Shown in pieces: positions 1 through 64,000 of a stretch of DNA of 64,000 nt. A model generated the notes under the pieces. That model was given only the letters and a program-made list of their open reading frames with translations, was not told the origin of the DNA and ran no database searches. Position numbers and translations under genes: made by a program. This DNA comes from Ramlibacter agri (GTDB lineage Bacteria; Pseudomonadota; Gammaproteobacteria; Burkholderiales; Burkholderiaceae_C). The DNA is taken from NCBI RefSeq assembly GCF_012927085.1, contig NZ_JABBFX010000006.1, forward strand, positions 62,001-126,000. The letters run 5' to 3'. Position 1 is the stretch's first letter. Each line of letters begins with the position of its first letter.

Positions 1-1102
1 CATCGGCCAGCGACTTGCCGTCCTGCTTGCTGATGTCCACGGTCGCTTCCATCGACAGGCCCACGCGCAGCGGGTGGTCGGCCACCTGCTGGCGGTCCAG
101 GGCGATGCGCACGGGCACGCGCTGCACCACCTTGATCCAGTTGCCGGTGGCGTTCTGCGCCGGCAGCAGCGAGAAGGCGGCGCCGGTGCCGACACCCAGG
201 CCGTCCACGGTGCCCTTGTATTCGACCTTCTTGCCGTACACGTCGGCGGTCAGCGTCACCGGCTGGCCGATGCGGATCTTGCGCAGCTGTACTTCCTTGA
301 AGTTCGCGTCCACCCACACCTGGTTCAGCGGGATGATGGACATCACGGGCGTGCCGGCGGCGATGCGCTGGCCCAGCTGCACGGTGCGCTTGGCGACGTA
401 GCCGTCCACCGGGGCGGGCAGCGTGGCGCGCGACGAGGCCAGCCAGGCTTCGCGCACCTTGGCGGCGGCGGCCTGCACCTGCGGGTGCTGCTCGACGTCG
501 GTGCCGGAGGTCAGGGCCTGGTTGCTGGCGAGCTGCTCGCGCGCACTCACCACCGCGGCCTGCGCGGCGGCGACGGCGCTGCGCGCGGCGTTTACCTGCG
601 TCTGCGCGTGCTGCAGTTCTTCCTTGGACACGGCGCCGGACTGCACCAGCGAGGCCCGCCGGTTGTAGTCGTCGTTGGCGCGCAGCAGGTCGGACTGCGC
701 CTTGCTGGCGTCGGCTTCACGCAGCGCGATCTGCGCCGACAGCGAGCCGTTGTTGGCGTACAGCGTGCGCACCTGGCGCACGGTCTGGCCCAGCGCCGCT
801 TCGGCCTGGTCCAGCGCCACCTGGGCGTCGGCCGGGTCCAGCTTCACCAGGGGCTGGCCCGCCTTGACGAAGTCGGTGTCGTCGGCATGGATGGACAGCA
901 CGGTGCCGCCGACCTGCGGGGTCACCTGGATGACGTTGCCCTGGACGTAGGCGTTGTCGGTGCTCTCGTAGTGGCTGGCCACCAGCCACTCGTAGGCGGC
1001 CCAGCCGAGGCCGCCGACCACCACGATGGCGGCCAGGGCGGTCAGCGCCTTGCGGCGCTTCTGGTTCGGGGCGTTGAGGGATTGCGCTTGGTTTTCGCTC
1101 AT
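1..1102 (-). CDS. HlyD/EmrA-family efflux periplasmic adaptor (3' end outside window)
   Basis: Membrane-fusion subunit of a tripartite drug exporter, bridging an inner-membrane pump to an outer-membrane channel. Translating leftward from the ATG at 1102 gives about 366 residues that run off the left edge without a stop. A short basic cytoplasmic tail and one transmembrane helix (about residues 17-36) are followed by a biotinyl-lipoyl-like half with the motif ESTDNAYVQGN (typical of EmrA), a long Ala/Gln-rich helical hairpin (about 90-210), and a beta-barrel part. The gene lies 20 bases downstream of the NodT-type outer-membrane gene and after a MarR gene, the usual order of EmrA-type operons. 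A DHA2-type MFS pump gene would be expected beyond the edge; this is inference. The family call is firm; the substrate is unknown. Confidence 0.9.
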   Translation of the reverse strand, partial: MSENQAQSLNAPNQKRRKALTALAAIVVVGGLGWAAYEWLVASHYESTDNAYVQGNVIQVTPQVGGTVLSIHADDTDFVKAGQPLVKLDPADAQVALDQAEAALGQTVRQVRTLYANNGSLSAQIALREADASKAQSDLLRANDDYNRRASLVQSGAVSKEELQHAQTQVNAARSAVAAAQAAVVSAREQLASNQALTSGTDVEQHPQVQAAAAKVREAWLASSRATLPAPVDGYVAKRTVQLGQRIAAGTPVMSIIPLNQVWVDANFKEVQLRKIRIGQPVTLTADVYGKKVEYKGTVDGLGVGTGAAFSLLPAQNATGNWIKVVQRVPVRIALDRQQVADHPLRVGLSMEATVDISKQDGKSLAD

Positions 1103-1122
1103 GTTTCTTGACTCCGGATTCT

Positions 1123-2538
1123 TCAGTGGGCGGCGACGGCGGTGTCGGCGGCGGGCTGGTAGCCGCCGCCGAGGGCGCGATAGAGGGACACGCGGGCATC
1201 GAGCGCGCGGGCGGCGAGGTCGACGCCCAGGCGGCGCTGCTGCAGCACCGTGGTTTCGGCGCTGAGCACGTTCAGGTAGGTGCCCAGGCCGGCCTTGTAG
1301 CGCTGCACGGCGATGTCGTAGGCGCCTTCGGCCGCGGCTTCAGCCTGCTTCTGCTCGACCTGCTGGCGGGCGACCGATTGCACGGCGGCAATGGCGTCGC
1401 CGGATTCGTGGATGGCGTCCAGCACAGCGCCGTTGTAGCTCTCGATGGCGACGTCCAGGTCCGCCGTCTTGCCCTTGAGGTTGGCGCGCAGGCGGCCGCC
1501 GTCGAAGATCGGCAGGCGGATGGCGGGACCGAAGCCCCATTGCTCGCTGCCCATGTCCAGCAGCTTGCCCAGGCCCAGGCTGTTCAGGCCGATGAAGCCG
1601 ACCAGGTTGATGTTGGGATAGAACTGCGCCTTCGCGTTCTTGATGTCCTCGCCCGCGGCTTCGACGCGCCAGCGCGCGGCGGCGATGTCGGGCCGGCGGC
1701 CCAGCAGGTCGGCGGGCAGCGCACTCAGCGCCGGCGCGGTGGGAATGGCGTGCAGCGCGGGCACGCCGCCGACGGCGGGCACGTCGTCGCGGCCGACCAG
1801 CGCGGCCAGCGCGTTGTGCGCGACCTGGGCCTGCTCCTGCAGGGCCTCGATCTGCTGGCGCGCTTCCGGCAGGCCGCCTTCGGCCTGGCGCAGTTCCAGG
1901 TTGGTGTCCAGGCCGGCCTGCAGGCGCTGCTGCACCAGCTTCAGCTGCTGGTCACGCTGCTCCAGCGTGCGATGGGCGACGGCCAGCTGCTCCTGCACGC
2001 GCACCAGCTGGAAGTAGCTGCGGGCGACGTTGCTGGCCAGCAGGATGCGGGCGGCGGCGACGTCGGCCTCGGAAGCGCGGGCGGCGCCCAGCGCGGCCTG
2101 CAGCGCCGCCTTGTTCTTGCCGAAGAAGTCCAGCTCCCAGCTGCCATTGAGCTGCAGCGTGCCGGTGTCCTTGATGGAGCCGGCGAGCGGCGCCGGGTAC
2201 AGGCCGTGCTCGGTGAAGCGCTGCCGCATCGCGTCGGCCTGGCCGGTGAGCTGCGGCGAATCCGCCGAGCGCGCCGACTCGATCGTGGACTGCGCGCGGC
2301 GCAGGCGCGCCTGGGCCACGCCGAGGTTCGGGTTGCCGGCGAGGGCTTCATCGACCAGGGCGTCCAGGCGCGCGTCGCCGAACTCCTTCCACCAATCCGG
2401 GGCCAGCGTGGCCACGGAAGCGGAAGAGGCGTGGGGAACAGCGGCGTCGCGCAGCTTGGCCTGCGGTTCGATGCCGGAGAAGTTGGCGCAGCCGGCCAGC
2501 ACGAGGGCGGCGGCAAGGCCTGTCAGGAGGGGCTTCAT
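1123..2538 (-). CDS. Outer-membrane efflux channel lipoprotein, NodT/OprM family
   Basis: TolC-like outer-membrane channel of a drug efflux system, 471 residues, normal length for the NodT family. The ATG at 2538 is chosen because it opens a lipoprotein signal peptide (MKPLLTGLAAALVLAGC) with an LAGC lipobox; the reading frame stays open further upstream, but that part overlaps the MarR gene and has no signal peptide. Two outer-membrane-efflux repeats follow, with the expected Ala/Gln-rich coiled-coil helices and motifs such as WWKEFGDARLDALVDEAL near the N-terminus and LLGRRPDIAAARWRVEAA in the middle. It lies between the MarR gene (20 bases upstream) and the HlyD gene (20 bases downstream), so all three are probably one transcript. 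Confidence 0.93.
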   Translation of the reverse strand: MKPLLTGLAAALVLAGCANFSGIEPQAKLRDAAVPHASSASVATLAPDWWKEFGDARLDALVDEALAGNPNLGVAQARLRRAQSTIESARSADSPQLTGQADAMRQRFTEHGLYPAPLAGSIKDTGTLQLNGSWELDFFGKNKAALQAALGAARASEADVAAARILLASNVARSYFQLVRVQEQLAVAHRTLEQRDQQLKLVQQRLQAGLDTNLELRQAEGGLPEARQQIEALQEQAQVAHNALAALVGRDDVPAVGGVPALHAIPTAPALSALPADLLGRRPDIAAARWRVEAAGEDIKNAKAQFYPNINLVGFIGLNSLGLGKLLDMGSEQWGFGPAIRLPIFDGGRLRANLKGKTADLDVAIESYNGAVLDAIHESGDAIAAVQSVARQQVEQKQAEAAAEGAYDIAVQRYKAGLGTYLNVLSAETTVLQQRRLGVDLAARALDARVSLYRALGGGYQPAADTAVAAH

Positions 2539-2558
2539 TGTTGGTTTCCGTTTTCTTG

Positions 2559-3044
2559 TTACTGGCGGGCCAGCGCGTTGTCCAGGACGCGGCGCAGCAG
2601 CCCACGCAGTTGCTCCCATTCCGCGACGCTGAGCGGCTGCAGCATCTGGTTCTGCACGGCGCACAGCACCGCGGGGATCTGCTTGGCGGTGTCACGCCCT
2701 TCGGAGGTGAGCTCCAGGTTGACCACGCGGCGGTCGGAGGATGAGCGCACGCGCGTCACCAGGCCCTTGGCTTCCAGGCGGTCCAGCAGGCGCGTCATGG
2801 CGCCGGCATCGAGCTGGCATTCACGCGCCAGTTCGGCCACCGTGGAGGCCTCGCCCCAGTGCAGCTTGAGCAGCGGCACCCATTGGGCGTGGGTCAGGCC
2901 GCGCGGTTCCAGCGCCTGGTCGATCTCGCAAGCGGCCACGTTGAGGATGCGACGCATCAAATAGGCGGCGCTGTCCTCCGGCTTGTAGTCTTCCGGGCGG
3001 TAGAACACCTTGTCGGCGGCGTTGCTGGGAGGTCGGGCACTCAT
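2559..3044 (-). CDS. MarR-family transcriptional regulator of the efflux operon
   Basis: Winged-helix dimeric repressor of 161 residues, the usual MarR length. The central DNA-binding region includes LARECQLDAGAMTRLLDRLEAKGLVTR and the wing SSDRRVVNLELTSEGR, both classic MarR signatures. The start at 3044 (MSARPPS) is preferred; a start ten codons upstream (3074) would lie inside the palindromic operator. It is first in a leftward operon with the NodT and HlyD genes, so it most likely represses its own operon and is released by an inducing drug or phenolic compound. That role is inferred from family and position; the ligand cannot be read from the sequence. Confidence 0.92.
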   Translation of the reverse strand: MSARPPSNAADKVFYRPEDYKPEDSAAYLMRRILNVAACEIDQALEPRGLTHAQWVPLLKLHWGEASTVAELARECQLDAGAMTRLLDRLEAKGLVTRVRSSSDRRVVNLELTSEGRDTAKQIPAVLCAVQNQMLQPLSVAEWEQLRGLLRRVLDNALARQ

Positions 3045-3062
3045 GGATAACCCGAATAATAG

Positions 3063-3074
3063 TTGCCTAGGCAA
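3063..3074. promoter_or_regulatory. Putative MarR operator palindrome
   Basis: A perfect 12-base palindrome, TTGCCTAGGCAA, lies 18 bases upstream of the MarR start codon and sits in an imperfect longer repeat (ATAGTTGCC on the left, GGCAAATAT on the right). A similar half-site, GGGCAACTAT, follows at about 3099-3108. Position and symmetry fit an autoregulatory MarR site overlapping the promoter. Assignment is by position, not by experiment. Confidence 0.6.
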
Positions 3075-3120
3075 ATATTGTCAAGGCTACCTCTGCCGGG
3101 GCAACTATCCCGGTGTGGTT

Positions 3121-4626
3121 TCAGGACCTCAGGTAGAACTGGCGCAGTTCGCGCTTCAGGACCTTGCCGATGTCGCTGCGCGGCAGCTCGGCCAGGAAAC
3201 GCAGGTCCGCCAGCCGCTGGGTCTTGCCCAGGCGGGCGTTGGCCCAGTCACGCAGTTCGGGCGCGGCGGGAGCGCCATCGTGGGGGACCACGAAGGCCAC
3301 GGGCGTCTCGCCCCAGGTTTCCGACGGCACGCCCACCACCGCGGCCTCGGCCACCGCGGGGTGGCCCCGCAGCACCGCTTCCAGGTCGCTGGGGTAGATG
3401 TTGAAGCCGCCGCTGATCACCATGTCCTTGCGCCGGTCCATCAAGGTGAGGAAGCCGTCGGCGTCGAAGCGGCCGACGTCGCCGGTGCGGATGAAGCGCT
3501 TGCCCCCGGCGTCGTGCCACTCGGCTTCGCGCGTCTTGCCCGGCTGGTTCTGGTAGCCGACCATCATCGCGCCCGAATTCCCCACCACCTCGCCGACCTC
3601 GCCCGCCGGCAGCACCTGCCCGGCCTCGTCGATGAGCCGGATGTCGTGGCCTTCGGCCGGCTTGCCGACGGTGTGCAGCTTGTCCGGGAACTTGTGGGCT
3701 TCCAGGACGCAGGTGCCGCCGCCCTCGGTCATGCCGTAGTACTCCACCAGCCCGCCGGGCCAGCGCGCCAGCACGTCGGCCTTCAGGGCCGCCGCAAAAG
3801 GCGCGCTGGTGCAGAACTTCATGCGGAAGGCGCCGAGGTCATGCCGGTCGAAATCGGGCAGCGCCATCAGCCGCTGGTACTGCACCGGCACCAGCATGGC
3901 GTGGGTGGCCCGCTCGCGCTGGGCCAGACGCAGGTAGGCGGCCGGGTCGAAGCGGCCTTCGGTCAGCACGACGCGGCCGCCCTTGGCCAGGCAGGGAAAG
4001 ACGGCGACCAGCGTGGTGTTGGAGCACAGCGAGGTCGCGACCAGCGCCACCGCGTCGGCGTCGTAGCCGTAGTTCTCGGCCCGGGCCACATGGGCCCAGC
4101 GCATGCGGTGCGGCTGCACGATGCCCTTGGGCGTCCCCGTGGTGCCGGACGAATAGATGATGTTGAAGGCCCAGTCCGGCTGCACAGCCACCGGACGAGG
4201 CCGGCTGCCGGCCGGCGCCAGCCAGGCCCGCAGCGCATCCGGGTCCTCCATGCCGATGCGCGGCGCGCGGGTGGCGAAGTCAGGCACGCTGGCGTCGGTG
4301 AAGAAGACCCGGGCGCCGCTGTCTTCGACCATGCCGGCCAGCTGCTGCGGCAGCGCCGTGTTCGGCAGCGGCGCCACGGCCGCGCCGGCGCGCAGGCCTC
4401 CCAGGAACAGCACCAGGTAGTCGATCGAATTGGCGCCGCAGATGGCGATGCTGTCGCGCGGCCGCACGCCGTCGCGCTGCAGGGTCGCGGCCACGCGGTC
4501 CACGGCCGCGTCCAGGCTGGCCCAGTCCAGGCTGCGTCCGCCTTGCTGCACAGCTACCTGCCGCGGCCACGCCCGGGCGTGTGCCGCGACGAGCTGCGCG
4601 ATGGCGCGGAAGGCAGGGGCATTCAT
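3121..4626 (-). CDS. AMP-dependent acyl-CoA synthetase/ligase
   Basis: ANL-superfamily enzyme, 501 residues, that would adenylate a carboxylic acid with ATP and load it onto coenzyme A. Core motifs are present in order: the P-loop YSSGTTGTPKG, the YYGMTEGGG adenine/substrate motif, the hinge region FIRTGDVGRFDADGF, GGFNIYPSDLE, and the catalytic lysine region GKVLKREL at the extreme C-terminus. The ATG at 4626 is preferred over an in-frame start at 4683 because a GGAGA Shine-Dalgarno sequence precedes it at the right distance. It ends close to the efflux operon but is preceded by its own divergent promoter region shared with the acidic-protein gene. Substrate (fatty, aromatic or cyclohexyl acid) cannot be decided. 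Confidence 0.9.
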   Translation of the reverse strand: MNAPAFRAIAQLVAAHARAWPRQVAVQQGGRSLDWASLDAAVDRVAATLQRDGVRPRDSIAICGANSIDYLVLFLGGLRAGAAVAPLPNTALPQQLAGMVEDSGARVFFTDASVPDFATRAPRIGMEDPDALRAWLAPAGSRPRPVAVQPDWAFNIIYSSGTTGTPKGIVQPHRMRWAHVARAENYGYDADAVALVATSLCSNTTLVAVFPCLAKGGRVVLTEGRFDPAAYLRLAQRERATHAMLVPVQYQRLMALPDFDRHDLGAFRMKFCTSAPFAAALKADVLARWPGGLVEYYGMTEGGGTCVLEAHKFPDKLHTVGKPAEGHDIRLIDEAGQVLPAGEVGEVVGNSGAMMVGYQNQPGKTREAEWHDAGGKRFIRTGDVGRFDADGFLTLMDRRKDMVISGGFNIYPSDLEAVLRGHPAVAEAAVVGVPSETWGETPVAFVVPHDGAPAAPELRDWANARLGKTQRLADLRFLAELPRSDIGKVLKRELRQFYLRS

Positions 4627-4760
4627 CTTGCTGGTCTCCTCTGGCGCCGACTGTACAGGCCGGCGCTGGGCGGCGTCCGACACCGCGGCGGTGCGGGCTC
4701 CGACCTTGCACGACAGGGCGCCGCCGCAAACTAGTTAACGAACAACGCGAAGGAGATCCC

Positions 4761-5102
4761 ATGGCCTACAGCAGCATCATGGGCGCGGACACCGCGCCCA
4801 CCAACCCCGCCGGCCGCGATTCCGACCTGCTGGGCCCGAGCGACAACTCGGACAGCGGCAGCGACACCGTGGGCAGCAGCGAAGCCCATGAAGACAGCGA
4901 CGCCGCCGGCACCGGCGAGCGCGCCAACGTGGCGGGTCGCGACGGCCGCGAAGGCGGCGACATCCTGCCCGACAAGGTGGTGAACCTGGCGGACGATGAA
5001 GGCTTCCCGGAAGCCGACCCGGATGCGATGGAGATGACCGACCTGGACAGCGACGAGGCCCAGGCGCTCGCCGACCAGGACGAATCCGACCCGCAGACCT
5101 GA
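4761..5102 (+). CDS. Small acidic, low-complexity conserved protein
   Basis: A 113-residue protein extremely rich in Asp, Glu, Gly and Ser, with no signal peptide, no membrane segment and no cysteine; it is probably disordered. The start is well supported by AGGAG seven bases upstream of the ATG. The N-terminus (MAYSSIMGADTAP) and a central segment (GERANVAGRDGREGGDILPDKVV) look conserved rather than random. From memory, similar short acidic proteins occur in Burkholderiales and are sometimes labelled 'serine kinase/phosphatase' by automatic pipelines, for which nothing here gives support. It lies only 7 bases upstream of recQ, suggesting co-transcription. Function unknown. Confidence 0.75.
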   Translation: MAYSSIMGADTAPTNPAGRDSDLLGPSDNSDSGSDTVGSSEAHEDSDAAGTGERANVAGRDGREGGDILPDKVVNLADDEGFPEADPDAMEMTDLDSDEAQALADQDESDPQT

Positions 5103-5109
5103 GCGGCGC

Positions 5110-6825
5110 ATGGCCGCCCCCCGGAGGAGGACCCCGCAAGCCGCGCCGCGGCAGGTGCGCACGGTGCTGCGCGACACCTTCGGGCTGTCGCGCCTGCGCC
5201 CTGGCCAGGCCACGGTGATCGAGCGCGTGCTCGCCGGCCTGCCCACGCTGGCCGTGATGCCCACCGGCGCCGGCAAGTCGCTGTGCTACCAGCTGCCGGC
5301 GCTGCTGCTGCCCGGTCGCACCGTGGTCGTGTCGCCGCTCATCGCCCTGATGAAGGACCAGTGCGAGTCGCTGCGCGCCTTGGGCATCCCCGCCGTGCAG
5401 GTGAACAGCGCCGTCGACAGCGAAGAGGCGCGGGCGGCCGAAGAAGCCGTGGCGGACGGCAGCGCCCGCATCATCATGACCACGCCCGAGCGGCTGGCGG
5501 AACCCGCCTTCCTGGACATGGTGCTGACCCACCCGGTCAGCCTGCTGGCCGTGGACGAGGCACACTGCATCTCGCAATGGGGCCACGACTTCCGCCCGGC
5601 CTTCCTGGAGATCGCGCACGCGCTGCCGCGCCTGGGAAAGCCCGTGGTGCTGGCGCTCACCGCGACCGCCACCGAGGAGATCGCCCAGGACATCTGCAAG
5701 CAGCTGCGCATCCCCGCCGCCGGCCTGGTGAACACCAGCGCCTACCGGCCCAACCTGGACCTGCGCGTCGTCCCGGTGGCCAGGGAAGCCGACAAGCTGG
5801 CGCAGGCGCTGAAGCTGGTGCGCGGCACCAGCGGCTCGGGCATCGTCTACACGGCCACCGTGAAGGCGGCGCAAGCGGTGCACGAGGCGCTGCTCGCCGC
5901 CGATGAATCGACGGGGCTGTACCACGGCAAGCTGTCGACGCCGGACCGGCATGCGGCGCAGGAGGCCTTCATGTCCGGCGAACGCCGCGTGATGGTGGCG
6001 ACCAATGCCTTCGGGCTCGGCATCGACAAGCCGGACATCCGCTTCGTGCTGCACTACCAGCTGCCGGCGACCTTGGAGGCCTACTACCAGGAAGCCGGCC
6101 GCGCCGGGCGCGACGGCCAGCTGGCGCGCTGCACCTTGCTGTTCCTGCGCGGCGACAAGGCGATCCAGCAGTTCTTCATGGCCGGCCGCTATCCCGGCGA
6201 GGAGGACGCGGCCGCCGTGCTGCAGACCCTGCGCGCCCCGCCGCCGCAAGGCGTGTCCGCGTGGACGCTGCCGCTGCTGCAGGCGCGCGTGGCGCGCGCC
6301 CGCGCCAAGCTGCAGGTGGCGCTGGGCCTGCTGCGCAAGGACAGGATCGTCGGCCAGGCCAGGGATGGCTCGCTGCGCCTGCTGAAAGCCCAGGCCGGCG
6401 GCGCGCGCATGCGCGAGCTGACCGAGACCTATGGCCGCAAGCGCGACCTGGACCGCGAGGCGCTGGAACGCATGGTGTTCTACGCGCAGACCGGCCAGTG
6501 CCGATGGCGCGTGCTGCTGGAGCACCTGGAAGGCGGCGCGCCCTTCGAGCGCTGCGAACACTGCGACAACTGCCGCCGCATCGCCGCGCATGAAGCCGTG
6601 GTGGAAGACTTGCTGCGCCGCGCGCCGGTCGTGGAGGAAGCCGAAGAAGAAGACACGTCACCCGTGTTCACGCGCGGCGACGTGGTGGAAGTGAAGCGCT
6701 ATGGCCGCGGCGTGGTGGAGGAAGCCAACGCGACGCAGGTGACGGTGGCTTTCGCGGACCGCAGCCGGCGGAGCTTCTTGCCGGAGTATGTGAAGCGGGC
6801 GCGGCGCCAGGCGGCGGCGCTGTGA
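5110..6825 (+). CDS. recQ: RecQ-family ATP-dependent DNA helicase, no HRDC domain
   Basis: A 3'-5' DNA helicase acting in recombination and repair, 571 residues. Helicase domain 1 has Walker A (MPTGAGKS, residues 50-57) and DEAH (148-151) followed by the RecQ aromatic loop HCISQWGHDFRPAF. Domain 2 has QEAGRAGRDGQ. A zinc-binding subdomain with four cysteines (QCRW ... CEHCDNC) follows. Instead of the HRDC domain of E. coli RecQ, the C-terminal 50 residues form a small beta-rich segment (RGDVVEVKRYGRGVV ... VTVAFADRSRRSF) after an acidic linker. It follows the acidic protein gene by 7 bases. The helicase call is firm. Whether it is the only RecQ of the organism is unknown, because such short RecQ paralogues often coexist with a full-length one. 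Confidence 0.93.
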   Translation: MAAPRRRTPQAAPRQVRTVLRDTFGLSRLRPGQATVIERVLAGLPTLAVMPTGAGKSLCYQLPALLLPGRTVVVSPLIALMKDQCESLRALGIPAVQVNSAVDSEEARAAEEAVADGSARIIMTTPERLAEPAFLDMVLTHPVSLLAVDEAHCISQWGHDFRPAFLEIAHALPRLGKPVVLALTATATEEIAQDICKQLRIPAAGLVNTSAYRPNLDLRVVPVAREADKLAQALKLVRGTSGSGIVYTATVKAAQAVHEALLAADESTGLYHGKLSTPDRHAAQEAFMSGERRVMVATNAFGLGIDKPDIRFVLHYQLPATLEAYYQEAGRAGRDGQLARCTLLFLRGDKAIQQFFMAGRYPGEEDAAAVLQTLRAPPPQGVSAWTLPLLQARVARARAKLQVALGLLRKDRIVGQARDGSLRLLKAQAGGARMRELTETYGRKRDLDREALERMVFYAQTGQCRWRVLLEHLEGGAPFERCEHCDNCRRIAAHEAVVEDLLRRAPVVEEAEEEDTSPVFTRGDVVEVKRYGRGVVEEANATQVTVAFADRSRRSFLPEYVKRARRQAAAL

Positions 6826-6847
6826 TCTGCTTGCCAACAACGACGCT

Positions 6848-6883
6848 GTAGGCTGGGTTCGCGAGCAAGGCGAGCGACCCCAG
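6848..6883. repeat. Intergenic hairpin repeat, GTAGGCTGGGTTCGCG family
   Basis: Between the convergent recQ and exported-protein genes lies GTAGGCTGGGTTCGCGAGC (6848-6866), whose CTGGGTTCGC arm (6853-6862) pairs with GCGACCCCAG (6874-6883), one mismatch. The 16 bases GTAGGCTGGGTTCGCG recur exactly in inverted orientation at 49851-49866. It could act as a bidirectional transcription end, but there is no T-run. Confidence 0.6.
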
Positions 6884-6889
6884 TGTTCC

Positions 6890-8323
6890 TCACCGCACAG
6901 CCACCGACATCTTCCGCCACGACGGATCCGCCCACCGCTGGAACTGCCCCAGCGAGTTGGCGTCCCCGCCCTGCTTCTGCGCCACCAGGCTGTCCAGCGA
7001 CACCACCTCGAAGCTGCGCCGGTACTTCCCTTCCCCGCGCGCCTCCCGCGCCAGCAGCAATTGCTGCCCACCCGGCACCCAACCCGCGAATTCCGCGTAG
7101 CCCAGCTCCGGTTGCAGGCTTGCCGGCGGCAAGACATCGATAGCCCACTTCCCGCGCTGCTGGCGGAACACCCACAGCTCGCGCCAGCCGTCGATGGGTT
7201 GCACCGCCAGCGCCAGCGCGTTGCCCTCGCGGTTGAGGCTGGCCGACTGCGTCCATACCAGCGCATAAGTGCAGCGGCGCGCCAGCGGATTCGCCGCATC
7301 GTGCTTCGCGTCGACCAGCAGCACGCAGGTCTCGCCGGGCTGCCCTCGCTCCGTGGCGATGCTCGCCCGCGCCGTCAACGGCGCATCCGACGGCCGCGCC
7401 ACTGCCGCCCAGCGCGAAGCGTTCACGCGCATCGCTGCGTCGTTGTACGCGGCGGCGTCTTCCTCCAGCAGTTCGCCTCGCTGCACCCGCGCCAGTTCGA
7501 CGATCGCGCGCTGCGCCTGCCCTTCGCCGCCACCGTCGATACGCGCCTGCTCGTAAGCCAGTGTGGCGAACACGCTGGCCCGCCGCAGCGCCAGCTTGTT
7601 CTGCAGCCAGGCGGGCAGGGCCGCGGCGTCCACGTGTTCCAGCACCTGCGCCCGCCATAAGTTCACCTCGTGCCGCTGCAGCGGCTGCAGGGCCGGGTCC
7701 AGGCATTCGGGCTTGGTCAGCGCCAGCGCTGCATGCGCCTTCTGCTGCGGTTGGGAGGCCGGCAGCGCCAGCACGCGGCGGAAAGCCTCGCCGTCATAGC
7801 AGACGCGCATGCGACCCTGCTGCTCGTAGCTGGCGAACTTGACGCCGTAGCGGCCCGCCACGTCCAGGTGCGCCGTGAGCGCCGCCTGCCCCTGCTTGCT
7901 GGCCGCGCCGGTGGTGGCGCGCTGCGCCAGCCGCTCGGCGAAGGTGCCCAGCACGTCCAGCACTTCGCTGCCTTCCGGGCCACGCACCGATTCAGCCGGC
8001 GCGGCCTGCAGCCAGGCGGCGGCGATGGCGATGCCCAGCGACTCCGCGCCGGGCGCCTCGCGCATGAAGCGCAGCACCGCCAGCAGCTCCGGCGCTTCGG
8101 CCGGTGCCAGCGCCAGCCGCTTCACCTGCGTCGCCTTGACGTAGCCGCCACGTTCATGTGCATGGTCCCAGACCTGCAGGTAGTCGAGGCGTTCGCCGCG
8201 CACTTCCAGCACCTCGCCCTGCCACAGCTGCGACTGCGGCGGGGCCGAGTCGCGCGCCGAAGCGCGCAGCGCGGCCTGGTCGGTGGTGACGATCGCGGTG
8301 AGGAGGGCAGCGGCGGCCAGCAT
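6890..8323 (-). CDS. Exported protein of unknown function
   Basis: A 477-residue protein that I do not recognise. It begins with a short hydrophobic signal-like segment (MLAAAALLTAIVTT). Residues about 30-70 (GEVLEVRGERLDYLQVWDHAHERGGYVKATQVKRL) have the look of a small SH3-like domain. The rest is helical and Ala/Leu rich, then a beta-rich C-terminal part with WRELWVFRQQRGKWAIDVLPP and GGQQLLLAREARGEGKYRRSFEVVSLD, suggestive of a propeller or lipoprotein-type fold. The start at 8323 is chosen because it follows the SPFH stop codon by two bases. The open frame continues upstream only through the SPFH gene's other frame and should be ignored. Last gene of a three-gene operon. Confidence 0.75.
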   Translation of the reverse strand: MLAAAALLTAIVTTDQAALRASARDSAPPQSQLWQGEVLEVRGERLDYLQVWDHAHERGGYVKATQVKRLALAPAEAPELLAVLRFMREAPGAESLGIAIAAAWLQAAPAESVRGPEGSEVLDVLGTFAERLAQRATTGAASKQGQAALTAHLDVAGRYGVKFASYEQQGRMRVCYDGEAFRRVLALPASQPQQKAHAALALTKPECLDPALQPLQRHEVNLWRAQVLEHVDAAALPAWLQNKLALRRASVFATLAYEQARIDGGGEGQAQRAIVELARVQRGELLEEDAAAYNDAAMRVNASRWAAVARPSDAPLTARASIATERGQPGETCVLLVDAKHDAANPLARRCTYALVWTQSASLNREGNALALAVQPIDGWRELWVFRQQRGKWAIDVLPPASLQPELGYAEFAGWVPGGQQLLLAREARGEGKYRRSFEVVSLDSLVAQKQGGDANSLGQFQRWADPSWRKMSVAVR

Positions 8324-8325
8324 GC

Positions 8326-9600
8326 TCACTGCTCCTCGGCCGACGCGGCGGCGTGCTGCACTTCGGGCTGCGGCTGCGCACCGGCGCCACCGAGCAGGTT
8401 GGCGGCCAGAAAGCTGCTGCCAGTTCCGGGCGGGGCGATGATCACCTGCACCTTGTCCGAGAGCTTGTCGGCCAACGTCTTCTGGATCAGGAGCGGATGC
8501 TTGCTGATCAGGCTGCCCTCGCGCGCCATCTGGTCGGCGTTGGCCTGGCCCACTTTCTCCATGCGGAAGGCTTCGGCCTCGGCCAGCTTGCGGCGCGCAT
8601 CGGCCTCGCCGGTCGCCTCGATACGGCGAGCCTGCGCGTTGCCTTCGGCCATCTTCAGCCGCGCTTCCTTCTCGGCCTCGGCTTCCAGCCGGCGCTGCTC
8701 GATCTGGCGCTCCTTGAAGGGCAGCACGTGCTTCATCGCCTCTTCCTGGGCGCGGGCGGCGATGACCTGCTCGCGCGCCGCGGCTTCGGCGCGCACTTCG
8801 CGCTGCACCTTTTCGGCGTTCGCTTCCAGCTCCACCTGCTTCACGCGCTTGTCCTTCAGCTCCAGCGTGTACTGCATCTTCTGCGTTTCCAGTTCCTCGG
8901 CCAGCAGGTTCTCCATGCCGCGCTTGTAGTCGGCCGGCAGGTCCACCTTGCCCACCTGCACGCCGCGCAGCAGCACGCCGTCGGCGGCCAGCTTGCCACG
9001 CAGTTCGGTTTCCAGCGCCTGCTGGATCTCCACGCGCCTGGTGGAGAAGATCTCGCGCACCGTATAGCGGGCAAAGACCTTGTAGGCGATGCCCTGCACC
9101 GCGGGCTCGACGACCTCCGCGCCCAGGTCGGGCGGCAGGTTGCGCGCCGTCGTGGTGACCTTGGACGGATCGAGCGCGTAGCGCACCGCGAGGTCGACGC
9201 CGACCGACAGCCCTTCCACCGACTGCACCGGCGCCTGGCCGGAGGCACTGGACATCTGCAGCGGCTTGTAGACGCGGTCGCGCAGCGAGAACACCTGGGC
9301 CTGGTGCACGCCGGGCAGCACCAGCACCGAGCCGTCGCGCCATTGCACCACCTGGCCCGTGAGCTGGTTGGTGCGCACGCCGACCTCGCCGGGGCCTGCG
9401 CCCTGCACCGGGGCGTGCTTCCACAGCACCCAGCCGGTGGCACCGACGACGGCGATGGCGATCGCCGCCCCTCGGACCTGCGCGAAGCGCTGCTGCGCGC
9501 CTTCGGCGGTCAGCGGGTCCGGCGCGCCGCGGTGGCGGCGCAGGGTGCGCGCCACGGCAAGGCGGGCGGCGCGGGCGATGGTCTTCAGCTTGGCGAGCAT
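8326..9600 (-). CDS. SPFH/prohibitin-family membrane protein
   Basis: A membrane-anchored band-7 protein of 424 residues. Order of parts: a basic N-terminus, one transmembrane helix (about 45-62, GAAIAIAVVGATGWVLW), an SPFH domain (GEVGVRTNQLTGQVVQWRDGSVLVLPG ... VDLAVRYALDP), then a long charged coiled coil (about 210-360; REQVIAARAQEEAMK, RRLEAEAEKEARLKMAEGNAQARRIEATGEADARRKLAEAEAFR) and a short Pro/Gln-rich tail. Such proteins oligomerise and organise membrane microdomains or control membrane proteases. It sits between two exported proteins of unknown function, transcribed leftward, with 33 bases between its start and the upstream gene's stop. No partner protease (HflK/C, NfeD type) is adjacent. 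Specific role unknown. Confidence 0.88.
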   Translation of the reverse strand: MLAKLKTIARAARLAVARTLRRHRGAPDPLTAEGAQQRFAQVRGAAIAIAVVGATGWVLWKHAPVQGAGPGEVGVRTNQLTGQVVQWRDGSVLVLPGVHQAQVFSLRDRVYKPLQMSSASGQAPVQSVEGLSVGVDLAVRYALDPSKVTTTARNLPPDLGAEVVEPAVQGIAYKVFARYTVREIFSTRRVEIQQALETELRGKLAADGVLLRGVQVGKVDLPADYKRGMENLLAEELETQKMQYTLELKDKRVKQVELEANAEKVQREVRAEAAAREQVIAARAQEEAMKHVLPFKERQIEQRRLEAEAEKEARLKMAEGNAQARRIEATGEADARRKLAEAEAFRMEKVGQANADQMAREGSLISKHPLLIQKTLADKLSDKVQVIIAPPGTGSSFLAANLLGGAGAQPQPEVQHAAASAEEQ

Positions 9601-9633
9601 GGTGTTCTCCGTGGGGGGACTTCGGTCGTGGGT

Positions 9634-10275
9634 TCAGCCGTCAAGGCTGGCAAAGAGTTCGGCGGCCGGCAGGTTGGCGCCCGGCACGGCGCGCGAGGAC
9701 AGCAGCAGGTAGCCGGCGCCATCGACCTGCACCAGGAAGTCGGGCAGGTTGTCGCCATCGAGATCGGCGACCAGGCGCACCGCGGTCGTGGTGGCGTCGA
9801 ACGGGCCGAGCACGTAGCTGTAGGTGTGGCCGCCGTAGGCGATGGTGTATTGCATGCCCTTGACGACGTTCTCGACGCGCAGCGCGAAGCGCTGGCCCTT
9901 GAAGGTGAGCTCGTAGTCCTGGCCCAGCTCCGGCAGCTGCAACGCCGAGGGCGCGAAGTACGTCGGCCGCACGCCTTCCGCAAGCGGCGCGCCGGGCAGG
10001 TGCAGGTACAGGGCGTCCGCCGGCGCGGCGGCGACATCGGCCGGGCGGACGGCGCGCACTTCCAGCGCCCGCTGCTGCGGCACCAGGCGATACCAGCCGT
10101 CCTGCGGCCAGGGCTCGGCACCGGCGCGCTGCACCTCCTGCTGCCAGGTGCCGGATTCGACGATGTAGCCTTCCTGCAGGCTGCCCGCCCACAGCGAGGC
10201 GGCGGCAAGGCCGGCGGCGGCCAGCAGGGCGAGGTCGCGCAGGGCGCGGAGCGTGGTGTCGGGCCTGGTTTGCAT
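9634..10275 (-). CDS. Exported protein with FG-GAP/VCBS-like calcium loop
   Basis: A 213-residue predicted exported or membrane-anchored protein. The ATG at 10275 is preferred because GGAGA lies at the correct distance upstream; an in-frame start at 10338 has no such support. A hydrophobic segment (LALLAAAGLAAASLWAG) is near the N-terminus. Near the C-terminus is VADLDGDNLPDFLVQVDG, whose DxDGDxxPD spacing matches the calcium-binding loop of FG-GAP/VCBS repeats. First gene of the SPFH operon and divergent from a response-regulator gene 144 bases away, which might control it; that link is only positional. Confidence 0.75.
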   Translation of the reverse strand: MQTRPDTTLRALRDLALLAAAGLAAASLWAGSLQEGYIVESGTWQQEVQRAGAEPWPQDGWYRLVPQQRALEVRAVRPADVAAAPADALYLHLPGAPLAEGVRPTYFAPSALQLPELGQDYELTFKGQRFALRVENVVKGMQYTIAYGGHTYSYVLGPFDATTTAVRLVADLDGDNLPDFLVQVDGAGYLLLSSRAVPGANLPAAELFASLDG

Positions 10276-10419
10276 CGCGTTTCTCCTTCGTGCTTGACGT
10301 GTGGAGGCCATTCTTCGGAGCGCGCCGGGAGGGAACAATGCAGCCGCGGGGCGGCTTCGTTCACGCCCCGGAAGAAATCTTCACGAGGGCCTGCGAAGGC
10401 GCAGCCGATAATCCGCGCC

Positions 10420-11121
10420 ATGACCCGCGTCGCCGTCATCGAGGACGATCACCCCACCAGCAACCAGCTGGCCGGCTGGATCCGCGCCGCCCGGCCGGAC
10501 CTCACCATCGACCAGTGGTTCACCCGCGACGAGGCGGAAGCCGCGCTGGCCCGCGAGGCCTACGACGTGGTGCTGCTGGACATCGAACTGGGCCGCGAAC
10601 GCCATGCCGGCGTCGCCCTGATCAACGAGATCAACAAGCAGGGCACGGGCGTGCCGGTGCTGGTGGTCAGCGCCATGCCGGCGGCCATCTACCGCAGCAT
10701 CATGAAGGCGCTGGACGCCTGGGATTACCTGCAGAAGACCACCTTCGAGGAGGCCGATTTCATCGAGACCTTCCTCGAGATCCTGCGGGTGGCGCGCGAG
10801 CGCAAGGCGCAGCGCGGCGCCACCGCGGCACAGGCCGGCGAGCTGGCGCTGGACCCGCTGTGGCAGCGCACGCCCACCTGGCGCGGCGAACGCATCAACC
10901 TGCCGCTGACGGCGCAGCGCATCCTGGCCACGCTGTACCAGCGCCAGGGTGAAGTCGTTTCCTACGAGGACCTGTTCGACGTGGTGAAGAGCGGGCGCAA
11001 CCGCGACAACGTGCGCAAGCACGTCAGCACCATCCGCGACGCCTTCCGCGAAGTGGACGCCGCTTTCGACGGCATCGAGAACGTGCCCATGCGCGGCTTC
11101 CGCTGGGTCGCCCGGCGATGA
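10420..11121 (+). CDS. Response regulator, receiver plus winged-helix output
   Basis: A 233-residue DNA-binding response regulator. The receiver has the acidic pair VIEDDH (residues 7-11) and the phospho-acceptor D54 in VVLLDIELG. The C-terminal half (about 140-233) looks like an OmpR/PhoB-type winged helix: LPLTAQRILATLYQRQGEVVSYEDL, NVRKHVSTIRDAFRE and the terminal hairpin VPMRGFRWV. The start at 10420 gives the normal receiver N-terminus (MTRVAVIEDD); the open frame upstream is the antisense of the SPFH operon. The stop overlaps the start of the sensor kinase by four bases (ATGA), so the two form one operon and are cognate. Target genes unknown; the divergent SPFH operon is the obvious candidate. 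Confidence 0.9.
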   Translation: MTRVAVIEDDHPTSNQLAGWIRAARPDLTIDQWFTRDEAEAALAREAYDVVLLDIELGRERHAGVALINEINKQGTGVPVLVVSAMPAAIYRSIMKALDAWDYLQKTTFEEADFIETFLEILRVARERKAQRGATAAQAGELALDPLWQRTPTWRGERINLPLTAQRILATLYQRQGEVVSYEDLFDVVKSGRNRDNVRKHVSTIRDAFREVDAAFDGIENVPMRGFRWVARR

Positions 11122-13202
11122 AGCTGGGGCTGCCCGAGCTGCTGGAGGTGCCGCGGCTCGGCATCGCCTCCTTCCGCCGGCGGCTGCTGTTCCGCGGCGT
11201 GTTCCTGCTGCTGGCGCTGGCGACCATCGCCTTCGCCGTGCTGCTGTTGCAGGACGAGAAGGAACGCAGCTACCGCAGCTACCAGCAGAACTTCCGGCAG
11301 TCGCAGGCGGAGCTGATGGCGCGGCTGCGCCAGCCCGCCGGCCAGCTCGCGCTGATGAACACCAGGGCCGTCGAAGTGGCCACGCCCCTGCGGCCGCTGG
11401 TGCTGCCCTACCCCGCGCTGGACCTGGACGACCCCAGCAAGGCGCAACAGGCCGTGGAGCAGGCCGGCTGCGCCGTGGTCTACCCCGACGACAGCTCGCT
11501 GTGCGCCGCGGTAGGCAGCAACCCCTACACCGGCAGCTGGCTCTACCTGGTGGGCGGCTTCTCCGCCGGCGAACTGGCCTGGCGCGACCCCGGCATCCTC
11601 GACCTGCAGTCGGTGCACCGCATGCGCATCCGCGTCGAAATGCGCGGCGAGCTCATGACCTGGGTCGCGCCCTTCGAGCAGCTGTCGCTGCGCGGCGAGC
11701 CGCTGGTGCGCGGCCGGCTCACCGCCTTCGCGACGACGGGCGAAGCGCCGCTGGCCGACGACGACAAGCCGGTGCGCGACTTCCGCGGCTGGCTGTGGCA
11801 AAGCGCCACCTGCTCCGCCGGCGGCGAGCTGCCCGATTGCCCGCGCCGCGTGTCCTATGCGATCCGGCTGCCGGTGGAAGCTTTCCGCGACGCGCTGACG
11901 GCCCGCCACCCACAGTGGCCGCCGCCGGACCTGGACCACATCCGCGTGCACGTGCAGGTGCTGGGCCCCGGCGACACGCCACCGCTGTTCGACAGCAATG
12001 CGCCGGGCGCGCTGGCGCCGGCCTCGCTGTCGGATCTCGCGCGCCCGCTGCAGCCCGGCGAAGTGCTGACGCTCACGCGCCAGGGCGAGACCAGCGAACC
12101 GCCGCTGGTGCTGAAGGCGCGCGACGATGCGGCCGCCCGCACCTCGCCGCTGATCCTGCGCCTGATCGACCAACTGCCGGTCACGGAGAAGCCGGCGCCG
12201 CTGCAAGGCAAGGACCTCATCGCGACGCCGCTGGCCAGCTACGAGGCGCGCTTCACCGGCGACGCCCGTGGCATCGACCGCAGCCTGGGCGTGATCGCCA
12301 CGCGGCTGTCCTGGTACGTGGCCGCGATGCTGGGCGCGATCGTCGTCGCGTGGCTGGTCATCGAAATCGGCCTGATCCGGCGCATCGCCGTGCTGACCCG
12401 GCGCGCCGCCGCGGTGTCGCACAACATGCAGAAGGAGCCGACCTGGGACGCGCGCATCGGCCAGCTCGATGTGTCCGACCTGCGCGGCTCCGACGAGCTG
12501 GGCATCCTGGCCGGCGGCCTGTCGGACCTGATGCAACGGGTGAAGAGCGACGTGCAGCGCGAGCAGCTGCGGGCCCAGCGCGAGCGCGACACCTTGCAGG
12601 CGGTGGGCCACGAGATCCTGTCGCCGCTGCAGTCGCTGATGGTGCTGCACCCCGACGCCGGCGACCCGGCGCACCGCTACGTCCAGCGCATGCAGCAGGC
12701 CGTGCGCGTCCTGTACGGCCAGGCTTCACCGAGCGAAGCACTGGCGGCGGCGGAGCTGGAACTGGCGCCGCTGGACCTGGACCGCTTCCTGCAGCACGTG
12801 GCCGACAACGCCCAGTTCGCCGAGATCGCCGGCGTGCGCTATGCCGGCGGCGGCCAGCCGGTGATGGTGCGCGCCGACGAATTCCCGCTGGAGGACGCGG
12901 TCACGCACATCCTGCGCAACGCGGACCGGCACCGCAACCCGGGCACGCCGATCACGCTGAGCCTGGCGCGGCAGGAGGGCTTCGCGGTGATCGGGATCCA
13001 CAACGCCGGCGCGATGATCGCGCCCGAGCGGCTGGAGGCCATCTTCGACTACGGCGTCAGCGATGCCGCCCCTGGCTCATCGCACCGCGGCCAGGGCCTG
13101 TTCGTGGCCCGGACCTACATGGCCAAGATGGGCGGCAGCGTGCGCGCGGTCAATGCGGACGAGGGCGTGCGCTTCGAGCTGTCTCTTCCGTTGGCTGCAT
13201 AA
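11118..13202 (+). CDS. Sensor histidine kinase with large periplasmic domain
   Basis: A 694-residue membrane kinase, partner of the upstream regulator. There is a transmembrane helix at about 25-46, a large extracytoplasmic domain of roughly 350 residues, and a second helix at about 395-417 (WYVAAMLGAIVVAWLVIEIGLI) followed by a HAMP-like linker. The phospho-acceptor is probably H498 in VGHEILSPLQSL, where the usual R is replaced. An ATPase domain has the N-box ILRNADRH and G-box HRGQGLFVARTYMAKMGG. The periplasmic domain resembles no sensor family I recognise; it contains several Cys (AGCAVVYPDDSSLCAAVG; ATCSAGGELPDC) that may form disulphides. Confidence 0.9.
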   Translation: MKLGLPELLEVPRLGIASFRRRLLFRGVFLLLALATIAFAVLLLQDEKERSYRSYQQNFRQSQAELMARLRQPAGQLALMNTRAVEVATPLRPLVLPYPALDLDDPSKAQQAVEQAGCAVVYPDDSSLCAAVGSNPYTGSWLYLVGGFSAGELAWRDPGILDLQSVHRMRIRVEMRGELMTWVAPFEQLSLRGEPLVRGRLTAFATTGEAPLADDDKPVRDFRGWLWQSATCSAGGELPDCPRRVSYAIRLPVEAFRDALTARHPQWPPPDLDHIRVHVQVLGPGDTPPLFDSNAPGALAPASLSDLARPLQPGEVLTLTRQGETSEPPLVLKARDDAAARTSPLILRLIDQLPVTEKPAPLQGKDLIATPLASYEARFTGDARGIDRSLGVIATRLSWYVAAMLGAIVVAWLVIEIGLIRRIAVLTRRAAAVSHNMQKEPTWDARIGQLDVSDLRGSDELGILAGGLSDLMQRVKSDVQREQLRAQRERDTLQAVGHEILSPLQSLMVLHPDAGDPAHRYVQRMQQAVRVLYGQASPSEALAAAELELAPLDLDRFLQHVADNAQFAEIAGVRYAGGGQPVMVRADEFPLEDAVTHILRNADRHRNPGTPITLSLARQEGFAVIGIHNAGAMIAPERLEAIFDYGVSDAAPGSSHRGQGLFVARTYMAKMGGSVRAVNADEGVRFELSLPLAA

Positions 13203-13359
13203 ACCTCCGTTGTAGTCCTGCACCCCTGGCGCGGCGACCGCTGGCGCAAGCGGCGGAATCAGACTACACGAGCTGCCTCCCTTCTCCAGCGTGGCCGCGC
13301 TCGTGCTTCGCCAGAATGTCTGCAGCCCAGAGAAGGCTGCACCAGGGAGCGACTTGCCG

Positions 13360-14445
13360 ATGCGCCATTCCGACCGAACCTTGCGAACCGGCCTCACCGC
13401 CGCGGCGCTCGCCGCGCTCATTGCGGTGGCCGTCGTCTGCGTGCGCACGACCTTCGACCTGCCGCACAACGGGCCGCCGCAGGGCCGCGCGACCGCGACC
13501 GGCCCGGTGGCACCGGCGCCCGCGCCCGACACCGAGGTCGCCACGGCGGAGCCACCCGCGCCGCCCGGAGTCGAGGTCGTGCCGGAAGCCGAGTCGCCGC
13601 CGCCCATCACGATCCGGCAGTCGGCCGGCCACGCCGCCGGCCTCAACAAGGTCAAGGATCCGCTGCGGCTGTCGGCCAGCGCCGCCTATGCGATCGACGC
13701 CGACACCGGCCAGGTGCTGGTGCAGAAGAACGAGGACGCGATCCTGCCCATCGCTTCGCTCACCAAGATGATGACGGGCCTGCTCACGGTCGAAGCGAAG
13801 CTGCCGATGGACGAAGTGATCACCATCACGCAGGAAGACGTGGACACCGAGCTGCACAGCCGCTCGCGCCTGCGCGTGGGCACCACGCTGACGCGCGTCG
13901 AGGCCTTGCACCTGGCGCTGATGTCCAGCGAGAACCGCGCGGCACACGCGCTGGGCCGCACCTTCCCCGGCGGCCTCGCCCAGTTCGTCAACGCGATGAA
14001 CACGCGCGCACGCCAGCTCGGGATGAAGAGCACGACCTACGTGGAACCGACCGGGCTCTCGCACCAGAACCAGTCGACCGCGCACGACCTCGCGCTGCTG
14101 GCGCTGACCGCGTCCAGGCAGCCGCTGCTGCGCGAGTTCACCACCACCAAGAGCCTGCAGGTGGCGTTTGGCGGCCGCAAGCTCCTGTACAACAACTCCA
14201 ACCGGCTGGTGAAGAACCCGAAGTGGGACGTCGAGTTCCAGAAGACCGGCTACATCATCGAAGCGGGCATGTGCATGACGGTGAAGTCGCGCATGGGCGG
14301 ACACGACGTCGTGATGGTCCTGCTGGATTCCGGCGACAAGCGCAGCCGCCTCGACGACGCCGAGCGGGTGAAACGCTGGGTGGGTGCGCAATCAGGTGGC
14401 AACGACACCCTGGCCGATGGCAGGACCACACCGCGCCACAGTTGA
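13360..14445 (+). CDS. Peptidase S11 D-alanyl-D-alanine endopeptidase/carboxypeptidase
   Basis: Periplasmic penicillin-binding serine peptidase that trims peptidoglycan cross-links, PbpG/DacA-like, 361 residues. All three active-site motifs are present: SLTK (residues 133-136), SEN (190-192) and KTG (295-297). An N-terminal hydrophobic helix (about 11-28) anchors or exports it, and residues 35-90 are a Pro/Ala-rich linker. The ATG at 13360 is chosen because it directly precedes the basic, then hydrophobic, signal region; an in-frame start at 13291 adds an unlikely tail. The 3' end overlaps the next gene, an M15-type peptidase, by 29 bases, so two cell-wall enzymes appear co-transcribed. Confidence 0.9.
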   Translation: MRHSDRTLRTGLTAAALAALIAVAVVCVRTTFDLPHNGPPQGRATATGPVAPAPAPDTEVATAEPPAPPGVEVVPEAESPPPITIRQSAGHAAGLNKVKDPLRLSASAAYAIDADTGQVLVQKNEDAILPIASLTKMMTGLLTVEAKLPMDEVITITQEDVDTELHSRSRLRVGTTLTRVEALHLALMSSENRAAHALGRTFPGGLAQFVNAMNTRARQLGMKSTTYVEPTGLSHQNQSTAHDLALLALTASRQPLLREFTTTKSLQVAFGGRKLLYNNSNRLVKNPKWDVEFQKTGYIIEAGMCMTVKSRMGGHDVVMVLLDSGDKRSRLDDAERVKRWVGAQSGGNDTLADGRTTPRHS

Positions 14446-15061
14446 AGGCGGTGGCAGCCGGCGGCTGGCCTGCCTGGCCACGCTGCTGCTCGCGTGCGGC
14501 TGCAGCGCCGCGGCCGTGCCCGATGACAACCGCACCGAAGCCATGTTCCTGCAGTGGCTGCCGATGCAGCGCGCGGAGGTGGCCGCCTTCGAGGCCTACC
14601 TGGCGCAGCAGCAGGTGCTGGACGTCTCGCCCACCTGGCAGCTGCTGCGCACGGCGTCGATGTGGAAGGAATGCCAGGCCGCGCCCTTCCAGGTCCCGCC
14701 GCGCGCGGAATGGCCGGAGGCCGCCCGCGTCCTGGCACTGCTGCAGGAGCTGCGGCGGACCAAGGTGCTCGGCCCGTTCTCGGTGGTCTCGGCCTACCGC
14801 GACCCGGCGCTGAACCGCTGCGCCGGCGGGGCCAGGCACAGCTCGCACATGCAGTTCGCGGTGGACCTGGTGCTGCTGGCGCCCGGCGACGACCAGAAGC
14901 TGTGCGACTTCTTCCGCCAGAGCGGCCAAGGCTGGAACATGGGCCTGAGCCGTTACCCCAGCGGGCGCATCCACGTGGACCGCACCGGCTTCCGAACCTG
15001 GGGCGCGGACTACACCAGCCGCACCAGCTTCTGCCGCCAGTTGGCACAGAAACGACCTTAA
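14417..15061 (+). CDS. Lipoprotein metallopeptidase, M15 D,D-carboxypeptidase family
   Basis: A 214-residue predicted lipoprotein with a zinc peptidase domain of the M15 (VanY/peptidase M15A) type. The signal peptide has a twin arginine ([18 protein letters not shown]) and a lipobox-like LACGC. The domain shows the expected metal-ligand pattern: SAYRDPALN, then [13 protein letters not shown] giving an H and D, and GRIHVDRTG near the C-terminus supplying the last H. Starting at 14417 rather than 14384 gives the better signal peptide. It overlaps the S11 peptidase gene by 29 bases. Together they would process peptide stems of peptidoglycan; this is inference from family. Confidence 0.82.
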
Positions 15062-15180
15062 GTCCCCGGGTTTACCCGCAGTTTTGCGGAGTTCTTCACG
15101 CCATCTACTCCATTCGGGGGATGGCGCACCAAGACCGTGCCACAGTGGGGCGAGGCGACGACCGCCTGCTGGATGTCCCG

Positions 15181-16479
15181 ATGCTGCGCAATATCTCCGT
15201 GATCACCAAGCTCAACGCCTTGCTGGGCCTGGTGTTCGCCGCCCTGCTGGCCCTGGGCGGCTGGGGGCTGCTGGCGCAGGAACGCGCGCAGGTGCAGGCC
15301 CGCGCGGTATTGCAAGCGGCCGCCGACCACGGCGCGGCGCACGACTGGGCGCAGCAGGAGGCCTCCCGCCTCGAGCGCCAGCAGGAAGCCGATCGCAACG
15401 AAGCCCTGCGGCTGGCAGGCGGCTTCATCCTCATCGCCGGTGTGCTGGCCGTGGTGCTGCGGCTCACCATCCGCGATGGCATCCTGCGCAACATCCGCGC
15501 CGCGGCTCGCGTGATCGGCCGCGTTGCCGAGGGCGACCTGACGGCCCGCGTCGACGTCACCGCCTACGGCGAGACCCAGAAGATGCTGGACGGCCTGGAG
15601 CGCATGACGCGCGACCTGGGCACGCTGGTGAGCGGCGTGGCCCGCAGCGCGCACACGGTGGCCGACGCCAGCGCGCAGATCGCGCAGGGCAACCGCGACC
15701 TGTCGCAGCGCACCGAGGCGCAGGCCACCACGCTGGAGGAAACGGCCAGCTCGATGGAGGAACTGACCGCCACCGTGCAGCACAACGCCGAAACGGCGCA
15801 CGAGGCCAACGCCCTGGCCCGCGGCGCCAGCACCGTGGCCGGCCGCGGCGGCGAAGTGGTGGGCCAGGTGGTCGCCACGATGGACGCGATCACGGCGTCC
15901 TCGCGCCGCATCAGCGAGATCATCGGCGTGATCGACGGCATCGCCTTCCAGACCAATATCCTCGCCTTGAATGCAGCGGTGGAAGCGGCGCGCGCCGGCG
16001 AACAGGGCCGCGGCTTCGCGGTGGTGGCGTCCGAGGTGCGCAACCTGGCGCAGCGCAGCGCAGAAGCGGCGCGCGAGATCAAGGCGCTGATTCACGACTC
16101 GGTGGAAAAGGTCGATGCCGGCAGCCGCCTGGTCGGCGAGGCCGGCGCCACCATGACGGAGATCGTCGGCTCGGTCCACAAGGTGGGCGAACTGATCGCC
16201 GAGATCGCGGCAGCGAGCGCGGAGCAGAGCACCGGCATCGGCCAGGTGAACAGCGCCGTCAGCGAGATGGAACAGGTGGTGCAGCAGAACGCCGCGGCGG
16301 TCGAACAGGCCGCGGCGGCGACCGATGCGCTGGCCGAGGAAGCGCGCCAGATGCGGGAGATGATCAAGCGCTTCCAGGTGGAAGAAGCTCCGGCGGTCAC
16401 GCCAGCCAAGCCGGCGTTCGCGCGCATCGCCTCCCGGGCCCCCGCCGGCCTCCCCAAGGCCGGCTGGCAGCAGTACTAG
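15181..16479 (+). CDS. Methyl-accepting chemotaxis protein with minimal periplasmic loop
   Basis: A 432-residue chemoreceptor. The start [12 protein letters not shown] is the standard beginning of many betaproteobacterial receptors; an in-frame ATG at 15121 is possible. First transmembrane helix at about 10-30, second at about 80-98 ([18 protein letters not shown]), then HAMP and the signalling coiled coil with the nearly invariant hairpin tip [37 protein letters not shown] (about residues 245-281). Only about 45 residues lie between the helices, too few for a four-helix or Cache ligand-binding domain. No CheB/CheR-binding pentapeptide is at the C-terminus (ends AGWQQY). Its TAG stop shares CTAG with the stop of the convergent gene. 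Confidence 0.93.
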
Positions 16480-16976
16480 CTGTTGAAGTGCAGCTCGCGG
16501 TGCTCGCCCATCTTCGGGCGGTCGCCGCCGCTGGCCGCGCGGGCCATCTTCAGCAGCTGCAGCAGCTTGTTCTCCTTGACGTTCCAGTACTCGGCTTCGT
16601 CGATGTGCACGGCGACCAGTTCCAGGTCGGGGTCCTGCGGGCCGGAGAACCAGGCCTTGTCCATGGTGTCGAACACCTCCTGCTTCTTCTGCGCGTCCTC
16701 GAGCACGCGGGCCGTGCCGCTGATGGAGACCCAGGTGTCGTCCTTGGGGTTGGCGTAGCTCAGGTTCACGTTGCCATCCAGCTGCAGCCGCTGGCCCAGC
16801 TCGGTCGACTTCGACACCAGGAAGTACAGCGTCGCGCCTTCGTCCAGCGCCTTGTTCTGGGTGGTCAGCGGGTGCGAATGCAACGTGCCGTCGGCATGGC
16901 GGTGCGACAGCATGCAGAAGCGGGTGTCCTTGACCAGGTCCCACAGGACTTCGTGGCTGGAGCGTTGTTCGGGCAT
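16476..16976 (-). CDS. Pyridoxamine 5'-phosphate oxidase-like general stress protein
   Basis: A 166-residue split-barrel flavin-binding protein of the general-stress-protein-26 type. Motifs: [55 protein letters not shown], and the C-terminal [20 protein letters not shown] typical of this family. Such proteins bind FMN, FAD or F420; the physiological reaction is unclear. The ATG at 16976 is supported by the conserved N-terminus [17 protein letters not shown]. It is convergent with the chemoreceptor gene, with the two stop codons overlapping in CTAG, and divergent from the glutathione transferase gene. Confidence 0.88.
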
Positions 16977-17089
16977 GGCGGGTCCTTTCGTGTTGCAGCC
17001 ATGGTCCCCGCGGCCAGGCGCGGCCGGGGTCGGGCTGGCGCCCCAGCGCTTGTGCGGGCCGGCCGACAGGCGCATGGTAGAAAGCGGCC

Positions 17090-17731
17090 ATGTATCAACT
17101 GCACGGCTTCTGCCAATCCGGCAACACCTGGAAAGCTGCGCTGGCCCTGGACCTGCTGGGCCAGCCCTGGCAGCCCGTTTTCGTGGACTACTTCGGCGGC
17201 GCCACGCGCGACGCCGCCTGGCGCGACGGCCTCAACGAGATGGGCGAAGCGCCCGTGCTGCAGGACGGTGAGCTGCGGCTGACGCAGTCCGGCCTGATCC
17301 TGCTGCACCTGGCGCGCAAGCACGGCCGCTTCGGCGGCGAAGGCGAAGACCAGCAGCGCGAAGTGCTGCGCTGGATCCTCTACGACAACCACAAGTTCAC
17401 CAGCTACTTCGCCAGCCACCGCTGGCAGCACGCTTTCGCGCCGGAGCCCACGGACCCGGCGGTGACGCAGTGGCTCAGGAGCCGCATCGACCACGCCTTC
17501 GGCCTGGTGGACAAGCATTTGCAGTCGCGCGATTTCATGGTCGGCACGGCTCCGACCGTGGCCGACTTCTCGCTGTGCGGCTACCTGTTCTTCCCGCCGG
17601 AAGAAAGCGGCTACGACGTGCGCAAGCAATACCCGGCCATCGGCCGCTGGATGCAGCGCATCGCCGTCCAGCCCGGCTTCCGCCTGCCCTACGACTGCCT
17701 GCCCGGCGAACGCATCGCGCCGCGGCGCTGA
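17090..17731 (+). CDS. Glutathione S-transferase family protein
   Basis: A 213-residue cytosolic GST. The N-terminal thioredoxin-fold part carries CQSGNTWKAALAL (S10 likely activates glutathione), NEMGEAPVLQDGELRLTQSGLILLHLA with the cis-Pro and the ESxxIL-like glutathione site. The C-terminal helical part has the N-capping motif region FMVGTAPTVADFSLCGYLFF. It stands alone, divergent from the stress protein gene and tail-to-tail with a LysR gene three bases away. The substrate cannot be told. Confidence 0.9.
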   Translation: MYQLHGFCQSGNTWKAALALDLLGQPWQPVFVDYFGGATRDAAWRDGLNEMGEAPVLQDGELRLTQSGLILLHLARKHGRFGGEGEDQQREVLRWILYDNHKFTSYFASHRWQHAFAPEPTDPAVTQWLRSRIDHAFGLVDKHLQSRDFMVGTAPTVADFSLCGYLFFPPEESGYDVRKQYPAIGRWMQRIAVQPGFRLPYDCLPGERIAPRR

Positions 17732-17734
17732 GCT

Positions 17735-18639
17735 TTACTTCAGCTCCGCGCGCAGCACGGCCACCAGCGCTTCGGCGGCCGGTGACAACGAGCGGCCGCG
17801 CTTGGTGACCACCGAGATGTCGCGCGAGACGACCGGCGCGGTGAGCTTGCGCACCACCAGCGCATCGCCAGCCGGCGTGCGCGCGTAGGCGGAAGGCATC
17901 AGGGCGGCGCCCAGGCCGCTGCGCACCATCCACAGCGCCGTGGATAGGAAGGTCACTTCGTTCACCACGTCCAGCTGCACGCCGGCCTGCGCCGCCGCGC
18001 CGTCGATCAGCGGGCGGATGCCGTAGCCCGGTCGCACCGTGATCAGCGCGTGGCCTTGCAGGTCGGCCCAGCGCGTGCTGCGGAGCGCCGCCAGCGGATG
18101 GTCGCGCCGGCAAACCAGCGCCAGGTGGTCGACCAGCAGCCGCTGCGTGTCGACGTCGGCGGCGGCCCGCTCCGGCGTGCCCAGCCCGAGGTCCACGTGC
18201 TCGCCGACCACGCGCGAGACGAACTGCTCCGGCGCGCAATCGTCCACCACTACCTGGATCTGCGGATGCTTCAGGCTGAAGCGCTCCAGCACCTTGGGCA
18301 GCAGGATCTCGCCCAGCGTCGGCGTGACCGCCAGCGACACGCGCCCGCGCCGCAGCGCCGACAGGTCGCGCAGCCCGGCGCCGAGTGAATCGATGTCGCG
18401 CAGGATGCGCTCGGCCACCACCACCGCCTCCTCCGCCGCCCGCGTGGGCCGCAGCGAACGTGTCGTGCGGTCGAACAGGCGCGTGCCCTGGCCTTCTTCC
18501 AGCTGCCGGATCAGGACGCTGATGGCCGACTGCGTCAACGCCATCTGCTCCGCCGCCGCACTGAGCTTGCGCAGCTGGTAGACGCGCGGAAGGCGCGCAG
18601 CTGACGCACGCTGGGCGTGAAGTGCGGACGGGCATTCAT
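17735..18639 (-). CDS. LysR-family regulator with a one-base deletion near the start
   Basis: LysR-type regulator divergent from a Bug protein and a monooxygenase, which it presumably controls. From the ATG at 18639 the sequence reads MNARPHFTPSVRQLRAFRA, a normal LysR beginning, then leaves frame. The remainder (VYQLRKLSAAAEQMALTQSAISVLIRQLEEGQGTRLFDRTTRSL, then the substrate-binding domain to the stop at 17735) is intact one frame over. Adding one G at about 18584-18585 would join them as RAFRAVYQL. The shifted frame has an alternative ATG at 18649, which would give a protein with the first 20 or so residues replaced and helix 1 of the HTH damaged. It is therefore either a recent frameshift or a sequencing error. 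Confidence 0.85.
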
Positions 18640-18668
18640 GAAGCGCCATCATAAGTGCGCAAAAAATC

Positions 18669-18681
18669 TTCGATTTACGAA
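18669..18681. promoter_or_regulatory. Candidate LysR operator, T-N11-A
   Basis: TTCGATTTACGAA lies between the divergent LysR and Bug genes. It is an inverted repeat (TTCG ... CGAA) of exactly T-N11-A spacing, the LysR-family operator rule. It is 43 bases before the Bug gene start and 29 bases before the LysR start. The local sequence is A/T-rich compared with the surroundings. Function is inferred. Confidence 0.45.
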
Positions 18682-18724
18682 TGAATGCTTCCACGGTCCA
18701 ATGGGGCGACAAGGAGACAAACCG

Positions 18725-19696
18725 ATGCAAAGAATCGCCCGCGCCGCCCTCGCGCTGCTGGTGGCCGCCTGTGCCGCCGGCGCCAGCGCGCAGACCGACT
18801 ACCCGCGCCAGCCGATCCGGCTGGTGGTGACCTTCCCGCCCGGCGGCAGCGCCGACGCCGTGGTGCGCATGCTGGTGCCGCGCCTCAACGAGAAGCTGGG
18901 CCAGGCCGTCATCGTGGACAACAAGCCGGGCGCCGGCGGCAACATCGGCCTGAGCCTGGTCGCCAAGGCGCCGGCCGACGGCTACACATTGGGCGTGGGC
19001 GCGGCTGGCGCGCTGTCCGCCAACAGCAGCCTCTATGCGCAAATGCCCTTCGACGTGCAGAAGGACTTCCGCCCGGTCGGCATGCTGGCGGGCATTCCCT
19101 TCGTGCTGGTGGGCAACCCCGCGGTGCCGGCGAAGAACGCGAAGGAGCTGATCGCGCTGGCCAAGGCGCAGCCCGGCAAGTTCTCGGTGGCGCACGGCGG
19201 CAACGGCACGGCCATGCACCTGTCGACGGCGCTGTTCGCGCAGCTGGCCGGCGTCAAGGTGGTCGAAGTGCCGTACAAGGGCTCGGGCCCGGCGGCGCTG
19301 GACGCGCTGAGCGGCCAGGTGCAGCTGGCGATGGTGGACCTGCCGGCTTCGCTGCAGCAGATCAAGGCCGGCAAGCTGGTCGCCTATGCGGTCACCAGCC
19401 CGAAGCGGCTGCCGCAACTGCCCGACGTCCCCACGATGGAAGAAGCGGGCCTGGGCGGCTACGACTCCACCGGCTGGTTCGGCGTGGTCGCACCCGCCGG
19501 CACGCCGCCGCAAGCCATCGCGAAAGTGAACGCGGCGCTGAACAACGCGCTGTCCGATCCCGTCATCCAGGAACGCATGCGCGAGCTGGGCGTGGAACCC
19601 GAGCCGGGCAAGCCGGAAGCCTTCGGCGCCTACATCCAGTCGGAAACGGCCAAGTGGGCGCGCGTGATCAAGCAGGGCAACATCAAGCTGGATTGA
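18725..19696 (+). CDS. Bug-family tripartite tricarboxylate transporter substrate-binding protein
   Basis: Periplasmic solute-binding protein, TctC/Bug family, 323 residues. The ATG at 18725 follows a strong AAGGAG (18711-18716). A clean signal peptide (ALALLVAACAAGASAQ) precedes the typical DYPRQPIRLVVTFPPGGSADAVVRML, then NKPGAGGNIG, ADGYTL, and the C-terminal PEAFGAYIQSETAKWARVIK. Bug proteins are very abundant in Comamonadaceae and often orphan, as here, with no TctA/TctB membrane genes nearby. It is followed five bases later by an aromatic monooxygenase gene, suggesting the ligand is an aromatic acid that the enzyme attacks; this is inference. Confidence 0.92.
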   Translation: MQRIARAALALLVAACAAGASAQTDYPRQPIRLVVTFPPGGSADAVVRMLVPRLNEKLGQAVIVDNKPGAGGNIGLSLVAKAPADGYTLGVGAAGALSANSSLYAQMPFDVQKDFRPVGMLAGIPFVLVGNPAVPAKNAKELIALAKAQPGKFSVAHGGNGTAMHLSTALFAQLAGVKVVEVPYKGSGPAALDALSGQVQLAMVDLPASLQQIKAGKLVAYAVTSPKRLPQLPDVPTMEEAGLGGYDSTGWFGVVAPAGTPPQAIAKVNAALNNALSDPVIQERMRELGVEPEPGKPEAFGAYIQSETAKWARVIKQGNIKLD

Positions 19697-19701
19697 AGAA
19701 C

Positions 19702-21369
19702 ATGCAGGACCTGGAATGCGATGTCCTCGTCGTCGGCGCCGGCCCCGTGGGCCTGACCTTGGCGATGGACCTGGTGGCGCGCGGCGCGAAGGTGGTGGTC
19801 GCCGAGATCCGCCGCTACGCCGAGCCGCCGAACGTCAAGTGCAACCACGTTGCCGCCCGCACGATGGAGCGCTTCCGCCGGCTGGGCGTGGCGCAGAAGC
19901 TGCGCGATGCCGGCCTGCCGGCGGACCACCCGAACGACGTGGTGTTCCGCACCAGCGTCTGCGGCGCCGAGCTCACGCGCATCCCGATCCCGGGCCGCGC
20001 CGAGCGCTACGTCTCGAAGGAAGGCCCTGACACCTGGTGGCCGACGCCGGAGCCGCCGCACCGCATCAACCAGATCTTCCTGGAGCCGATCCTGCTGGAG
20101 CACACGGCGGCGTTGCCCGGCGTGAGCTTGCTCAATCGCACCCAGGTCACGTCCTTCACGCAGGCGAACGGCGGCGTGGAAGCGGTGGCGCTGGACCTGG
20201 ACACGCGCCAGGAGCGGCGCATCCGCGCGCGCTACCTGGTGGGCTGCGACGGCGGCAGTTCGACGGTGCGCAAGGCGATCGGCGCCAAGCTGGAAGGCAC
20301 GCCGGTGATACAGCGCGTGCAGTCCACCTACATCCGCGCGCCGCAGCTGCGCGCGCTGATCCCCGGCCCGCCGGCCTGGTCCTACTACTCGGTGAACCCG
20401 CGGCGCTGCGGCACCATGTTCGCCATCGACGGCAGCACCACCTGGCTGGTGCACAACCACCTGAACCCGGACGAGCCGGAGTTCGACTCGATCGACCGCG
20501 ACTGGTCGATCAGGCAGATCCTGGGCGTGGGCGCCGATTTCCAGTACGAGGTGATCAGCAAGGAGGATTGGGTCGGCCGCCGCCTCGTGGCCAACCGCTT
20601 CCGCGACCGCAACGTCTTCATCGCCGGCGACGCCGCGCACCTGTGGGTGCCTTACGCCGGCTACGGCATGAACGCAGGCATCGCCGACGCGCTGAACCTC
20701 TCCTGGCTGCTGGGCGCGCGGCTGCAGGGTTGGGCCGACGAGTCCATCCTCGATGCCTACGAGGCGGAGCGGCAACCGATCACCGAGCAGGTCTCGCACT
20801 TCGCGATGGAACATGCGGCCAAGATGATCAAGGCGCGGCGCGCGGTGCCGGCCAACATCGAGGCCGACGACGCCGAAGGCGAGCGCGCGCGGCGCGAGAT
20901 CGGCCAGGAAGCCTACGAGCTCAACGTGCAGCAGTTCTGCTGCGCCGGCCTGAACTTCGGCTACTTCTACCAGGGCTCGCCCATCATCGCCGGCGACGGC
21001 GAGGCGCCGCCGGCCTACAGCATGGGCGGCTTCACCGAATCGACGGTGCCCGGCTGCCGCGCGCCGCACTTCTGGCTGGCCGATGGCCGCTCGCTGTACG
21101 ACGCCTTCGGCCAAGGCTACACCTTGCTGCGCTTCGATGCGGGCGTCGACGTCGAGCCCCTGCTGTCAGCCGCACATGCTCGCAAGCTGCCGCTGCAGGT
21201 GATCGACGTCGACGCCGCCGCAGTGCCCGCGGCCTATCGCCACAAGCTGGTGCTGTGCCGCGACGACCAGCACGTGGCCTGGCGTTCCGATGCGGTGCCG
21301 GCGGATGCGACTGCGCTGGTCGATTTCCTGCGCGGCGCACGGCGAGACTCGATGCAGCTCGCGGCCTGA
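19702..21369 (+). CDS. FAD-dependent aromatic-ring monooxygenase (MhpA/PHBH-like)
   Basis: Class A flavoprotein hydroxylase, 555 residues, using NAD(P)H and O2 to hydroxylate a phenolic substrate. The Rossmann FAD motif is at the N-terminus (VVGAGPVGLTLAMDLVARGAKV, GAGPVG at 12-17), the dinucleotide motif YLVGCDGGSSTVRKAIG is in the middle, and the GD motif VFIAGDAAHLWVPYAGYGMNAGIADALNLSW is around residue 310. The C-terminal thioredoxin-like domain common in 3-(3-hydroxyphenyl)propionate hydroxylases is present (about 420-555), so length is normal for that group. It forms a unit with the Bug gene upstream and is presumably regulated by the divergent LysR. The exact substrate is undetermined. 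Confidence 0.9.
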   Translation: MQDLECDVLVVGAGPVGLTLAMDLVARGAKVVVAEIRRYAEPPNVKCNHVAARTMERFRRLGVAQKLRDAGLPADHPNDVVFRTSVCGAELTRIPIPGRAERYVSKEGPDTWWPTPEPPHRINQIFLEPILLEHTAALPGVSLLNRTQVTSFTQANGGVEAVALDLDTRQERRIRARYLVGCDGGSSTVRKAIGAKLEGTPVIQRVQSTYIRAPQLRALIPGPPAWSYYSVNPRRCGTMFAIDGSTTWLVHNHLNPDEPEFDSIDRDWSIRQILGVGADFQYEVISKEDWVGRRLVANRFRDRNVFIAGDAAHLWVPYAGYGMNAGIADALNLSWLLGARLQGWADESILDAYEAERQPITEQVSHFAMEHAAKMIKARRAVPANIEADDAEGERARREIGQEAYELNVQQFCCAGLNFGYFYQGSPIIAGDGEAPPAYSMGGFTESTVPGCRAPHFWLADGRSLYDAFGQGYTLLRFDAGVDVEPLLSAAHARKLPLQVIDVDAAAVPAAYRHKLVLCRDDQHVAWRSDAVPADATALVDFLRGARRDSMQLAA

Positions 21370-21379
21370 AGCCGCGCCG

Positions 21380-24520
<3,141 letters not shown>

Positions 24521-24526
24521 CGGCTC

Positions 24527-25435
24527 CTATCTTGCCAGTGTCGAAGCGCCAAAGAGGCTCTGGATGAATTCCACGGCCAGTTCTGCGGTGCGGTTGCGCA
24601 CGTCCAGCGCCGGATTGATCTCGACGACGTCCAGCGAGCCGAGGCGGCCGGTGTCGGCGATCATCTCCATGCAAAGCTGCATCTCGCGGTAGGTCGGGCC
24701 GCCGCGCACGCCGGTGCCGACGCCGGGCGCCTCCATCGGGTCCAGGCAATCCAGGTCGAAGCTCACATGCAGGTGGGTGTCCTCGTCCACGTCCTGCAGC
24801 ACCTCGGTCATGGTGTAGCGCATGCCGTGTTCGTCGATGTGGCGCATGTCGAACACCTGCAGCCCGAGCTGGCGGATCGCCTGCTTCTCCTCGGCATCGA
24901 CGCTGCGGATGCCGATGAAGTCGATGTTGTCCGGCGTCAACGCGGCGCGTTCGCCGCTCCAGCCCACCAGGTCGGCCGGCCCGTGCCCCAGCAGGGCGGC
25001 CACCGGCATGCCATGGATGTTGCCGCTGGGGCTGATGCTTTCGGTGTTGACGTCGGTGTGCGCGTCCAGCCAGACGACGCGCAGGTTCTTGTGCTGCTGC
25101 CGGCACTGCCGCGCCACCGCGCTGATGGAGCCGATGGCCAGGCAGTGGTCGCCGCCCATCAGCACCGGGACGTGGCCCATGGCGAGGTCGGTGGAGACCG
25201 CGTCGAACACGGCGCGGTTCCAGGCCACCACTTCCGGCAGGTGCCGGATGCCGCTCTGCGGCGAGGACCAGGGATTGGGCGGCCCGGACAGGTTGCCGCG
25301 GTCGATGATCTCGATGCGATGGCCGCGCAGGGCATCGCCGATGCCGGCCACGCGCAGCGCGTCCGGGCCCATGCCGGCCCCGCGCACGCTCGCGCCCACG
25401 TCCGTGGGCGCACCGATCAGGCTCACAGTTTTCAT
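24527..25435 (-). CDS. rocF: Arginase
   Basis: Cytosolic manganese enzyme that hydrolyses arginine to ornithine and urea, 302 residues, normal length. The start MKTVSLIGAPTDVGASVRGAGMGPDALR is the standard arginase beginning. Metal ligands and signatures are visible in order: MGGDHCLAIG, WLDAHTDVNT with SGNIHGMP, and SFDLDCLDPMEAPGVGTGVRGG. The conserved C-terminal SLDVVEINPALDVRNRTAELAVE is also present. It is separated from the hybrid kinase by six bases downstream and from the asparaginase gene by about 80 bases upstream. Together these suggest nitrogen scavenging from amino acids; the link is positional only. Confidence 0.95.
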   Translation of the reverse strand: MKTVSLIGAPTDVGASVRGAGMGPDALRVAGIGDALRGHRIEIIDRGNLSGPPNPWSSPQSGIRHLPEVVAWNRAVFDAVSTDLAMGHVPVLMGGDHCLAIGSISAVARQCRQQHKNLRVVWLDAHTDVNTESISPSGNIHGMPVAALLGHGPADLVGWSGERAALTPDNIDFIGIRSVDAEEKQAIRQLGLQVFDMRHIDEHGMRYTMTEVLQDVDEDTHLHVSFDLDCLDPMEAPGVGTGVRGGPTYREMQLCMEMIADTGRLGSLDVVEINPALDVRNRTAELAVEFIQSLFGASTLAR

Positions 25436-25518
25436 CCGGTCCTCGCTCCAGGTCGGCCGCGAATGCGGGTCATTTTGCGGCAAGGAGCCGGGATCCGGGT
25501 TGGAAGCGTTGCAGGCAG

Positions 25519-26537
25519 TCACCGAAGCCGGGAGCCGGCCAGCCGGAAGAGCGGGCGGCGCGCGCCCACCGGCACGCCCTGGATGCTGGCGATGACTTCG
25601 CCGCGCCAGGGCCGCAGCGCCTCGCGCTGTGCTGCGTCCAGCCAGCCCAGCTGGTCCAGCGCTTCCACGGTCGCGGCGTAGACCGCCGGCTTGCTGCCGT
25701 CGCTGACCTTCACCGCCAGCGCTTCGCCGCGGCTGCGGCTGGCCACCACCTGGACGCCATCGGCGCCCGCCTTCGTGACCCAGTCGCCGCGGCCGGCCTG
25801 CATGAAGGCGAGGTCGTTGCGGCCGGTCCCGGAAACCAGTTCCGGATGCGCCGTCATCGCATCGGCGACCTGCTGGAAGCTGGCGCCGAACTGGGCGTCG
25901 GCCTTGCCACTGGCGATGCGGGCGAAGGCCCGCGCCAGGCGGGACAGCGGCAGGGCGTAGTTGGGCGCGGAGCAGCCGTCGATGCCATGGCCAGCTGCGC
26001 TTCGTCCAGGCCGGCCACCGCAGCCACCTGCCGGCGGACGGCGCGCTGCAGCGGATGCGCCGGCTGCAGGTAGCTCTCCAGCGCCGCGCCATGCTGCACG
26101 CAGTACGCGAGGAAGCCGCTGTGCTTGCCGCTGCAGTTGTGGTTGCGCTCGTCGTAGCTGCCCGGCGCGGGCGGCGGCCACGCGCCCAGCTCGGCGTAGA
26201 AGGGCAAGTGGCAGCCGCATTGCAGCCGCTGGTAGCCGACGCCGGTCTTGGCCAGGATGTTGTCCACCTGCGCCACGTGCATCGGCTCGCCGCTGTGGCT
26301 GGCGCACAGCAGCGCCAGGTTGGCCGGCGTGAAGCCGAAATGCTGCACGCCGCCGCCCTCCAGGAAGGGCAGCGCCTGAAGCGGCTTGAGCGTCGAACGC
26401 GTGAAGGTGAGCCAGTGCGGGTCACCGGCGCTCGCCAGCACCTGGCCGGCGGCGTCGCTGACGGCGACGGCGCCGAAGTGCAGGTTCTCGCGCGTGTCGC
26501 CGCGGGTGGTCTCGACCAGGGGAGCGAGCGTTGTCAT
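25519..26537 (-). pseudogene. Asparaginase (L-asparaginase II family) split by a one-base deletion
   Basis: The gene starts normally at 26537 (MTTLAPLVETTRGDTRENLHFGAVAVSD) and contains HWLTFTRSTLKPLQALPFLEGG, LCASHSGEPMHV, CGCHLPFYAELGAWPP and NHNCSGKHSGFLAYC, all typical of the asparaginase family that is unrelated to AnsA/AnsB. At about 25984 the frame breaks after DEAQLAM; the next frame continues with IDGCSAPNYALPLSRLARAFARIASG down to the stop at 25519. One additional G in the GG run there would restore AMGIDGCSAPNY. A repaired protein would have about 339 residues, the normal length. It is therefore a young pseudogene or, equally likely, a sequencing error. Confidence 0.85.
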
Positions 26538-26581
26538 GCAGGCGATTCTGCATCCGGGGACGCTGCCTTACGATGCCGCGC

Positions 26582-28399
26582 ATGACCGAACTGCGCTCTC
26601 CCCTGCAAGCCCAGGTCGTCCAGTGGCTGGTGGCGCCCGGCGCCACCGTGCGCACCGGCGACGTGCTCGTCATCCTGGAAGCGATGAAGATGGAGCACGA
26701 GCTGCGCAGCCCGGGCGCAGGGCGCGTACGCGAGCGCTTTTTCGAGGAAGGCGAGACGGTCGGTGAGCGGGACTTGCTGGCGACGCTGGAGCTTGCGGCC
26801 GTTGAAGGCGACAACGGGTCGAAGCCGGCAGCGCAAGTTGCGGCCAGCGCTATCCGCCCCGACCTGCAACGCGTCCTCGACCGCCACGCCCTGACTCAGG
26901 ACGCCGCGCGCCCGCAAGCCATCGCCAGGCGCCATGCGCTGGGCCTGCGCAGCGCCCGCGAAAACATCGCCGACCTGTGCGACGCCGGCTCCTTCAGCGA
27001 ATACGGCACGCTGGCCGTCGCCGCGCAGCGCAGCCGGCGCAGCGAGGACGACCTGCAGCGCAACACGCCCGCCGACGGCATGGTCACGGGCGTCGGCAGC
27101 ATCAACGGCGAGCTGTTCCCGCCGGAGCGCTCGCGCGCCGTCGTCCTGGCCTACGACGCCACGGTGCTCGCCGGCACCCAGGGCTTTCGCAACCACCAGA
27201 AAACCGACCGCATGCTGGGCGTGGCGCTGAAGAACCGCCTGCCGGTGGTGCTGTTCGCCGAGGGCGGCGGCGGCCGGCCGGGCGACACCGACATGCCCAT
27301 CGTCGCCGGCCTGCACGTGCCCACCTTCGCCAGCTTCGCGCGGCTGAACGGCCAGGTGCCGGTGATCGGCATTGCGGCCGGCCGTTGCTTTGCCGGCAAT
27401 GCGGCGCTGCTGGGATGCTGCGACGTGATCATCGCCACCCGGGACAGCAACATCGGCATGGGCGGCCCGGCGATGGTGGAAGGCGGCGGCCTCGGCGTGT
27501 TCCAGCCGGAGCAGATCGGCCCGGCAGGCGTGCAGCATGGCAACGGCGTCATCGACGTGCTGGTGCAGGACGAGGCAGAAGCCGTTGCCGCTGCGCGCCG
27601 CTACCTCGCCTTCTTCCAGGGCGAGGTGCCCTTCTTCGAGCCGCCGGATCCACTGGCGCTGCGCAACGTGGTGCCGGAAAACCGGCTGCGCGTGTACGAC
27701 AGCCGCGCCGCGCTGGAAGGCATCGTCGATGCCGGATCGCTGTTGCATCTGCGCAGCGGCTTCGGGCTGGGCATCCACACCGCGCTGGGCCGCATCGAAG
27801 GCCGGCCCGTGGGCTTGCTGGCGAACAACCCGCTGCACCTGGGCGGCGCCATCGATGCCGATGCGGCCGACAAGGCGGCGCGCTTCATGCAGTTGTGCAA
27901 CGCGCACGGCCTGCCCATCGTGAGCCTCGTCGACACGCCCGGATTCATGGTGGGCCCGGCGATCGAGGAACAGGCGCAGGTGCGGCACGTCAGCCGCATG
28001 TTCATCGCCGCCGCCCACCTGCGCGTCCCGTTCTTCAGCGTGGTCCTGCGCAAGGGCTATGGCCTGGGCGCGATGGCGATGGCGGCCGGCGGCTTCCACG
28101 AACCGGACGCGATGGTCGCCTGGCCCAGCGGCGAATTCGGCGGCATGGGCCTGGAAGGCGCGGTGCGCCTGGGCTATCGCAGGGAACTCGAGGCGCTGCC
28201 GGAAGGCCCGCAACGCGAGGCGCTGTTCGAGCAACTGGTTGCGAAGCAGTACGCCGCCGGCCAGGCGACGAACATGGCGGCAACCCTGGAAATCGATGCG
28301 GTCATCGACCCCGCCGAAACCCGCGACTGGCTGGTGCGCGGCTTGTCCGCGGCGCGTGTGGCGCCGGCCGTGGGCGCGCCGGCGATCGACGCCTGGTGA
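26582..28399 (+). CDS. Biotin-carrier / carboxyltransferase fusion (acyl-CoA carboxylase subunit)
   Basis: A 605-residue protein joining two carboxylase parts. Residues 1-75 form a biotinyl domain with the biotinylation site EAMKM (K36), at the N-terminus rather than the C-terminus of a carrier. After an Ala-rich linker, about 95-590 is a complete carboxyltransferase of the PccB/AccD5 type, with HQKTDRMLGVALKNRLPVVLFAEGGGGRPG, GRCFAGNAALLGCCDVIIATRDSNIGMGGPAM and LVDTPGFMVGPAIEEQAQVRH. No biotin carboxylase gene is in the window, so that subunit must come from elsewhere. The start could also be nine bases earlier (26573). The gene is divergent from the asparaginase gene 44 bases away. The acyl-CoA substrate is unknown. 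Confidence 0.88.
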   Translation: MTELRSPLQAQVVQWLVAPGATVRTGDVLVILEAMKMEHELRSPGAGRVRERFFEEGETVGERDLLATLELAAVEGDNGSKPAAQVAASAIRPDLQRVLDRHALTQDAARPQAIARRHALGLRSARENIADLCDAGSFSEYGTLAVAAQRSRRSEDDLQRNTPADGMVTGVGSINGELFPPERSRAVVLAYDATVLAGTQGFRNHQKTDRMLGVALKNRLPVVLFAEGGGGRPGDTDMPIVAGLHVPTFASFARLNGQVPVIGIAAGRCFAGNAALLGCCDVIIATRDSNIGMGGPAMVEGGGLGVFQPEQIGPAGVQHGNGVIDVLVQDEAEAVAAARRYLAFFQGEVPFFEPPDPLALRNVVPENRLRVYDSRAALEGIVDAGSLLHLRSGFGLGIHTALGRIEGRPVGLLANNPLHLGGAIDADAADKAARFMQLCNAHGLPIVSLVDTPGFMVGPAIEEQAQVRHVSRMFIAAAHLRVPFFSVVLRKGYGLGAMAMAAGGFHEPDAMVAWPSGEFGGMGLEGAVRLGYRRELEALPEGPQREALFEQLVAKQYAAGQATNMAATLEIDAVIDPAETRDWLVRGLSAARVAPAVGAPAIDAW

Positions 28400-28987
<588 letters not shown>

Positions 28988-29014
28988 GCTCGCCTCCGGG
29001 TGGGCGGCCCGGCT

Positions 29015-29305
29015 TCAACCGCGCAGGCAGCGCCCCTGTTTCTCCAGCCAGTAGACCACGTTGCCGACGATCGCGACGCTGCCGGAAATCACCAGGCTGC
29101 CGGCGGCCGTGATGCCCGCGGCGGCCATCAGCGCGGCGCAGCCGCTGTTGGCGCAGCCCTGGATGGCCGCGATCTGCACCGGCTGCAGGGTGTACTGGCG
29201 CGCCACCGTGCGGCACTCGTAGTCGTACGTGTCCACCGCCACCGGCACATAGACGCAGGCCGGCAGCAGCATGGCAACCGCGATCCAAACCAAACGATGT
29301 GACAT
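29015..29305 (-). CDS. Small putative lipoprotein
   Basis: A 96-residue protein with a signal peptide and a lipobox-like LLPAC (MSHRLVWIAVAMLLPACVYVPV). The mature part has further cysteines (YECRT, GCANSGCAAL, GRCLRG) and a hydrophobic Gly/Ala/Val stretch (ALMAAAGITAAGSLVISGSVAIVGNVVYWL) that could be one or two membrane helices. I do not recognise a family. Its start codon is only 10 bases from the end of the low-GC restriction gene, so its original promoter may have been displaced by that insertion. Confidence 0.6.
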   Translation of the reverse strand: MSHRLVWIAVAMLLPACVYVPVAVDTYDYECRTVARQYTLQPVQIAAIQGCANSGCAALMAAAGITAAGSLVISGSVAIVGNVVYWLEKQGRCLRG

Positions 29306-29315
29306 CGCCGCAAAA

Positions 29316-30260
29316 TTAAGTGCTCTGTGCAGTGCGAACTTCGTAGTCGAGTTGCGGACGAACAGGCTCCTGCCAAGGCTCGGCGTGAAACGCCGGCGAA
29401 TCGGGATCCCACTCCAAACGTGTCGTCACCGATTTCAGATCAGGCGCTCCGAACAAGAATCGCTCTTCGTATCGAAGGTACATGGTCTGAAAGAAGTCTT
29501 CGACGCGAAGCGGACTATCTACCGGCGGGAAACCAGCCAATACATTGCCCGCATCCTTGCCAACGGCCTCGACCATTCCAAGTGCAACAGCCTCATACCG
29601 ACTGACATCATCGCGGATACCTCTCCTGCCTGTAAGTTCACGCAACGCTGAATGGAATCGAATGATCGATTCAACCGTCTCTCCACCCGACGTTACGGCG
29701 ATATCGTTGGCCGCAAGCTGACGTGCAGGCTCGGCATGTTCGCTGGGCAACAATGCCGCAGCAGCTTCTGCCTGACGGTTCGCGCGAAGGACGAACAGGT
29801 ACCCGAAGACCATGGCCGGGTACGTGATGTGGAGGTTCGTGCACTCCCCAATCGTTTCTTCCATCCGGTTTGTGAGATTTCGGAATGCCCCAGTCATGCC
29901 CTTGCACGAGACTGCGAGGACTGGACCTATGCCGTTCTTGGTCACAACCACATCCACGTTTTTCGTCTTCATGCCGCCCAAGACCGTACGCTCGCCACCT
30001 CCGGCAGCAGCTGGGTCGAACTCAAGAATGAACCTTCCACCTCTGCTTTTCACCCGAAACGGAGGCCGTGGCGTGATGTCGTCGGGATGGAATCCGCCTT
30101 CCAGGACCAGCCGGCATGCTACGTACCAGTGGAGAGGCTTGATGTGCTGCTGGCCTTGAATGCCTCCTGCATAAGTCCCGAAGTGATGGAGCGCCTCTCG
30201 AAGATTGACCCATCGACAAACGCGAAACTCGGTCTGAATCGCGTCGCTACGCCGAGTCAT
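29316..30260 (-). CDS. Putative type II restriction endonuclease (PD-(D/E)xK-like)
   Basis: A 314-residue protein encoded just downstream of, and overlapping by 14 bases, a DNA adenine methylase gene; this pairing is the main evidence for its role. A candidate nuclease core is visible: D103 in KNVDVVVTKNG followed 17 residues later by K120 in PVLAVSCKGM, the spacing of a PD-(D/E)xK active site, with Ser in place of the middle acidic residue. Downstream is NLTNRMEETIGECTNLHITYPAMVFGYLFVLRAN, helical and conserved in style. I cannot assign a known isoschizomer family. Base composition and codon use differ from the chromosome, indicating transfer. Alternatively it could be another DNA-modification accessory protein. 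Confidence 0.7.
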   Translation of the reverse strand: MTRRSDAIQTEFRVCRWVNLREALHHFGTYAGGIQGQQHIKPLHWYVACRLVLEGGFHPDDITPRPPFRVKSRGGRFILEFDPAAAGGGERTVLGGMKTKNVDVVVTKNGIGPVLAVSCKGMTGAFRNLTNRMEETIGECTNLHITYPAMVFGYLFVLRANRQAEAAAALLPSEHAEPARQLAANDIAVTSGGETVESIIRFHSALRELTGRRGIRDDVSRYEAVALGMVEAVGKDAGNVLAGFPPVDSPLRVEDFFQTMYLRYEERFLFGAPDLKSVTTRLEWDPDSPAFHAEPWQEPVRPQLDYEVRTAQST

Positions 30261-31716
30261 AGTGCCTCCATTTCCTCAGAGTAGAAAGGGCATCCTCGAC
30301 AACAGGCTTTGATATCCGCTGCAGTATGGATTTCGAAGGGATGGCGATCTCCTTAGCCTCACGGGGCTCCAGCTTAAGCATTCCACCCCCCAGGGGATGG
30401 CCTTCAATTTCCGAGCTCAGTTTTACAAACTCCGTGCTCCAGGATTCAAGCAGCGTGGCCCCGCCCCCCTTGCGCTTCAGGTGCACACCATGAACTGAAT
30501 TGCTGCACGTACAACTCGCTTCGTTTACAACAAGATTCGCTTGTACGCCAGACATGTAGGAAAGAAAGAAGTCCGGGACTTGCACGTCTGGAACCGAATA
30601 CCACGGTTCGCGCACGCGACACTTATAGGCCTCTCGCGCTAGCTGCCCAGCCTCTGTGTCCAAGTACCGCTCTACCGCTCTCGGAACCCGCTCATGCTTC
30701 GGAATGTGCAAAAGCAAAACCTGCTCGTCGTCCTTGCGCCATTTGTCAACGACGGCTGTCGTAAGCCTATCGCCACGTAGAGACGCGCCCTTACGTACGG
30801 TTGGTCTAAGAAAATCCTTAGGTATCCGCCACTGATGCGCATCCGATGGGCGCAGATGAAAGAAATCGTTGGCTCCGGTCACGTACCCGATCCCAATCGT
30901 CGCAAGCTCCCCAAACCGGTGTGTTCCTCGGTGTTCAACTATCTCCTGATAGAGCAACCGAGCTTCGCTGGTCATGAGAAACGGTCGAAGGCGCCTCTTC
31001 CACGTGGTGCGCCATACGTCCGCCGGGATGTTTTGGAATTGTCGCGGAGGAGCAGACATCTCACTGAATGCATCCAATGCAGTGAAGCGGATCTCGTTTG
31101 TCGATGCTCCATGCCCCTCGGCGTACATCAGCCAGCAATCTTCCGAAAGCTCTGGGAAGAGCTTCTCTCGTATTGCAACGATGTGCACAACCGCGAAGTT
31201 GGCGAGCAGATATTCAAGCAGGGGAGCCGAATAGGGAGCATGGCCGATTTCCGCTGGAACAACGAATGCCATCCGCCCCCCCCGTCTCAGCAGGGCTGCC
31301 GTTGCGACCAAGAAGGGGGCCCAGGACGATGCGAGCCCACTGAAGCGGACCCCAAGTCGAGAGCAAAAGGCCAACGCCCGGTCTCGGAGCTCACCTTTGA
31401 ACGTCTGATAGCGAATGAACGGCGGATTGCCCGCCGCGCACTCAAAGCGCTCCGACGTGTTGGAAGCCCAGGAAAAAAAGTCACCTTCGTGCACCAGCGC
31501 GCCAGGTGCACGATCCATTGCCTGCCTCGCGGCGTAGGGATCCTGCTCGATGCCAACAGCGTTTGGGTGACCAGCGATGAACTGACCATCGCCGCACGAG
31601 GGATCAAGCAAGCGGTCGCGCTCACTCCGCAGAGCCCATCGCAGGAGGCTACTGGCAACCTGGGGCGGCGTGTAGTACGCCCCGGCTTCCTTCCGATTCA
31701 AAGGTCGCTTGTTCAA
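30247..31716 (-). CDS. N6-adenine DNA methyltransferase (gamma-type, NPPF)
   Basis: A 489-residue DNA methylase that would protect host sites from the partner endonuclease. Motif X/I region: AGAYYTPPQVASSLLRWAL then LLDPSCGDGQFIAG (DPSCGDG at 38-44, binds S-adenosylmethionine); VGIEQDP; catalytic motif IV NPPF at 97-100. The C-terminal half is a likely target-recognition domain, as in TaqI/Eco57I-type enzymes. The start is TTG at 31716 (reads MNKRPLNRKEAGAYY); no in-frame ATG with better support precedes it. The rare start and the low GC fit tightly limited expression of an acquired system. The last 14 bases overlap the endonuclease start. Confidence 0.88.
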   Translation of the reverse strand: MNKRPLNRKEAGAYYTPPQVASSLLRWALRSERDRLLDPSCGDGQFIAGHPNAVGIEQDPYAARQAMDRAPGALVHEGDFFSWASNTSERFECAAGNPPFIRYQTFKGELRDRALAFCSRLGVRFSGLASSWAPFLVATAALLRRGGRMAFVVPAEIGHAPYSAPLLEYLLANFAVVHIVAIREKLFPELSEDCWLMYAEGHGASTNEIRFTALDAFSEMSAPPRQFQNIPADVWRTTWKRRLRPFLMTSEARLLYQEIVEHRGTHRFGELATIGIGYVTGANDFFHLRPSDAHQWRIPKDFLRPTVRKGASLRGDRLTTAVVDKWRKDDEQVLLLHIPKHERVPRAVERYLDTEAGQLAREAYKCRVREPWYSVPDVQVPDFFLSYMSGVQANLVVNEASCTCSNSVHGVHLKRKGGGATLLESWSTEFVKLSSEIEGHPLGGGMLKLEPREAKEIAIPSKSILQRISKPVVEDALSTLRKWRHYDSA

Positions 31717-31749
31717 TTTTCGCCCGTATCTCGCGAGGGGTGTACGTTT

Positions 31750-31763
31750 ATACAGGATTGTAT
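31750..31763. promoter_or_regulatory. Inverted repeat in the methylase promoter region
   Basis: ATACA-GGAT-TGTAT, perfect 5-4-5 arms, lies 34-47 bases upstream of the methylase TTG start. On the minus strand it overlaps -10-like hexamers TACAAT (31762-31757) and TATAAA (31752-31747), with no good -35. It is a plausible operator, perhaps for autoregulation by the methylase since no separate control protein gene is seen. Confidence 0.4.
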
Positions 31764-31802
31764 GCCGGACACCATCGCCCCGCTGCTACGGAGGGCGCCG
31801 AT

Positions 31803-32222
31803 CTACATGACGCGAAACAGGATGGCGTCCTTGTTGCCTGCGGCACGGGCGTAGAAACCAGTCAAGGCCTGGATCGCCTCCAGCACCTGGTCCACCGAGG
31901 CTTCCATCAGCGCGCCGGCGCAGCGCGTGCGCAGCTCGGGTTCGGCCAGCTGCGCGAGCTCGCCGGCCGTGGCCTGCACCTGCGCGGCATACGAGTAGCC
32001 GGCCATCGCGGGGATGGCGGTGGTCTGCTCCTTGCCGCAGGCGGCTTCGGCCTGCAGCACCTGGCTCAGCTCGTACCAGACGGCATTGGCCTGCGCGAAG
32101 CGTTCGCGCGGCTGCTCGCTGCCGCCGGCGGCCAGGAACTGGGCGTGATCGAGCTCGCCCGCCAGCAGGCGCTTGAGCTGGTCTTCGGAAAGCGCGTAGA
32201 AATCGCCGCCGCCAGAGTCCAT
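31803..32222 (-). CDS. Small conserved protein, DUF1877/YfbM-like
   Basis: A 139-residue soluble protein. The start at 32222 follows GGAGAGAG, a clear ribosome site, and reads MDSGGGDFYALSEDQLKRLLAGELDHAQFL. This 'YALSEDQLKRLL' opening and the closing LTGFYARAAGNKDAILFRVM recall the DUF1877/YfbM family, whose function is unknown. There are no membrane segments and no catalytic motif. It forms the right-hand flank of the restriction island. The family assignment is tentative. Confidence 0.65.
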   Translation of the reverse strand: MDSGGGDFYALSEDQLKRLLAGELDHAQFLAAGGSEQPRERFAQANAVWYELSQVLQAEAACGKEQTTAIPAMAGYSYAAQVQATAGELAQLAEPELRTRCAGALMEASVDQVLEAIQALTGFYARAAGNKDAILFRVM

Positions 32223-32359
32223 GGGCTCTCTCCTCGTTGTTGTGCGGTCGCGGGCCAATCTACGCGAGCAGGGGCGGCGCGTCGATGGCTGCGCGAAGAA
32301 CGGGCGCCATTTGCAGCGCCCGCGCCACGGTTAGGGCAGGCGCTTAACGCCTTTCGCAC

Positions 32360-32734
32360 TCACCTGTTGCAGGCGAGCCGCGCCTTGCGCTGCAGCACCA
32401 GCACGAGGAAGGCGATCAGGAGTGCGAGCGCCAACAGCACCGCGAAAGCATGCGGGATGCGCCCGGCGTGCCAGTAGCCGATGGTGATGCGATAGATCTG
32501 GAAAACCGCGGCCGCCAGCCCGACCCACCACGCCCACGCGTAGCGCGCCCACACGCCGATGCCCACCAGCAGCGCGATGGCGAACACCAGCCCCACTTCG
32601 GGCCGCAGCAGGCCGTGCAGCAGCGCGCCGAAGTTGCCGGTGTGCTGGAAGTGGGTGACGAGGCCGGCGATGCAGAGCGCAGCGTAGGCGAAGGCGCAGA
32701 GCGCGGCGATGCGCAGCAGGCCGAGTCCGGACAT
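32360..32734 (-). CDS. Small four-helix membrane protein
   Basis: A 124-residue integral membrane protein with four predicted helices: LLRIAALCAFAYAALCIAGL, LLRPEVGLVFAIALLVGIGVW, WAWWVGLAAAVFQIYRI and IPHAFAVLLALALLIAFLVLVL. I do not recognise the family. The start at 32734 gives a normal short N-terminus; longer open frame upstream runs through the repeat element and is unlikely. No neighbour on the same operon; a large hairpin repeat lies just upstream. Confidence 0.65.
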   Translation of the reverse strand: MSGLGLLRIAALCAFAYAALCIAGLVTHFQHTGNFGALLHGLLRPEVGLVFAIALLVGIGVWARYAWAWWVGLAAAVFQIYRITIGYWHAGRIPHAFAVLLALALLIAFLVLVLQRKARLACNR

Positions 32735-32774
32735 GTGTGATTCCTCCCAATCGTTGTCCCGCGAATATAGCCTT

Positions 32775-32848
32775 GTAGGGTGCGCAGCTTGCTGCGCACC
32801 GTGCGAGGACGATTCGGGCGCGGTGCGCAGCGAAGCTGCGCACCCTAC
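32775..32848. repeat. Nested palindromic repeat (GTAGGGTGCGCAGC family)
   Basis: Left arm 32775-32800 (GTAGGGTGCGCAGCTTG...) and right arm 32822-32848 are inverse copies differing by one missing C, with a 21-base loop. Each arm is itself a hairpin; on the left, GTGCGCAGC-TT-GCTGCGCAC is perfect. The right arm's outer end (CTAC on the plus strand) supplies the TAG stop of the neighbouring AEC transporter gene. The structure is like REP/BIME elements of other bacteria. Confidence 0.8.
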
Positions 32849-33810
32849 GAGAAAAGCGCAACGACTCCGGAGAAAGTGAAGAAGGCCGCCGCCGTCGTCA
32901 GCAGGATGATCCGCGCGATACGCCCCGTGTCCGCGCCGAAGCGCTCGGCCAGCAACGACACGTTGCTGGCGCTCGGGAGCGCCGCCACCAGCACCATCAC
33001 CTTCAAGGTGAAGGCATCGAGGCCCAGCCCCAGCGCCCGCGCGCCCAGGCCCACGCCCCACACCAGCAGCGGGTGCACCAGCAGCTTGGCCAGCGACACC
33101 GGCACGAAGTCGCGCAGCGGCAGCGGCGCGTGCTCCTCCTGCGCCGCCAGGAACTGCGAGCGCGCCAGCACGGCGCCGATGGTGAACAGCGCCACCGGCG
33201 AGGCCGAATCCGCCAGCAGGCCGATGGTGTTCATCACGGGCTTCACCGGCACCACGCCCAGCGCCGACGACAACCCACCCAGCAGGATGGCCCACGGCAT
33301 CGGGTTCAGCGCGACGCCCTTCAGCGCCTTCTTCGCCGCTTCGGCCGCGCCGTGTTCGTCCGCGCTGTCCAGGCGCGACAGCGCAATGCACAGCGAGCTG
33401 GTGACCACCAGGTCGATCAGGATGGTGAGGATGGCCGGCCCCGCCGCCGCGGCGCCCAGCAGCGCCACCAGCAGCGGCACGCCCATGAAGCCGGTGTTGG
33501 GAAAGGCCGCCACCAGCGCGCCGAACGAGGCGTCGTTCCAGCGAATGCGCGCATTCATGCTGAATTTCACGGTTCCGGCGACCATCAGCAACGCACACAC
33601 CACCCAGGTGAGCAGCGCGGACGGGTCCAGCAACTGCGCGATGGGCGTGCCGGCGCCGAAGCGATACAGCATGCAGGGCAGCGCGAAGAACAGCACGAAG
33701 GTGTTCAGGCCGCTGATCGCCTCCAGCGGCAGCATGCGGCGGCGGGCCGCCACGTAGCCGGCGAGCACCAGCGCGAAGAAGGGGAAGGTGACCAGCAGGA
33801 TGTCAAGCAC
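32845..33810 (-). CDS. AEC-family (auxin efflux carrier-like) transporter
   Basis: An inner-membrane secondary transporter of 321 residues with ten hydrophobic helices. Family features: FFALVLAGYVAARRRMLP at the N-terminus, GALVAAFPNTGFMGVPLLVALLG in the middle, and VMVLVAALPSASNVSLLAERFGAD in the second half, matching the two-repeat fold. The start is taken as GTG at 33810 (MLDILLVTFPFF), with AGGGA upstream; an in-frame GTG at 33840 is also open. Bacterial members move malonate, malate or other small acids, but substrate is not determinable here. Its TAG stop lies inside the repeat at 32775-32848, so the C-terminus may have been reset by that element. Confidence 0.87.
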   Translation of the reverse strand: MLDILLVTFPFFALVLAGYVAARRRMLPLEAISGLNTFVLFFALPCMLYRFGAGTPIAQLLDPSALLTWVVCALLMVAGTVKFSMNARIRWNDASFGALVAAFPNTGFMGVPLLVALLGAAAAGPAILTILIDLVVTSSLCIALSRLDSADEHGAAEAAKKALKGVALNPMPWAILLGGLSSALGVVPVKPVMNTIGLLADSASPVALFTIGAVLARSQFLAAQEEHAPLPLRDFVPVSLAKLLVHPLLVWGVGLGARALGLGLDAFTLKVMVLVAALPSASNVSLLAERFGADTGRIARIILLTTAAAFFTFSGVVALFS

Positions 33811-33925
33811 GGGGCGTATTGTCCCTGTAACACGTTCCACGGCTCGCCCCCGTCCCAGCCTGTGAAAGGATGCGCCGGTATCATCCCCCGCTGCTTCCCG
33901 TTTCTCCCGCAGCTACGCCCCATCG

Positions 33926-36013
33926 ATGTCCGGCCTGAATTTCGCCCAGCAAGAAGCCGTCAACTACCTGCATGGGCCTTGCCTGGTGCTGGCCGGCGCC
34001 GGCTCCGGCAAGACGCGCGTGATCACGATGAAGATCGGCCGCCTGATCCAGGCCGGCCTGGCGGCCAAGCGCATCGCCGCCATCACCTTCACCAACAAGG
34101 CCGCCGCCGAAATGCGCGAGCGCGCCAAGCACCTGATCGGCCGCGAGGCGAAGGACGTGCTGGTCTGCACCTTCCACGCGCTCGGCGTGCGCCTGATGCG
34201 CAGCGACGGCCACGTGCTGGGGCTGAAGCCGCAGTTCTCCATCCTCGACGCCGACGACGTCACGGGCATCCTCAAGGATGCCGGCGGCACCACCGACATC
34301 GCCACCGCGCGCCAGTGGCAGTGGACCATCAGCCTGTGGAAGAACAACGGCCTGAACGCCGCGCAGGCGCTGGCCCAGGCCAAGGACGAAAACGAGCGCG
34401 TCGCCGCCATGGTGATGGAGCGCTACGAAGAGCGCCTGCAGGCCTACCAGAGCGTGGACTTCGACGACCTGATCGGCATGCCGCTGAAGCTGCTGCGCGA
34501 TTTCCCCGAAGTGCGCGAGAAGTGGCAGAAGGCGCTGGGCCACGTGCTGGTCGACGAATACCAGGACACCAACGCGACGCAGTACGAGCTGCTGAAGCTG
34601 CTGGTGGGCGAGCGCGGCCGCTTCACCGCGGTGGGCGACGACGACCAGTCCATCTATGGCTGGCGCGGCGCCACGCTGGACAACCTGCGCAAGCTGCCGG
34701 TGGATTACCCGGAGCTGAAGGTCATCAAGCTGGAGCAGAACTACCGCTCCACCAGCGCCATCCTGCGCGCGGCCAACAACGTCATCCAGCCCAATCCCAA
34801 GCTGTTCCCGAAGACGCTGTTCTCCGAACTCGGTGAAGGCGAGCCCGTGCGCGTGGTCGATTGCGACAACGAGGAGCACGAGGCCGAGCGCGCCGTGGCG
34901 CGCATCCAGTCCATCCGCGCCAACGGCGTGTACAAGGAATGGAAGGACTTCGCCATCCTGTACCGCGCCAACCACCAGGCGCGCGTGCTGGAACAGGCGC
35001 TGCGCCGCGCGCAGATTCCGTACAAGGTGTCGGGCGGCCAGAGCTTCTTCGACCGCGCCGAGATCCGCGACCTGTGCGCCTGGCTGCGGCTCTGGGTGAA
35101 CAACAACGACGACCCAGCCTTCCTGCGCTGCGTGACCACGCCCAAGCGCGGCATCGGCCACCAGACGCTGGGCGCACTGGGCACGTTCGCCAGCCAGTAC
35201 AAGCTGTCGCTGTTCGAGGCGCTGTTCGCGTCCTCGCTGCCCAGCGTGCTGAACGCGCGGGCGCTGGGCAGCCTGCACGAGTTCGGCCGCTACATCAACG
35301 ACCTCGAATACCGCGCGCGCCACACCGTGGGCGCCGAGGACGCCAAGCGCTTCATGCTGGAATGGCTGAAGGAGATCGGCTACGAGCAGCACCTGTACGA
35401 CGCCGAGGACAACGAGAAGGTCGCGGCGGCGCGCTGGAACAACGTGCTGGAGTTCTCCGAGTGGATGGCCGGCCGCTGCGGCGGCCAGATCGACGACGCC
35501 GCCGGCGTGACGACCGTCGCCGAGACCAAGACCTTGCTGGAAGTGGCGCAGACCATCGCGCTGCTGTCCACCATCAGCGAGCGCGAGAAGGACCAGAACG
35601 TCGTGACGCTGTCCACGCTGCATGCTTCCAAGGGCCTGGAGTGGCCCAACGTGGTGCTGGCCGGCGTGGTGGAGGGGCTGCTGCCCTTCAAGCCGGAAGA
35701 GCTCGAGGCCGGCCAGGCACCCAGCGAAGGCGGGCTGCAGCGCATCCAGGAAGAGCGGCGCCTGATGTACGTGGGCATCACGCGGGCCCAGCGCTCGCTG
35801 GTGGTGAGCTACCCGAAGAAGCGCAAGAAGGGCCGCGAGATGGTGCACGCGCAGCCCAGCCGCTTCATCGCGGAGATGGCGCTGGACGTGAAGACCATGA
35901 AGGAAGACCCGCGCGAGAAGCTGAGGGCGCTGCGCGCGGAGTTCGCGAAGAAGAGCGCCGAGTCGGCAGCCGCGGCGGCGGCTGCTGCTGCGGGCGGCAG
36001 CGCGGCGGCTTGA
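33926..36013 (+). CDS. rep: ATP-dependent DNA helicase Rep (UvrD/Rep family)
   Basis: Superfamily 1A 3'-5' helicase that clears proteins ahead of the replication fork, 695 residues. Motifs in order: Q-motif LNFAQQEAV, Walker A LVLAGAGSGKTRVI (about 21-34), motif Ib TFHALGVRLM, Walker B VLVDEYQDTN, motif III VGDDDQSIYGWRGA, motif IV LEQNYRSTSAIL, motif V TLSTLHASKGLEWPNVVLAG, motif VI EERRLMYVGITRAQRSL. The C-terminus ends in a long Ala/Gly tract (SAAAAAAAAAGGSAAA), of low complexity. It shares one base with the next gene (TGATG), suggesting translational coupling. Confidence 0.95.
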   Translation: MSGLNFAQQEAVNYLHGPCLVLAGAGSGKTRVITMKIGRLIQAGLAAKRIAAITFTNKAAAEMRERAKHLIGREAKDVLVCTFHALGVRLMRSDGHVLGLKPQFSILDADDVTGILKDAGGTTDIATARQWQWTISLWKNNGLNAAQALAQAKDENERVAAMVMERYEERLQAYQSVDFDDLIGMPLKLLRDFPEVREKWQKALGHVLVDEYQDTNATQYELLKLLVGERGRFTAVGDDDQSIYGWRGATLDNLRKLPVDYPELKVIKLEQNYRSTSAILRAANNVIQPNPKLFPKTLFSELGEGEPVRVVDCDNEEHEAERAVARIQSIRANGVYKEWKDFAILYRANHQARVLEQALRRAQIPYKVSGGQSFFDRAEIRDLCAWLRLWVNNNDDPAFLRCVTTPKRGIGHQTLGALGTFASQYKLSLFEALFASSLPSVLNARALGSLHEFGRYINDLEYRARHTVGAEDAKRFMLEWLKEIGYEQHLYDAEDNEKVAAARWNNVLEFSEWMAGRCGGQIDDAAGVTTVAETKTLLEVAQTIALLSTISEREKDQNVVTLSTLHASKGLEWPNVVLAGVVEGLLPFKPEELEAGQAPSEGGLQRIQEERRLMYVGITRAQRSLVVSYPKKRKKGREMVHAQPSRFIAEMALDVKTMKEDPREKLRALRAEFAKKSAESAAAAAAAAAGGSAAA

Positions 36014-36429
36014 TGCGGCGCCTGCTCGCGCTCCTGCTGCTCGCCTGCGCCGGCACCGCCGGCGCGCAGGCGCCCTGCCCCGAGGCGTGGGAAGTGACGA
36101 CGGAGCAGATGCTCGGCGTGTGGCATGCCCAGTTCGCCGGCGAGTGGGACACCACCATCGTGCTGCTGGAGAAGCATCCCGACTACGCCGGCAACTTCCG
36201 CGGCGGCGTCAAGCGCGCGGGCGGCGTGAGCCAGGCGACCGGCGACGTCGACGAAGGCGACTTCACGCTGGAGGAATCCGCGGACGGCGTGCACATCACG
36301 GCGGCGTGGATCGGCGAAGTCGTCGACGGCTCCTGCGGCAAGGAGATCCGCGGGACGTGGAAGGCGGATGGGGCGAAGGAAGGGAAGGACTTCGTGCTGC
36401 GCAAGGTTACGCCCGCAGCTCCTCGTTGA
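36013..36429 (+). CDS. Small exported protein of unknown function
   Basis: A 138-residue protein with a clear signal peptide (MRRLLALLLLACAGTAGAQA). The mature part (VTTEQMLGVWHAQFAG ... FRGGVKRAGGVSQATGDVDEGDFTLEESADGVHITAAWIG ... GTWKADG) looks like an eight-stranded lipocalin-like or avidin-like small barrel, and it has three Cys near the ends of the chain. No family recognised. The ATG overlaps the rep stop by one base. The 3' end overlaps the convergent DUF3079 gene by 23 bases. Confidence 0.7.
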   Translation: MRRLLALLLLACAGTAGAQAPCPEAWEVTTEQMLGVWHAQFAGEWDTTIVLLEKHPDYAGNFRGGVKRAGGVSQATGDVDEGDFTLEESADGVHITAAWIGEVVDGSCGKEIRGTWKADGAKEGKDFVLRKVTPAAPR

Positions 36430-36610
36430 GGTCCACCGGCACGAAGGGGTCGGACCCCAGGTGCTCCCACCCTTCCCCGAAAGTCTCGATCGGATGCTGC
36501 GTCCGCTCGGTGCCATTGCCGCAGATCATCTCGTCGGCCTTGCAGTAGCGGTCGCAGCCCCAGCAAGTGCGCTCCGGGTGCGCGGGATGGATCGGGAATT
36601 TCTTGGCCAT
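36407..36610 (-). CDS. DUF3079 small cysteine-containing protein
   Basis: A 67-residue cytosolic protein beginning MAKKFPIHPAHPERTCWGCDRYC and containing a four-cysteine pattern (CWGCDRYC ... MICGNG) that could bind zinc or a metal cluster; this matches the DUF3079 family of Betaproteobacteria. Function unknown. It is the last gene of the leftward nirK-nirV-SCO1 set, five bases after the SCO1 stop, so it may belong to the same transcript. The 3' end overlaps the convergent exported-protein gene. Confidence 0.85.
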   Translation of the reverse strand: MAKKFPIHPAHPERTCWGCDRYCKADEMICGNGTERTQHPIETFGEGWEHLGSDPFVPVDLNEELRA

Positions 36611-36615
36611 GGCGT

Positions 36616-37185
36616 TCAGGCCACCGTCTTGCGCACGGCCGCGACCAGCGCCGGGTCCGCCGGACCCAGCTTGCCGGACTTCGCGGCAATGCGGCCCTGG
36701 CGATCCAGCAGGCTGATCACCGTGGAGTGATTGAACTCGCCGTTGGCCAGGCGCCGGTACTGGATGCCCAGCACGGCGGCCACCTTGCGCGCGGTCGCTT
36801 CCTCGGCCCGTGCCAGCACCCACTGGCCGTCGCAGCCATGCGCCTGCGCGGCCTTCTTCAGCACCGCGGGCGTGTCGCGCGCGGGGTCGAAGCTCACCAT
36901 GAGCACGCGTACATTGGCGCGCTCGGGGGCGGGCAGCGCACGCAGGGTGGCCTGCACCGTCTCGAAGATCATCGGGCAGACCATGTCGCACGAGGTGTAG
37001 AACATGCTCGCCAGCACCGGCAGGCCCTGCAGCGAAGCGAGTTGGAAGGCGTTGCCGTCCTGGTCGGTGAGCGTGGCGTCGAGGCGGTAGATGGAGTCGC
37101 CCGGTGCGTTGGTGGCAAAGGCCGGCAAGGCAGCGAGCGCGCCCAGCGACAGCAGCGCCGCGCGGCGTGAATACAGGGTGTTCAT
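36616..37185 (-). CDS. SCO1/SenC-family copper chaperone-like protein
   Basis: A 189-residue exported thioredoxin-fold protein. A signal peptide with a twin-arginine feature (SRRAALLSLGALAALPAFA) is followed by the copper site: C66 and C70 in FYTSCDMVCPMIF, and H153 in GEFNHSTV. SCO proteins deliver or reduce copper for cuproenzymes, classically the CuA centre of cytochrome oxidase. Here the gene overlaps nirV by four bases downstream of a copper nitrite reductase gene, so supplying copper to NirK is the natural inference. The signal peptide and all three ligands are intact. Confidence 0.9.
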   Translation of the reverse strand: MNTLYSRRAALLSLGALAALPAFATNAPGDSIYRLDATLTDQDGNAFQLASLQGLPVLASMFYTSCDMVCPMIFETVQATLRALPAPERANVRVLMVSFDPARDTPAVLKKAAQAHGCDGQWVLARAEEATARKVAAVLGIQYRRLANGEFNHSTVISLLDRQGRIAAKSGKLGPADPALVAAVRKTVA

Positions 37186-37958
37186 GATTGTCCTTTCGCG
37201 GGACGCACGCAGCGGAAGCCCAGCGTGCTGGTGCTGTCCGCGGCGTTGAGCGACGACAGCAAGGCGATGCGCATGAGCACCGCGTAGCTGTCGCGATCGA
37301 TGATGTTGATGGCGCCGGCGCCGCAGAACTTCAGCAGGTCCGGGTCGCCCTGGGTGCGGCTGTCGCCGGCGATGAAGAGGGCATTGAAGTCGTCCACCCA
37401 TTCCCAGACAAGGCCGTGCAGGTCGCGCACGCCCCACAGGTTGGCTTCGCCGCCCACGCTGGCCAGTGCTTCGCCGCCCGGCTTCTCGTACCAGCCCAGG
37501 ATGCGGCGGGTCCAGGCCGGGTCGCGGCGCGCGTCGGCGCGGCTCGCATCGGCCGCGGCAGCGTATTCCCATTCCAGCCAGGTCGGCAGGCGGCCGCCCT
37601 CTTCCTCGCAGAAGGCGCGGGCGGCGAACCAGCTCACTTCGGTCACCGGCATGTCGGCGCGCAGGCCCGGATCCACCGGCGTCTGCCACTGCAGCAGGTA
37701 GCGCGCATCGGCCAGCACGGAAGGCGCCTCGCCGCGCCGCCACTCGGGATGCGCCTGCACGAAGGCGGCGAACTCCGCCACCGTGACCGGCAGCGCGCGC
37801 ATGGCGAAGGGCTGCACGTCCACTGGCGTCGACAAGGTCGGCACCGCCCCCTGCGGCAGCACGCTCTCGAAGCGGCCACCGGGCAGGTCCACGTAGTTCG
37901 CGGCCTGCGCCGGCGCCGCGAGCGCGGCCAGCAGGGCGAGGACGGGCAGCACCTTCAC
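37182..37958 (-). CDS. nirV: NirV-like formylglycine-generating-enzyme family protein
   Basis: A 258-residue exported protein of the SUMF1/FGE fold. Signal peptide MKVLPVLALLAALAAPAQA, then GGRFESVLP, PVTVAEFAAFVQAHPEW, MPVTEVSWFAARAFCEEEGGRLPTWLEWEYAAAA, GVRDLHGLVWEWVDDF and STLGFRCVRPA, all fold signatures. Genes of this type (nirV) commonly follow nirK in denitrifiers, and this one starts 10 bases after the nirK stop. Its biochemical job in nitrite reduction is not established. It ends in an ATGA overlap with the SCO1-like gene. Confidence 0.88.
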   Translation of the reverse strand: MKVLPVLALLAALAAPAQAANYVDLPGGRFESVLPQGAVPTLSTPVDVQPFAMRALPVTVAEFAAFVQAHPEWRRGEAPSVLADARYLLQWQTPVDPGLRADMPVTEVSWFAARAFCEEEGGRLPTWLEWEYAAAADASRADARRDPAWTRRILGWYEKPGGEALASVGGEANLWGVRDLHGLVWEWVDDFNALFIAGDSRTQGDPDLLKFCGAGAINIIDRDSYAVLMRIALLSSLNAADSTSTLGFRCVRPAKGQS

Positions 37959-37968
37959 GACGCTCTCC

Positions 37969-39447
37969 TCACTCCTTGGCCTGGTTCTGCGCCGGCGGCT
38001 TGGCGGCGCGCTGCGCCTTCACGTCCTCCTTGGACACCTGCCCGCCCGGATTGCCCCAGCTATTGAGCACGTAGGTCAGGATGTTGGCGACCTCGTCGTC
38101 ATTCAGCTGGTTCATCGGCGGCATCACCGAGTTGTATTCCTGGCCGTTGACGGTGACCTTGCCCGAGAGGCCGTGCAGCACCACGTTGACCGCGCGCTTC
38201 ACGTCCGCTGCCAGGAAGTCCGACTTGGCCAGCGGCGGGAACACACCCGGCATGCCCGCGCCGTTGCCCTGGTGGCACACCGAGCAGGTGCCGGCGAAGA
38301 GCGCCTGGCCCGCCTTGGCCTGCTCGTCGGCGGTCAGCTTGCCGGCCGCGGCCGCCTGGGTGGCCTGCGCCACGGCTGCGAGGTTCGGGCCGGCGCGGTC
38401 GCCCAGGTACACCGCATCGAGTTCCTTGCCCGAATAGATGCCCTTGTTCTCGTCGCCCTCGATCTTCAGGATGGCCAGCGCGCCCTTGTTGAACGCGCGG
38501 AAGATCGAGTGGTCCACCAGCACGTAGCTGCCCGGCACCTTGGCGGTGAAGGTCGCGATGGCCGCGCCGCCGGCGGGGATCAGCGTGGTCTGCACGTTCT
38601 TCTGCACGTTGGTGCCGCCCTCGAAGCGCACCTGGTCGAAGATGGCGCCGATCACGTGGAAGCTGGACACCAGGTTGGGCCCGCCGTTGCCGACATAGAG
38701 GCGCACCTTCTCGCCGACCTTCGCGGTCATCGCCTTGTCGCCGGTCAGAGCGCCTTCCGCGCCGTTGAACAGCACGTAGGTCGGCTTCTCGTCGATCGCC
38801 TTCTCCATGTCGAAGGCCTGGTTGCCCTTCTCGCGGTACTTGCCGGCGGTGTAGAAGTCGCCCTGCATCACGTAGTACTCGCGGTCCACCTTGGGCAGGC
38901 CCTGCGGCGGCTCGACCAGGATCAGGCCGTACATGCCGTTGGCCACGTGCATGCCCACCGGCGCGGTGGCGCAGTGGTAGACGTAGATGCCTTCGTTGAG
39001 GGCCTTGAAGGTGAACTGCGATTCGTGCCCGGGCGCGGTGAAGCTGGACGCGGCGCCGCCGCCGGGGCCGGTGACCCCGTGCAGGTCGATGTTGTGGGGC
39101 ATCTTGCTGCCCGGGTGGTTCTTCAGGTGGAATTCCACCGTGTCGCCCTGGCGCACGCGGATGAAGCTGCCGGGGACGCTGCCGCCGAAGGTCCAGAAGG
39201 TGTAGTTCACGCCTTCGGAGATCTGCATCGTCTTCTCGACCACCTCCAGGTCCACGATGACCTTGGCCGGGTAGTTGCGGTTGGTGGGCGGCGGCACGTG
39301 CGGCGGGCTGGTCAGCACGGCGTGAATGGGTTCGCCGCGCGGCGGGCCGAAGTCGCCGGTGGCCGCCTTCGGCGCCGCCAGGGACAACAGGGGGAGGCAG
39401 GCACTCGCCGCGACGAGCAGCGTGCGCGCCAGGTTCAGGGCTCTCAT
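37969..39447 (-). CDS. nirK: Copper nitrite reductase NirK with fused C-terminal cytochrome c
   Basis: Periplasmic enzyme reducing nitrite to nitric oxide, 492 residues. Signal peptide (about 1-25), two cupredoxin domains, then a class I cytochrome c domain. Copper ligands are visible: MPHNIDLH (type 1 His, catalytic Asp, type 2 His), [17 protein letters not shown] (type 2 His, type 1 Cys, His, Met), FHVIGAIFD and DHSIFRAF for the remaining type 2 His. The haem site is CSVCH at 388-392 with a likely Met ligand in [14 protein letters not shown] ribosome site precedes the ATG at 39447. The fused cytochrome would feed electrons directly to the type 1 copper. First gene of nirK-nirV-SCO1-DUF3079, with FNR-like and NsrR-like sites upstream. 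Confidence 0.96.
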
Positions 39448-39467
39448 TTTTTTCCTCCGGATGCTTT

Positions 39468-39488
39468 AGGTGCATCGCGGATCAACCT
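39468..39488 (-). promoter_or_regulatory. Candidate NsrR site in the nirK promoter
   Basis: AGGTGCATC-GCG-GATCAACCT is an imperfect 9-3-9 inverted repeat (7 of 9 pairs) with the same left arm as the perfect site before norB. It lies 21-41 bases upstream of the nirK ATG, and its centre is 41.5 bases from the centre of the FNR-like box, so it would cover the transcription start. Confidence 0.65.
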
Positions 39489-39512
39489 TATCGAGCCACC
39501 GCCGGAACCGGC

Positions 39513-39526
39513 TTGACGCACGTCAA
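39513..39526 (-). promoter_or_regulatory. FNR/DNR-type box upstream of nirK
   Basis: TTGAC-GCAC-GTCAA, a perfect 5-4-5 inverted repeat fitting the FNR/DNR/NnrR consensus (TTGAT-N4-ATCAA) with one change in each arm. It is the nearer of two such boxes to nirK, 66-79 bases before its ATG, suitable for a class II activator at about -41.5. Confidence 0.65.
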
Positions 39527-39560
39527 CGGCCCCGCCTTTCCCCTGCCGCCGACCACTTCC

Positions 39561-39574
39561 TTGATCCACGTCAA
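39561..39574 (+). promoter_or_regulatory. FNR/DNR-type box upstream of norB
   Basis: TTGAT-CCAC-GTCAA matches the FNR/DNR consensus with one mismatch in the second arm. It is 63-76 bases before the norB start codon. A -41.5 placement would put the transcription start near 39609, inside the NsrR-like repeat, with GATATT (39597-39602) as a possible -10. Confidence 0.65.
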
Positions 39575-39602
39575 ATACCCATGAGGCTGGACCCAGGATA
39601 TT

Positions 39603-39623
39603 AGGTGCATTCACAATGCACCT
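39603..39623 (+). promoter_or_regulatory. NsrR operator before norB
   Basis: AGGTGCATT-CAC-AATGCACCT is a perfect 9-3-9 inverted repeat, in the style of known NsrR operators (GATGCATTT-type arms, A/T at the centre). It lies 14-34 bases before the norB GTG and its regulator, nsrR, is the second gene of the operon. Confidence 0.8.
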
Positions 39624-39636
39624 TAAAGAGGTTACC

Positions 39637-41916
39637 GTGAGGTCAAACAACACCCTCTGGCGCTGGCTGGCACTGATCTTCGTGCTGTCGTTCGGCGCCC
39701 TGTCGTACCTGGGCTGGCAGATCTACCTGACTGCCCCGCCCATCCCGCAGGCCGTCGTCAGCGCCAGCGGGCAGACGCTCTACACGGGCGAACAGATAGG
39801 CCGCGGCCAGCAGGTCTGGCTGGCGGCCGGCGGCCAGCAGCAAGGCAGCGTCTGGGGCCACGGCGCCTATGTGGCGCCCGACTGGTCGGCTGACTGGCTG
39901 CACCGCGAAGCGCTGGCCTTGCAGGCGTTGCGCGCCAAGTCGATCGCGCTCGATGCGAAGAACCTGAGCCCGTCAGAACGCGGCGCAGTGCAAGGCATCG
40001 TGCAGGACGAGATGCGCCGCAACACCTACGATGCCGCCACCGGCAAGGTCACGGTGAGCGATGTCCGCGCGCAGGCGATCAGGCAGACCGCGGACCACTA
40101 CGCCGGCCTGTTCGGCACCGACCCGGCGCTGGCCAAGCTGCGCGAGCAGTACGCCATGACCGACGGCGAAGTGGTGCAGGCCTCGGACCGTGAAGCGCTG
40201 ACCGCGTTCTTCTTCTGGAGCGCCTGGGCCGCCGCGACCGACCGTCCCGGCGAAACCGGCCTCTCGTACACCAGCAACTGGCCTTACGAGCCGCTGGTGG
40301 GCAACACCATGACGACCTCGGCCGCGATGTGGTCGATGGCTTCGGTGATCCTGCTGCTGGCCGCCATCGCCGCCATGCTGTGGCTGCACGGCGCCGGCAA
40401 GCACGAGGAAGACGCCGTGGTGCCCAAGGCCGACCCGCTGATCGGAGCGGCCGCCACGCCTTCGATGAAGGCCACCCGCAAGTACTTCTTCGTCGTCATC
40501 GGCCTGCTGCTGCTGCAGATCGGCATGGGCGCCATCACCGCGCACTACGCGGTGGAAGGCAAGTCGTTCTTCGGCTTCCCGCTCGCCGAGTTCCTGCCCT
40601 ACGTGGTGAGCCGCACGGCGCACACCCAGGTCGGCATCTTCTGGATCGCCACCGCCTGGCTGGCCACCGGCCTCTACATCGCGCCGCTGCTCGGGGGCAA
40701 GGAGCCGAAGTACCAGAAGCTGGGCGTCGACTTCCTGTTCTACGCGCTGCTGCTGATCGTCGTGGGTTCGACCGCCTGCGGCTGGCTCGGCAGCCTGCAG
40801 AAGCAAGGCACCGACTTCAGCTTCTGGATCGGCAACCAGGGCCTGGAATACACCAGCATGGGCCGTGTCTGGCAATACCTGCTGTTCATCGGCCTGCTGC
40901 TGTGGGCCCTGCTCCTCGGCCGCGCCCTCTGGCCCGCGCTGAAGACGCCTTCGGAAAGCCGCGGCCTGATCGCCATGGTGTTCCTGTCGGCCACCTGCAT
41001 CGGCGGCTTCTACGCCAGCTCGCTCGCCTGGGGCCAGCATACCCACTACTCGATGGTCGAATACTGGCGCTGGTGGCTGGTGCACCTGTGGGTGGAAGGC
41101 TTCTTCGAAGTGTTCGCCACCGCCGTCATCGCGCTGCTGTTCGTCAAGCTGGGCCTGGTCCGCGCCGGCAGCGCCAACCGCGCCATCATCGCCGAGACCA
41201 TCGTGTTCCTGTTCGGCGGCATCCTGGGCACCCTGCACCACCTGTACTGGACCGGCACGCCCACCTCGGTGATCGCCGTCGGCGCCGTGTTCTCGGCGCT
41301 GGAAGTGGTGCCGCTCACGCTGATCGGCCTCGAAGCGCTGCAGAACTGGAAGAAGTCGCAAGGCGTCGCCTGGCTCGATGCCTACAAGTGGCCCGTGCTG
41401 TGCTTCGTCGCGGTGGGCTTCTGGAACACCGTCGGCGCCGGCCTCCTGGGCTTCGCCATCAACCCGCCTGCCTCGCTGTACTACGTTCAGGGCCTCAACA
41501 TGACCGCCGCCCACGGCCACGCCGCGCTCTTCGGTGTCTACGGCATGCTGGGCATCGGCCTGATGCTGTTCTGCCTGCGTGGGCTGTATGCCCGCAACCT
41601 GCACGCCGACGGCCTGCTGAAGCCCGCCTACTGGGGCCTCAATATCGGCCTGGCCATGATGGTGTTCCTGTCGCTGCTGCCCGCCGGCATGTACCAGGCC
41701 TGGGCCAGCATCACGCAAGGCCTGTGGTACGCCCGCTCGGCGGAGATCGTCCACTCGCACGTGATGGAAACGCTGGTGTGGCTGCGCGTGCCGGGTGATA
41801 TCGTGTTCTCGATCGGCGCGCTGTACCTGGCCATCTATGCGCTGCGGCTGCTGGTGCCCGGCAAGGCACGGGCTGTCGCGGTGCCCGCGGCGGAGGTGGC
41901 CGCAGCCGCACGTTGA
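39637..41916 (+). CDS. norB: Quinol-dependent nitric oxide reductase NorB (qNOR)
   Basis: Inner-membrane enzyme reducing two NO to N2O with electrons from quinol, 759 residues. The length, about twice that of the NorC-dependent NorB, and the large periplasmic segment after helix 1 (about 35-215) mark the single-subunit qNOR type, so no norC is needed. Haem/FeB ligands are in the catalytic part, for example SRTAHTQVGIFW, LHHLYWTGTP and AAHGHAALFGVYG. The start is GTG at 39637, eight bases after AAAGAGG; an ATG at 39616 exists, but it lies within the NsrR operator. First gene of a long operon with nsrR, nnrS and nrdJ. Confidence 0.95.
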   Translation: MRSNNTLWRWLALIFVLSFGALSYLGWQIYLTAPPIPQAVVSASGQTLYTGEQIGRGQQVWLAAGGQQQGSVWGHGAYVAPDWSADWLHREALALQALRAKSIALDAKNLSPSERGAVQGIVQDEMRRNTYDAATGKVTVSDVRAQAIRQTADHYAGLFGTDPALAKLREQYAMTDGEVVQASDREALTAFFFWSAWAAATDRPGETGLSYTSNWPYEPLVGNTMTTSAAMWSMASVILLLAAIAAMLWLHGAGKHEEDAVVPKADPLIGAAATPSMKATRKYFFVVIGLLLLQIGMGAITAHYAVEGKSFFGFPLAEFLPYVVSRTAHTQVGIFWIATAWLATGLYIAPLLGGKEPKYQKLGVDFLFYALLLIVVGSTACGWLGSLQKQGTDFSFWIGNQGLEYTSMGRVWQYLLFIGLLLWALLLGRALWPALKTPSESRGLIAMVFLSATCIGGFYASSLAWGQHTHYSMVEYWRWWLVHLWVEGFFEVFATAVIALLFVKLGLVRAGSANRAIIAETIVFLFGGILGTLHHLYWTGTPTSVIAVGAVFSALEVVPLTLIGLEALQNWKKSQGVAWLDAYKWPVLCFVAVGFWNTVGAGLLGFAINPPASLYYVQGLNMTAAHGHAALFGVYGMLGIGLMLFCLRGLYARNLHADGLLKPAYWGLNIGLAMMVFLSLLPAGMYQAWASITQGLWYARSAEIVHSHVMETLVWLRVPGDIVFSIGALYLAIYALRLLVPGKARAVAVPAAEVAAAAR

Positions 41917-41927
41917 TCCTCAAGCCC

Positions 41928-42392
41928 ATGAAACTCACCGCCTTCACCGACTACAGCCTGCGGGTGCTGATGTACCTGGCCACCGACCCGGCGCAGCGCA
42001 CCACCATCGCCCGCATCGCGGCCGCCTACGGCATCTCCGAGAACCACCTGGTGAAGGTCGTGCACTTCCTCGGCCAGCAGGGTTGGCTGAAGAACGTGCG
42101 CGGCAAGGGCGGCGGGCTGGAGCTGGGCCTGCCGCCGGAGCGCATCGTGCTGGGCCAGGTGGTGCGCGCGACCGAAGGCGAGGCCGTGGTGGCCGAGTGC
42201 TTCGGCGAAGGCGGCGACTGCTGCATCGCACCGAGCTGCCGTTTGCGCGGCGTGCTGCGCGAAGCGGTCACCGCCTTCGAGGCCGTCCTGGACCGCTACA
42301 CCCTGGCCGACCTGGTGAGCAACCGGCAGCAGCTGGCGCAGGTGCTGTTCTTCGAGCAGCCACCGGCGCGGCGCGCCAAGGCGGCCGCATGA
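41928..42392 (+). CDS. nsrR: NO-sensing Rrf2-family repressor NsrR
   Basis: A 154-residue iron-sulphur repressor. The DNA-binding domain starts MKLTAFTDYSLRVLMYLA, the standard NsrR N-terminus, with RIAAAYGISENHLVKVVHFLGQQGW as the helix-turn-helix. Cluster cysteines are C91, C98/C99 and C104 (ECFGEGGDCCIAPSC). In the family, NO destroys the cluster and releases DNA. The gene starts 11 bases after norB and overlaps the next gene by four bases. Inverted repeats of NsrR type lie upstream of norB and of the divergent nirK, so both operons are likely targets, with autoregulation. Confidence 0.94.
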   Translation: MKLTAFTDYSLRVLMYLATDPAQRTTIARIAAAYGISENHLVKVVHFLGQQGWLKNVRGKGGGLELGLPPERIVLGQVVRATEGEAVVAECFGEGGDCCIAPSCRLRGVLREAVTAFEAVLDRYTLADLVSNRQQLAQVLFFEQPPARRAKAAA

Positions 42393-42721
42393 CGGAAGAA
42401 CGCTTCGCCTACGAAGGGCCGCGGGAGCTGCTGCCCACCATCGTGCAGGCGTTGGAGAAGGTGGTCGACCCCGAGGTCGCCCTCAACATCGTAGACGTCG
42501 GCCTGGTGTACGGCGTGACGGTGCGCGAAGGCCGCATGGACGTGAACATCACCATGACCTCGGCCGCCTGCCCGGTCACCGACATCATCGTCGACGACGT
42601 CGAGAACGCGCTCGACGACGCGCTGCCGCCCGATCTGAAGATCCACGTCGAACTCGTGTGGGAACCGCCATGGACACCACAGCGCATGAGCCCGCGCGCC
42701 CGCGCCTTCATGGGCTGGTGA
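42389..42721 (+). CDS. DUF59/MIP18-family iron-sulphur assembly factor (PaaD/SufT-like)
   Basis: A 110-residue single-domain protein. Signatures: ALEKVVDPEVALNIVDVGLVYGVTV and MTSAACPVTDIIVDDVENAL, with the conserved Cys of the family (in AACPVTD). Family members help mature or repair [Fe-S] proteins. The gene is coupled to nsrR by an ATGA overlap, so repair of NO-damaged clusters, perhaps that of NsrR, is a reasonable inference. It overlaps the next membrane gene by about 52 bases. Confidence 0.88.
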   Translation: MTEERFAYEGPRELLPTIVQALEKVVDPEVALNIVDVGLVYGVTVREGRMDVNITMTSAACPVTDIIVDDVENALDDALPPDLKIHVELVWEPPWTPQRMSPRARAFMGW

Positions 42722-43803
42722 GCGCGCGGCGCCTGCTGGGCGCCACGCTGTTCGCCTGCGTCGCCGCTTCGCTGCTGGCGGGCATCGCCGGCGGGTTGAT
42801 GCGGGTGGGCATCGTCGTCGCCAGCGCGGACTGGCTCGGGCGCGCCGCGCTTTCGCATGCGGCATTGATGATGTGCGGCTTGATGGGCACGGTCATCGGC
42901 ATCGAACGCGCCGTCGCCGCCAGGCACCGGTTCGCGTGGAGTGCGCCACTCCTCTCGGGCACCGCCGGCCTGCTGCTGCTGCGCGGTGCGAACACCGCGG
43001 CGGCTTTCCTGCTGCTCGCCGCCGGCATCGCCTTCATCGCGGTGAACGCACTGCTGCTGCGGCGCCAGCGCGCAGCCCACACCTTCCTGCTGCTGGCGAG
43101 CGCCTGTGCCTGGGCCATCGGCAACTTCCTGTTTGCAGCCGCTGCCGCGCCGGTGGCCGTGCTGCCCTGGTGGTTCGCCTTCCTCGTGATGACCGTCGCC
43201 GCGGAGCGGCTGGAGATGACGCGGCTGATGCGCCGCCGCCCCGCGGCGCAACCGCTGCTGGCGCTGGTCCTCGCCTTGCTGCTGCTGGGCGCCGCGCTAT
43301 CGGGCGTGGCGCCGGTGGCCTGCGGCGTGCTGTTCGGCCTCGCGCTGCTCGCCCTGTCCGCGTGGCTCTTCACCTTCGACATCGCCCGGCGCACCGTGCG
43401 CGCGCAGGGCTTGCCACGCTACATGGCCGTGTGCCTGCTCGCCGGCTACGCCTGGCTCGCCGCCGGCGGCCTGGCCTGGGCCGCCACTGCGCTCGGCCTG
43501 CCCGCACGCGACATCGCCTTGCACGCGCTCGGCCTCGGCTTCCTCTTCAGCATGATCCTGGGCCACGCGCCGGTGATCCTGCCGGCCATCGCGCGCATCA
43601 AGCTGCTGTTCGGCAACTTCTTCTACCTGCCGCTCGCCGCCCTGCACCTCTCGCTGCTGCTGCGCCTGTTCGGCGGCCTCGCCGATTTCCAGGCGCGGCG
43701 CACCGGCGCCCTCCTCAATGCCGTGGCGCTCGCTCTGTTCGCCCTCACGGTCGTCGCAGCCGCATGCGCCTGGCGCCGCCGCCACGACACCCGACAACCA
43801 TGA
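42670..43803 (+). CDS. Polytopic membrane protein, NnrS-like
   Basis: A 377-residue protein with about eleven or twelve hydrophobic helices and little else. Conserved-looking His residues occur in LSHAALMMCGLMGTVIGIERAVA and FSMILGHAPVILPAIARIKLLFG, which could bind haem or metal as suggested for NnrS. It is embedded in the NO-response operon directly before a true nnrS, with an ATGA overlap between them. The ATG at 42670 is chosen over a GTG at 42658. The family is uncertain; relation to NnrS is inferred from topology and neighbourhood. Confidence 0.72.
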   Translation: MDTTAHEPARPRLHGLVSARRLLGATLFACVAASLLAGIAGGLMRVGIVVASADWLGRAALSHAALMMCGLMGTVIGIERAVAARHRFAWSAPLLSGTAGLLLLRGANTAAAFLLLAAGIAFIAVNALLLRRQRAAHTFLLLASACAWAIGNFLFAAAAAPVAVLPWWFAFLVMTVAAERLEMTRLMRRRPAAQPLLALVLALLLLGAALSGVAPVACGVLFGLALLALSAWLFTFDIARRTVRAQGLPRYMAVCLLAGYAWLAAGGLAWAATALGLPARDIALHALGLGFLFSMILGHAPVILPAIARIKLLFGNFFYLPLAALHLSLLLRLFGGLADFQARRTGALLNAVALALFALTVVAAACAWRRRHDTRQP

Positions 43804-44993
43804 CGCAGTTCCTCAAGATCGAAGAGCCGCCGCGCGCGGCCGCACCGCGCGGCTTCGCCCTGTGGCAGCTGGGCTTCCGGCCCTTCTACCTGCTGGCCAG
43901 CACTTTCGCGGCCGTGTCCATCCTGCTGTGGGCGCTGCAGTTCACCGGCCACCTGGCCGCGCCTTACCTGCCCGGCCCGCTGTGGCACGCGCACGAGATG
44001 CTGTTCGGCTTCACGCTCGTGGTGGTCGTGGGCTTCCTGTTCACGGCCGGACGCAACTGGAGCGGCCTGCCCACGCCCGCCGGCGGCAAGCTCGCGGCGC
44101 TGGCCGCGCTGTGGCTCGCCGGCCGCCTGCTGGTGCTGACACCCTGGGGCTGGGCCTCGGCCCTGGTGAACGCCGCGTTCCCGCTGGCCGCCGCGATCGC
44201 ACTCGCGATCCCGTTCGTGCGTGCGGGCAACAAGCGCAACTATTTCTTCGTCGGCCTGCTCGTGCTGCTGTCCATCGCGAACCTCGCGGTGCACCTCAGC
44301 CAGCTCGGCGTGCTGGCGCTGCCCGCCTGGGCCGGCATCGGCCTCGGGCTGGACGTGGTGCTGTTCATCCTGTGCGTGATGGGCGGCCGCGTGATTCCCA
44401 TGTTCACCAACAACGGCGTGCCCGGCGCGGGCGCCGAAAAGCGTCCGTGGGTCGAGAAGCTGGCGCTGGGTTCGGTGCTGGCCTTGCTGGTGGCCGATGC
44501 GCTGCAAGTGCCCGCGTGGCTGCTGGCCGCCGTGGCAGCCATCGCCGCCGCCGCGCATCTCACCCGCTGGCTGCTGTGGCGTCCGTGGCGCACGCTGCGC
44601 ACGCCGCTCGTGTGGGTGCTGCACCTGGCCTACGGCTGGATCCCGGTGCACCTCGCCTTGCGTGCGCTAGCGGCCTTGGCCTGGGTTCAGTCGTCCACCG
44701 CCACGCACGCGCTCACGGTCGGCGCGATCGGCGGCCTGGTGATCGGCATGATGACCCGCACCGCGCGCGGCCACACCGCGCGGCCGCTGAAGGCCGATCG
44801 CTGGGACACCAGCGCCTACCTGCTCGTGGCAGCGGCCGCCTTCGTGCGCGTGCTGCTGCCGGTCATCGCGCCGGCGCTGCTGCTGCAGGCGATCCTCGCC
44901 TCCGGCGTGCTCTGGTCCGCGGGATTCGCGCTGTACACCGTGCGCTACTTCAACGTGCTGACTCGCCCGCGGCTGGACGGCAAGCCAGGCTGA
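43800..44993 (+). CDS. nnrS: NnrS family haem-copper membrane protein
   Basis: A 397-residue, twelve-helix inner-membrane protein. NnrS signatures are clear: LWQLGFRPFYLLASTFAAVSILLW, LPGPLWHAHEMLFGFTLVVVVGFLFTAGRNWSG, CVMGGRVIPMFTNNGVPGA, and GAIGGLVIGMMTRTARGHTARPL. NnrS protects cells against NO stress in denitrifiers and Vibrio; its chemistry is not settled. It belongs to the norB-nsrR operon. Confidence 0.93.
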   Translation: MTQFLKIEEPPRAAAPRGFALWQLGFRPFYLLASTFAAVSILLWALQFTGHLAAPYLPGPLWHAHEMLFGFTLVVVVGFLFTAGRNWSGLPTPAGGKLAALAALWLAGRLLVLTPWGWASALVNAAFPLAAAIALAIPFVRAGNKRNYFFVGLLVLLSIANLAVHLSQLGVLALPAWAGIGLGLDVVLFILCVMGGRVIPMFTNNGVPGAGAEKRPWVEKLALGSVLALLVADALQVPAWLLAAVAAIAAAAHLTRWLLWRPWRTLRTPLVWVLHLAYGWIPVHLALRALAALAWVQSSTATHALTVGAIGGLVIGMMTRTARGHTARPLKADRWDTSAYLLVAAAAFVRVLLPVIAPALLLQAILASGVLWSAGFALYTVRYFNVLTRPRLDGKPG

Positions 44994-45039
44994 TCACGAT
45001 CAAGGACGCGCCGGCTCCCTCGAACCTAAAGTGACTTTC

Positions 45040-46200
45040 ATGGAACTGCAGGCATGGAACTTCCGGGGCCGCAAGCTGCGCCCCATCGTCCAGGGTGGCA
45101 TGGGCGTCGGCGTCTCCGCCGGCCGGCTCGCCGGCACCGTGGCTTCCTTCGACGCGATGGGCACGATCTCCTCGGTCGACCTGCGCCGGCTGCATCCGGA
45201 CCTGATGGAGCGCACCGCCCGCCTCGAAGGCCCGGAGGCCAAGGCGCAGATCGATGCGGCCAACCGCGAAGCACTGGCCCGCGAGATCCGTCGCGCGCGA
45301 GAACTCGCGCAGGGCCGCGGCCTCATCGCCGTCAACGTGATGAAGGCGCTGGACCAGTACACGACCTACGTCCGGCAGGCCCTGGAGAGCGGCGCCGACG
45401 CGCTCGCTGTCGGCGCCGGCCTGCCGCTGGACCTGCCGGAGCTGGCGCGCGACTTCCCGCAGGTGGCGCTGATCCCGATCCTCTCGGACGCTCGCGGCGT
45501 GCAGTTGCTGGTGCGCAAGTGGGAGAAGAAGGGCCGGCTGCCGGACGCCATCGTGATCGAGCATCCGCGCCTGGCCGGCGGCCACCTCGGCGCCGCCGCA
45601 CTGGCCGACCTGCAGGACCGCCGCTTCGACTTCGACGTGGTGCTGCCCGAAGTGCTGGCCTTCTTCCGCGCGGCTGGACTGGAAGGCAAGATCCCGCTCA
45701 TCGCCGCCGGCGGCATCGCAAGCCACGAAGACATCGTGCGCCTGCAAGGCCTGGGCGCGGCGGCGGCGCAGCTGGGCACCGCCTTCGCCGTCACCTGCGA
45801 AAGCGATGCGAGCGAGGCTTTCAAGCAGGTGCTGGCCGGCGCCAAGCCCGAGGACATCGTCGAATTCACCAGCGTCGCCGGCCTGCCCGCGCGCGCCGTG
45901 CGCACGCCCTGGCTGGAGAAATACCTGCGGCTGCAGGAGCGCATGCAGAAGCATGCGCACGAAAAGGCGCACTGCACCATGTGGTTCGACTGCCTGGCCC
46001 ATTGCGGGCTGCGCGACGGCAAGGCCGCCTGGGGCCAGTTCTGCATCGACAAGGTCCTCGGCCACGCCCTCAGCGGGGACGTTCGCAAAGGGCTATTCTT
46101 CCGGGGAGCGGGCCGGCTCCCCTTCGGCGAGCAGATCCGCCCCGTGCGCGACCTGCTGCAACAGCTGTGCGGCGACTCCATGGAGGCAAGCAACGCATGA
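45040..46200 (+). CDS. Nitronate monooxygenase family flavoprotein
   Basis: A 386-residue TIM-barrel FMN protein of the 2-nitropropane dioxygenase/nitronate monooxygenase family. It begins ELQAWNFRGRKLRPIVQGGMGVGVSAGRLAGTVASF; FMN-binding parts include IAVNVMKALDQY, DAIVIEHPRLAGGHLG and the phosphate loop IPLIAAGGIASHEDIVRLQGLGAAAAQLGTAFAV. The C-terminal about 70 residues, with several Cys and His (HEKAHCTMWFDCLAHCGLRDG), extend beyond the minimal enzyme. The ATG at 45040 is preferred to a GTG at 45031. It overlaps nrdJ by four bases inside the NO operon. Family enzymes oxidise nitronates; its role under NO stress is not established. Confidence 0.87.
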   Translation: MELQAWNFRGRKLRPIVQGGMGVGVSAGRLAGTVASFDAMGTISSVDLRRLHPDLMERTARLEGPEAKAQIDAANREALAREIRRARELAQGRGLIAVNVMKALDQYTTYVRQALESGADALAVGAGLPLDLPELARDFPQVALIPILSDARGVQLLVRKWEKKGRLPDAIVIEHPRLAGGHLGAAALADLQDRRFDFDVVLPEVLAFFRAAGLEGKIPLIAAGGIASHEDIVRLQGLGAAAAQLGTAFAVTCESDASEAFKQVLAGAKPEDIVEFTSVAGLPARAVRTPWLEKYLRLQERMQKHAHEKAHCTMWFDCLAHCGLRDGKAAWGQFCIDKVLGHALSGDVRKGLFFRGAGRLPFGEQIRPVRDLLQQLCGDSMEASNA

Positions 46201-48605
46201 AGCGCGATCCTTCCCCGAACCAGCTGCCGGCGCTGCCCGCGCAGCAGATCAGCCAGGACGTCCTGCGCGAGAAGTACCTGAAGCCCGGCGAAGCGGCCGA
46301 GGCCGACGTGCTGCGACGCGTCGCGCGCGCACTCGCGAGCGCCGAGGCCGAGCCTGTGCGCGCCGACTGGGAACAGAAGTTCTTCGACAACCTGAATGGC
46401 GGCGCGATCGGCGCGGGCCGCATCATGAGCGCGGCCGGCACCGCGCTGGAAGCCACTCTCATCAACTGCTTCGTGCAGCCGGTGGGCGACAGCATCCAGG
46501 GCCGCGACGACGAAGGCTTCCCCGGCATCTACGAAGCGCTGCGCGAAGCGGCCGAGACCATGCGGCGCGGCGGCGGCGTCGGCTACGACTTCTCGCGCAT
46601 CCGCCCGCGCGGGGCCGAGGTCAAGGCCACGCATTCGCTGGCCTCGGGCCCGTGCAGCTACATGGACGTGTTCGACCACTCGTGTTCGACGGTGGAAAGC
46701 GCCGGCGCGCGCCGCGGCGCGCAGATGGGCGTGCTGCGCATCGACCACCCCGACGTGCTGGAGTTCATCACGGCCAAGCGCACGCCGGGCCGCTGGAACA
46801 ACTTCAACGTGTCGGTGGCGGTGGGCGACGAGTTCATGCGCATCCTGCAGGCCGGCGGCGACTGGGCGCTGGTGCACAAGGCGAAGCCTGGCGCCGCGCT
46901 GGTCGCGCAGGGCGCGCACCTGCGCAGCGACGGTCTGTGGGTGTATCGCACGCTGCCGGCGCAGCAGTTGTGGGACACGGTGATGCGTTCGGCCTACGAC
47001 TTCGCCGAGCCGGGCGTGTTGTTCATGGAGACGATCAACCGCGACAACAACCTGCGGTATGCGGAGCGGATCGATGCCGTGAACCCGTGCGGTGAGGAAG
47101 CCTTGCCTCCGTACGGCTGCTGCGACCTGGGCCCCGTCATCCTCACCCGTTTCGTGAGCCACCCGTTCGGCTTCGGCGGCGCGCCGGCCTTCGACTTCGA
47201 GCGCTTCGCCCGGGCCGTGGCGGTGCAGGTGCGCGCGCTCGACAACGTGCTGGAGATCACGCATTGGCCGCTGCCGCAGCAGCAGGCGGAAGCGGTCTCC
47301 AAGCGGCGCATCGGCGTCGGCTTCACGGGCCTGGGCAATGCGCTGGCCATGCTGCGCCTGCGCTACGACGCGGCCGACGGCCGCGAGATGGCCGCGCGCA
47401 TCGGCCGCTGCATGCGCGATGCCGCCTATGCGGCTTCGGTGGAACTCGCCGCGGAGAAGGGGCCCTTCCCGCTGTTCGACGCGGACCCCTACCTGGAAGC
47501 CGGCACCTTCGCGAGCCGCCTGGACGAGCCGCTCAAGCAGGCGATCCGCCAGCACGGCATCCGCAACAGCCACCTGCTGGCGATCGCTCCCACCGGCACC
47601 GTCAGCCTCGCCTTCGCCGACAACGCGTCCAACGGCATCGAGCCGCCCTTCTCCTGGGCCTACAAGCGCCGCAAGCGCGGGGCCGACAACACCTTCGTCG
47701 AGTACGTGGTGGAAGACCACGCCTGGCGCCTGTTCCGTTCGCTGGGTGGCGACACCACGCAGCTCCCGCCCTATTTCGTCTCGGCGCTGCAGATGCCCGC
47801 CGCGGACCACCTGGCGATGATGGAAGCGGTACAGCCCTTCATCGACAGCGCGATCTCGAAGACGGTGAACGTGCCGGCCGACTACCCCTACGCCGACTTC
47901 CAGGGCCTGTACCTCGAAGCCTGGCGCGCCGGGCTGAAGGGCCTGGCCACCTACCGGCCCAACGAAATCCTCGGCGCCGTGCTGTCGACGGACACCGCCC
48001 CCGCGCCCGAGGTGGAGCGGCGCAAGGTCGACCCGATGCGCGCCATCGTCGAAAGCCGGCCCAAGGGCCAGCTGCCCGGCGTGGTGGAGAAGGTCGAATA
48101 CTGGACGCAGCAAGGCCGGCAGACCCTGTACATCGTCGTGTCCTTCCTGCCGGTGGAAGACGGGCGCGAGCGCGCCATCGAGTTCTTCATGCCGGTGGGC
48201 CAGAGCGGCGAGTCGCAGCAGTGGATCACCTCCAGCATGCGCATGTTGTCGCTGGCCGCGCGCGGCGGCTTCCTGGAGCGCGCGCTGGCCGACATGCGCA
48301 AGGTGCTGTGGGACCGCGGGCCGGTGCGCCTGGGCACGTACACGAAGGCCGACGGCACCGCCGTGCCGATGTGGCACGACTCGGAAGTGGCCGCCATCGC
48401 CTATGCGATCCAGAACATCATCGCGCGGCGCCAGGGCGAGCCTGTCGCGCAACTGGCCACGCCACCGGCAGCGGCGCCCGCGACGGTGGCCACGCCGGGC
48501 CTGATGGCTGGCGCCAAGTGCCCCGAATGCGGTGCCCACGCGATGATCCGCAAGGACGGCTGCGACTTCTGCACCCAGTGCGGGCACGTGGGAACCTGCG
48601 GGTGA
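46197..48605 (+). CDS. nrdJ: Adenosylcobalamin-dependent (class II) ribonucleotide reductase
   Basis: Oxygen-independent ribonucleotide reductase of 802 residues, making deoxyribonucleotides with coenzyme B12. The N-terminus LPAQQISQDVLREKYLKPGE lacks an ATP-cone. Core signatures: NCFVQPVGDSI, MRRGGGVGYDFSRIRPRG, AGARRGAQMGVLRIDHPDVLEFI, the active-site NPCGEEALPPYGCCDLG, and IAPTGTVSLAFADNASNGIEPPFSW. The C-terminus has a cysteine-rich tail (KCPECGAHAMIRKDGCDFCTQCGHVGTCG) probably for redox exchange or zinc. NO inactivates the tyrosyl radical/di-iron class I enzyme and O2-limited cells cannot form it, so a class II enzyme in an NO/anaerobic operon makes sense. Overlaps with both neighbours (ATGA, GTGA) show coupling. 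Confidence 0.94.
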   Translation: MKRDPSPNQLPALPAQQISQDVLREKYLKPGEAAEADVLRRVARALASAEAEPVRADWEQKFFDNLNGGAIGAGRIMSAAGTALEATLINCFVQPVGDSIQGRDDEGFPGIYEALREAAETMRRGGGVGYDFSRIRPRGAEVKATHSLASGPCSYMDVFDHSCSTVESAGARRGAQMGVLRIDHPDVLEFITAKRTPGRWNNFNVSVAVGDEFMRILQAGGDWALVHKAKPGAALVAQGAHLRSDGLWVYRTLPAQQLWDTVMRSAYDFAEPGVLFMETINRDNNLRYAERIDAVNPCGEEALPPYGCCDLGPVILTRFVSHPFGFGGAPAFDFERFARAVAVQVRALDNVLEITHWPLPQQQAEAVSKRRIGVGFTGLGNALAMLRLRYDAADGREMAARIGRCMRDAAYAASVELAAEKGPFPLFDADPYLEAGTFASRLDEPLKQAIRQHGIRNSHLLAIAPTGTVSLAFADNASNGIEPPFSWAYKRRKRGADNTFVEYVVEDHAWRLFRSLGGDTTQLPPYFVSALQMPAADHLAMMEAVQPFIDSAISKTVNVPADYPYADFQGLYLEAWRAGLKGLATYRPNEILGAVLSTDTAPAPEVERRKVDPMRAIVESRPKGQLPGVVEKVEYWTQQGRQTLYIVVSFLPVEDGRERAIEFFMPVGQSGESQQWITSSMRMLSLAARGGFLERALADMRKVLWDRGPVRLGTYTKADGTAVPMWHDSEVAAIAYAIQNIIARRQGEPVAQLATPPAAAPATVATPGLMAGAKCPECGAHAMIRKDGCDFCTQCGHVGTCG

Positions 48606-49882
48606 GCGAGCCCGCCGGCGCGCAGGCCTGGCGCTGGCGGAACGTGCTGCAGTCGCCGCATCGCGTCGGCTTTCTCTCCGGCATGGCGGTGCTGGTTGCC
48701 GCGAGCGCGTGGTGGGCGCTGGTGCAAGCAGATCGTTCGGGACTCGGGCCGGGGCTGCGCTACGCGGTGTCGCCCACGCTCACGCATGCAACGATCATGG
48801 TGTTCGGCTTCATGCCGGCCTTCTTCGCCGGTTTCCTGTTCACTGCCGGGCCGCGCTGGCTGGAGCTGCCACCGCAGCGTGCGTCGTCACTGGTTGCGCC
48901 GCTGGGTGTGCAGGCCATCGGCTGGCTGTCGTGGCTGCTTGGGGCACATCTCGGTGAACGTATCGCGCAGGCGGGTCTCGCGCTCGTCCTGGCCGGATTC
49001 GTCGTCGTGACCTGGCGCTTCGCCGCGCTCGTGCGCGCGAGCATGGCGGACGACCGTGTGCATGCGCGGGTGATCGCCGGCGCGCACATCGTCGGCTGCG
49101 CCTGCCTCGCGGGCGTGCTGGCTGCGTCGCTGGCTGGCGACGGCGCAGTTGCGATCGAGGCCGCACGCACGGGCTTGTGGTGGTTCATCGTGCCGGTGTT
49201 CCTCGCAGCGGCCGACCGGCTGATTCCGTTCTTCTCGGCCGATGCGCTGCCGGCGGGACGCCTGGCCTTTGCGCGGCACAGTCTTGCGCTGCTGCTGGCG
49301 CTGGCGGCGCTGGAGGGTGCTTCGATCCGGGTTACGTGGCCGCATCTGCAGGTCGCAGTCGGCTTGCTGGAATGCGTCGCGACGGTCTTGCTGCTCGCGC
49401 TGGCCATTGCATGGACCCGCGTGAAGCGGCTCGCCAGCCGGCTGCTGGTCATGTTCCACACGGGCTTGTTGTGGCTCGCGCTGTCCTTGCTGCTGGCCGG
49501 CGCCGGCCGCCTGTTGACCACTGGGACCGGTGAAGACGTGTTGCCGCTCGCAGGATTGCATGCGCTGGCGATGGGAGGGCTGGGGTCGCTGATGCTGGCG
49601 ATGGTGAGTCGCGTGTCGGCCGGGCATGGGGGACGGCCGGACACCGGAGACGCCTGGTTGTGGGGGCTGTTCTGCTTGCTGCAGGTCGCGGTGGTGCTGC
49701 GCGTGGCGGCGGCGGTGGTTCCACTGCAAGGCCTGTTGACAGTGGCTGCGCTGGGTTGGGCGGTCACGATGCTGGCCTGGGGCGTGCGCCATGCCGATTG
49801 GTATGGGAGGCCGCGGTTCGTGTCGGCGCGCCAGCATGCCGGGGTCGCTGCGCGAACCCAGCCTACGGGAGAGCAGCGGTAG
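48602..49882 (+). CDS. Second NnrS family membrane protein
   Basis: A 426-residue polytopic membrane protein with about twelve helices, starting at GTG 48602, which overlaps the nrdJ stop (GTGA). NnrS-like features include LTHATIMVFGFMPAFFAGFLFTAGPRWLELP, PVFLAAADRLIPFFSADALPAG and LHALAMGGLGSLMLAMVSRVSAGHGGRP. It differs substantially from the first nnrS product. The last codons (AARTQPTGEQR) are formed by the intergenic repeat at 49841-49866, and the gene overlaps the convergent kinase gene by 20 bases. Last gene of the NO-response operon. Confidence 0.88.
   Translation: MSEPAGAQAWRWRNVLQSPHRVGFLSGMAVLVAASAWWALVQADRSGLGPGLRYAVSPTLTHATIMVFGFMPAFFAGFLFTAGPRWLELPPQRASSLVAPLGVQAIGWLSWLLGAHLGERIAQAGLALVLAGFVVVTWRFAALVRASMADDRVHARVIAGAHIVGCACLAGVLAASLAGDGAVAIEAARTGLWWFIVPVFLAAADRLIPFFSADALPAGRLAFARHSLALLLALAALEGASIRVTWPHLQVAVGLLECVATVLLLALAIAWTRVKRLASRLLVMFHTGLLWLALSLLLAGAGRLLTTGTGEDVLPLAGLHALAMGGLGSLMLAMVSRVSAGHGGRPDTGDAWLWGLFCLLQVAVVLRVAAAVVPLQGLLTVAALGWAVTMLAWGVRHADWYGRPRFVSARQHAGVAARTQPTGEQR
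49841..49866. repeat. Second copy of the GTAGGCTGGGTTCGCG repeat, inside two gene ends
   Basis: On the minus strand 49866-49851 reads GTAGGCTGGGTTCGCG, identical to 6848-6863, followed by CAGCGACCCC closing a short hairpin. It encodes the C-terminal residues of the nnrS-like gene on the plus strand and the TAG stop codon of the histidine kinase on the minus strand. Confidence 0.7.
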
Positions 49883-51812
49883 GGAAAGCAGCCGTCGGCG
49901 AAGGACCCGCCAGCGGCAAACGCAGGTTGAACTCGCCACCGCCGGGCCAGGCGGACCAGCGGCAGCGCGCGCCGAGGGCCTGCGCGCGATTGCGCACGTT
50001 CGACAGGCCGTGGCCGGCCGGTGAACTGGCCGCGGCTCCGTCCGCCACGAAGGGCGCGCCGTTGTCCCGCACGCGCACCTCGACTTCTTCGCCTTCATGC
50101 GATGTCGCCACATCGATGGCGTCGGCCCCGCTGTGCTTGAGGATGTTGGTCAGCACCTCCTGCAGGATGCGCAGCACGTGCAGCGCCCGCTGCGCGTCCA
50201 GCCAGGGCAGCGGCGGCAGGTCCTGCACGCTCCAGGTCAATGCGATGCCGGCCGCCTTCAGCCGCGGGGCCAGGCGGAAGCGCACGGCCGCCAGCAGCGC
50301 CAGCAGGTCGGCATCCGTCGCTTGCAGCGAGTCGATGGCGAGCTTGAGGTCGTCGATGCAGTCCTTCAGCACCAGCGCCGTGTCGACGTTGCTGGCCTGG
50401 CCGCCTTCCACCATGCGCAGCGCCGACATCAGCGAGGACCCGATGCCGTCGTGCATGTCCTGCATCAGGCGCTGGCGCTCGGCGGCCAGCGCCTGCTCGC
50501 GTTCCAGCCCGCGCAGCTGCTCGTGGCTGGCCGTCAGCTCGCGTTCGCGCGCGGCCAGCCGCACTTCGAGCCCCGCGTTGAGCTCGCTCACCTCGCGGAT
50601 CGCGCCCACGTAGCGGCGCCACACGATCGCCAGGAACAGCGCAAACACGCCGATCGAGGTGTAGGCGCCGAGGTAGACGGACTCGATGTCGATCTTGTAA
50701 GTCTGCAGCAGCAGGTCGTGCACGCCCACCGGCAGGTTCAGCGCGAAGAAGGCGAACAGCGCCAGGCCCTCGCGCGAGCGGCTGGCCCACGACGCCCACA
50801 GCCCCGTCCCGGCGATGACGGCGGTCTGCAACGCGATGACGACGTACGCCGCCGGCAGCATCGTGCTCAGGTGCGGCGCAAACCAGGGCAAGGGCATGGT
50901 CGCTAGGGACACCAGGACCACCAGCGTGACCATCGCCGTCGCCAGCCGCGGCATGCGCCGGCCATGCAGGCGGAAAGCGAACGCGAAGACGCACATCTGT
51001 CCCCACGCCAGCGAGTTCACCGTCATCCAGCCGAACCAGGCGTCGGACAGCCAGGGCGGCTGGTTGCCGATGAGGCGGTGCGCGTTGCGCATGGCGTGCG
51101 CCACCGCGGCCAGGAAGATCAGCGCATAGACCGGCTCCCGCCGGCGCACGCACCACACCGCCAGCGCGAACAGTCCGATGCCCAGGAAGGCGCCCGTGCT
51201 GAAGGTGATCGCGTCGACCTGCAGCAGCATGCGCATGCGCCAGCGCCAGCGCAATTCGTCGGCGTCGCCCGCCCAGGCGGTCGACACGGCGCCGCCCACG
51301 CCCGGCTGGCTCGCCATGCGCACCCACACCACGGACGGCGCCGCATCGCCGGCGCCCGGCGCCAGCGGCACCCACAAGGGCCGGTTGAACGAATTCCAGA
51401 CGCGGCTGCCGGAAGACCGCCATGCGATGCGCTCGCCCGCGTACACGGCCACCGTGCCGACCGTCTGCCAGCGCGGGAGGTAGAACACCAGGTCGTTCGC
51501 CACCACGTCGGCGCGCAGGCCGGGCGGCAGGTCGAAGCGGTACCACGTCACTTCGGGTCCGGCGTAGGCCGTGGCCGCGGACGCCGCCATCGCCCGCTGC
51601 GTCGCATGCGGCAGCGTGACGGGGTTCGCGCCCGCGCCGGAGCTCACCGCGGCCGGCGGCGCCGACGGCGCATCCCATCCCGCGCCGGCTTCTTCCACGG
51701 CGATGGCGCGCAGCAGGTGGACGGGTTCGCCCCACGCTGCCGGCATGGCGGCAACGAGGGCGAAGGCCAGCCAGGCGCTAATCCGGCAGCAGGCCCTGGC
51801 GATGCGCTTCAT
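49863..51812 (-). CDS. Membrane histidine kinase with 7TMR-DISM-like sensor
   Basis: A 649-residue kinase. Signal peptide, then a periplasmic beta-sandwich domain (about 30-195; TWYRFDLPPGLRADVVANDLVFYLPRWQTVGTVAVYAGERIAW), then seven transmembrane helices (about 200-400) as in 7TM-DISM sensors, a coiled coil, and a HisKA_3-type dimerisation domain with H454 in LMQDMHDGIGSSLMSALRMVEGG, and an ATPase domain with LTNILKHSGAD and AGHGLSNVRNRAQALGA. This is the NarX/DegS-like HPK7 class that pairs with LuxR-type regulators. The gene lies downstream of, and overlaps by 35 bases, the response regulator gene. The stop falls in an intergenic repeat. The stimulus is unknown. Confidence 0.9.
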   Translation of the reverse strand: MKRIARACCRISAWLAFALVAAMPAAWGEPVHLLRAIAVEEAGAGWDAPSAPPAAVSSGAGANPVTLPHATQRAMAASAATAYAGPEVTWYRFDLPPGLRADVVANDLVFYLPRWQTVGTVAVYAGERIAWRSSGSRVWNSFNRPLWVPLAPGAGDAAPSVVWVRMASQPGVGGAVSTAWAGDADELRWRWRMRMLLQVDAITFSTGAFLGIGLFALAVWCVRRREPVYALIFLAAVAHAMRNAHRLIGNQPPWLSDAWFGWMTVNSLAWGQMCVFAFAFRLHGRRMPRLATAMVTLVVLVSLATMPLPWFAPHLSTMLPAAYVVIALQTAVIAGTGLWASWASRSREGLALFAFFALNLPVGVHDLLLQTYKIDIESVYLGAYTSIGVFALFLAIVWRRYVGAIREVSELNAGLEVRLAARERELTASHEQLRGLEREQALAAERQRLMQDMHDGIGSSLMSALRMVEGGQASNVDTALVLKDCIDDLKLAIDSLQATDADLLALLAAVRFRLAPRLKAAGIALTWSVQDLPPLPWLDAQRALHVLRILQEVLTNILKHSGADAIDVATSHEGEEVEVRVRDNGAPFVADGAAASSPAGHGLSNVRNRAQALGARCRWSAWPGGGEFNLRLPLAGPSPTAAFPTAALP

Positions 51813-52491
51813 GGATGGCTTCGGCCCGCGTGTTGACCTGCAGCTTGAAATAGATGCGCCGCACGAAGGTGAGCACGGTGCTGCTCGAAACGCCCATGGC
51901 GCGGGCCGTCTCCTCCGTGGTGAAACCCTTGCTGACGTGCCGCAGCACCTGCTGCTCGCGCGCGGACAAGGTCGCGGTGGGCTCCGCCGGCGCCGCATCC
52001 GGCGGCGGCGATTGCGGCAGCGGCATCAGGCTGGCGGCCGCGCGCGCGAGGATCGTGCGCGCGACCATCGGGCTGATCGGGCTGCCGCCGGCGTGGATGC
52101 TGCGGATCTCCTCCACGAGTTCGGCCGCACCGATGTCCTTCAGCAGGTAGCCCATGGCGCCCGCCTCGATCGAGCGCAGCACGTGGCTCTCGTCGCCGAA
52201 GATGGTGCTCACGAGCACGCTGCAAGCAGGCCACTGCGCGCGCGCCGCGCGGATCACGTCCAGGCCGGAACCATCCGGCAGTCCGAGGTCGACGAGCAGC
52301 ACGTCGATCTCCTGCCGCGGCAACAGGTCCAGCGCCTCCTTGCGGTTGGCCGCCACGAGCACCACTTGCAGGCCCGCCGCTGCGCCGACCATGGCCACCA
52401 GCGTCTCGCGGCTGCGGGCGTCGTCCTCCACCACGCCGACGCGCAGGGACCTGGGCCAGTCGGTGAAGGGTGACGTATTGCCGGAAAGCAT
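51778..52491 (-). CDS. LuxR/NarL-type response regulator
   Basis: A 237-residue regulator. Receiver: VVEDDARSR (acidic pair near residue 22-24), phospho-acceptor D68 in VLLVDLGLPDGSG, and GAMGYLLKDIGAAELVEEIRSI. A short Pro-rich linker leads to a LuxR helix-turn-helix, LSAREQQVLRHVSKGFTTEETARAMGVSSSTVLTFVRRIYFKLQVNTRAEAIHEA. The 3' end overlaps the kinase start, so both are translated together. It is divergent from a giant autotransporter gene and may control it; an inverted repeat lies between them. Confidence 0.92.
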   Translation of the reverse strand: MLSGNTSPFTDWPRSLRVGVVEDDARSRETLVAMVGAAAGLQVVLVAANRKEALDLLPRQEIDVLLVDLGLPDGSGLDVIRAARAQWPACSVLVSTIFGDESHVLRSIEAGAMGYLLKDIGAAELVEEIRSIHAGGSPISPMVARTILARAAASLMPLPQSPPPDAAPAEPTATLSAREQQVLRHVSKGFTTEETARAMGVSSSTVLTFVRRIYFKLQVNTRAEAIHEAHRQGLLPD

Positions 52492-52527
52492 GGGCGCGAT
52501 TATCCCGGCTGGCCGCGGCGCCTCAAC

Positions 52528-52547
52528 TGTCCTCTGTTCTGGGGACA
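52528..52547. promoter_or_regulatory. Inverted repeat between regulator and autotransporter genes
   Basis: TGTCCTC-TGTTCT-GGGGACA, 7-6-7 arms with one mismatch, lies 37 bases upstream of the response regulator start and 65-84 bases upstream of the autotransporter GTG. It is a plausible binding site for the adjacent LuxR-type regulator, but its spacing does not match a known NarL site. Confidence 0.4.
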
Positions 52548-52611
52548 TACAGCCGGCGGCGGCCTTCGTAGCATGCGCGCCGAACCCGTTGTTGGGAAAG
52601 AGGAAGAACAA

Positions 52612-55600
52612 GTGCAGCAGTCCGCCCCCCACCTCGTCGCGTCGCACCGGCGCAGCCCCTTGGTTCGCAATGGCGCGCGCCCGCCCCTGCGTCCCCTTGC
52701 CATCGCCTGCGTGCTGGCCTGGGCCGCGACGCCGGCGGCCTTCGCCTGCAATGCGTCGGACACCGCAACGCTGGCCGCCTGCGTGGCCAACGCGGCCAGC
52801 GACGGCACCATCAACATCACGGCGAACATCACGCTCACCGGCAACATCGGCGTGCTCTCCAGCAACGCCACCATCGTGGGCAACGGCTACACCATCGACG
52901 GCGCCGGCAGCTACCGCGGCTTCTTCGTCGGTGCGGGCAACGTGGCCATCAGCGACCTCACGCTGAGCAACCTGAGCGCCAAGGGCGGCGATGGCGGATC
53001 CAGCGAGGTCGGCGGGGGTGGTGGCCTGGGAGCAGGCGGCGCACTGTTCGTGCGCAGCGGCGCCTCCGTCACGCTGACCAACGTCGCCCTGCAAAACGAC
53101 AGCGCGACAGGCGGCGCGGGCGGCAGCAACGTCGGCGGTCCGGGGTTCGGCGGCGGTGGCGGCATGGGCGGGTCCGGCGGCGGTGGCGGCTCCACCCCAG
53201 GCGCCGGCGGCGGCGGCCTGTACGCCGCGGGCGCTCCGGCCGCTGGAGGCTACGGCGGCGCTGGGGGCGGGCCTACCGGCGGCGCCGGCTCCACTGGCGC
53301 CGGCGCAGGCGCCGGGGGCGACTATTCGGGCGGTGGCGGCAGCCTTGTCGATGACGGCGGCAATGGCGGCTACGGCGGTGGCGGTGGCGGTGGCTTTGAC
53401 AACGGCGGCAACGGTGGCTTCGGCGGCGGCGGCGGCGGGGCCCTCTTCGACAACGGCGGCAATGGCGGCTTTGGTGCCGGCGGCGGCGGCACCCTCTACG
53501 ACTACGGCGGCAGCGGCGGCTTCGGTGGCGGCGCGGGCTCCAACGGCTTCGTCGCAGGCGGCAACACCGCAGGCGGCGGCGGCGGCGGGGCCGGCATGGG
53601 CGGCGCGATCTTCGTCGAGTCGGGCGGCAGCATCACCCTCGCGGGCAACCTGACCCTGGACGGCAGCAGCGTCACCGGCGGCGCAGGCGGCGCGGGTGCC
53701 CAGGGCGGTTCGGCCTTCGGCTCCGCCATCTTCCTGCAGGGCAGCGCCGCGTCGCTGACCTTCAGCCCCGGGAGCAACACCACGCAGGCCGTCCGCGACG
53801 TGATCGCCGACGAGGCCGGCTCGGGCGGGTCCGCGGCGAACAGCGTCGGCATCACCAAGAGCGGCGCCGGCACGCTGGTCCTCAGCGGCAACAACACCTA
53901 CTCGGGCACCACCACCATCAGCGCCGGCACGCTGCAGGTCGGCGAAGGCGGCACGACCGGCTCCCTGGGAAGCGGCAACGTCGTGGACGACGGCGCGCTG
54001 GTGTTCAAGCGCTCCGACGACCTCACCGTGGCCAACGCCATCAGCGGCAGCGGCTCGTTGACCCAGGCCGGCACCGGCACGCTCACGCTCACCAACGGCA
54101 GCAACAGCTACGCGGGCGGCACGACGATCTCCAGCGGCACGCTGGCCATCACGGACGGCAACGCCCTCGGCACGGGAGCCGTGACCCTGGACGGCGGCAA
54201 GCTGCTGGCCCAGGACACGCTGACCCTCGGCAACACCGTGGTCATCGGGACGGGATCCAGCGGCACGATCGCAGCCGCGACCGGCACGACGCTGACGCTC
54301 ACCGGATCGGCGGGCTGGAGCGCCAACGCGGCGCTGCACTTCGGCACCAGCACCGACACCGGAACCGTCGTTGCCGCGTTCGGCTCCCTCAGCGTCACTT
54401 TGCCGGCCGCCAGCATCGCCATCGACGGCGGCACGCTCAAGGCCGGCAACAGCATCCTCGGAAACGTGACCAACTACTCCACCGCGAACATTGCCGCCCA
54501 TGCCACGCTGGACACCAACGGCTACACCTTCGGCTTCGTGGATCTGCAAGGCAGCGGCAACCTGGTCACCTCGGCCACGCCCGGCAACACCGTGAGCATC
54601 CAGGCCGGCAACTTCGCCGGCGTCATCAGCGGCAGCGACCGCGTGCAGAAGACCGGCAGCGGCACCCTGCTGCTGTCCGGCGACAACACCTACACCGGCG
54701 GCACCACCGTCAGCGGCGGCACGCTGCAGGTCGGCAACGGCGGCACCACCGGCTCGCTGGGCACCGGCAACGTCGTGAACGACGCCACCCTGGTGTTCGA
54801 CCGCTCGAACGATTTCACCGTCGCCAATGCCATCAGCGGCTCCGGCAGCGTGACGAAGAATGGCGCCGGCACGCTGGCCCTCACCGGCGCGAATGGCTAT
54901 CAAGGCACGACCACCATCAACGCCGGCACCCTGCAGCTCGGCGACGGCGGCACCACCGGCACGCTGGGCATCGGCAACGTGGTGGACAACAGTGCGCTCG
55001 TGTTCAAGCGCTCGGACACCACCGTGGTCGCCAACGCCATCAGCGGCGCCGGCACGCTCACGCAGGCGGGCAGCGGCACCCTGGTGCTGAGCGGCGCGAA
55101 CAGCTACTCGGGCGGCACCTTCGTCGACAGCGGCACGCTCCGCGCCGGAAGTGCCGGCGCCTTGTCCGCAGGCAGCGCGATGCACGTGGCCAGCGGCGCG
55201 ACGCTGGACCTCGACGGCCAAGACCAGGAGGTGGCTTCGCTCGCCGGCGCCGGCAACGTCACGCTGGGCAGCGGCACGCTCACCAGCGGCAACGACAACA
55301 CCAGCACCGCCTTCAGCGGCGTGACCAGCGGCACGGGCGGCCTCACCAAGGTGGGCAGCGGCACGCTGACCCTGGCCGGCGCCAACAACTACAGCGGCGC
55401 GACCACCGTCGACGGCGGCACGCTGCGAGCGGGTGCGGCCAACACCTTCTCCGCCTCCAGCGCGGTCAGCGTGGCCAGCGGCACCACGCTGGACCTGGCC
55501 GGCTACGACCAGGCCATAGCCTCGCTGGCCGGCGCCGGCAACGTGACGCTGGGCACCGCCACGCTCACTGCGGGCGACGACAACAGCAGCACCACCTTCA

Positions 55601-58488
55601 GCGGCGCCATCGGCGGCACGGGCGGCTTCACCAAGAGCGGCACCGGCACCCTGACCTTGGCCGGCGCCAGCAGCTACGGCGGCGCGACCACCGTCGGCGC
55701 CGGGACGCTGCGCGCGGGAGCGGCCAACACCTGGTCCGCAGCCAGCGCGGTGAACGTGGCGAACGGCGCCACGCTGGACCTGGCCGGCTACGACCAGGCC
55801 ATAGCCTCGCTGGCTGGCGCAGGCAACGTGACGCTGGGCACCGCCACGCTCACCACCGGCGGCGACAACGCCAGCACCAGCTTCGCCGGCACGATCGGCG
55901 GCACGGGCGGCCTCACGAAGAACGGCAGCGGCACCCTGATCCTCACAGGCGCCAGCGGCTACGGCATCACCAGCATCCACGCCGGCACCCTGCAGGTCGG
56001 CGCCGGCGGCACCACCGGTACGCTGGGCACGGGCAACGTCGTGGACGACGCCACGCTGGTGTTCAACCGCTCCGACGACCTCACCGTGGCCAACGGCATC
56101 AGCGGCACGGGCGCACTCCTGCAGGCCGGCAGCGGCACGCTGACGCTCACCGGCGCCAACAGCTACGGCGGCACGACCACCATCAGCGCCGGCGCGCTGC
56201 ACGTGGGCAGCGGCGGCACCACCGGTTCGCTGGGCACCGGCAACGTGGTCAACGACACCGCGCTGTCCTTCAATCGCTCCGATGCGACCACGGTCGCCAA
56301 TGCCATCTCTGGCAGCGGCACGGTCACGCAGGCCGGCACCGGCACGCTTACGCTCACCGGCGCCAACAGCTACGGCGGCACGACCATCATCAGCGCCGGC
56401 ACGCTGCAGGTCGGCGACGGCGGCACGACGGGCTCGCTGGGCACCGGCAATGTGGTGGACAACGGCAACCTGGTCTACAAGCGCTCCGATGACATCACGA
56501 CAGCCAACGCCATCAGCGGCTCGGGCACGCTCACGCAGTCCGGCAGCGGCACGCTCACCCTCGCAAGCACCAACAGCTACACGGGCGGTACCGTCATCGC
56601 CGCCGGCACGCTGGTGGTCGGCGCCGGCGGCACGCTGGGCAGCGGCGCGATCACCAACAACGGCAGCCTGGTGTTCAGCCATGCCGACACCTACAGCCTG
56701 GCCGACGGCATCACCGGCACCGGCAGCCTGACGCAGGCCGGCGGCGGCAACCTGGTGCTGGCCGGCAGCAACGATTACAGCGGCGGCACGTTCGTCAACA
56801 ACGGCCTGCTGTCGGTGAACGGCTCCATCACCGGCCTGACCACGGTCCACGCCGGCGGCACGCTGGGCGGCAACGGCACCGTCGGCAGCGTCAACGTCGC
56901 CAGCGGCGGCGTGCTGGCGCCGGGCAACTCCATCGGCACGCTCACCGTCGCCGGTAACCTGGACTTCGCCGCGGGCTCCACCTACCGCGTGGAAGCCAAC
57001 GCCGCCGGTGCCTCCGACCGCGTCAACACGGTGGGTGCGGGCAGCATCACCCTCCATGGCGGCACGGTGTCGGTGCTGGCAGGTGGTGCGGGCTACCAGC
57101 GCAACACGACGTACACGATCCTCAGCTCCGCCGGCACCACCACGGGCCGGTTCGACAGCGTGACGTCCAACCTGGCCTTCCTCACGCCCACGCTGGTCTA
57201 CCAGGACAACGCGGTGCTGCTGAACCTGCTGTCCAGCGACGTGACCAACTACGCCAGCGTGGCGCGCACGGCCAACCAGCGGAAGGTGGCGAACTTCCTC
57301 AACGGCTTTGCCAACACGCCGGGCAATGCCACCGCCGCCGGCCTGATCCAGCGGCTCGACAACCTGTCGGCCGACGAGGCGCGTGTCGCCTTCGACAACC
57401 TGTCCGGCAGCCCGCACGCGTCGGCAAGCCAGATCGCCGGCGCGCTGGGCCGCAACTTCTCCGCCAGCCTGGCCGCGCGCAGCGGCTTCAGCGTGGCGGG
57501 CAACGGTAACGCGCTGGCGCGCTATGCCGGCGTGCGCTATGCGAGCCTGGAGCCGTCGCTGCTAGCCCCCGCCAGCCAGGTCGTGAGCGACACCCCGCTG
57601 CTGGCGCAGGCGGGCCCAGCGCGCGGCGTCGAGACGCCGCTGCCCTCGGCGCGCGAACGCGGCCTGTGGGTGCAGACGCTGGGCAGCGGCGGCCGCTCGC
57701 CCAGCGACGGCAACGGGCCGTCCTCGAACTACTCCGGCAACGGCTTCGTGCTGGGCTTCGACCAGCCGGTGGACGCGCGCTGGCTGGCCGGCGGCGCCGT
57801 GGGCTACAGCCGCACGCAATGGGACGCGAGCACGAACGGCCTGGCGCCGGCTTCGGGCACCATCGAGTCGCCGCAGGCAGGCCTGTACGCGCGCTACGCC
57901 AGCGATGCCTGGCGCCTGCGCTTCGACGGCACCTGGTCCGACTACTCCTTCTCCACCGACCGCACCGTGGCCTTCGGCGGCACCAGCGCCACGGCCAACT
58001 CCAGCCACCGCGGCCACGAGCTGGGCCTGGCCGCGCAGGCCGAGATGCCGCTGCAAGCCGGCGGCTGGGAACTGCGCCCGCTGGCCGGCGTGCGCCTGGC
58101 GCGCCTGCAGGAGGACGGCTTCACCGAAAACGGCGCGGGCGCGGCCAACCTGGCGGTCGATTCGCGCACCACGCAGAACGCCGTGGTCTCCGCCGGCATG
58201 CACTTCGTCCGCCTGTTCGAGCAGGACGCCGGCGGGCTCGAGCTGCGCGCGGTGGCTTCGCGGCTGCTGGGCGACAACGACACGCCGGTGGTCGCCACGC
58301 TGGCCGGCCAGTCCGCCCGCTTCAGCGCGGACGGCACGCCGCTGCGCCGCGACGCGCTGACCCTAGGCGCCACCGTCTCGGGCCAGTTCTCGCGCAGCAT
58401 CAGCGGCTATCTCGACGCGGTGTACGAGATGCGCGGCGGCGGGCAGCAGGCGTACCAGTTCACCGCCGGGGTGCGCAAGACCTGGTGA
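52612..58488 (+). CDS. Giant autotransporter adhesin (type Va)
   Basis: A surface protein of about 1958 residues. The GTG at 52612 is preferred because AGAGGAAG lies just before it and it gives a usual signal region (PLRPLAIACVLAWAATPAAFA); an in-frame ATG at 52573 would add 13 residues. The passenger begins with a beta-helix segment with one Cys pair (ACNASDTATLAACVANA), then a Gly-rich stretch (about 125-345, many GGGG runs), then roughly ten passenger-associated repeats of two kinds: GTLTLTGANSYGGTTTISAG-type (about 64 residues) and TLDLAGYDQAIASLAGAGNV-type (about 90). A linker and a C-terminal beta-barrel of about 270 residues (from RERGLWVQTLG) end in the canonical aromatic YQFTAGVRKTW. 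It is divergent from the two-component pair. Confidence 0.93.
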   Translation: MQQSAPHLVASHRRSPLVRNGARPPLRPLAIACVLAWAATPAAFACNASDTATLAACVANAASDGTINITANITLTGNIGVLSSNATIVGNGYTIDGAGSYRGFFVGAGNVAISDLTLSNLSAKGGDGGSSEVGGGGGLGAGGALFVRSGASVTLTNVALQNDSATGGAGGSNVGGPGFGGGGGMGGSGGGGGSTPGAGGGGLYAAGAPAAGGYGGAGGGPTGGAGSTGAGAGAGGDYSGGGGSLVDDGGNGGYGGGGGGGFDNGGNGGFGGGGGGALFDNGGNGGFGAGGGGTLYDYGGSGGFGGGAGSNGFVAGGNTAGGGGGGAGMGGAIFVESGGSITLAGNLTLDGSSVTGGAGGAGAQGGSAFGSAIFLQGSAASLTFSPGSNTTQAVRDVIADEAGSGGSAANSVGITKSGAGTLVLSGNNTYSGTTTISAGTLQVGEGGTTGSLGSGNVVDDGALVFKRSDDLTVANAISGSGSLTQAGTGTLTLTNGSNSYAGGTTISSGTLAITDGNALGTGAVTLDGGKLLAQDTLTLGNTVVIGTGSSGTIAAATGTTLTLTGSAGWSANAALHFGTSTDTGTVVAAFGSLSVTLPAASIAIDGGTLKAGNSILGNVTNYSTANIAAHATLDTNGYTFGFVDLQGSGNLVTSATPGNTVSIQAGNFAGVISGSDRVQKTGSGTLLLSGDNTYTGGTTVSGGTLQVGNGGTTGSLGTGNVVNDATLVFDRSNDFTVANAISGSGSVTKNGAGTLALTGANGYQGTTTINAGTLQLGDGGTTGTLGIGNVVDNSALVFKRSDTTVVANAISGAGTLTQAGSGTLVLSGANSYSGGTFVDSGTLRAGSAGALSAGSAMHVASGATLDLDGQDQEVASLAGAGNVTLGSGTLTSGNDNTSTAFSGVTSGTGGLTKVGSGTLTLAGANNYSGATTVDGGTLRAGAANTFSASSAVSVASGTTLDLAGYDQAIASLAGAGNVTLGTATLTAGDDNSSTTFSGAIGGTGGFTKSGTGTLTLAGASSYGGATTVGAGTLRAGAANTWSAASAVNVANGATLDLAGYDQAIASLAGAGNVTLGTATLTTGGDNASTSFAGTIGGTGGLTKNGSGTLILTGASGYGITSIHAGTLQVGAGGTTGTLGTGNVVDDATLVFNRSDDLTVANGISGTGALLQAGSGTLTLTGANSYGGTTTISAGALHVGSGGTTGSLGTGNVVNDTALSFNRSDATTVANAISGSGTVTQAGTGTLTLTGANSYGGTTIISAGTLQVGDGGTTGSLGTGNVVDNGNLVYKRSDDITTANAISGSGTLTQSGSGTLTLASTNSYTGGTVIAAGTLVVGAGGTLGSGAITNNGSLVFSHADTYSLADGITGTGSLTQAGGGNLVLAGSNDYSGGTFVNNGLLSVNGSITGLTTVHAGGTLGGNGTVGSVNVASGGVLAPGNSIGTLTVAGNLDFAAGSTYRVEANAAGASDRVNTVGAGSITLHGGTVSVLAGGAGYQRNTTYTILSSAGTTTGRFDSVTSNLAFLTPTLVYQDNAVLLNLLSSDVTNYASVARTANQRKVANFLNGFANTPGNATAAGLIQRLDNLSADEARVAFDNLSGSPHASASQIAGALGRNFSASLAARSGFSVAGNGNALARYAGVRYASLEPSLLAPASQVVSDTPLLAQAGPARGVETPLPSARERGLWVQTLGSGGRSPSDGNGPSSNYSGNGFVLGFDQPVDARWLAGGAVGYSRTQWDASTNGLAPASGTIESPQAGLYARYASDAWRLRFDGTWSDYSFSTDRTVAFGGTSATANSSHRGHELGLAAQAEMPLQAGGWELRPLAGVRLARLQEDGFTENGAGAANLAVDSRTTQNAVVSAGMHFVRLFEQDAGGLELRAVASRLLGDNDTPVVATLAGQSARFSADGTPLRRDALTLGATVSGQFSRSISGYLDAVYEMRGGGQQAYQFTAGVRKTW

Positions 58489-58531
58489 TGCGCAGGACAA
58501 GCCATCGACTACCATCGATGGTTTTGACCCA

Positions 58532-59899
58532 ATGCATTTCCGGGCCGACATGCACCACGGCGACGAAGCTCATCACCGGCAGCCGGACGTCCTGGCCGCG
58601 ATCCGCCAGGACTTCGCCAACTCCCACGAATGGTTCGCGCGCGCCATCGTGCTGGCCTTCGCCGCGCTGGCCGGCGCCAGCGTGGTCGGCTTCACCTGGC
58701 TGTGCGAGATCGCCTCGCGCCTGTTCACCACGTGGCGCGTCGACTGGCCCTGGCTCCCCTTCCTGCTGACCCCGTCGATCTGTGCGGTGCTCGTGTGGTG
58801 CACCACACGCTTCTTCCCCGGCGCGTCCGGCTCGGGCATCCCGCAGGTGATGGTGGCCTTGAACGAAACGGTGGACGCCACCCAGCGCAAGCGCTTCGTC
58901 TCGCTGCGGCTGGCGGTCGCCAAGATCGCGATGTGCACGACGGCCCTGCTGGGCGGGCTGGCGATCGGCCGCGAAGGACCATCCGTGCAGGTCGCGGCCG
59001 GCGTGATGCTGCATGCGCGGCGCTGGCTGCCGCGCAAGGCCAGCATCGGCCCGCAGGCGCTGCTGGTCGCCGGCGGCGCCGCGGGCATCGCGGCCGCCTT
59101 CAACGCGCCCCTGGCCGGCATCATGTTCGGCATCGAGGAGCTGACGCGCCGCTTCGAGGCCCGCACCAGTGGGCTGGTGATCTCGGCCATCGTGCTGGCC
59201 GGCCTGATTGCCGTGTCCGTGTTCGGCAACTCCACCTATTTCGGCGTGATCTACGTGCCGCAGCTGCAGGCGTCCTTCGCCGGCCCGGCGCTGCTGGTGG
59301 TGCTGGGCAGCGGGCTGCTGGGCGGCCTCTTCTCGCGGCTGCTGCACGCTTCGCTGGTCGGCGGCCAGGCCGACCGTTTCAGCCGCTGGCGTGCTTCGCA
59401 TCCGGTGGTCTTCGCCGCCGCCTGCGGCCTGGCCATCGCCGTCGTCGGCTGGGCCAGCGGCGGCTCCACCTTCGGCAGCGGCTATTCGTCCACCCGCCAC
59501 CTGCTGGAGGGGCACCCGGACATGCCGGTGCTGTACGTGACGCTGCGCCTGGTCGCCACCTGGCTCGCGCTGTGGTCTGGCGTGCCGGGCGGGCTGTTCG
59601 CGCCGTCGCTGGCCATCGGCGCGGGAATCGGGGCCGACGTGGCGCTGCTGGTCGGCTGGGACGCCCAGGCGCCGGCGCTGATCGCGCTGGGCATGGCCGG
59701 CTTCCTGGCGGCGGTGACGCAGGCGCCGATCACTGCCTTCATCATCGTGATGGAAATGGTGGACGGCCACGCCATGGTGCTGAGCCTGATGGCGGCGGCG
59801 CTGGGGGCGAGCCTGCTGGCACGTTGGCTGGCGGCGCCGCTCTATGGGGCGCTGGCGGCGGCGCAGCTGGCGAAGTTGAAGGCTTCCTCCCGGGCGTGA
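58532..59899 (+). CDS. ClC-family chloride channel/transporter
   Basis: A 455-residue membrane protein of the ClC fold with about 18 helices or half-helices. Selectivity-filter motifs are present: GASGSGIPQVM (GSGIP), GLAIGREGPSVQVAAG (GREGP with the gating Glu) and SGVPGGLFAPSLAIGAG (GxFxP). The second signature position reads GSGIPQ rather than the commoner GSGIPE. No C-terminal CBS domains. The start may be 58532 or 58550. It stands 44 bases after the autotransporter and may have its own promoter. Confidence 0.93.
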   Translation: MHFRADMHHGDEAHHRQPDVLAAIRQDFANSHEWFARAIVLAFAALAGASVVGFTWLCEIASRLFTTWRVDWPWLPFLLTPSICAVLVWCTTRFFPGASGSGIPQVMVALNETVDATQRKRFVSLRLAVAKIAMCTTALLGGLAIGREGPSVQVAAGVMLHARRWLPRKASIGPQALLVAGGAAGIAAAFNAPLAGIMFGIEELTRRFEARTSGLVISAIVLAGLIAVSVFGNSTYFGVIYVPQLQASFAGPALLVVLGSGLLGGLFSRLLHASLVGGQADRFSRWRASHPVVFAAACGLAIAVVGWASGGSTFGSGYSSTRHLLEGHPDMPVLYVTLRLVATWLALWSGVPGGLFAPSLAIGAGIGADVALLVGWDAQAPALIALGMAGFLAAVTQAPITAFIIVMEMVDGHAMVLSLMAAALGASLLARWLAAPLYGALAAAQLAKLKASSRA

Positions 59900-59913
59900 C
59901 CAAGGGAGCCGCA

Positions 59914-60051
59914 TCACCGGTGATGCGCGGGGGTTTGCAGCGCCAGGTCGTATTCGACCGTGATCGGCGCGTGGTCCGAAAAGCGCTCGGTCTTGTAGAT
60001 GGCCTCGGTGCGGGCCAGTTCCGCCAGGCCGGGCGTGGCCAGGCGGTAGCA
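59914..60051 (-). pseudogene. xthA: C-terminal remnant of exodeoxyribonuclease III
   Basis: About 45 codons ending at 59914 encode YRLATPGLAELARTEAIYKTERFSDHAPITVEYDLAL, which closely matches the last part of exonuclease III (the SDHAP motif carries the catalytic Asp-His pair). Upstream of about 60051 the similarity stops abruptly and no start or remaining domain is found; the frame is open only by chance to 60276. The gene is thus truncated by a deletion or by insertion of the segment to its right. Confidence 0.75.
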
Positions 60052-60201
60052 GGTCGCTCGGAATACCGGCATTGCTCTGGATGCTCGTTGGCGGGTGCGG
60101 TGAAGCCGCATACTACCTCCCCGAGGGAGAAGCTTTTGATCCACGCAATGAGCCCAGCAGGTTCCGCGGCGCGGCGCGGGCCGCCCGGATGAAGAGGCTG
60201 G

Positions 60202-61512
60202 ATGAACACTCCCGACTGGCTGCTGGTGCTGGGGCTGCTGTTGCTGGCGATGGTGCTGGTCAACAGTACGTTGCACCGTCTGCCTCTCACCAGTCCCATG
60301 GTGTACCTGGCCGCCGGGTGGCTGCTGGGTCCGTCCGTCCTAGGGGCTCTGCGACCCGATCCCTTCCTGCACGCGACCATGCTCGGGAACATCGCCGAGT
60401 TGGGCCTGCTCGTCTCGCTCTTCGCCGTCGGCCTGCAACTGAGGGTCCGCCTAGGGGACAGGCGTTGGCGGCTTCCCTTCAAGCTCGCCTTCGTGTCGCT
60501 GGGCGTAATCGTCGCGCTGGTGGCGGCGGTGGGCATCTTCGCCCTCGGCCTGCCTCCGGGCCTGGCCATCGTGCTCGGCGCCATCCTGGCACCTACCGAT
60601 CCCGTGCTCGCTTCCGCGTTGCAGCCGCAGGAGGGGTCGGACGAACAGCCGGTGAGCTTCACGCTCGCCGCCGAGGGCGCGCTCAACGACGGCGCATCGT
60701 ACCCGTTCGTAATCCTGGGCCTGGCCCTGGCCGGCCTGATCGACCGGCCGCTGCTCGAATGGGCCTTGGTGGACTTTGCGTGGGCGACCGCGGGTGGGCT
60801 CGGGATCGGCTTCGCGCTGGGCGCGACGGTGGGCCGGTGCGTCGTGGTCCTGCGCGGCCGGTACGGCCGGGCTCTCGGCCTGGACGTGTTCCTCGGGCTC
60901 GGGCTTATCGGGACGGCCTACGGGCTGGCGCACCTGTGCGCCGCGTCCGGTTTCCTGGCGGTCTTCGCGGCCGGCCTGGCGCTGGGACGCGTGCGGGAGC
61001 GGCCGGCACCGGGCTCCGCCGACCTCGAGGCGCCCTTGACCTCTGCCGGCCATTCGTACACGACCCTGGCCCAACACTCACATCACGCCAGCGCCACGAT
61101 GCGGGCCTCGGTCGAGGATTTCAACGAGCAGATGGAGAAGATCTCGGAAATGGGCCTCGTGCTTCTGGTCGGGGCGATGCTGCCCTATGCGCCGTTCACG
61201 TGGACCACATGCTGGTTCGTCCCCTTGCTGCTCCTGGTGCTGCGGCCCTTGTCGGTGCTGCCGTCCTATGTGGGGGAAGGAGCGGCCGTCCGGCAACTCG
61301 CTCTCGCCGGCTGGTTCGGCATCCGCGGCATCGGGTCGCTCTTCTACCTGTTGCTGGTGGTGCGCATGGGTGTGACCAGACCCGAGGCCGGGACACTGCT
61401 GTCGCTCACCCTCTGGACCATCGCCGCATCCATCCTGTTGCACGGGCTGAGCGCCCGCCCGCTGATGCGCTGGGCTCTCGGGGGCCCCGGCGTGCGCAGG
61501 CCCGGCGACTGA
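60202..61512 (+). CDS. Cation:proton antiporter (CPA1/NhaP-like)
   Basis: A 436-residue inner-membrane Na+/H+ or K+/H+ exchanger with about twelve helices. Family features: SPMVYLAAGWLLGPSVLG (helix 2), ELGLLVSLFAVGLQLRV, the ion-binding region LGAILAPTDPVLASAL followed by AAEGALNDGASYPFVILGLA (the ND pair), and the helix-10 LAGWFGIRGIGSLFYLLL with the conserved Arg. A His-rich cytoplasmic loop (AGHSYTTLAQHSHHASATMRASV) interrupts the second half. It starts 150 bases after the exonuclease stub and has the usual length without a regulatory tail. Confidence 0.9.
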   Translation: MNTPDWLLVLGLLLLAMVLVNSTLHRLPLTSPMVYLAAGWLLGPSVLGALRPDPFLHATMLGNIAELGLLVSLFAVGLQLRVRLGDRRWRLPFKLAFVSLGVIVALVAAVGIFALGLPPGLAIVLGAILAPTDPVLASALQPQEGSDEQPVSFTLAAEGALNDGASYPFVILGLALAGLIDRPLLEWALVDFAWATAGGLGIGFALGATVGRCVVVLRGRYGRALGLDVFLGLGLIGTAYGLAHLCAASGFLAVFAAGLALGRVRERPAPGSADLEAPLTSAGHSYTTLAQHSHHASATMRASVEDFNEQMEKISEMGLVLLVGAMLPYAPFTWTTCWFVPLLLLVLRPLSVLPSYVGEGAAVRQLALAGWFGIRGIGSLFYLLLVVRMGVTRPEAGTLLSLTLWTIAASILLHGLSARPLMRWALGGPGVRRPGD

Positions 61513-61644
61513 GCGCGAGCCGCCGGCCGGCAACTCATTGTGCCTAGCCACCGCTGCAGCAGCGGAAAGCGCACACTGGGGGATGGAGCGGCATCGCCCG
61601 CGCCGTCACTTCGACCTGCCCGCAGTTCAACCTGTTCACCCGCC

Positions 61645-62598
61645 ATGATCCGTCTCCAACTGCAGGTGGACCTCGCCTACGAGATCGCCGACCCGGCCGG
61701 CACCGACTTCATCTTCAACGTCCATGCGGCCCGCACCGCGCATCAGACGGTCGAGAGTGAACAGCTGGTCCTGAGCCAGGACCTGACGCCCGACATCGCC
61801 ACCGATGCCGGGACCGGAACCCGCTTCATGCGCCTGCATGCGTGGCCCGGCCCGCTGCACCTGAGCTACGCCGCCACCCTCGACATCGCGCACCATCGCG
61901 CCCAACCCGACACGCTGAACGAGGTTCCCGTGCGCTGCCTGCCGCTGGAGGTACTTCCCTACGTGTATCCCAGCCGCTATTGCCAGTCCGACCGCCTGCT
62001 GGGACTGGCATCCCGCAACTTCGGGCGGCTCTGGCAAGGCTACAGCCGCATCCTGGCGGTCCAGCACTGGGTGCAGGAGCAAGTCGCGTTCGCCTCCGAG
62101 ACCAGCAACAGCAACACTTCGGCTGTCGACACGCTGGTCGAGCGGGTCGGCGTCTGCCGCGACTTCGCCCACCTGATGATCGCGATGTGCCGCGCACTGA
62201 ACATCCCGGCGCGCATCGCGACCGGCACCGACTACGGCGCCGATCCGGCGCTGGGCCCGCCGGACTACCACGCCTACGTGGAGGTCTACCTCGGTGACCG
62301 CTGGTACGTGTTCGATGCCTCGGGCACGGGAATCCCGATGGGGTTCCTGCGCTTCGGCACCGGGAGGGACGCCGCGGATGTGGCGTTCGCGACGATCTTC
62401 GGTGACGTCGCCCCGGCGACGCCCGCCATCAGCGTGCACGCCCTCGAAGGTCCTGGACTGGAACTGCCCCACCATTGCCGCGAGGCGTTGTCGACGGCCG
62501 CCGCATCGCCCGGCCCGGTGTCGGGCTGTGCTTCGTTCGGCGGGCAAGCCGATGCCGCGATGGCAACGCGCCCGCTCCTCGTGCAGGCCCCGCGCTAG
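61645..62598 (+). CDS. Transglutaminase-like cysteine peptidase-fold protein
   Basis: A 317-residue cytosolic protein of the bacterial transglutaminase family with an N-terminal beta-sandwich (about 1-95). The catalytic triad is complete: C171 in ERVGVCRDFAHLMIAMCRALNIPAR, H209 in PDYHAYVEVYLGDRW and D224 in YVFDASG. The start at 61645 gives the expected MIRLQLQVDLAYEIADPAGTDFIFNVHA opening. No signal peptide. Substrates of such proteins are mostly unknown; some work with ATP-grasp/alpha-E partners, which are absent here. Confidence 0.9.
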   Translation: MIRLQLQVDLAYEIADPAGTDFIFNVHAARTAHQTVESEQLVLSQDLTPDIATDAGTGTRFMRLHAWPGPLHLSYAATLDIAHHRAQPDTLNEVPVRCLPLEVLPYVYPSRYCQSDRLLGLASRNFGRLWQGYSRILAVQHWVQEQVAFASETSNSNTSAVDTLVERVGVCRDFAHLMIAMCRALNIPARIATGTDYGADPALGPPDYHAYVEVYLGDRWYVFDASGTGIPMGFLRFGTGRDAADVAFATIFGDVAPATPAISVHALEGPGLELPHHCREALSTAAASPGPVSGCASFGGQADAAMATRPLLVQAPR

Positions 62599-62691
62599 GA
62601 GCCGCTCCCTGTCCCACGGATCGCGTCGCCATGCGCCCACATCCGGCGCGGACGAAAGGGGGAGCATGGGAACTTGTCCAAGGAGCTCGCC

Positions 62692-62907
62692 ATGACCAAC
62701 GCCCGCCCTCTGCCTCCGCCCGCCAAGGGCAACAGGAATCCACACGAAGTCAGCGGCGACGAGTCGCGCCCCGCGCAGACGCACGACGATCTCACCCGGG
62801 GAGGCGGCCACCGCAGCGGCTCGCGCGGTGCCGGCACGCTCGAGGACGCGGCTGGTAAGCGCGCGCCACACGAAGGTCCGGAGGGGCCGGCGGCGGCTGG
62901 CCGCTGA
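62692..62907 (+). CDS. Small hydrophilic protein, probably disordered
   Basis: A 71-residue protein rich in Gly, Pro, Arg and His (MTNARPLPPPAKGNRNPHEVSGDE ... RGGGHRSGSRGAGTLEDAAGK). AGGAG eight bases before the ATG supports expression. No membrane segment or recognised family. It sits between the transglutaminase gene and a convergent histidine kinase gene. Codon-position G+C looks like a real gene, but conservation cannot be judged. Confidence 0.55.
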   Translation: MTNARPLPPPAKGNRNPHEVSGDESRPAQTHDDLTRGGGHRSGSRGAGTLEDAAGKRAPHEGPEGPAAAGR

Positions 62908-62962
62908 GGGTCGGCGTCCCGGGCCTCAGCGTCATCGCGGCGGCGGGGCGCGACGCGCAAGC

Positions 62963-64000
62963 TCACGCGCCGCCCCCGCCTTCGCGCGAAGGTGGCGTGC
63001 GCGGCAGCCGGACGGAAAAGGTGGTGCCCTCGTCATCGGACCGCACCGTCACGGAGCCTCCGTGCGCGACGGCAATCTCCCGGGTGATGTAGAGCCCCAG
63101 GCCGAGGCCGGAGGAGCCCGCGCGGCGCTCGCGCGCGCCGCCGGCCGTCTGCCGCAGGGGAACGAACAGGTTCTGCTGGGCCTCGGCGGGAATCGGGGCA
63201 CCCTTGTTGTGGACCTGCACGGTGACGGCCGTGTCAGCTCCGGTGACCGTGACGCTGACCGGTTGCGCGGCGCCGTGCTGGACGGCATTGGCAACGAGGT
63301 TCGCCAGCATCTGCCCGACGCGCGCCGCGTCCCAGTGTCCGGTGATCGTGCCTTCGCAGGCCAGGTCGATGCGGGCTTCGGGGTGGACCGTCGCCACCTC
63401 GGCGACGATCTGCCTGGCGATCTCCCCGAGGTCCGCCGGCGCGGTCATAAGGGGCAGCGTCTCCCCGAGCGCCGTCCGGGTGAATTCCAGGATGTCCCTG
63501 ACCATGCCGGTCATCCGTTCGGCGGAGGTGAGGATCCGCGCCACCGACTTCGTCTGGGCGCCGTCCAGCGTATCGGTGCGAAGCAGGTAGCTGGCACTCA
63601 TGTGGATCACGCCCAGCGGCGTTCGCAGGTCGTGTCCCAGCACCCCCAGCAGGAGATTCCGCGAATCGTCCACCTTGCGGGAGTACAGCGACGTCGACTC
63701 CGACAGAGCCTGGTCCATCGCTTCGCCGAAACGCGTGAGTTCATCCAGGTCTTCGGCCCGCACCGGCGGCAGCTGCCCGGCCCACCGGCGGATCACGGAA
63801 GCGCGCAACGCCCTGAATTCGGAGACCAGCTGCGGAAGCGAGAAGCCTTGCTGGAAGCGCTGGGCTGCGTGCTTCCGCGCGGTGCGCGTGATGTCGGGTG
63901 AACTGTCCGCGCTTGTCCCCGTCGACTTGTCGTGCGGCGCCCCGGCCTCCCGGGAGCTTCCGACGTCCGCGACGATCGCCAGCAGCAGGAGTTTCGCATG
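62963..64000 (-). CDS. Sensor histidine kinase with RsbRD-like N-terminus (5' end outside window)
   Basis: Reading leftward, the frame is open from the right edge (HAKLLLLAIVADVGSS...) through a helical segment HAAQRFQQGFSLPQLVSEFRALRASVIRRWAGQLPP, typical of the RsbRD-type N-terminal sensor module, then HisKA (LLLGVLGHDLRTPLGVIHMSASYLL) and an ATPase domain (LANLVANAVQHGAAQ, GSSGLGLGLYITREIAVAHGG, TTFSVRLPRTPP). At least 345 residues; the true start lies outside the window. No membrane helix is visible, so it is probably cytosolic. It would phosphorylate a regulator not in this window. Confidence 0.88.
   Translation of the reverse strand, partial: HAKLLLLAIVADVGSSREAGAPHDKSTGTSADSSPDITRTARKHAAQRFQQGFSLPQLVSEFRALRASVIRRWAGQLPPVRAEDLDELTRFGEAMDQALSESTSLYSRKVDDSRNLLLGVLGHDLRTPLGVIHMSASYLLRTDTLDGAQTKSVARILTSAERMTGMVRDILEFTRTALGETLPLMTAPADLGEIARQIVAEVATVHPEARIDLACEGTITGHWDAARVGQMLANLVANAVQHGAAQPVSVTVTGADTAVTVQVHNKGAPIPAEAQQNLFVPLRQTAGGARERRAGSSGLGLGLYITREIAVAHGGSVTVRSDDEGTTFSVRLPRTPPSREGGGGA

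Follow-up and report, generated by a model that had tools for sequence, protein, structure and literature searches.

The eight genes at positions 39637-49882 of the window (the whole stretch of DNA analysed, 64,000 nucleotides) probably form a compound operon, in which a core for NO defence and a 3' module for O2-independent biosynthesis are read via one AND-gate promoter. According to this explanation, the five-gene core would have gained at its 3' end a FabX/UfaA-like flavo-iron-sulfur enzyme, the ribonucleotide reductase NrdJ and a second NnrS protein. The order and overlaps of the genes, the spacing of box and operator at the promoter, the FNR-type regulators, the catalytic residues and the lack of an NrdD or FabA match can be read directly from the sequence. 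Each part of the operon is of a known kind; what is worth testing is the combination, together with one gene in it that has been mislabelled.

Layout of the operon and its divergent neighbours

All eight genes are located on the plus strand in the order norB-nsrR-DUF59-nnrSL-nnrS1-NMO-like-nrdJ-nnrS2 (NMO, nitronate monooxygenase):

39637..41916, plus strand: norB, quinol-type (single-subunit) NO reductase (PF22085 and PF00115)
41928..42392, plus strand: nsrR, Rrf2-family NO-sensing repressor with Cys 91, 98, 99 and 104 (PF02082)
42389..42721, plus strand: DUF59/MIP18-type Fe-S assembly protein (PF01883, 60 bits)
42718..43803, plus strand: nnrSL, putative divergent NnrS-type protein with a predicted 12-helix heme-copper-oxidase-like fold
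43800..44993, plus strand: nnrS1
45040..46200, plus strand: FabX/UfaA-like FMN protein carrying a four-Cys motif; the copies in relatives are annotated as nitronate monooxygenase
46197..48605, plus strand: nrdJ, class II (adenosylcobalamin) ribonucleotide reductase (TIGR02504)
48602..49882, plus strand: nnrS2 (PF05940, 188 bits)

Five of the seven gene junctions are 4-bp overlaps, namely ATGA at 42389 (nsrR/DUF59), GTGA at 42718 (DUF59/nnrSL), ATGA at 43800 (nnrSL/nnrS1), ATGA at 46197 (NMO-like gene/nrdJ) and GTGA at 48602 (nrdJ/nnrS2). The remaining two are gaps of 11 bp between the end of norB at 41916 and the start of nsrR at 41928, and of 46 bp between the end of nnrS1 at 44993 and the ATG of the NMO-like gene at 45040, for which a GTG at 45031 is a possible alternative start. 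The single-strand run of eight genes with ATGA/GTGA overlaps described in the initial annotation is thus real. A consensus scan of positions 39400-50100 revealed no sigma-70-like site, and terminator-like sites occurred there at chance level (5 found, 4.2 expected). Co-transcription from norB through to nrdJ is presumed, and the Fe-S repair role of the DUF59 protein is taken from its annotation.

The designation of the fourth gene as NnrS-like held in part. The window protein showed no Pfam match at E up to 10, its profile-profile comparison with NnrS gave values of 1.7% and 31%, and Foldseek alone returned no match at E <= 0.001. In contrast, one relative (P0059) passes the Pfam NnrS cut-off of 28 with 29.7 bits, and the structural model of nnrSL, for which a second-look aligner gave the heme-copper fold, shares the fold of the nnrS1 model.

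Three further genes are oriented in the opposite direction from the same intergenic region:

37969..39447, minus strand: nirK, copper nitrite reductase with a C-terminal cytochrome c domain (TIGR02376)
37182..37958, minus strand: FGE/SUMF-like protein adjoining nirK (PF03781, 96 bits)
36616..37185, minus strand: SCO1-like copper chaperone gene, downstream of nirK (PF02630, 68 bits)

The nirK product scored 375.6 bits (cut-off 296.3), with Cytochrom_C covering residues 377-464. The FGE/SUMF-like gene beside it is nirV-like.

Promoter ahead of norB and control of nrdJ

Three predicted regulatory elements were located in the intergenic region:

39513..39526, unstranded: FNR-type box TTGACGCACGTCAA on the nirK side, exact consensus match
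39561..39574, unstranded: FNR-type box TTGATCCACGTCAA ahead of norB, exact consensus match
39602..39624, unstranded: NsrR operator TAGGTGCATTCACAATGCACCTT, 45.5 bp downstream of the FNR-type box ahead of norB, 1 mismatch

On the nirK side, a degenerate NsrR-like site lies 41.5 bp (centre to centre) from the FNR-type box TTGACGCACGTCAA. The NsrR operator ahead of norB did not occur in 100 shuffles of the window and is unique in the 7.2-Mb genome at up to 3 mismatches, as judged by a strict pattern derived from the window itself. In 15 NsrR-like contexts, some of them from closely related loci, a perfect FNR box preceded the site by 20-90 bp; the spacing was 45.5 bp in 11 and 44.5-46.5 bp in 14 of them, and pairs of FNR box and operator were absent from three shuffled sets. 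Pattern match, shuffles and recurring spacing all indicate that the predicted operator is present at the operon promoter. With this operator at the head of a tight unit, the placement of the operon including nrdJ under NsrR, as proposed earlier, finds support in the sequence.

The best NCBIfam match of the nsrR product is NsrR (PRK11014) with 135.4 bits, which lies below the curated cut-off of 182 and counts against the compound operon. Cys 91, 98/99 and 104 of this Rrf2 protein we take to be the cluster ligands. For the FNR-type box, a Crp/FNR search of the genome gave 22 matches, 11 of them over the cut-off. Two of the ten loci that were read encode FNR-type proteins that have an ETVSR helix and cluster cysteines, three arranged as C-x2-C-x5-C and a further one at a distance; a DNR that could read the box was not recognised among these ten. 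Since two FNR-type O2 sensors are encoded and box and operator stand together, the operon probably needs anoxia and NO at the same time.

At such an AND gate, an FNR-type activator would bind at about -41.5 relative to the presumed start site once O2 is gone, and damage of the NsrR cluster by NO would cause NsrR to leave the operator over the start site. The resulting read-through would lead to NO removal as well as to two products otherwise requiring O2-dependent enzymes. An FNR-type box and an NsrR operator at a recurring distance would represent a simple promoter design for sensing anoxia and NO together. A comparable arrangement, with upstream DNR and downstream NsrR sites, was predicted before norB of C. 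violaceum and COG4309-norB of R. solanacearum (Rodionov et al. 2005, PMC1274295); the main text of that paper contains nrd or ribonucleotide 0 times, whereas the 45.5-bp spacing and the attached module come from the present analysis.

A further candidate promoter element was found in the sole gap longer than 11 bp:

44990..45003, unstranded: possible internal FNR-type box CTGATCACGATCAA, 1 mismatch

Its position ahead of the NMO-like gene would be compatible with an FNR-type promoter of its own for the NMO-like gene, nrdJ and nnrS2, which would then be mere neighbours of the core outside NsrR control. Of 35 NMO-nrdJ loci, 7 (including L128, L152 and L153) likewise have a box with up to one mismatch in the 150 nt before the NMO-like gene, and such boxes were found upstream of 25/64 nrdJ units compared to 94/701 control regions. 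However, perfect boxes showed no enrichment (4/64 versus 36/701), the box in the window carries one mismatch at an expectation of 1.31 chance matches, it is not present in the relative with the same gene order (L282), and the usual geometry would place the start site at the NMO start codon. Independent control of these three genes is therefore considered unlikely.

Other modes of nrdJ control were rejected. A general FNR-type promoter of nrdJ would be based on an enrichment that appears only when one mismatch is allowed. NrdR-like boxes occurred in 4/64 nrdJ upstream regions (L074, L079, L178 and L180) versus 4/701 controls, with none in the window. NsrR control of nrdJ alone was discarded on the basis of the loci surveyed, in which none of the NsrR-like sites was attributed to NMO, nrdJ or nnrS2; an NsrR-like site upstream of the nrdJ unit was counted in 1/64 cases, that of the window, versus 12/701 control regions.

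The FabX-like protein and the class II ribonucleotide reductase

The sixth gene had been interpreted as a nitronate monooxygenase, an identity that the sequence comparison does not bear out. Its product matched H. pylori FabX chains with 178 bits over 362 residues, compared to 31-33 bits for solved nitronate monooxygenase chains, and its alignment with FabX matches four cysteines as well as the active-site His, which is His182 of the window protein within GGHLG. The four-Cys motif was found in all 21 FabX-like copies including that of the window, and GGHxG in 19 of them; the two copies lacking it count against the compound operon. From the alignment, the cysteines would bind a [4Fe-4S] cluster and the protein may have FabX-like activity, which would yield cis-3-decenoyl-ACP. 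A true nitronate monooxygenase, clearing nitroalkanes formed under nitrosative stress, would agree with the PF03060 match (109 bits, cut-off 28) and with the source names of this gene in relatives. Given the far closer match to FabX, and since the four-Cys motif is retained in the window protein whereas the other characterised family members have no [4Fe-4S] cluster according to PMC8626469, this function appears highly improbable.

No FabA match was obtained in this genome. A FabX-like gene was present in 0/24 fabA-positive versus 11/36 fabA-negative loci (Fisher p 0.002; not significant for independent pairs), assuming that the fabA search drew the same 150 genomes as the search it is compared with; the handles listed agree with this, the 96 genomes without a match not being among them. 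H. pylori FabX resembles the window protein as an NMO-family FMN protein with the same aligned residues in a host without fabA, but it is distant in sequence and, as described in PMC8626469, uses O2 and makes superoxide; the activity of the window protein is predicted. Since FabX uses O2, the window enzyme would need another acceptor, which again argues against the compound operon. UfaA of Neisseria gonorrhoeae, likened here by description, takes part in anaerobic unsaturated fatty acid synthesis and was discussed for anaerobes without FabA (Isabella and Clark 2011, as cited in PMC4549310). In denitrifying Burkholderiales, the genes next to nrdJ that are named nitronate monooxygenase may accordingly represent a hidden anaerobic lipid-synthesis enzyme.

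The class II identity of nrdJ was borne out by the curated model (TIGR02504, 560.1 bits, cut-off 399.95) and the catalytic region. The catalytic Cys, the redox Cys pair and the C-terminal cysteines are present, with the motifs GPCSY at 151, NPCGE at 296, CCDLG at 308 and, at the C-terminus, CPECG at 775 and CTQCG at 792. Two of these motifs, NPCGE and CCDLG, have aligned counterparts in 1xje, a B12-dependent enzyme of solved structure, and the Cys of GPCSY faces a Val in this chain, so that the alignment gives no confirmation for that residue. Since NrdD showed no match in the genome, NrdJ is the sole O2-independent ribonucleotide reductase found; a second large subunit, presumed class I, is also encoded. 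TonB receptors and a binding protein adjoin two cobalamin riboswitches, which suggests B12 uptake. In R. eutropha H16 without nrdDG, a beneficial effect of B12 was attributed to NrdJ (PMC2864759). The nrdJ of P. aeruginosa, likewise class II, rises in expression when O2 is absent and nitrate or an NO donor is supplied, and this depends on the FNR-family regulators Anr/Dnr (PMC4860495); there control acts at nrdJ's own promoter, whereas nrdJ in the window is part of the norB-nsrR unit.

Gene order in relatives and the role of the module

For the comparison with relatives, in whose loci genes were called with a codon-usage gene finder, the operon was divided into the core norB-nsrR-DUF59-nnrSL-nnrS and the module NMO-nrdJ-nnrS2. 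Three congeners are nearly tied as nearest, of which one shares seven of the genes in the same order, another has the core but lacks the module, and the third carries the two at separate places. The expected conservation of the order was observed in part: the congener L282 has 7/8 genes in the same order and L128 keeps some of it, but the order is rearranged in L152 and L153 (second genus), and in G097 the core lacks the module and nrdJ lies on another contig, which counts against the compound operon. Judging from these gene orders, the eight-gene arrangement is not an old unit; the module, which in other genomes often comes after narGHJI, was joined onto the core.

Genes of the nar type occurred near nrdJ in 22/60 family loci and 30/80 named loci, and norB in 1/60, 1/80 and, within the genus (13 of its 59 further genomes surveyed), 2/14 congener loci. 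The eight-gene order is thus rare, a further point against the compound operon. NMO was directly upstream of nrdJ in 16 and nnrS2 directly downstream in 18 of the 80 named loci, with both in five. A pool of 154 nrdJ loci, from which the window was excluded, contained a FabX-like gene in 40 cases, nar in 52 and UbiU/V in 8, and no marker at all (nar, nor, nnrS, UbiU/V or FabX-like gene) in 68, which likewise does not favour a compound operon. All five of the pooled loci with norB (5/154) contained a FabX-like gene.

These counts bear on the rationale originally offered for nrdJ, whereby its placement under NsrR lets NO-stressed cells replace an NO-poisoned class I enzyme and all eight genes together form a unit for NO stress. 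The NsrR operator at the head of the operon, the overlap of the NMO-like gene with nrdJ and the tight spacing ahead of it, the presumed class I subunit and the response of P. aeruginosa nrdJ to an NO donor under anoxia (PMC4860495) are in line with such a rescue. However, nrdJ of relatives accompanies nar genes or a FabX-like gene more often than norB and was assigned no NsrR-like site in the loci surveyed, and the FNR-type box ties the operon to anoxia, a condition in which a class I enzyme that depends on O2 cannot work in any case. As the main rationale, the rescue is unsupported, and we regard it as a rather poor prospect.

Based on the FabX-like match and the lack of FabA, the module of the compound operon looks instead like a kit for O2-independent biosynthesis: the FabX/UfaA-like enzyme would provide unsaturated fatty acids and the B12-dependent NrdJ dNTPs, joined in some relatives by UbiUVT. 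Such replacements may travel as a set beside nitrogen-oxide genes. More tentatively, Burkholderiaceae could plug a mobile kit of FabX-like enzyme, NrdJ and UbiUVT into whichever operon for nitrogen-oxide respiration or defence is available. In the present strain, which has no narG, it would have been captured by an O2- and NO-gated norB-nsrR operon, with the supposed nitronate monooxygenase as an O2-independent unsaturated-fatty-acid enzyme passing its cluster electrons to an acceptor other than O2. Since no NarG over the cut-off was found in the genome, it is not established that the strain can grow anaerobically by respiring nitrate, which speaks against the compound operon.

No paper on this gene set was among the literature matches listed, subscription papers being mostly outside reach. 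Among the closest arrangements are the narGHJI-PpiC-CA-(NMO)-nrdJ-(nnrS2) islands of Comamonadaceae, which contain the same nrdJ type, the NMO-nrdJ-nnrS2 run being present in 5 of the 80 named loci; their nrdJ is attached to nitrate reductase, whereas that of the window is attached to norB-nsrR.

Layout and control region of the operon

All eight reported genes are present on the + strand, comprising a core (norB-nsrR-DUF59-nnrSL-nnrS1, where nnrSL is a divergent NnrS-type gene) and a module (NMO, the FabX-like gene annotated as nitronate monooxygenase, followed by nrdJ and nnrS2). The one-strand arrangement and the ATGA/GTGA-type overlaps of the initial annotation were thus recovered, with five 4-bp overlaps and remaining gaps of 11 and 46 bp. 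A consensus scan of 39400-50100 yielded no promoter-like site, and terminator-like sites in this interval stayed at chance level. The region is organized as follows:

36616-39447, divergent, upstream of the operon: one run of nirK with fused cytochrome c domain, an FGE-type gene and SCO1
39561-39574, ahead of norB: FNR-type box, exact match
39602-39624, ahead of norB: near-perfect NsrR palindrome (0/100 shuffles)
39637-49882, + strand: the eight-gene operon
49863-52434, - strand, convergent to the operon: histidine kinase and LuxR-type response regulator

The frame of the histidine kinase, which showed a weak 7TMR-DISM match below the cut-off, shares 20 bp with the 3' end of nnrS2. A flanking of norB by nirK and the FGE-type gene was also observed in the relatives' loci L125, L135, L152, L153 and L161.

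The NO-linked control proposed for the operon head is supported at the sequence level by the NsrR palindrome. In the 7.2-Mb host genome it is the sole site within 3 mismatches of a pattern derived from the palindrome itself, which more divergent NsrR sites would escape. Altogether, an operon with a predicted NO-linked promoter is well supported by sequence.

Among the oriented NsrR-like contexts of all fetched loci, 15 of 40 were preceded by a perfect FNR-type box at a distance of 20-90 bp, a count in which a palindrome may appear once per strand and some loci are close kin. The spacing was 45.5 bp in 11 of the 15 pairs and 44.5-46.5 bp in 14, while block-shuffling this DNA three times produced no such pair. 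In class II activator geometry the box is centred at -41.5, which would place the start site inside the NsrR operator. Since two genome-encoded proteins combine an ETVSR recognition helix with the cysteine spacing of FNR, an O2-sensing FNR is the likely activator at the norB-side box. No DNR was recognised among the ten Crp/FNR loci of the genome that were read. For other beta-proteobacteria, a 2005 study predicted pairs of DNR and NsrR sites ahead of norB (PMC1274295). Towards nirK, the shared intergenic region carries a further FNR-type box and, 41.5 bp away, a degenerate NsrR-like site (39470-39526).

Gene order among relatives

Within the genus (60 genomes, own included), an nrdJ match was found in 39 and NarG in 24, with no NarG above the cut-off in the window's genome. 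The 14 congener nrdJ loci examined, which originate from 13 other genomes and in some cases end early at contig ends, contained norB in 2, and in 9 of them NMO immediately precedes nrdJ. By NrdJ score, the nearest congeners G097, G404 and G411 were nearly tied (87% each), and conservation of the eight-gene order was only partial: the G411 locus (L282) keeps 7/8 genes ordered as in the window, while in G097 the core is syntenic (83% DNA identity) but stops at nnrS1, with nrdJ on a separate contig. In G404 (L281), ~5 kb separate the end of nnrS1 from NMO-nrdJ further downstream, and in G272 (L128) the module follows a core missing nnrS1. Because the orders differ among congeners' loci, the window's arrangement is, as judged from gene order, local, with core and module each recurrent.

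Matches to nnrSL were found in 84/399 genomes. The 60 nnrSL loci comprised a same-strand nrdJ in 9 and the complete five-gene core in 14; two loci combine this core with nrdJ. These two (L152 and L153, one genus) contain all eight genes rearranged, with nnrS2 ahead of nrdJ; in L081, from the same genome as L152, the run goes on into UbiU, UbiV and UbiT. Since DUF59 lies directly upstream of nnrSL in 59/60 loci (L125-L184; 42389-43803 in the window), including places where no norB was seen, this nearly fixed pair suggests that nnrSL depends on an assembly partner of its own for Fe-S clusters or metal.

The FabX-like protein

The sixth gene product belongs to PF03060. Among solved structures, it reached 178 bits to chains named 2-nitropropane dioxygenase (7e1q, 9lt5 and others), compared to 31-33 bits for chains named nitronate monooxygenase. 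The entry 7e1q is H. pylori FabX. The alignment with FabX retains the GGH histidine and four cysteines, the latter being putative [4Fe-4S] ligands. Among the gene-finder copies in this cluster (window included), the four-Cys motif occurred in 21/21 and GGHxG in 19/21. FabX is described as an NMO-family member that carries an atypical [4Fe-4S] cluster and produces unsaturated fatty acids for a host that lacks fabA (PMC8626469). In N. gonorrhoeae, UfaA is a protein of anaerobic unsaturated fatty acid synthesis, cited in a discussion of anaerobes that have no FabA (PMC4549310).

No fabA match was found in the window's genome, likewise in 116/150 genomes (own included). Among the 60 family nrdJ loci, the fetched locus carried a FabX-like gene in 0/24 fabA+ versus 11/36 fabA- genomes, an exclusion for which phylogenetically independent pairs fell short of significance. 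The window protein starts later than its relatives (45031-45060; 386 aa versus mostly 391-417), and the nnrS1/NMO junction is unlike that of L282.

NrdJ and the rationale of the operon

NrdJ scored above the class II model cut-off and aligns with the solved B12-dependent ribonucleotide reductase (RNR) 1xje at the NPCGE region. The genome encodes one further RNR large subunit, presumed to be class I, and gave no NrdD match. Two cobalamin riboswitches each lie just ahead of a TonB receptor, and a periplasmic binding protein adjoins. Class II RNRs under NO-linked control have a precedent of this kind in P. aeruginosa, whose nrdJ is reported to increase, in an Anr/Dnr-dependent manner, in the absence of O2 when nitrate or an NO donor is present (PMC4860495).

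The 60 family nrdJ loci, a chosen subset of the nrdJ matches, showed norB in 1, nar genes in 22 and UbiUVT in 5, with NMO immediately upstream of nrdJ in 7 and nnrS2 immediately downstream in 9. For the best 80 named loci listed by likeness to the window NrdJ, whose genomes partly overlap the family set, the numbers were 1 (norB), 30 (nar), 4 (UbiUVT), 16 (NMO), 18 (nnrS2) and 5 (both NMO and nnrS2). A frequent order is narK-narGHJI-PpiC-carbonic anhydrase-(NMO)-nrdJ-(nnrS2)-nitroreductase-hemerythrin. In Variovorax beijingensis (L213), the nar-nrdJ island is followed within ~2 kb by DUF2249-norB-nsrR-DUF59-nnrSL-nnrS1.

In a pooled set of 154 nrdJ- and nnrSL-anchored nrdJ loci (identical copies removed by script, window excluded), nar was found in 52, a FabX-like gene in 40, UbiU/V in 8 and norB in 5; the FabX-like gene was present in 5/5 norB-bearing and 6/8 UbiU/V-bearing loci. 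No nar, nor, nnrS, UbiU/V or FabX-like marker was present in 68/154, and therefore many such nrdJ genes have no visible nitrogen-oxide link. With nrdJ accompanied by nar in 52 loci and by norB in 5, the initially proposed rescue of an NO-poisoned class I enzyme is not supported as the main rationale. Judged by gene content, it should shift to O2-independent biosynthesis, which the operon would furnish when O2 is absent and NO is present.

NrdR-like boxes were observed upstream of nrdJ in L074, L079, L178 and L180 (at -17 in 3/4), loci encoding a long NrdJ form of 956-997 aa. In several relatives, nrdJ is interrupted close to the catalytic cysteine of NPCGE, for example in L073 (8228-11755), where the insert comprises a LAGLIDADG domain and a weak intein-splicing match below the cut-off and probably represents an active-site intein.
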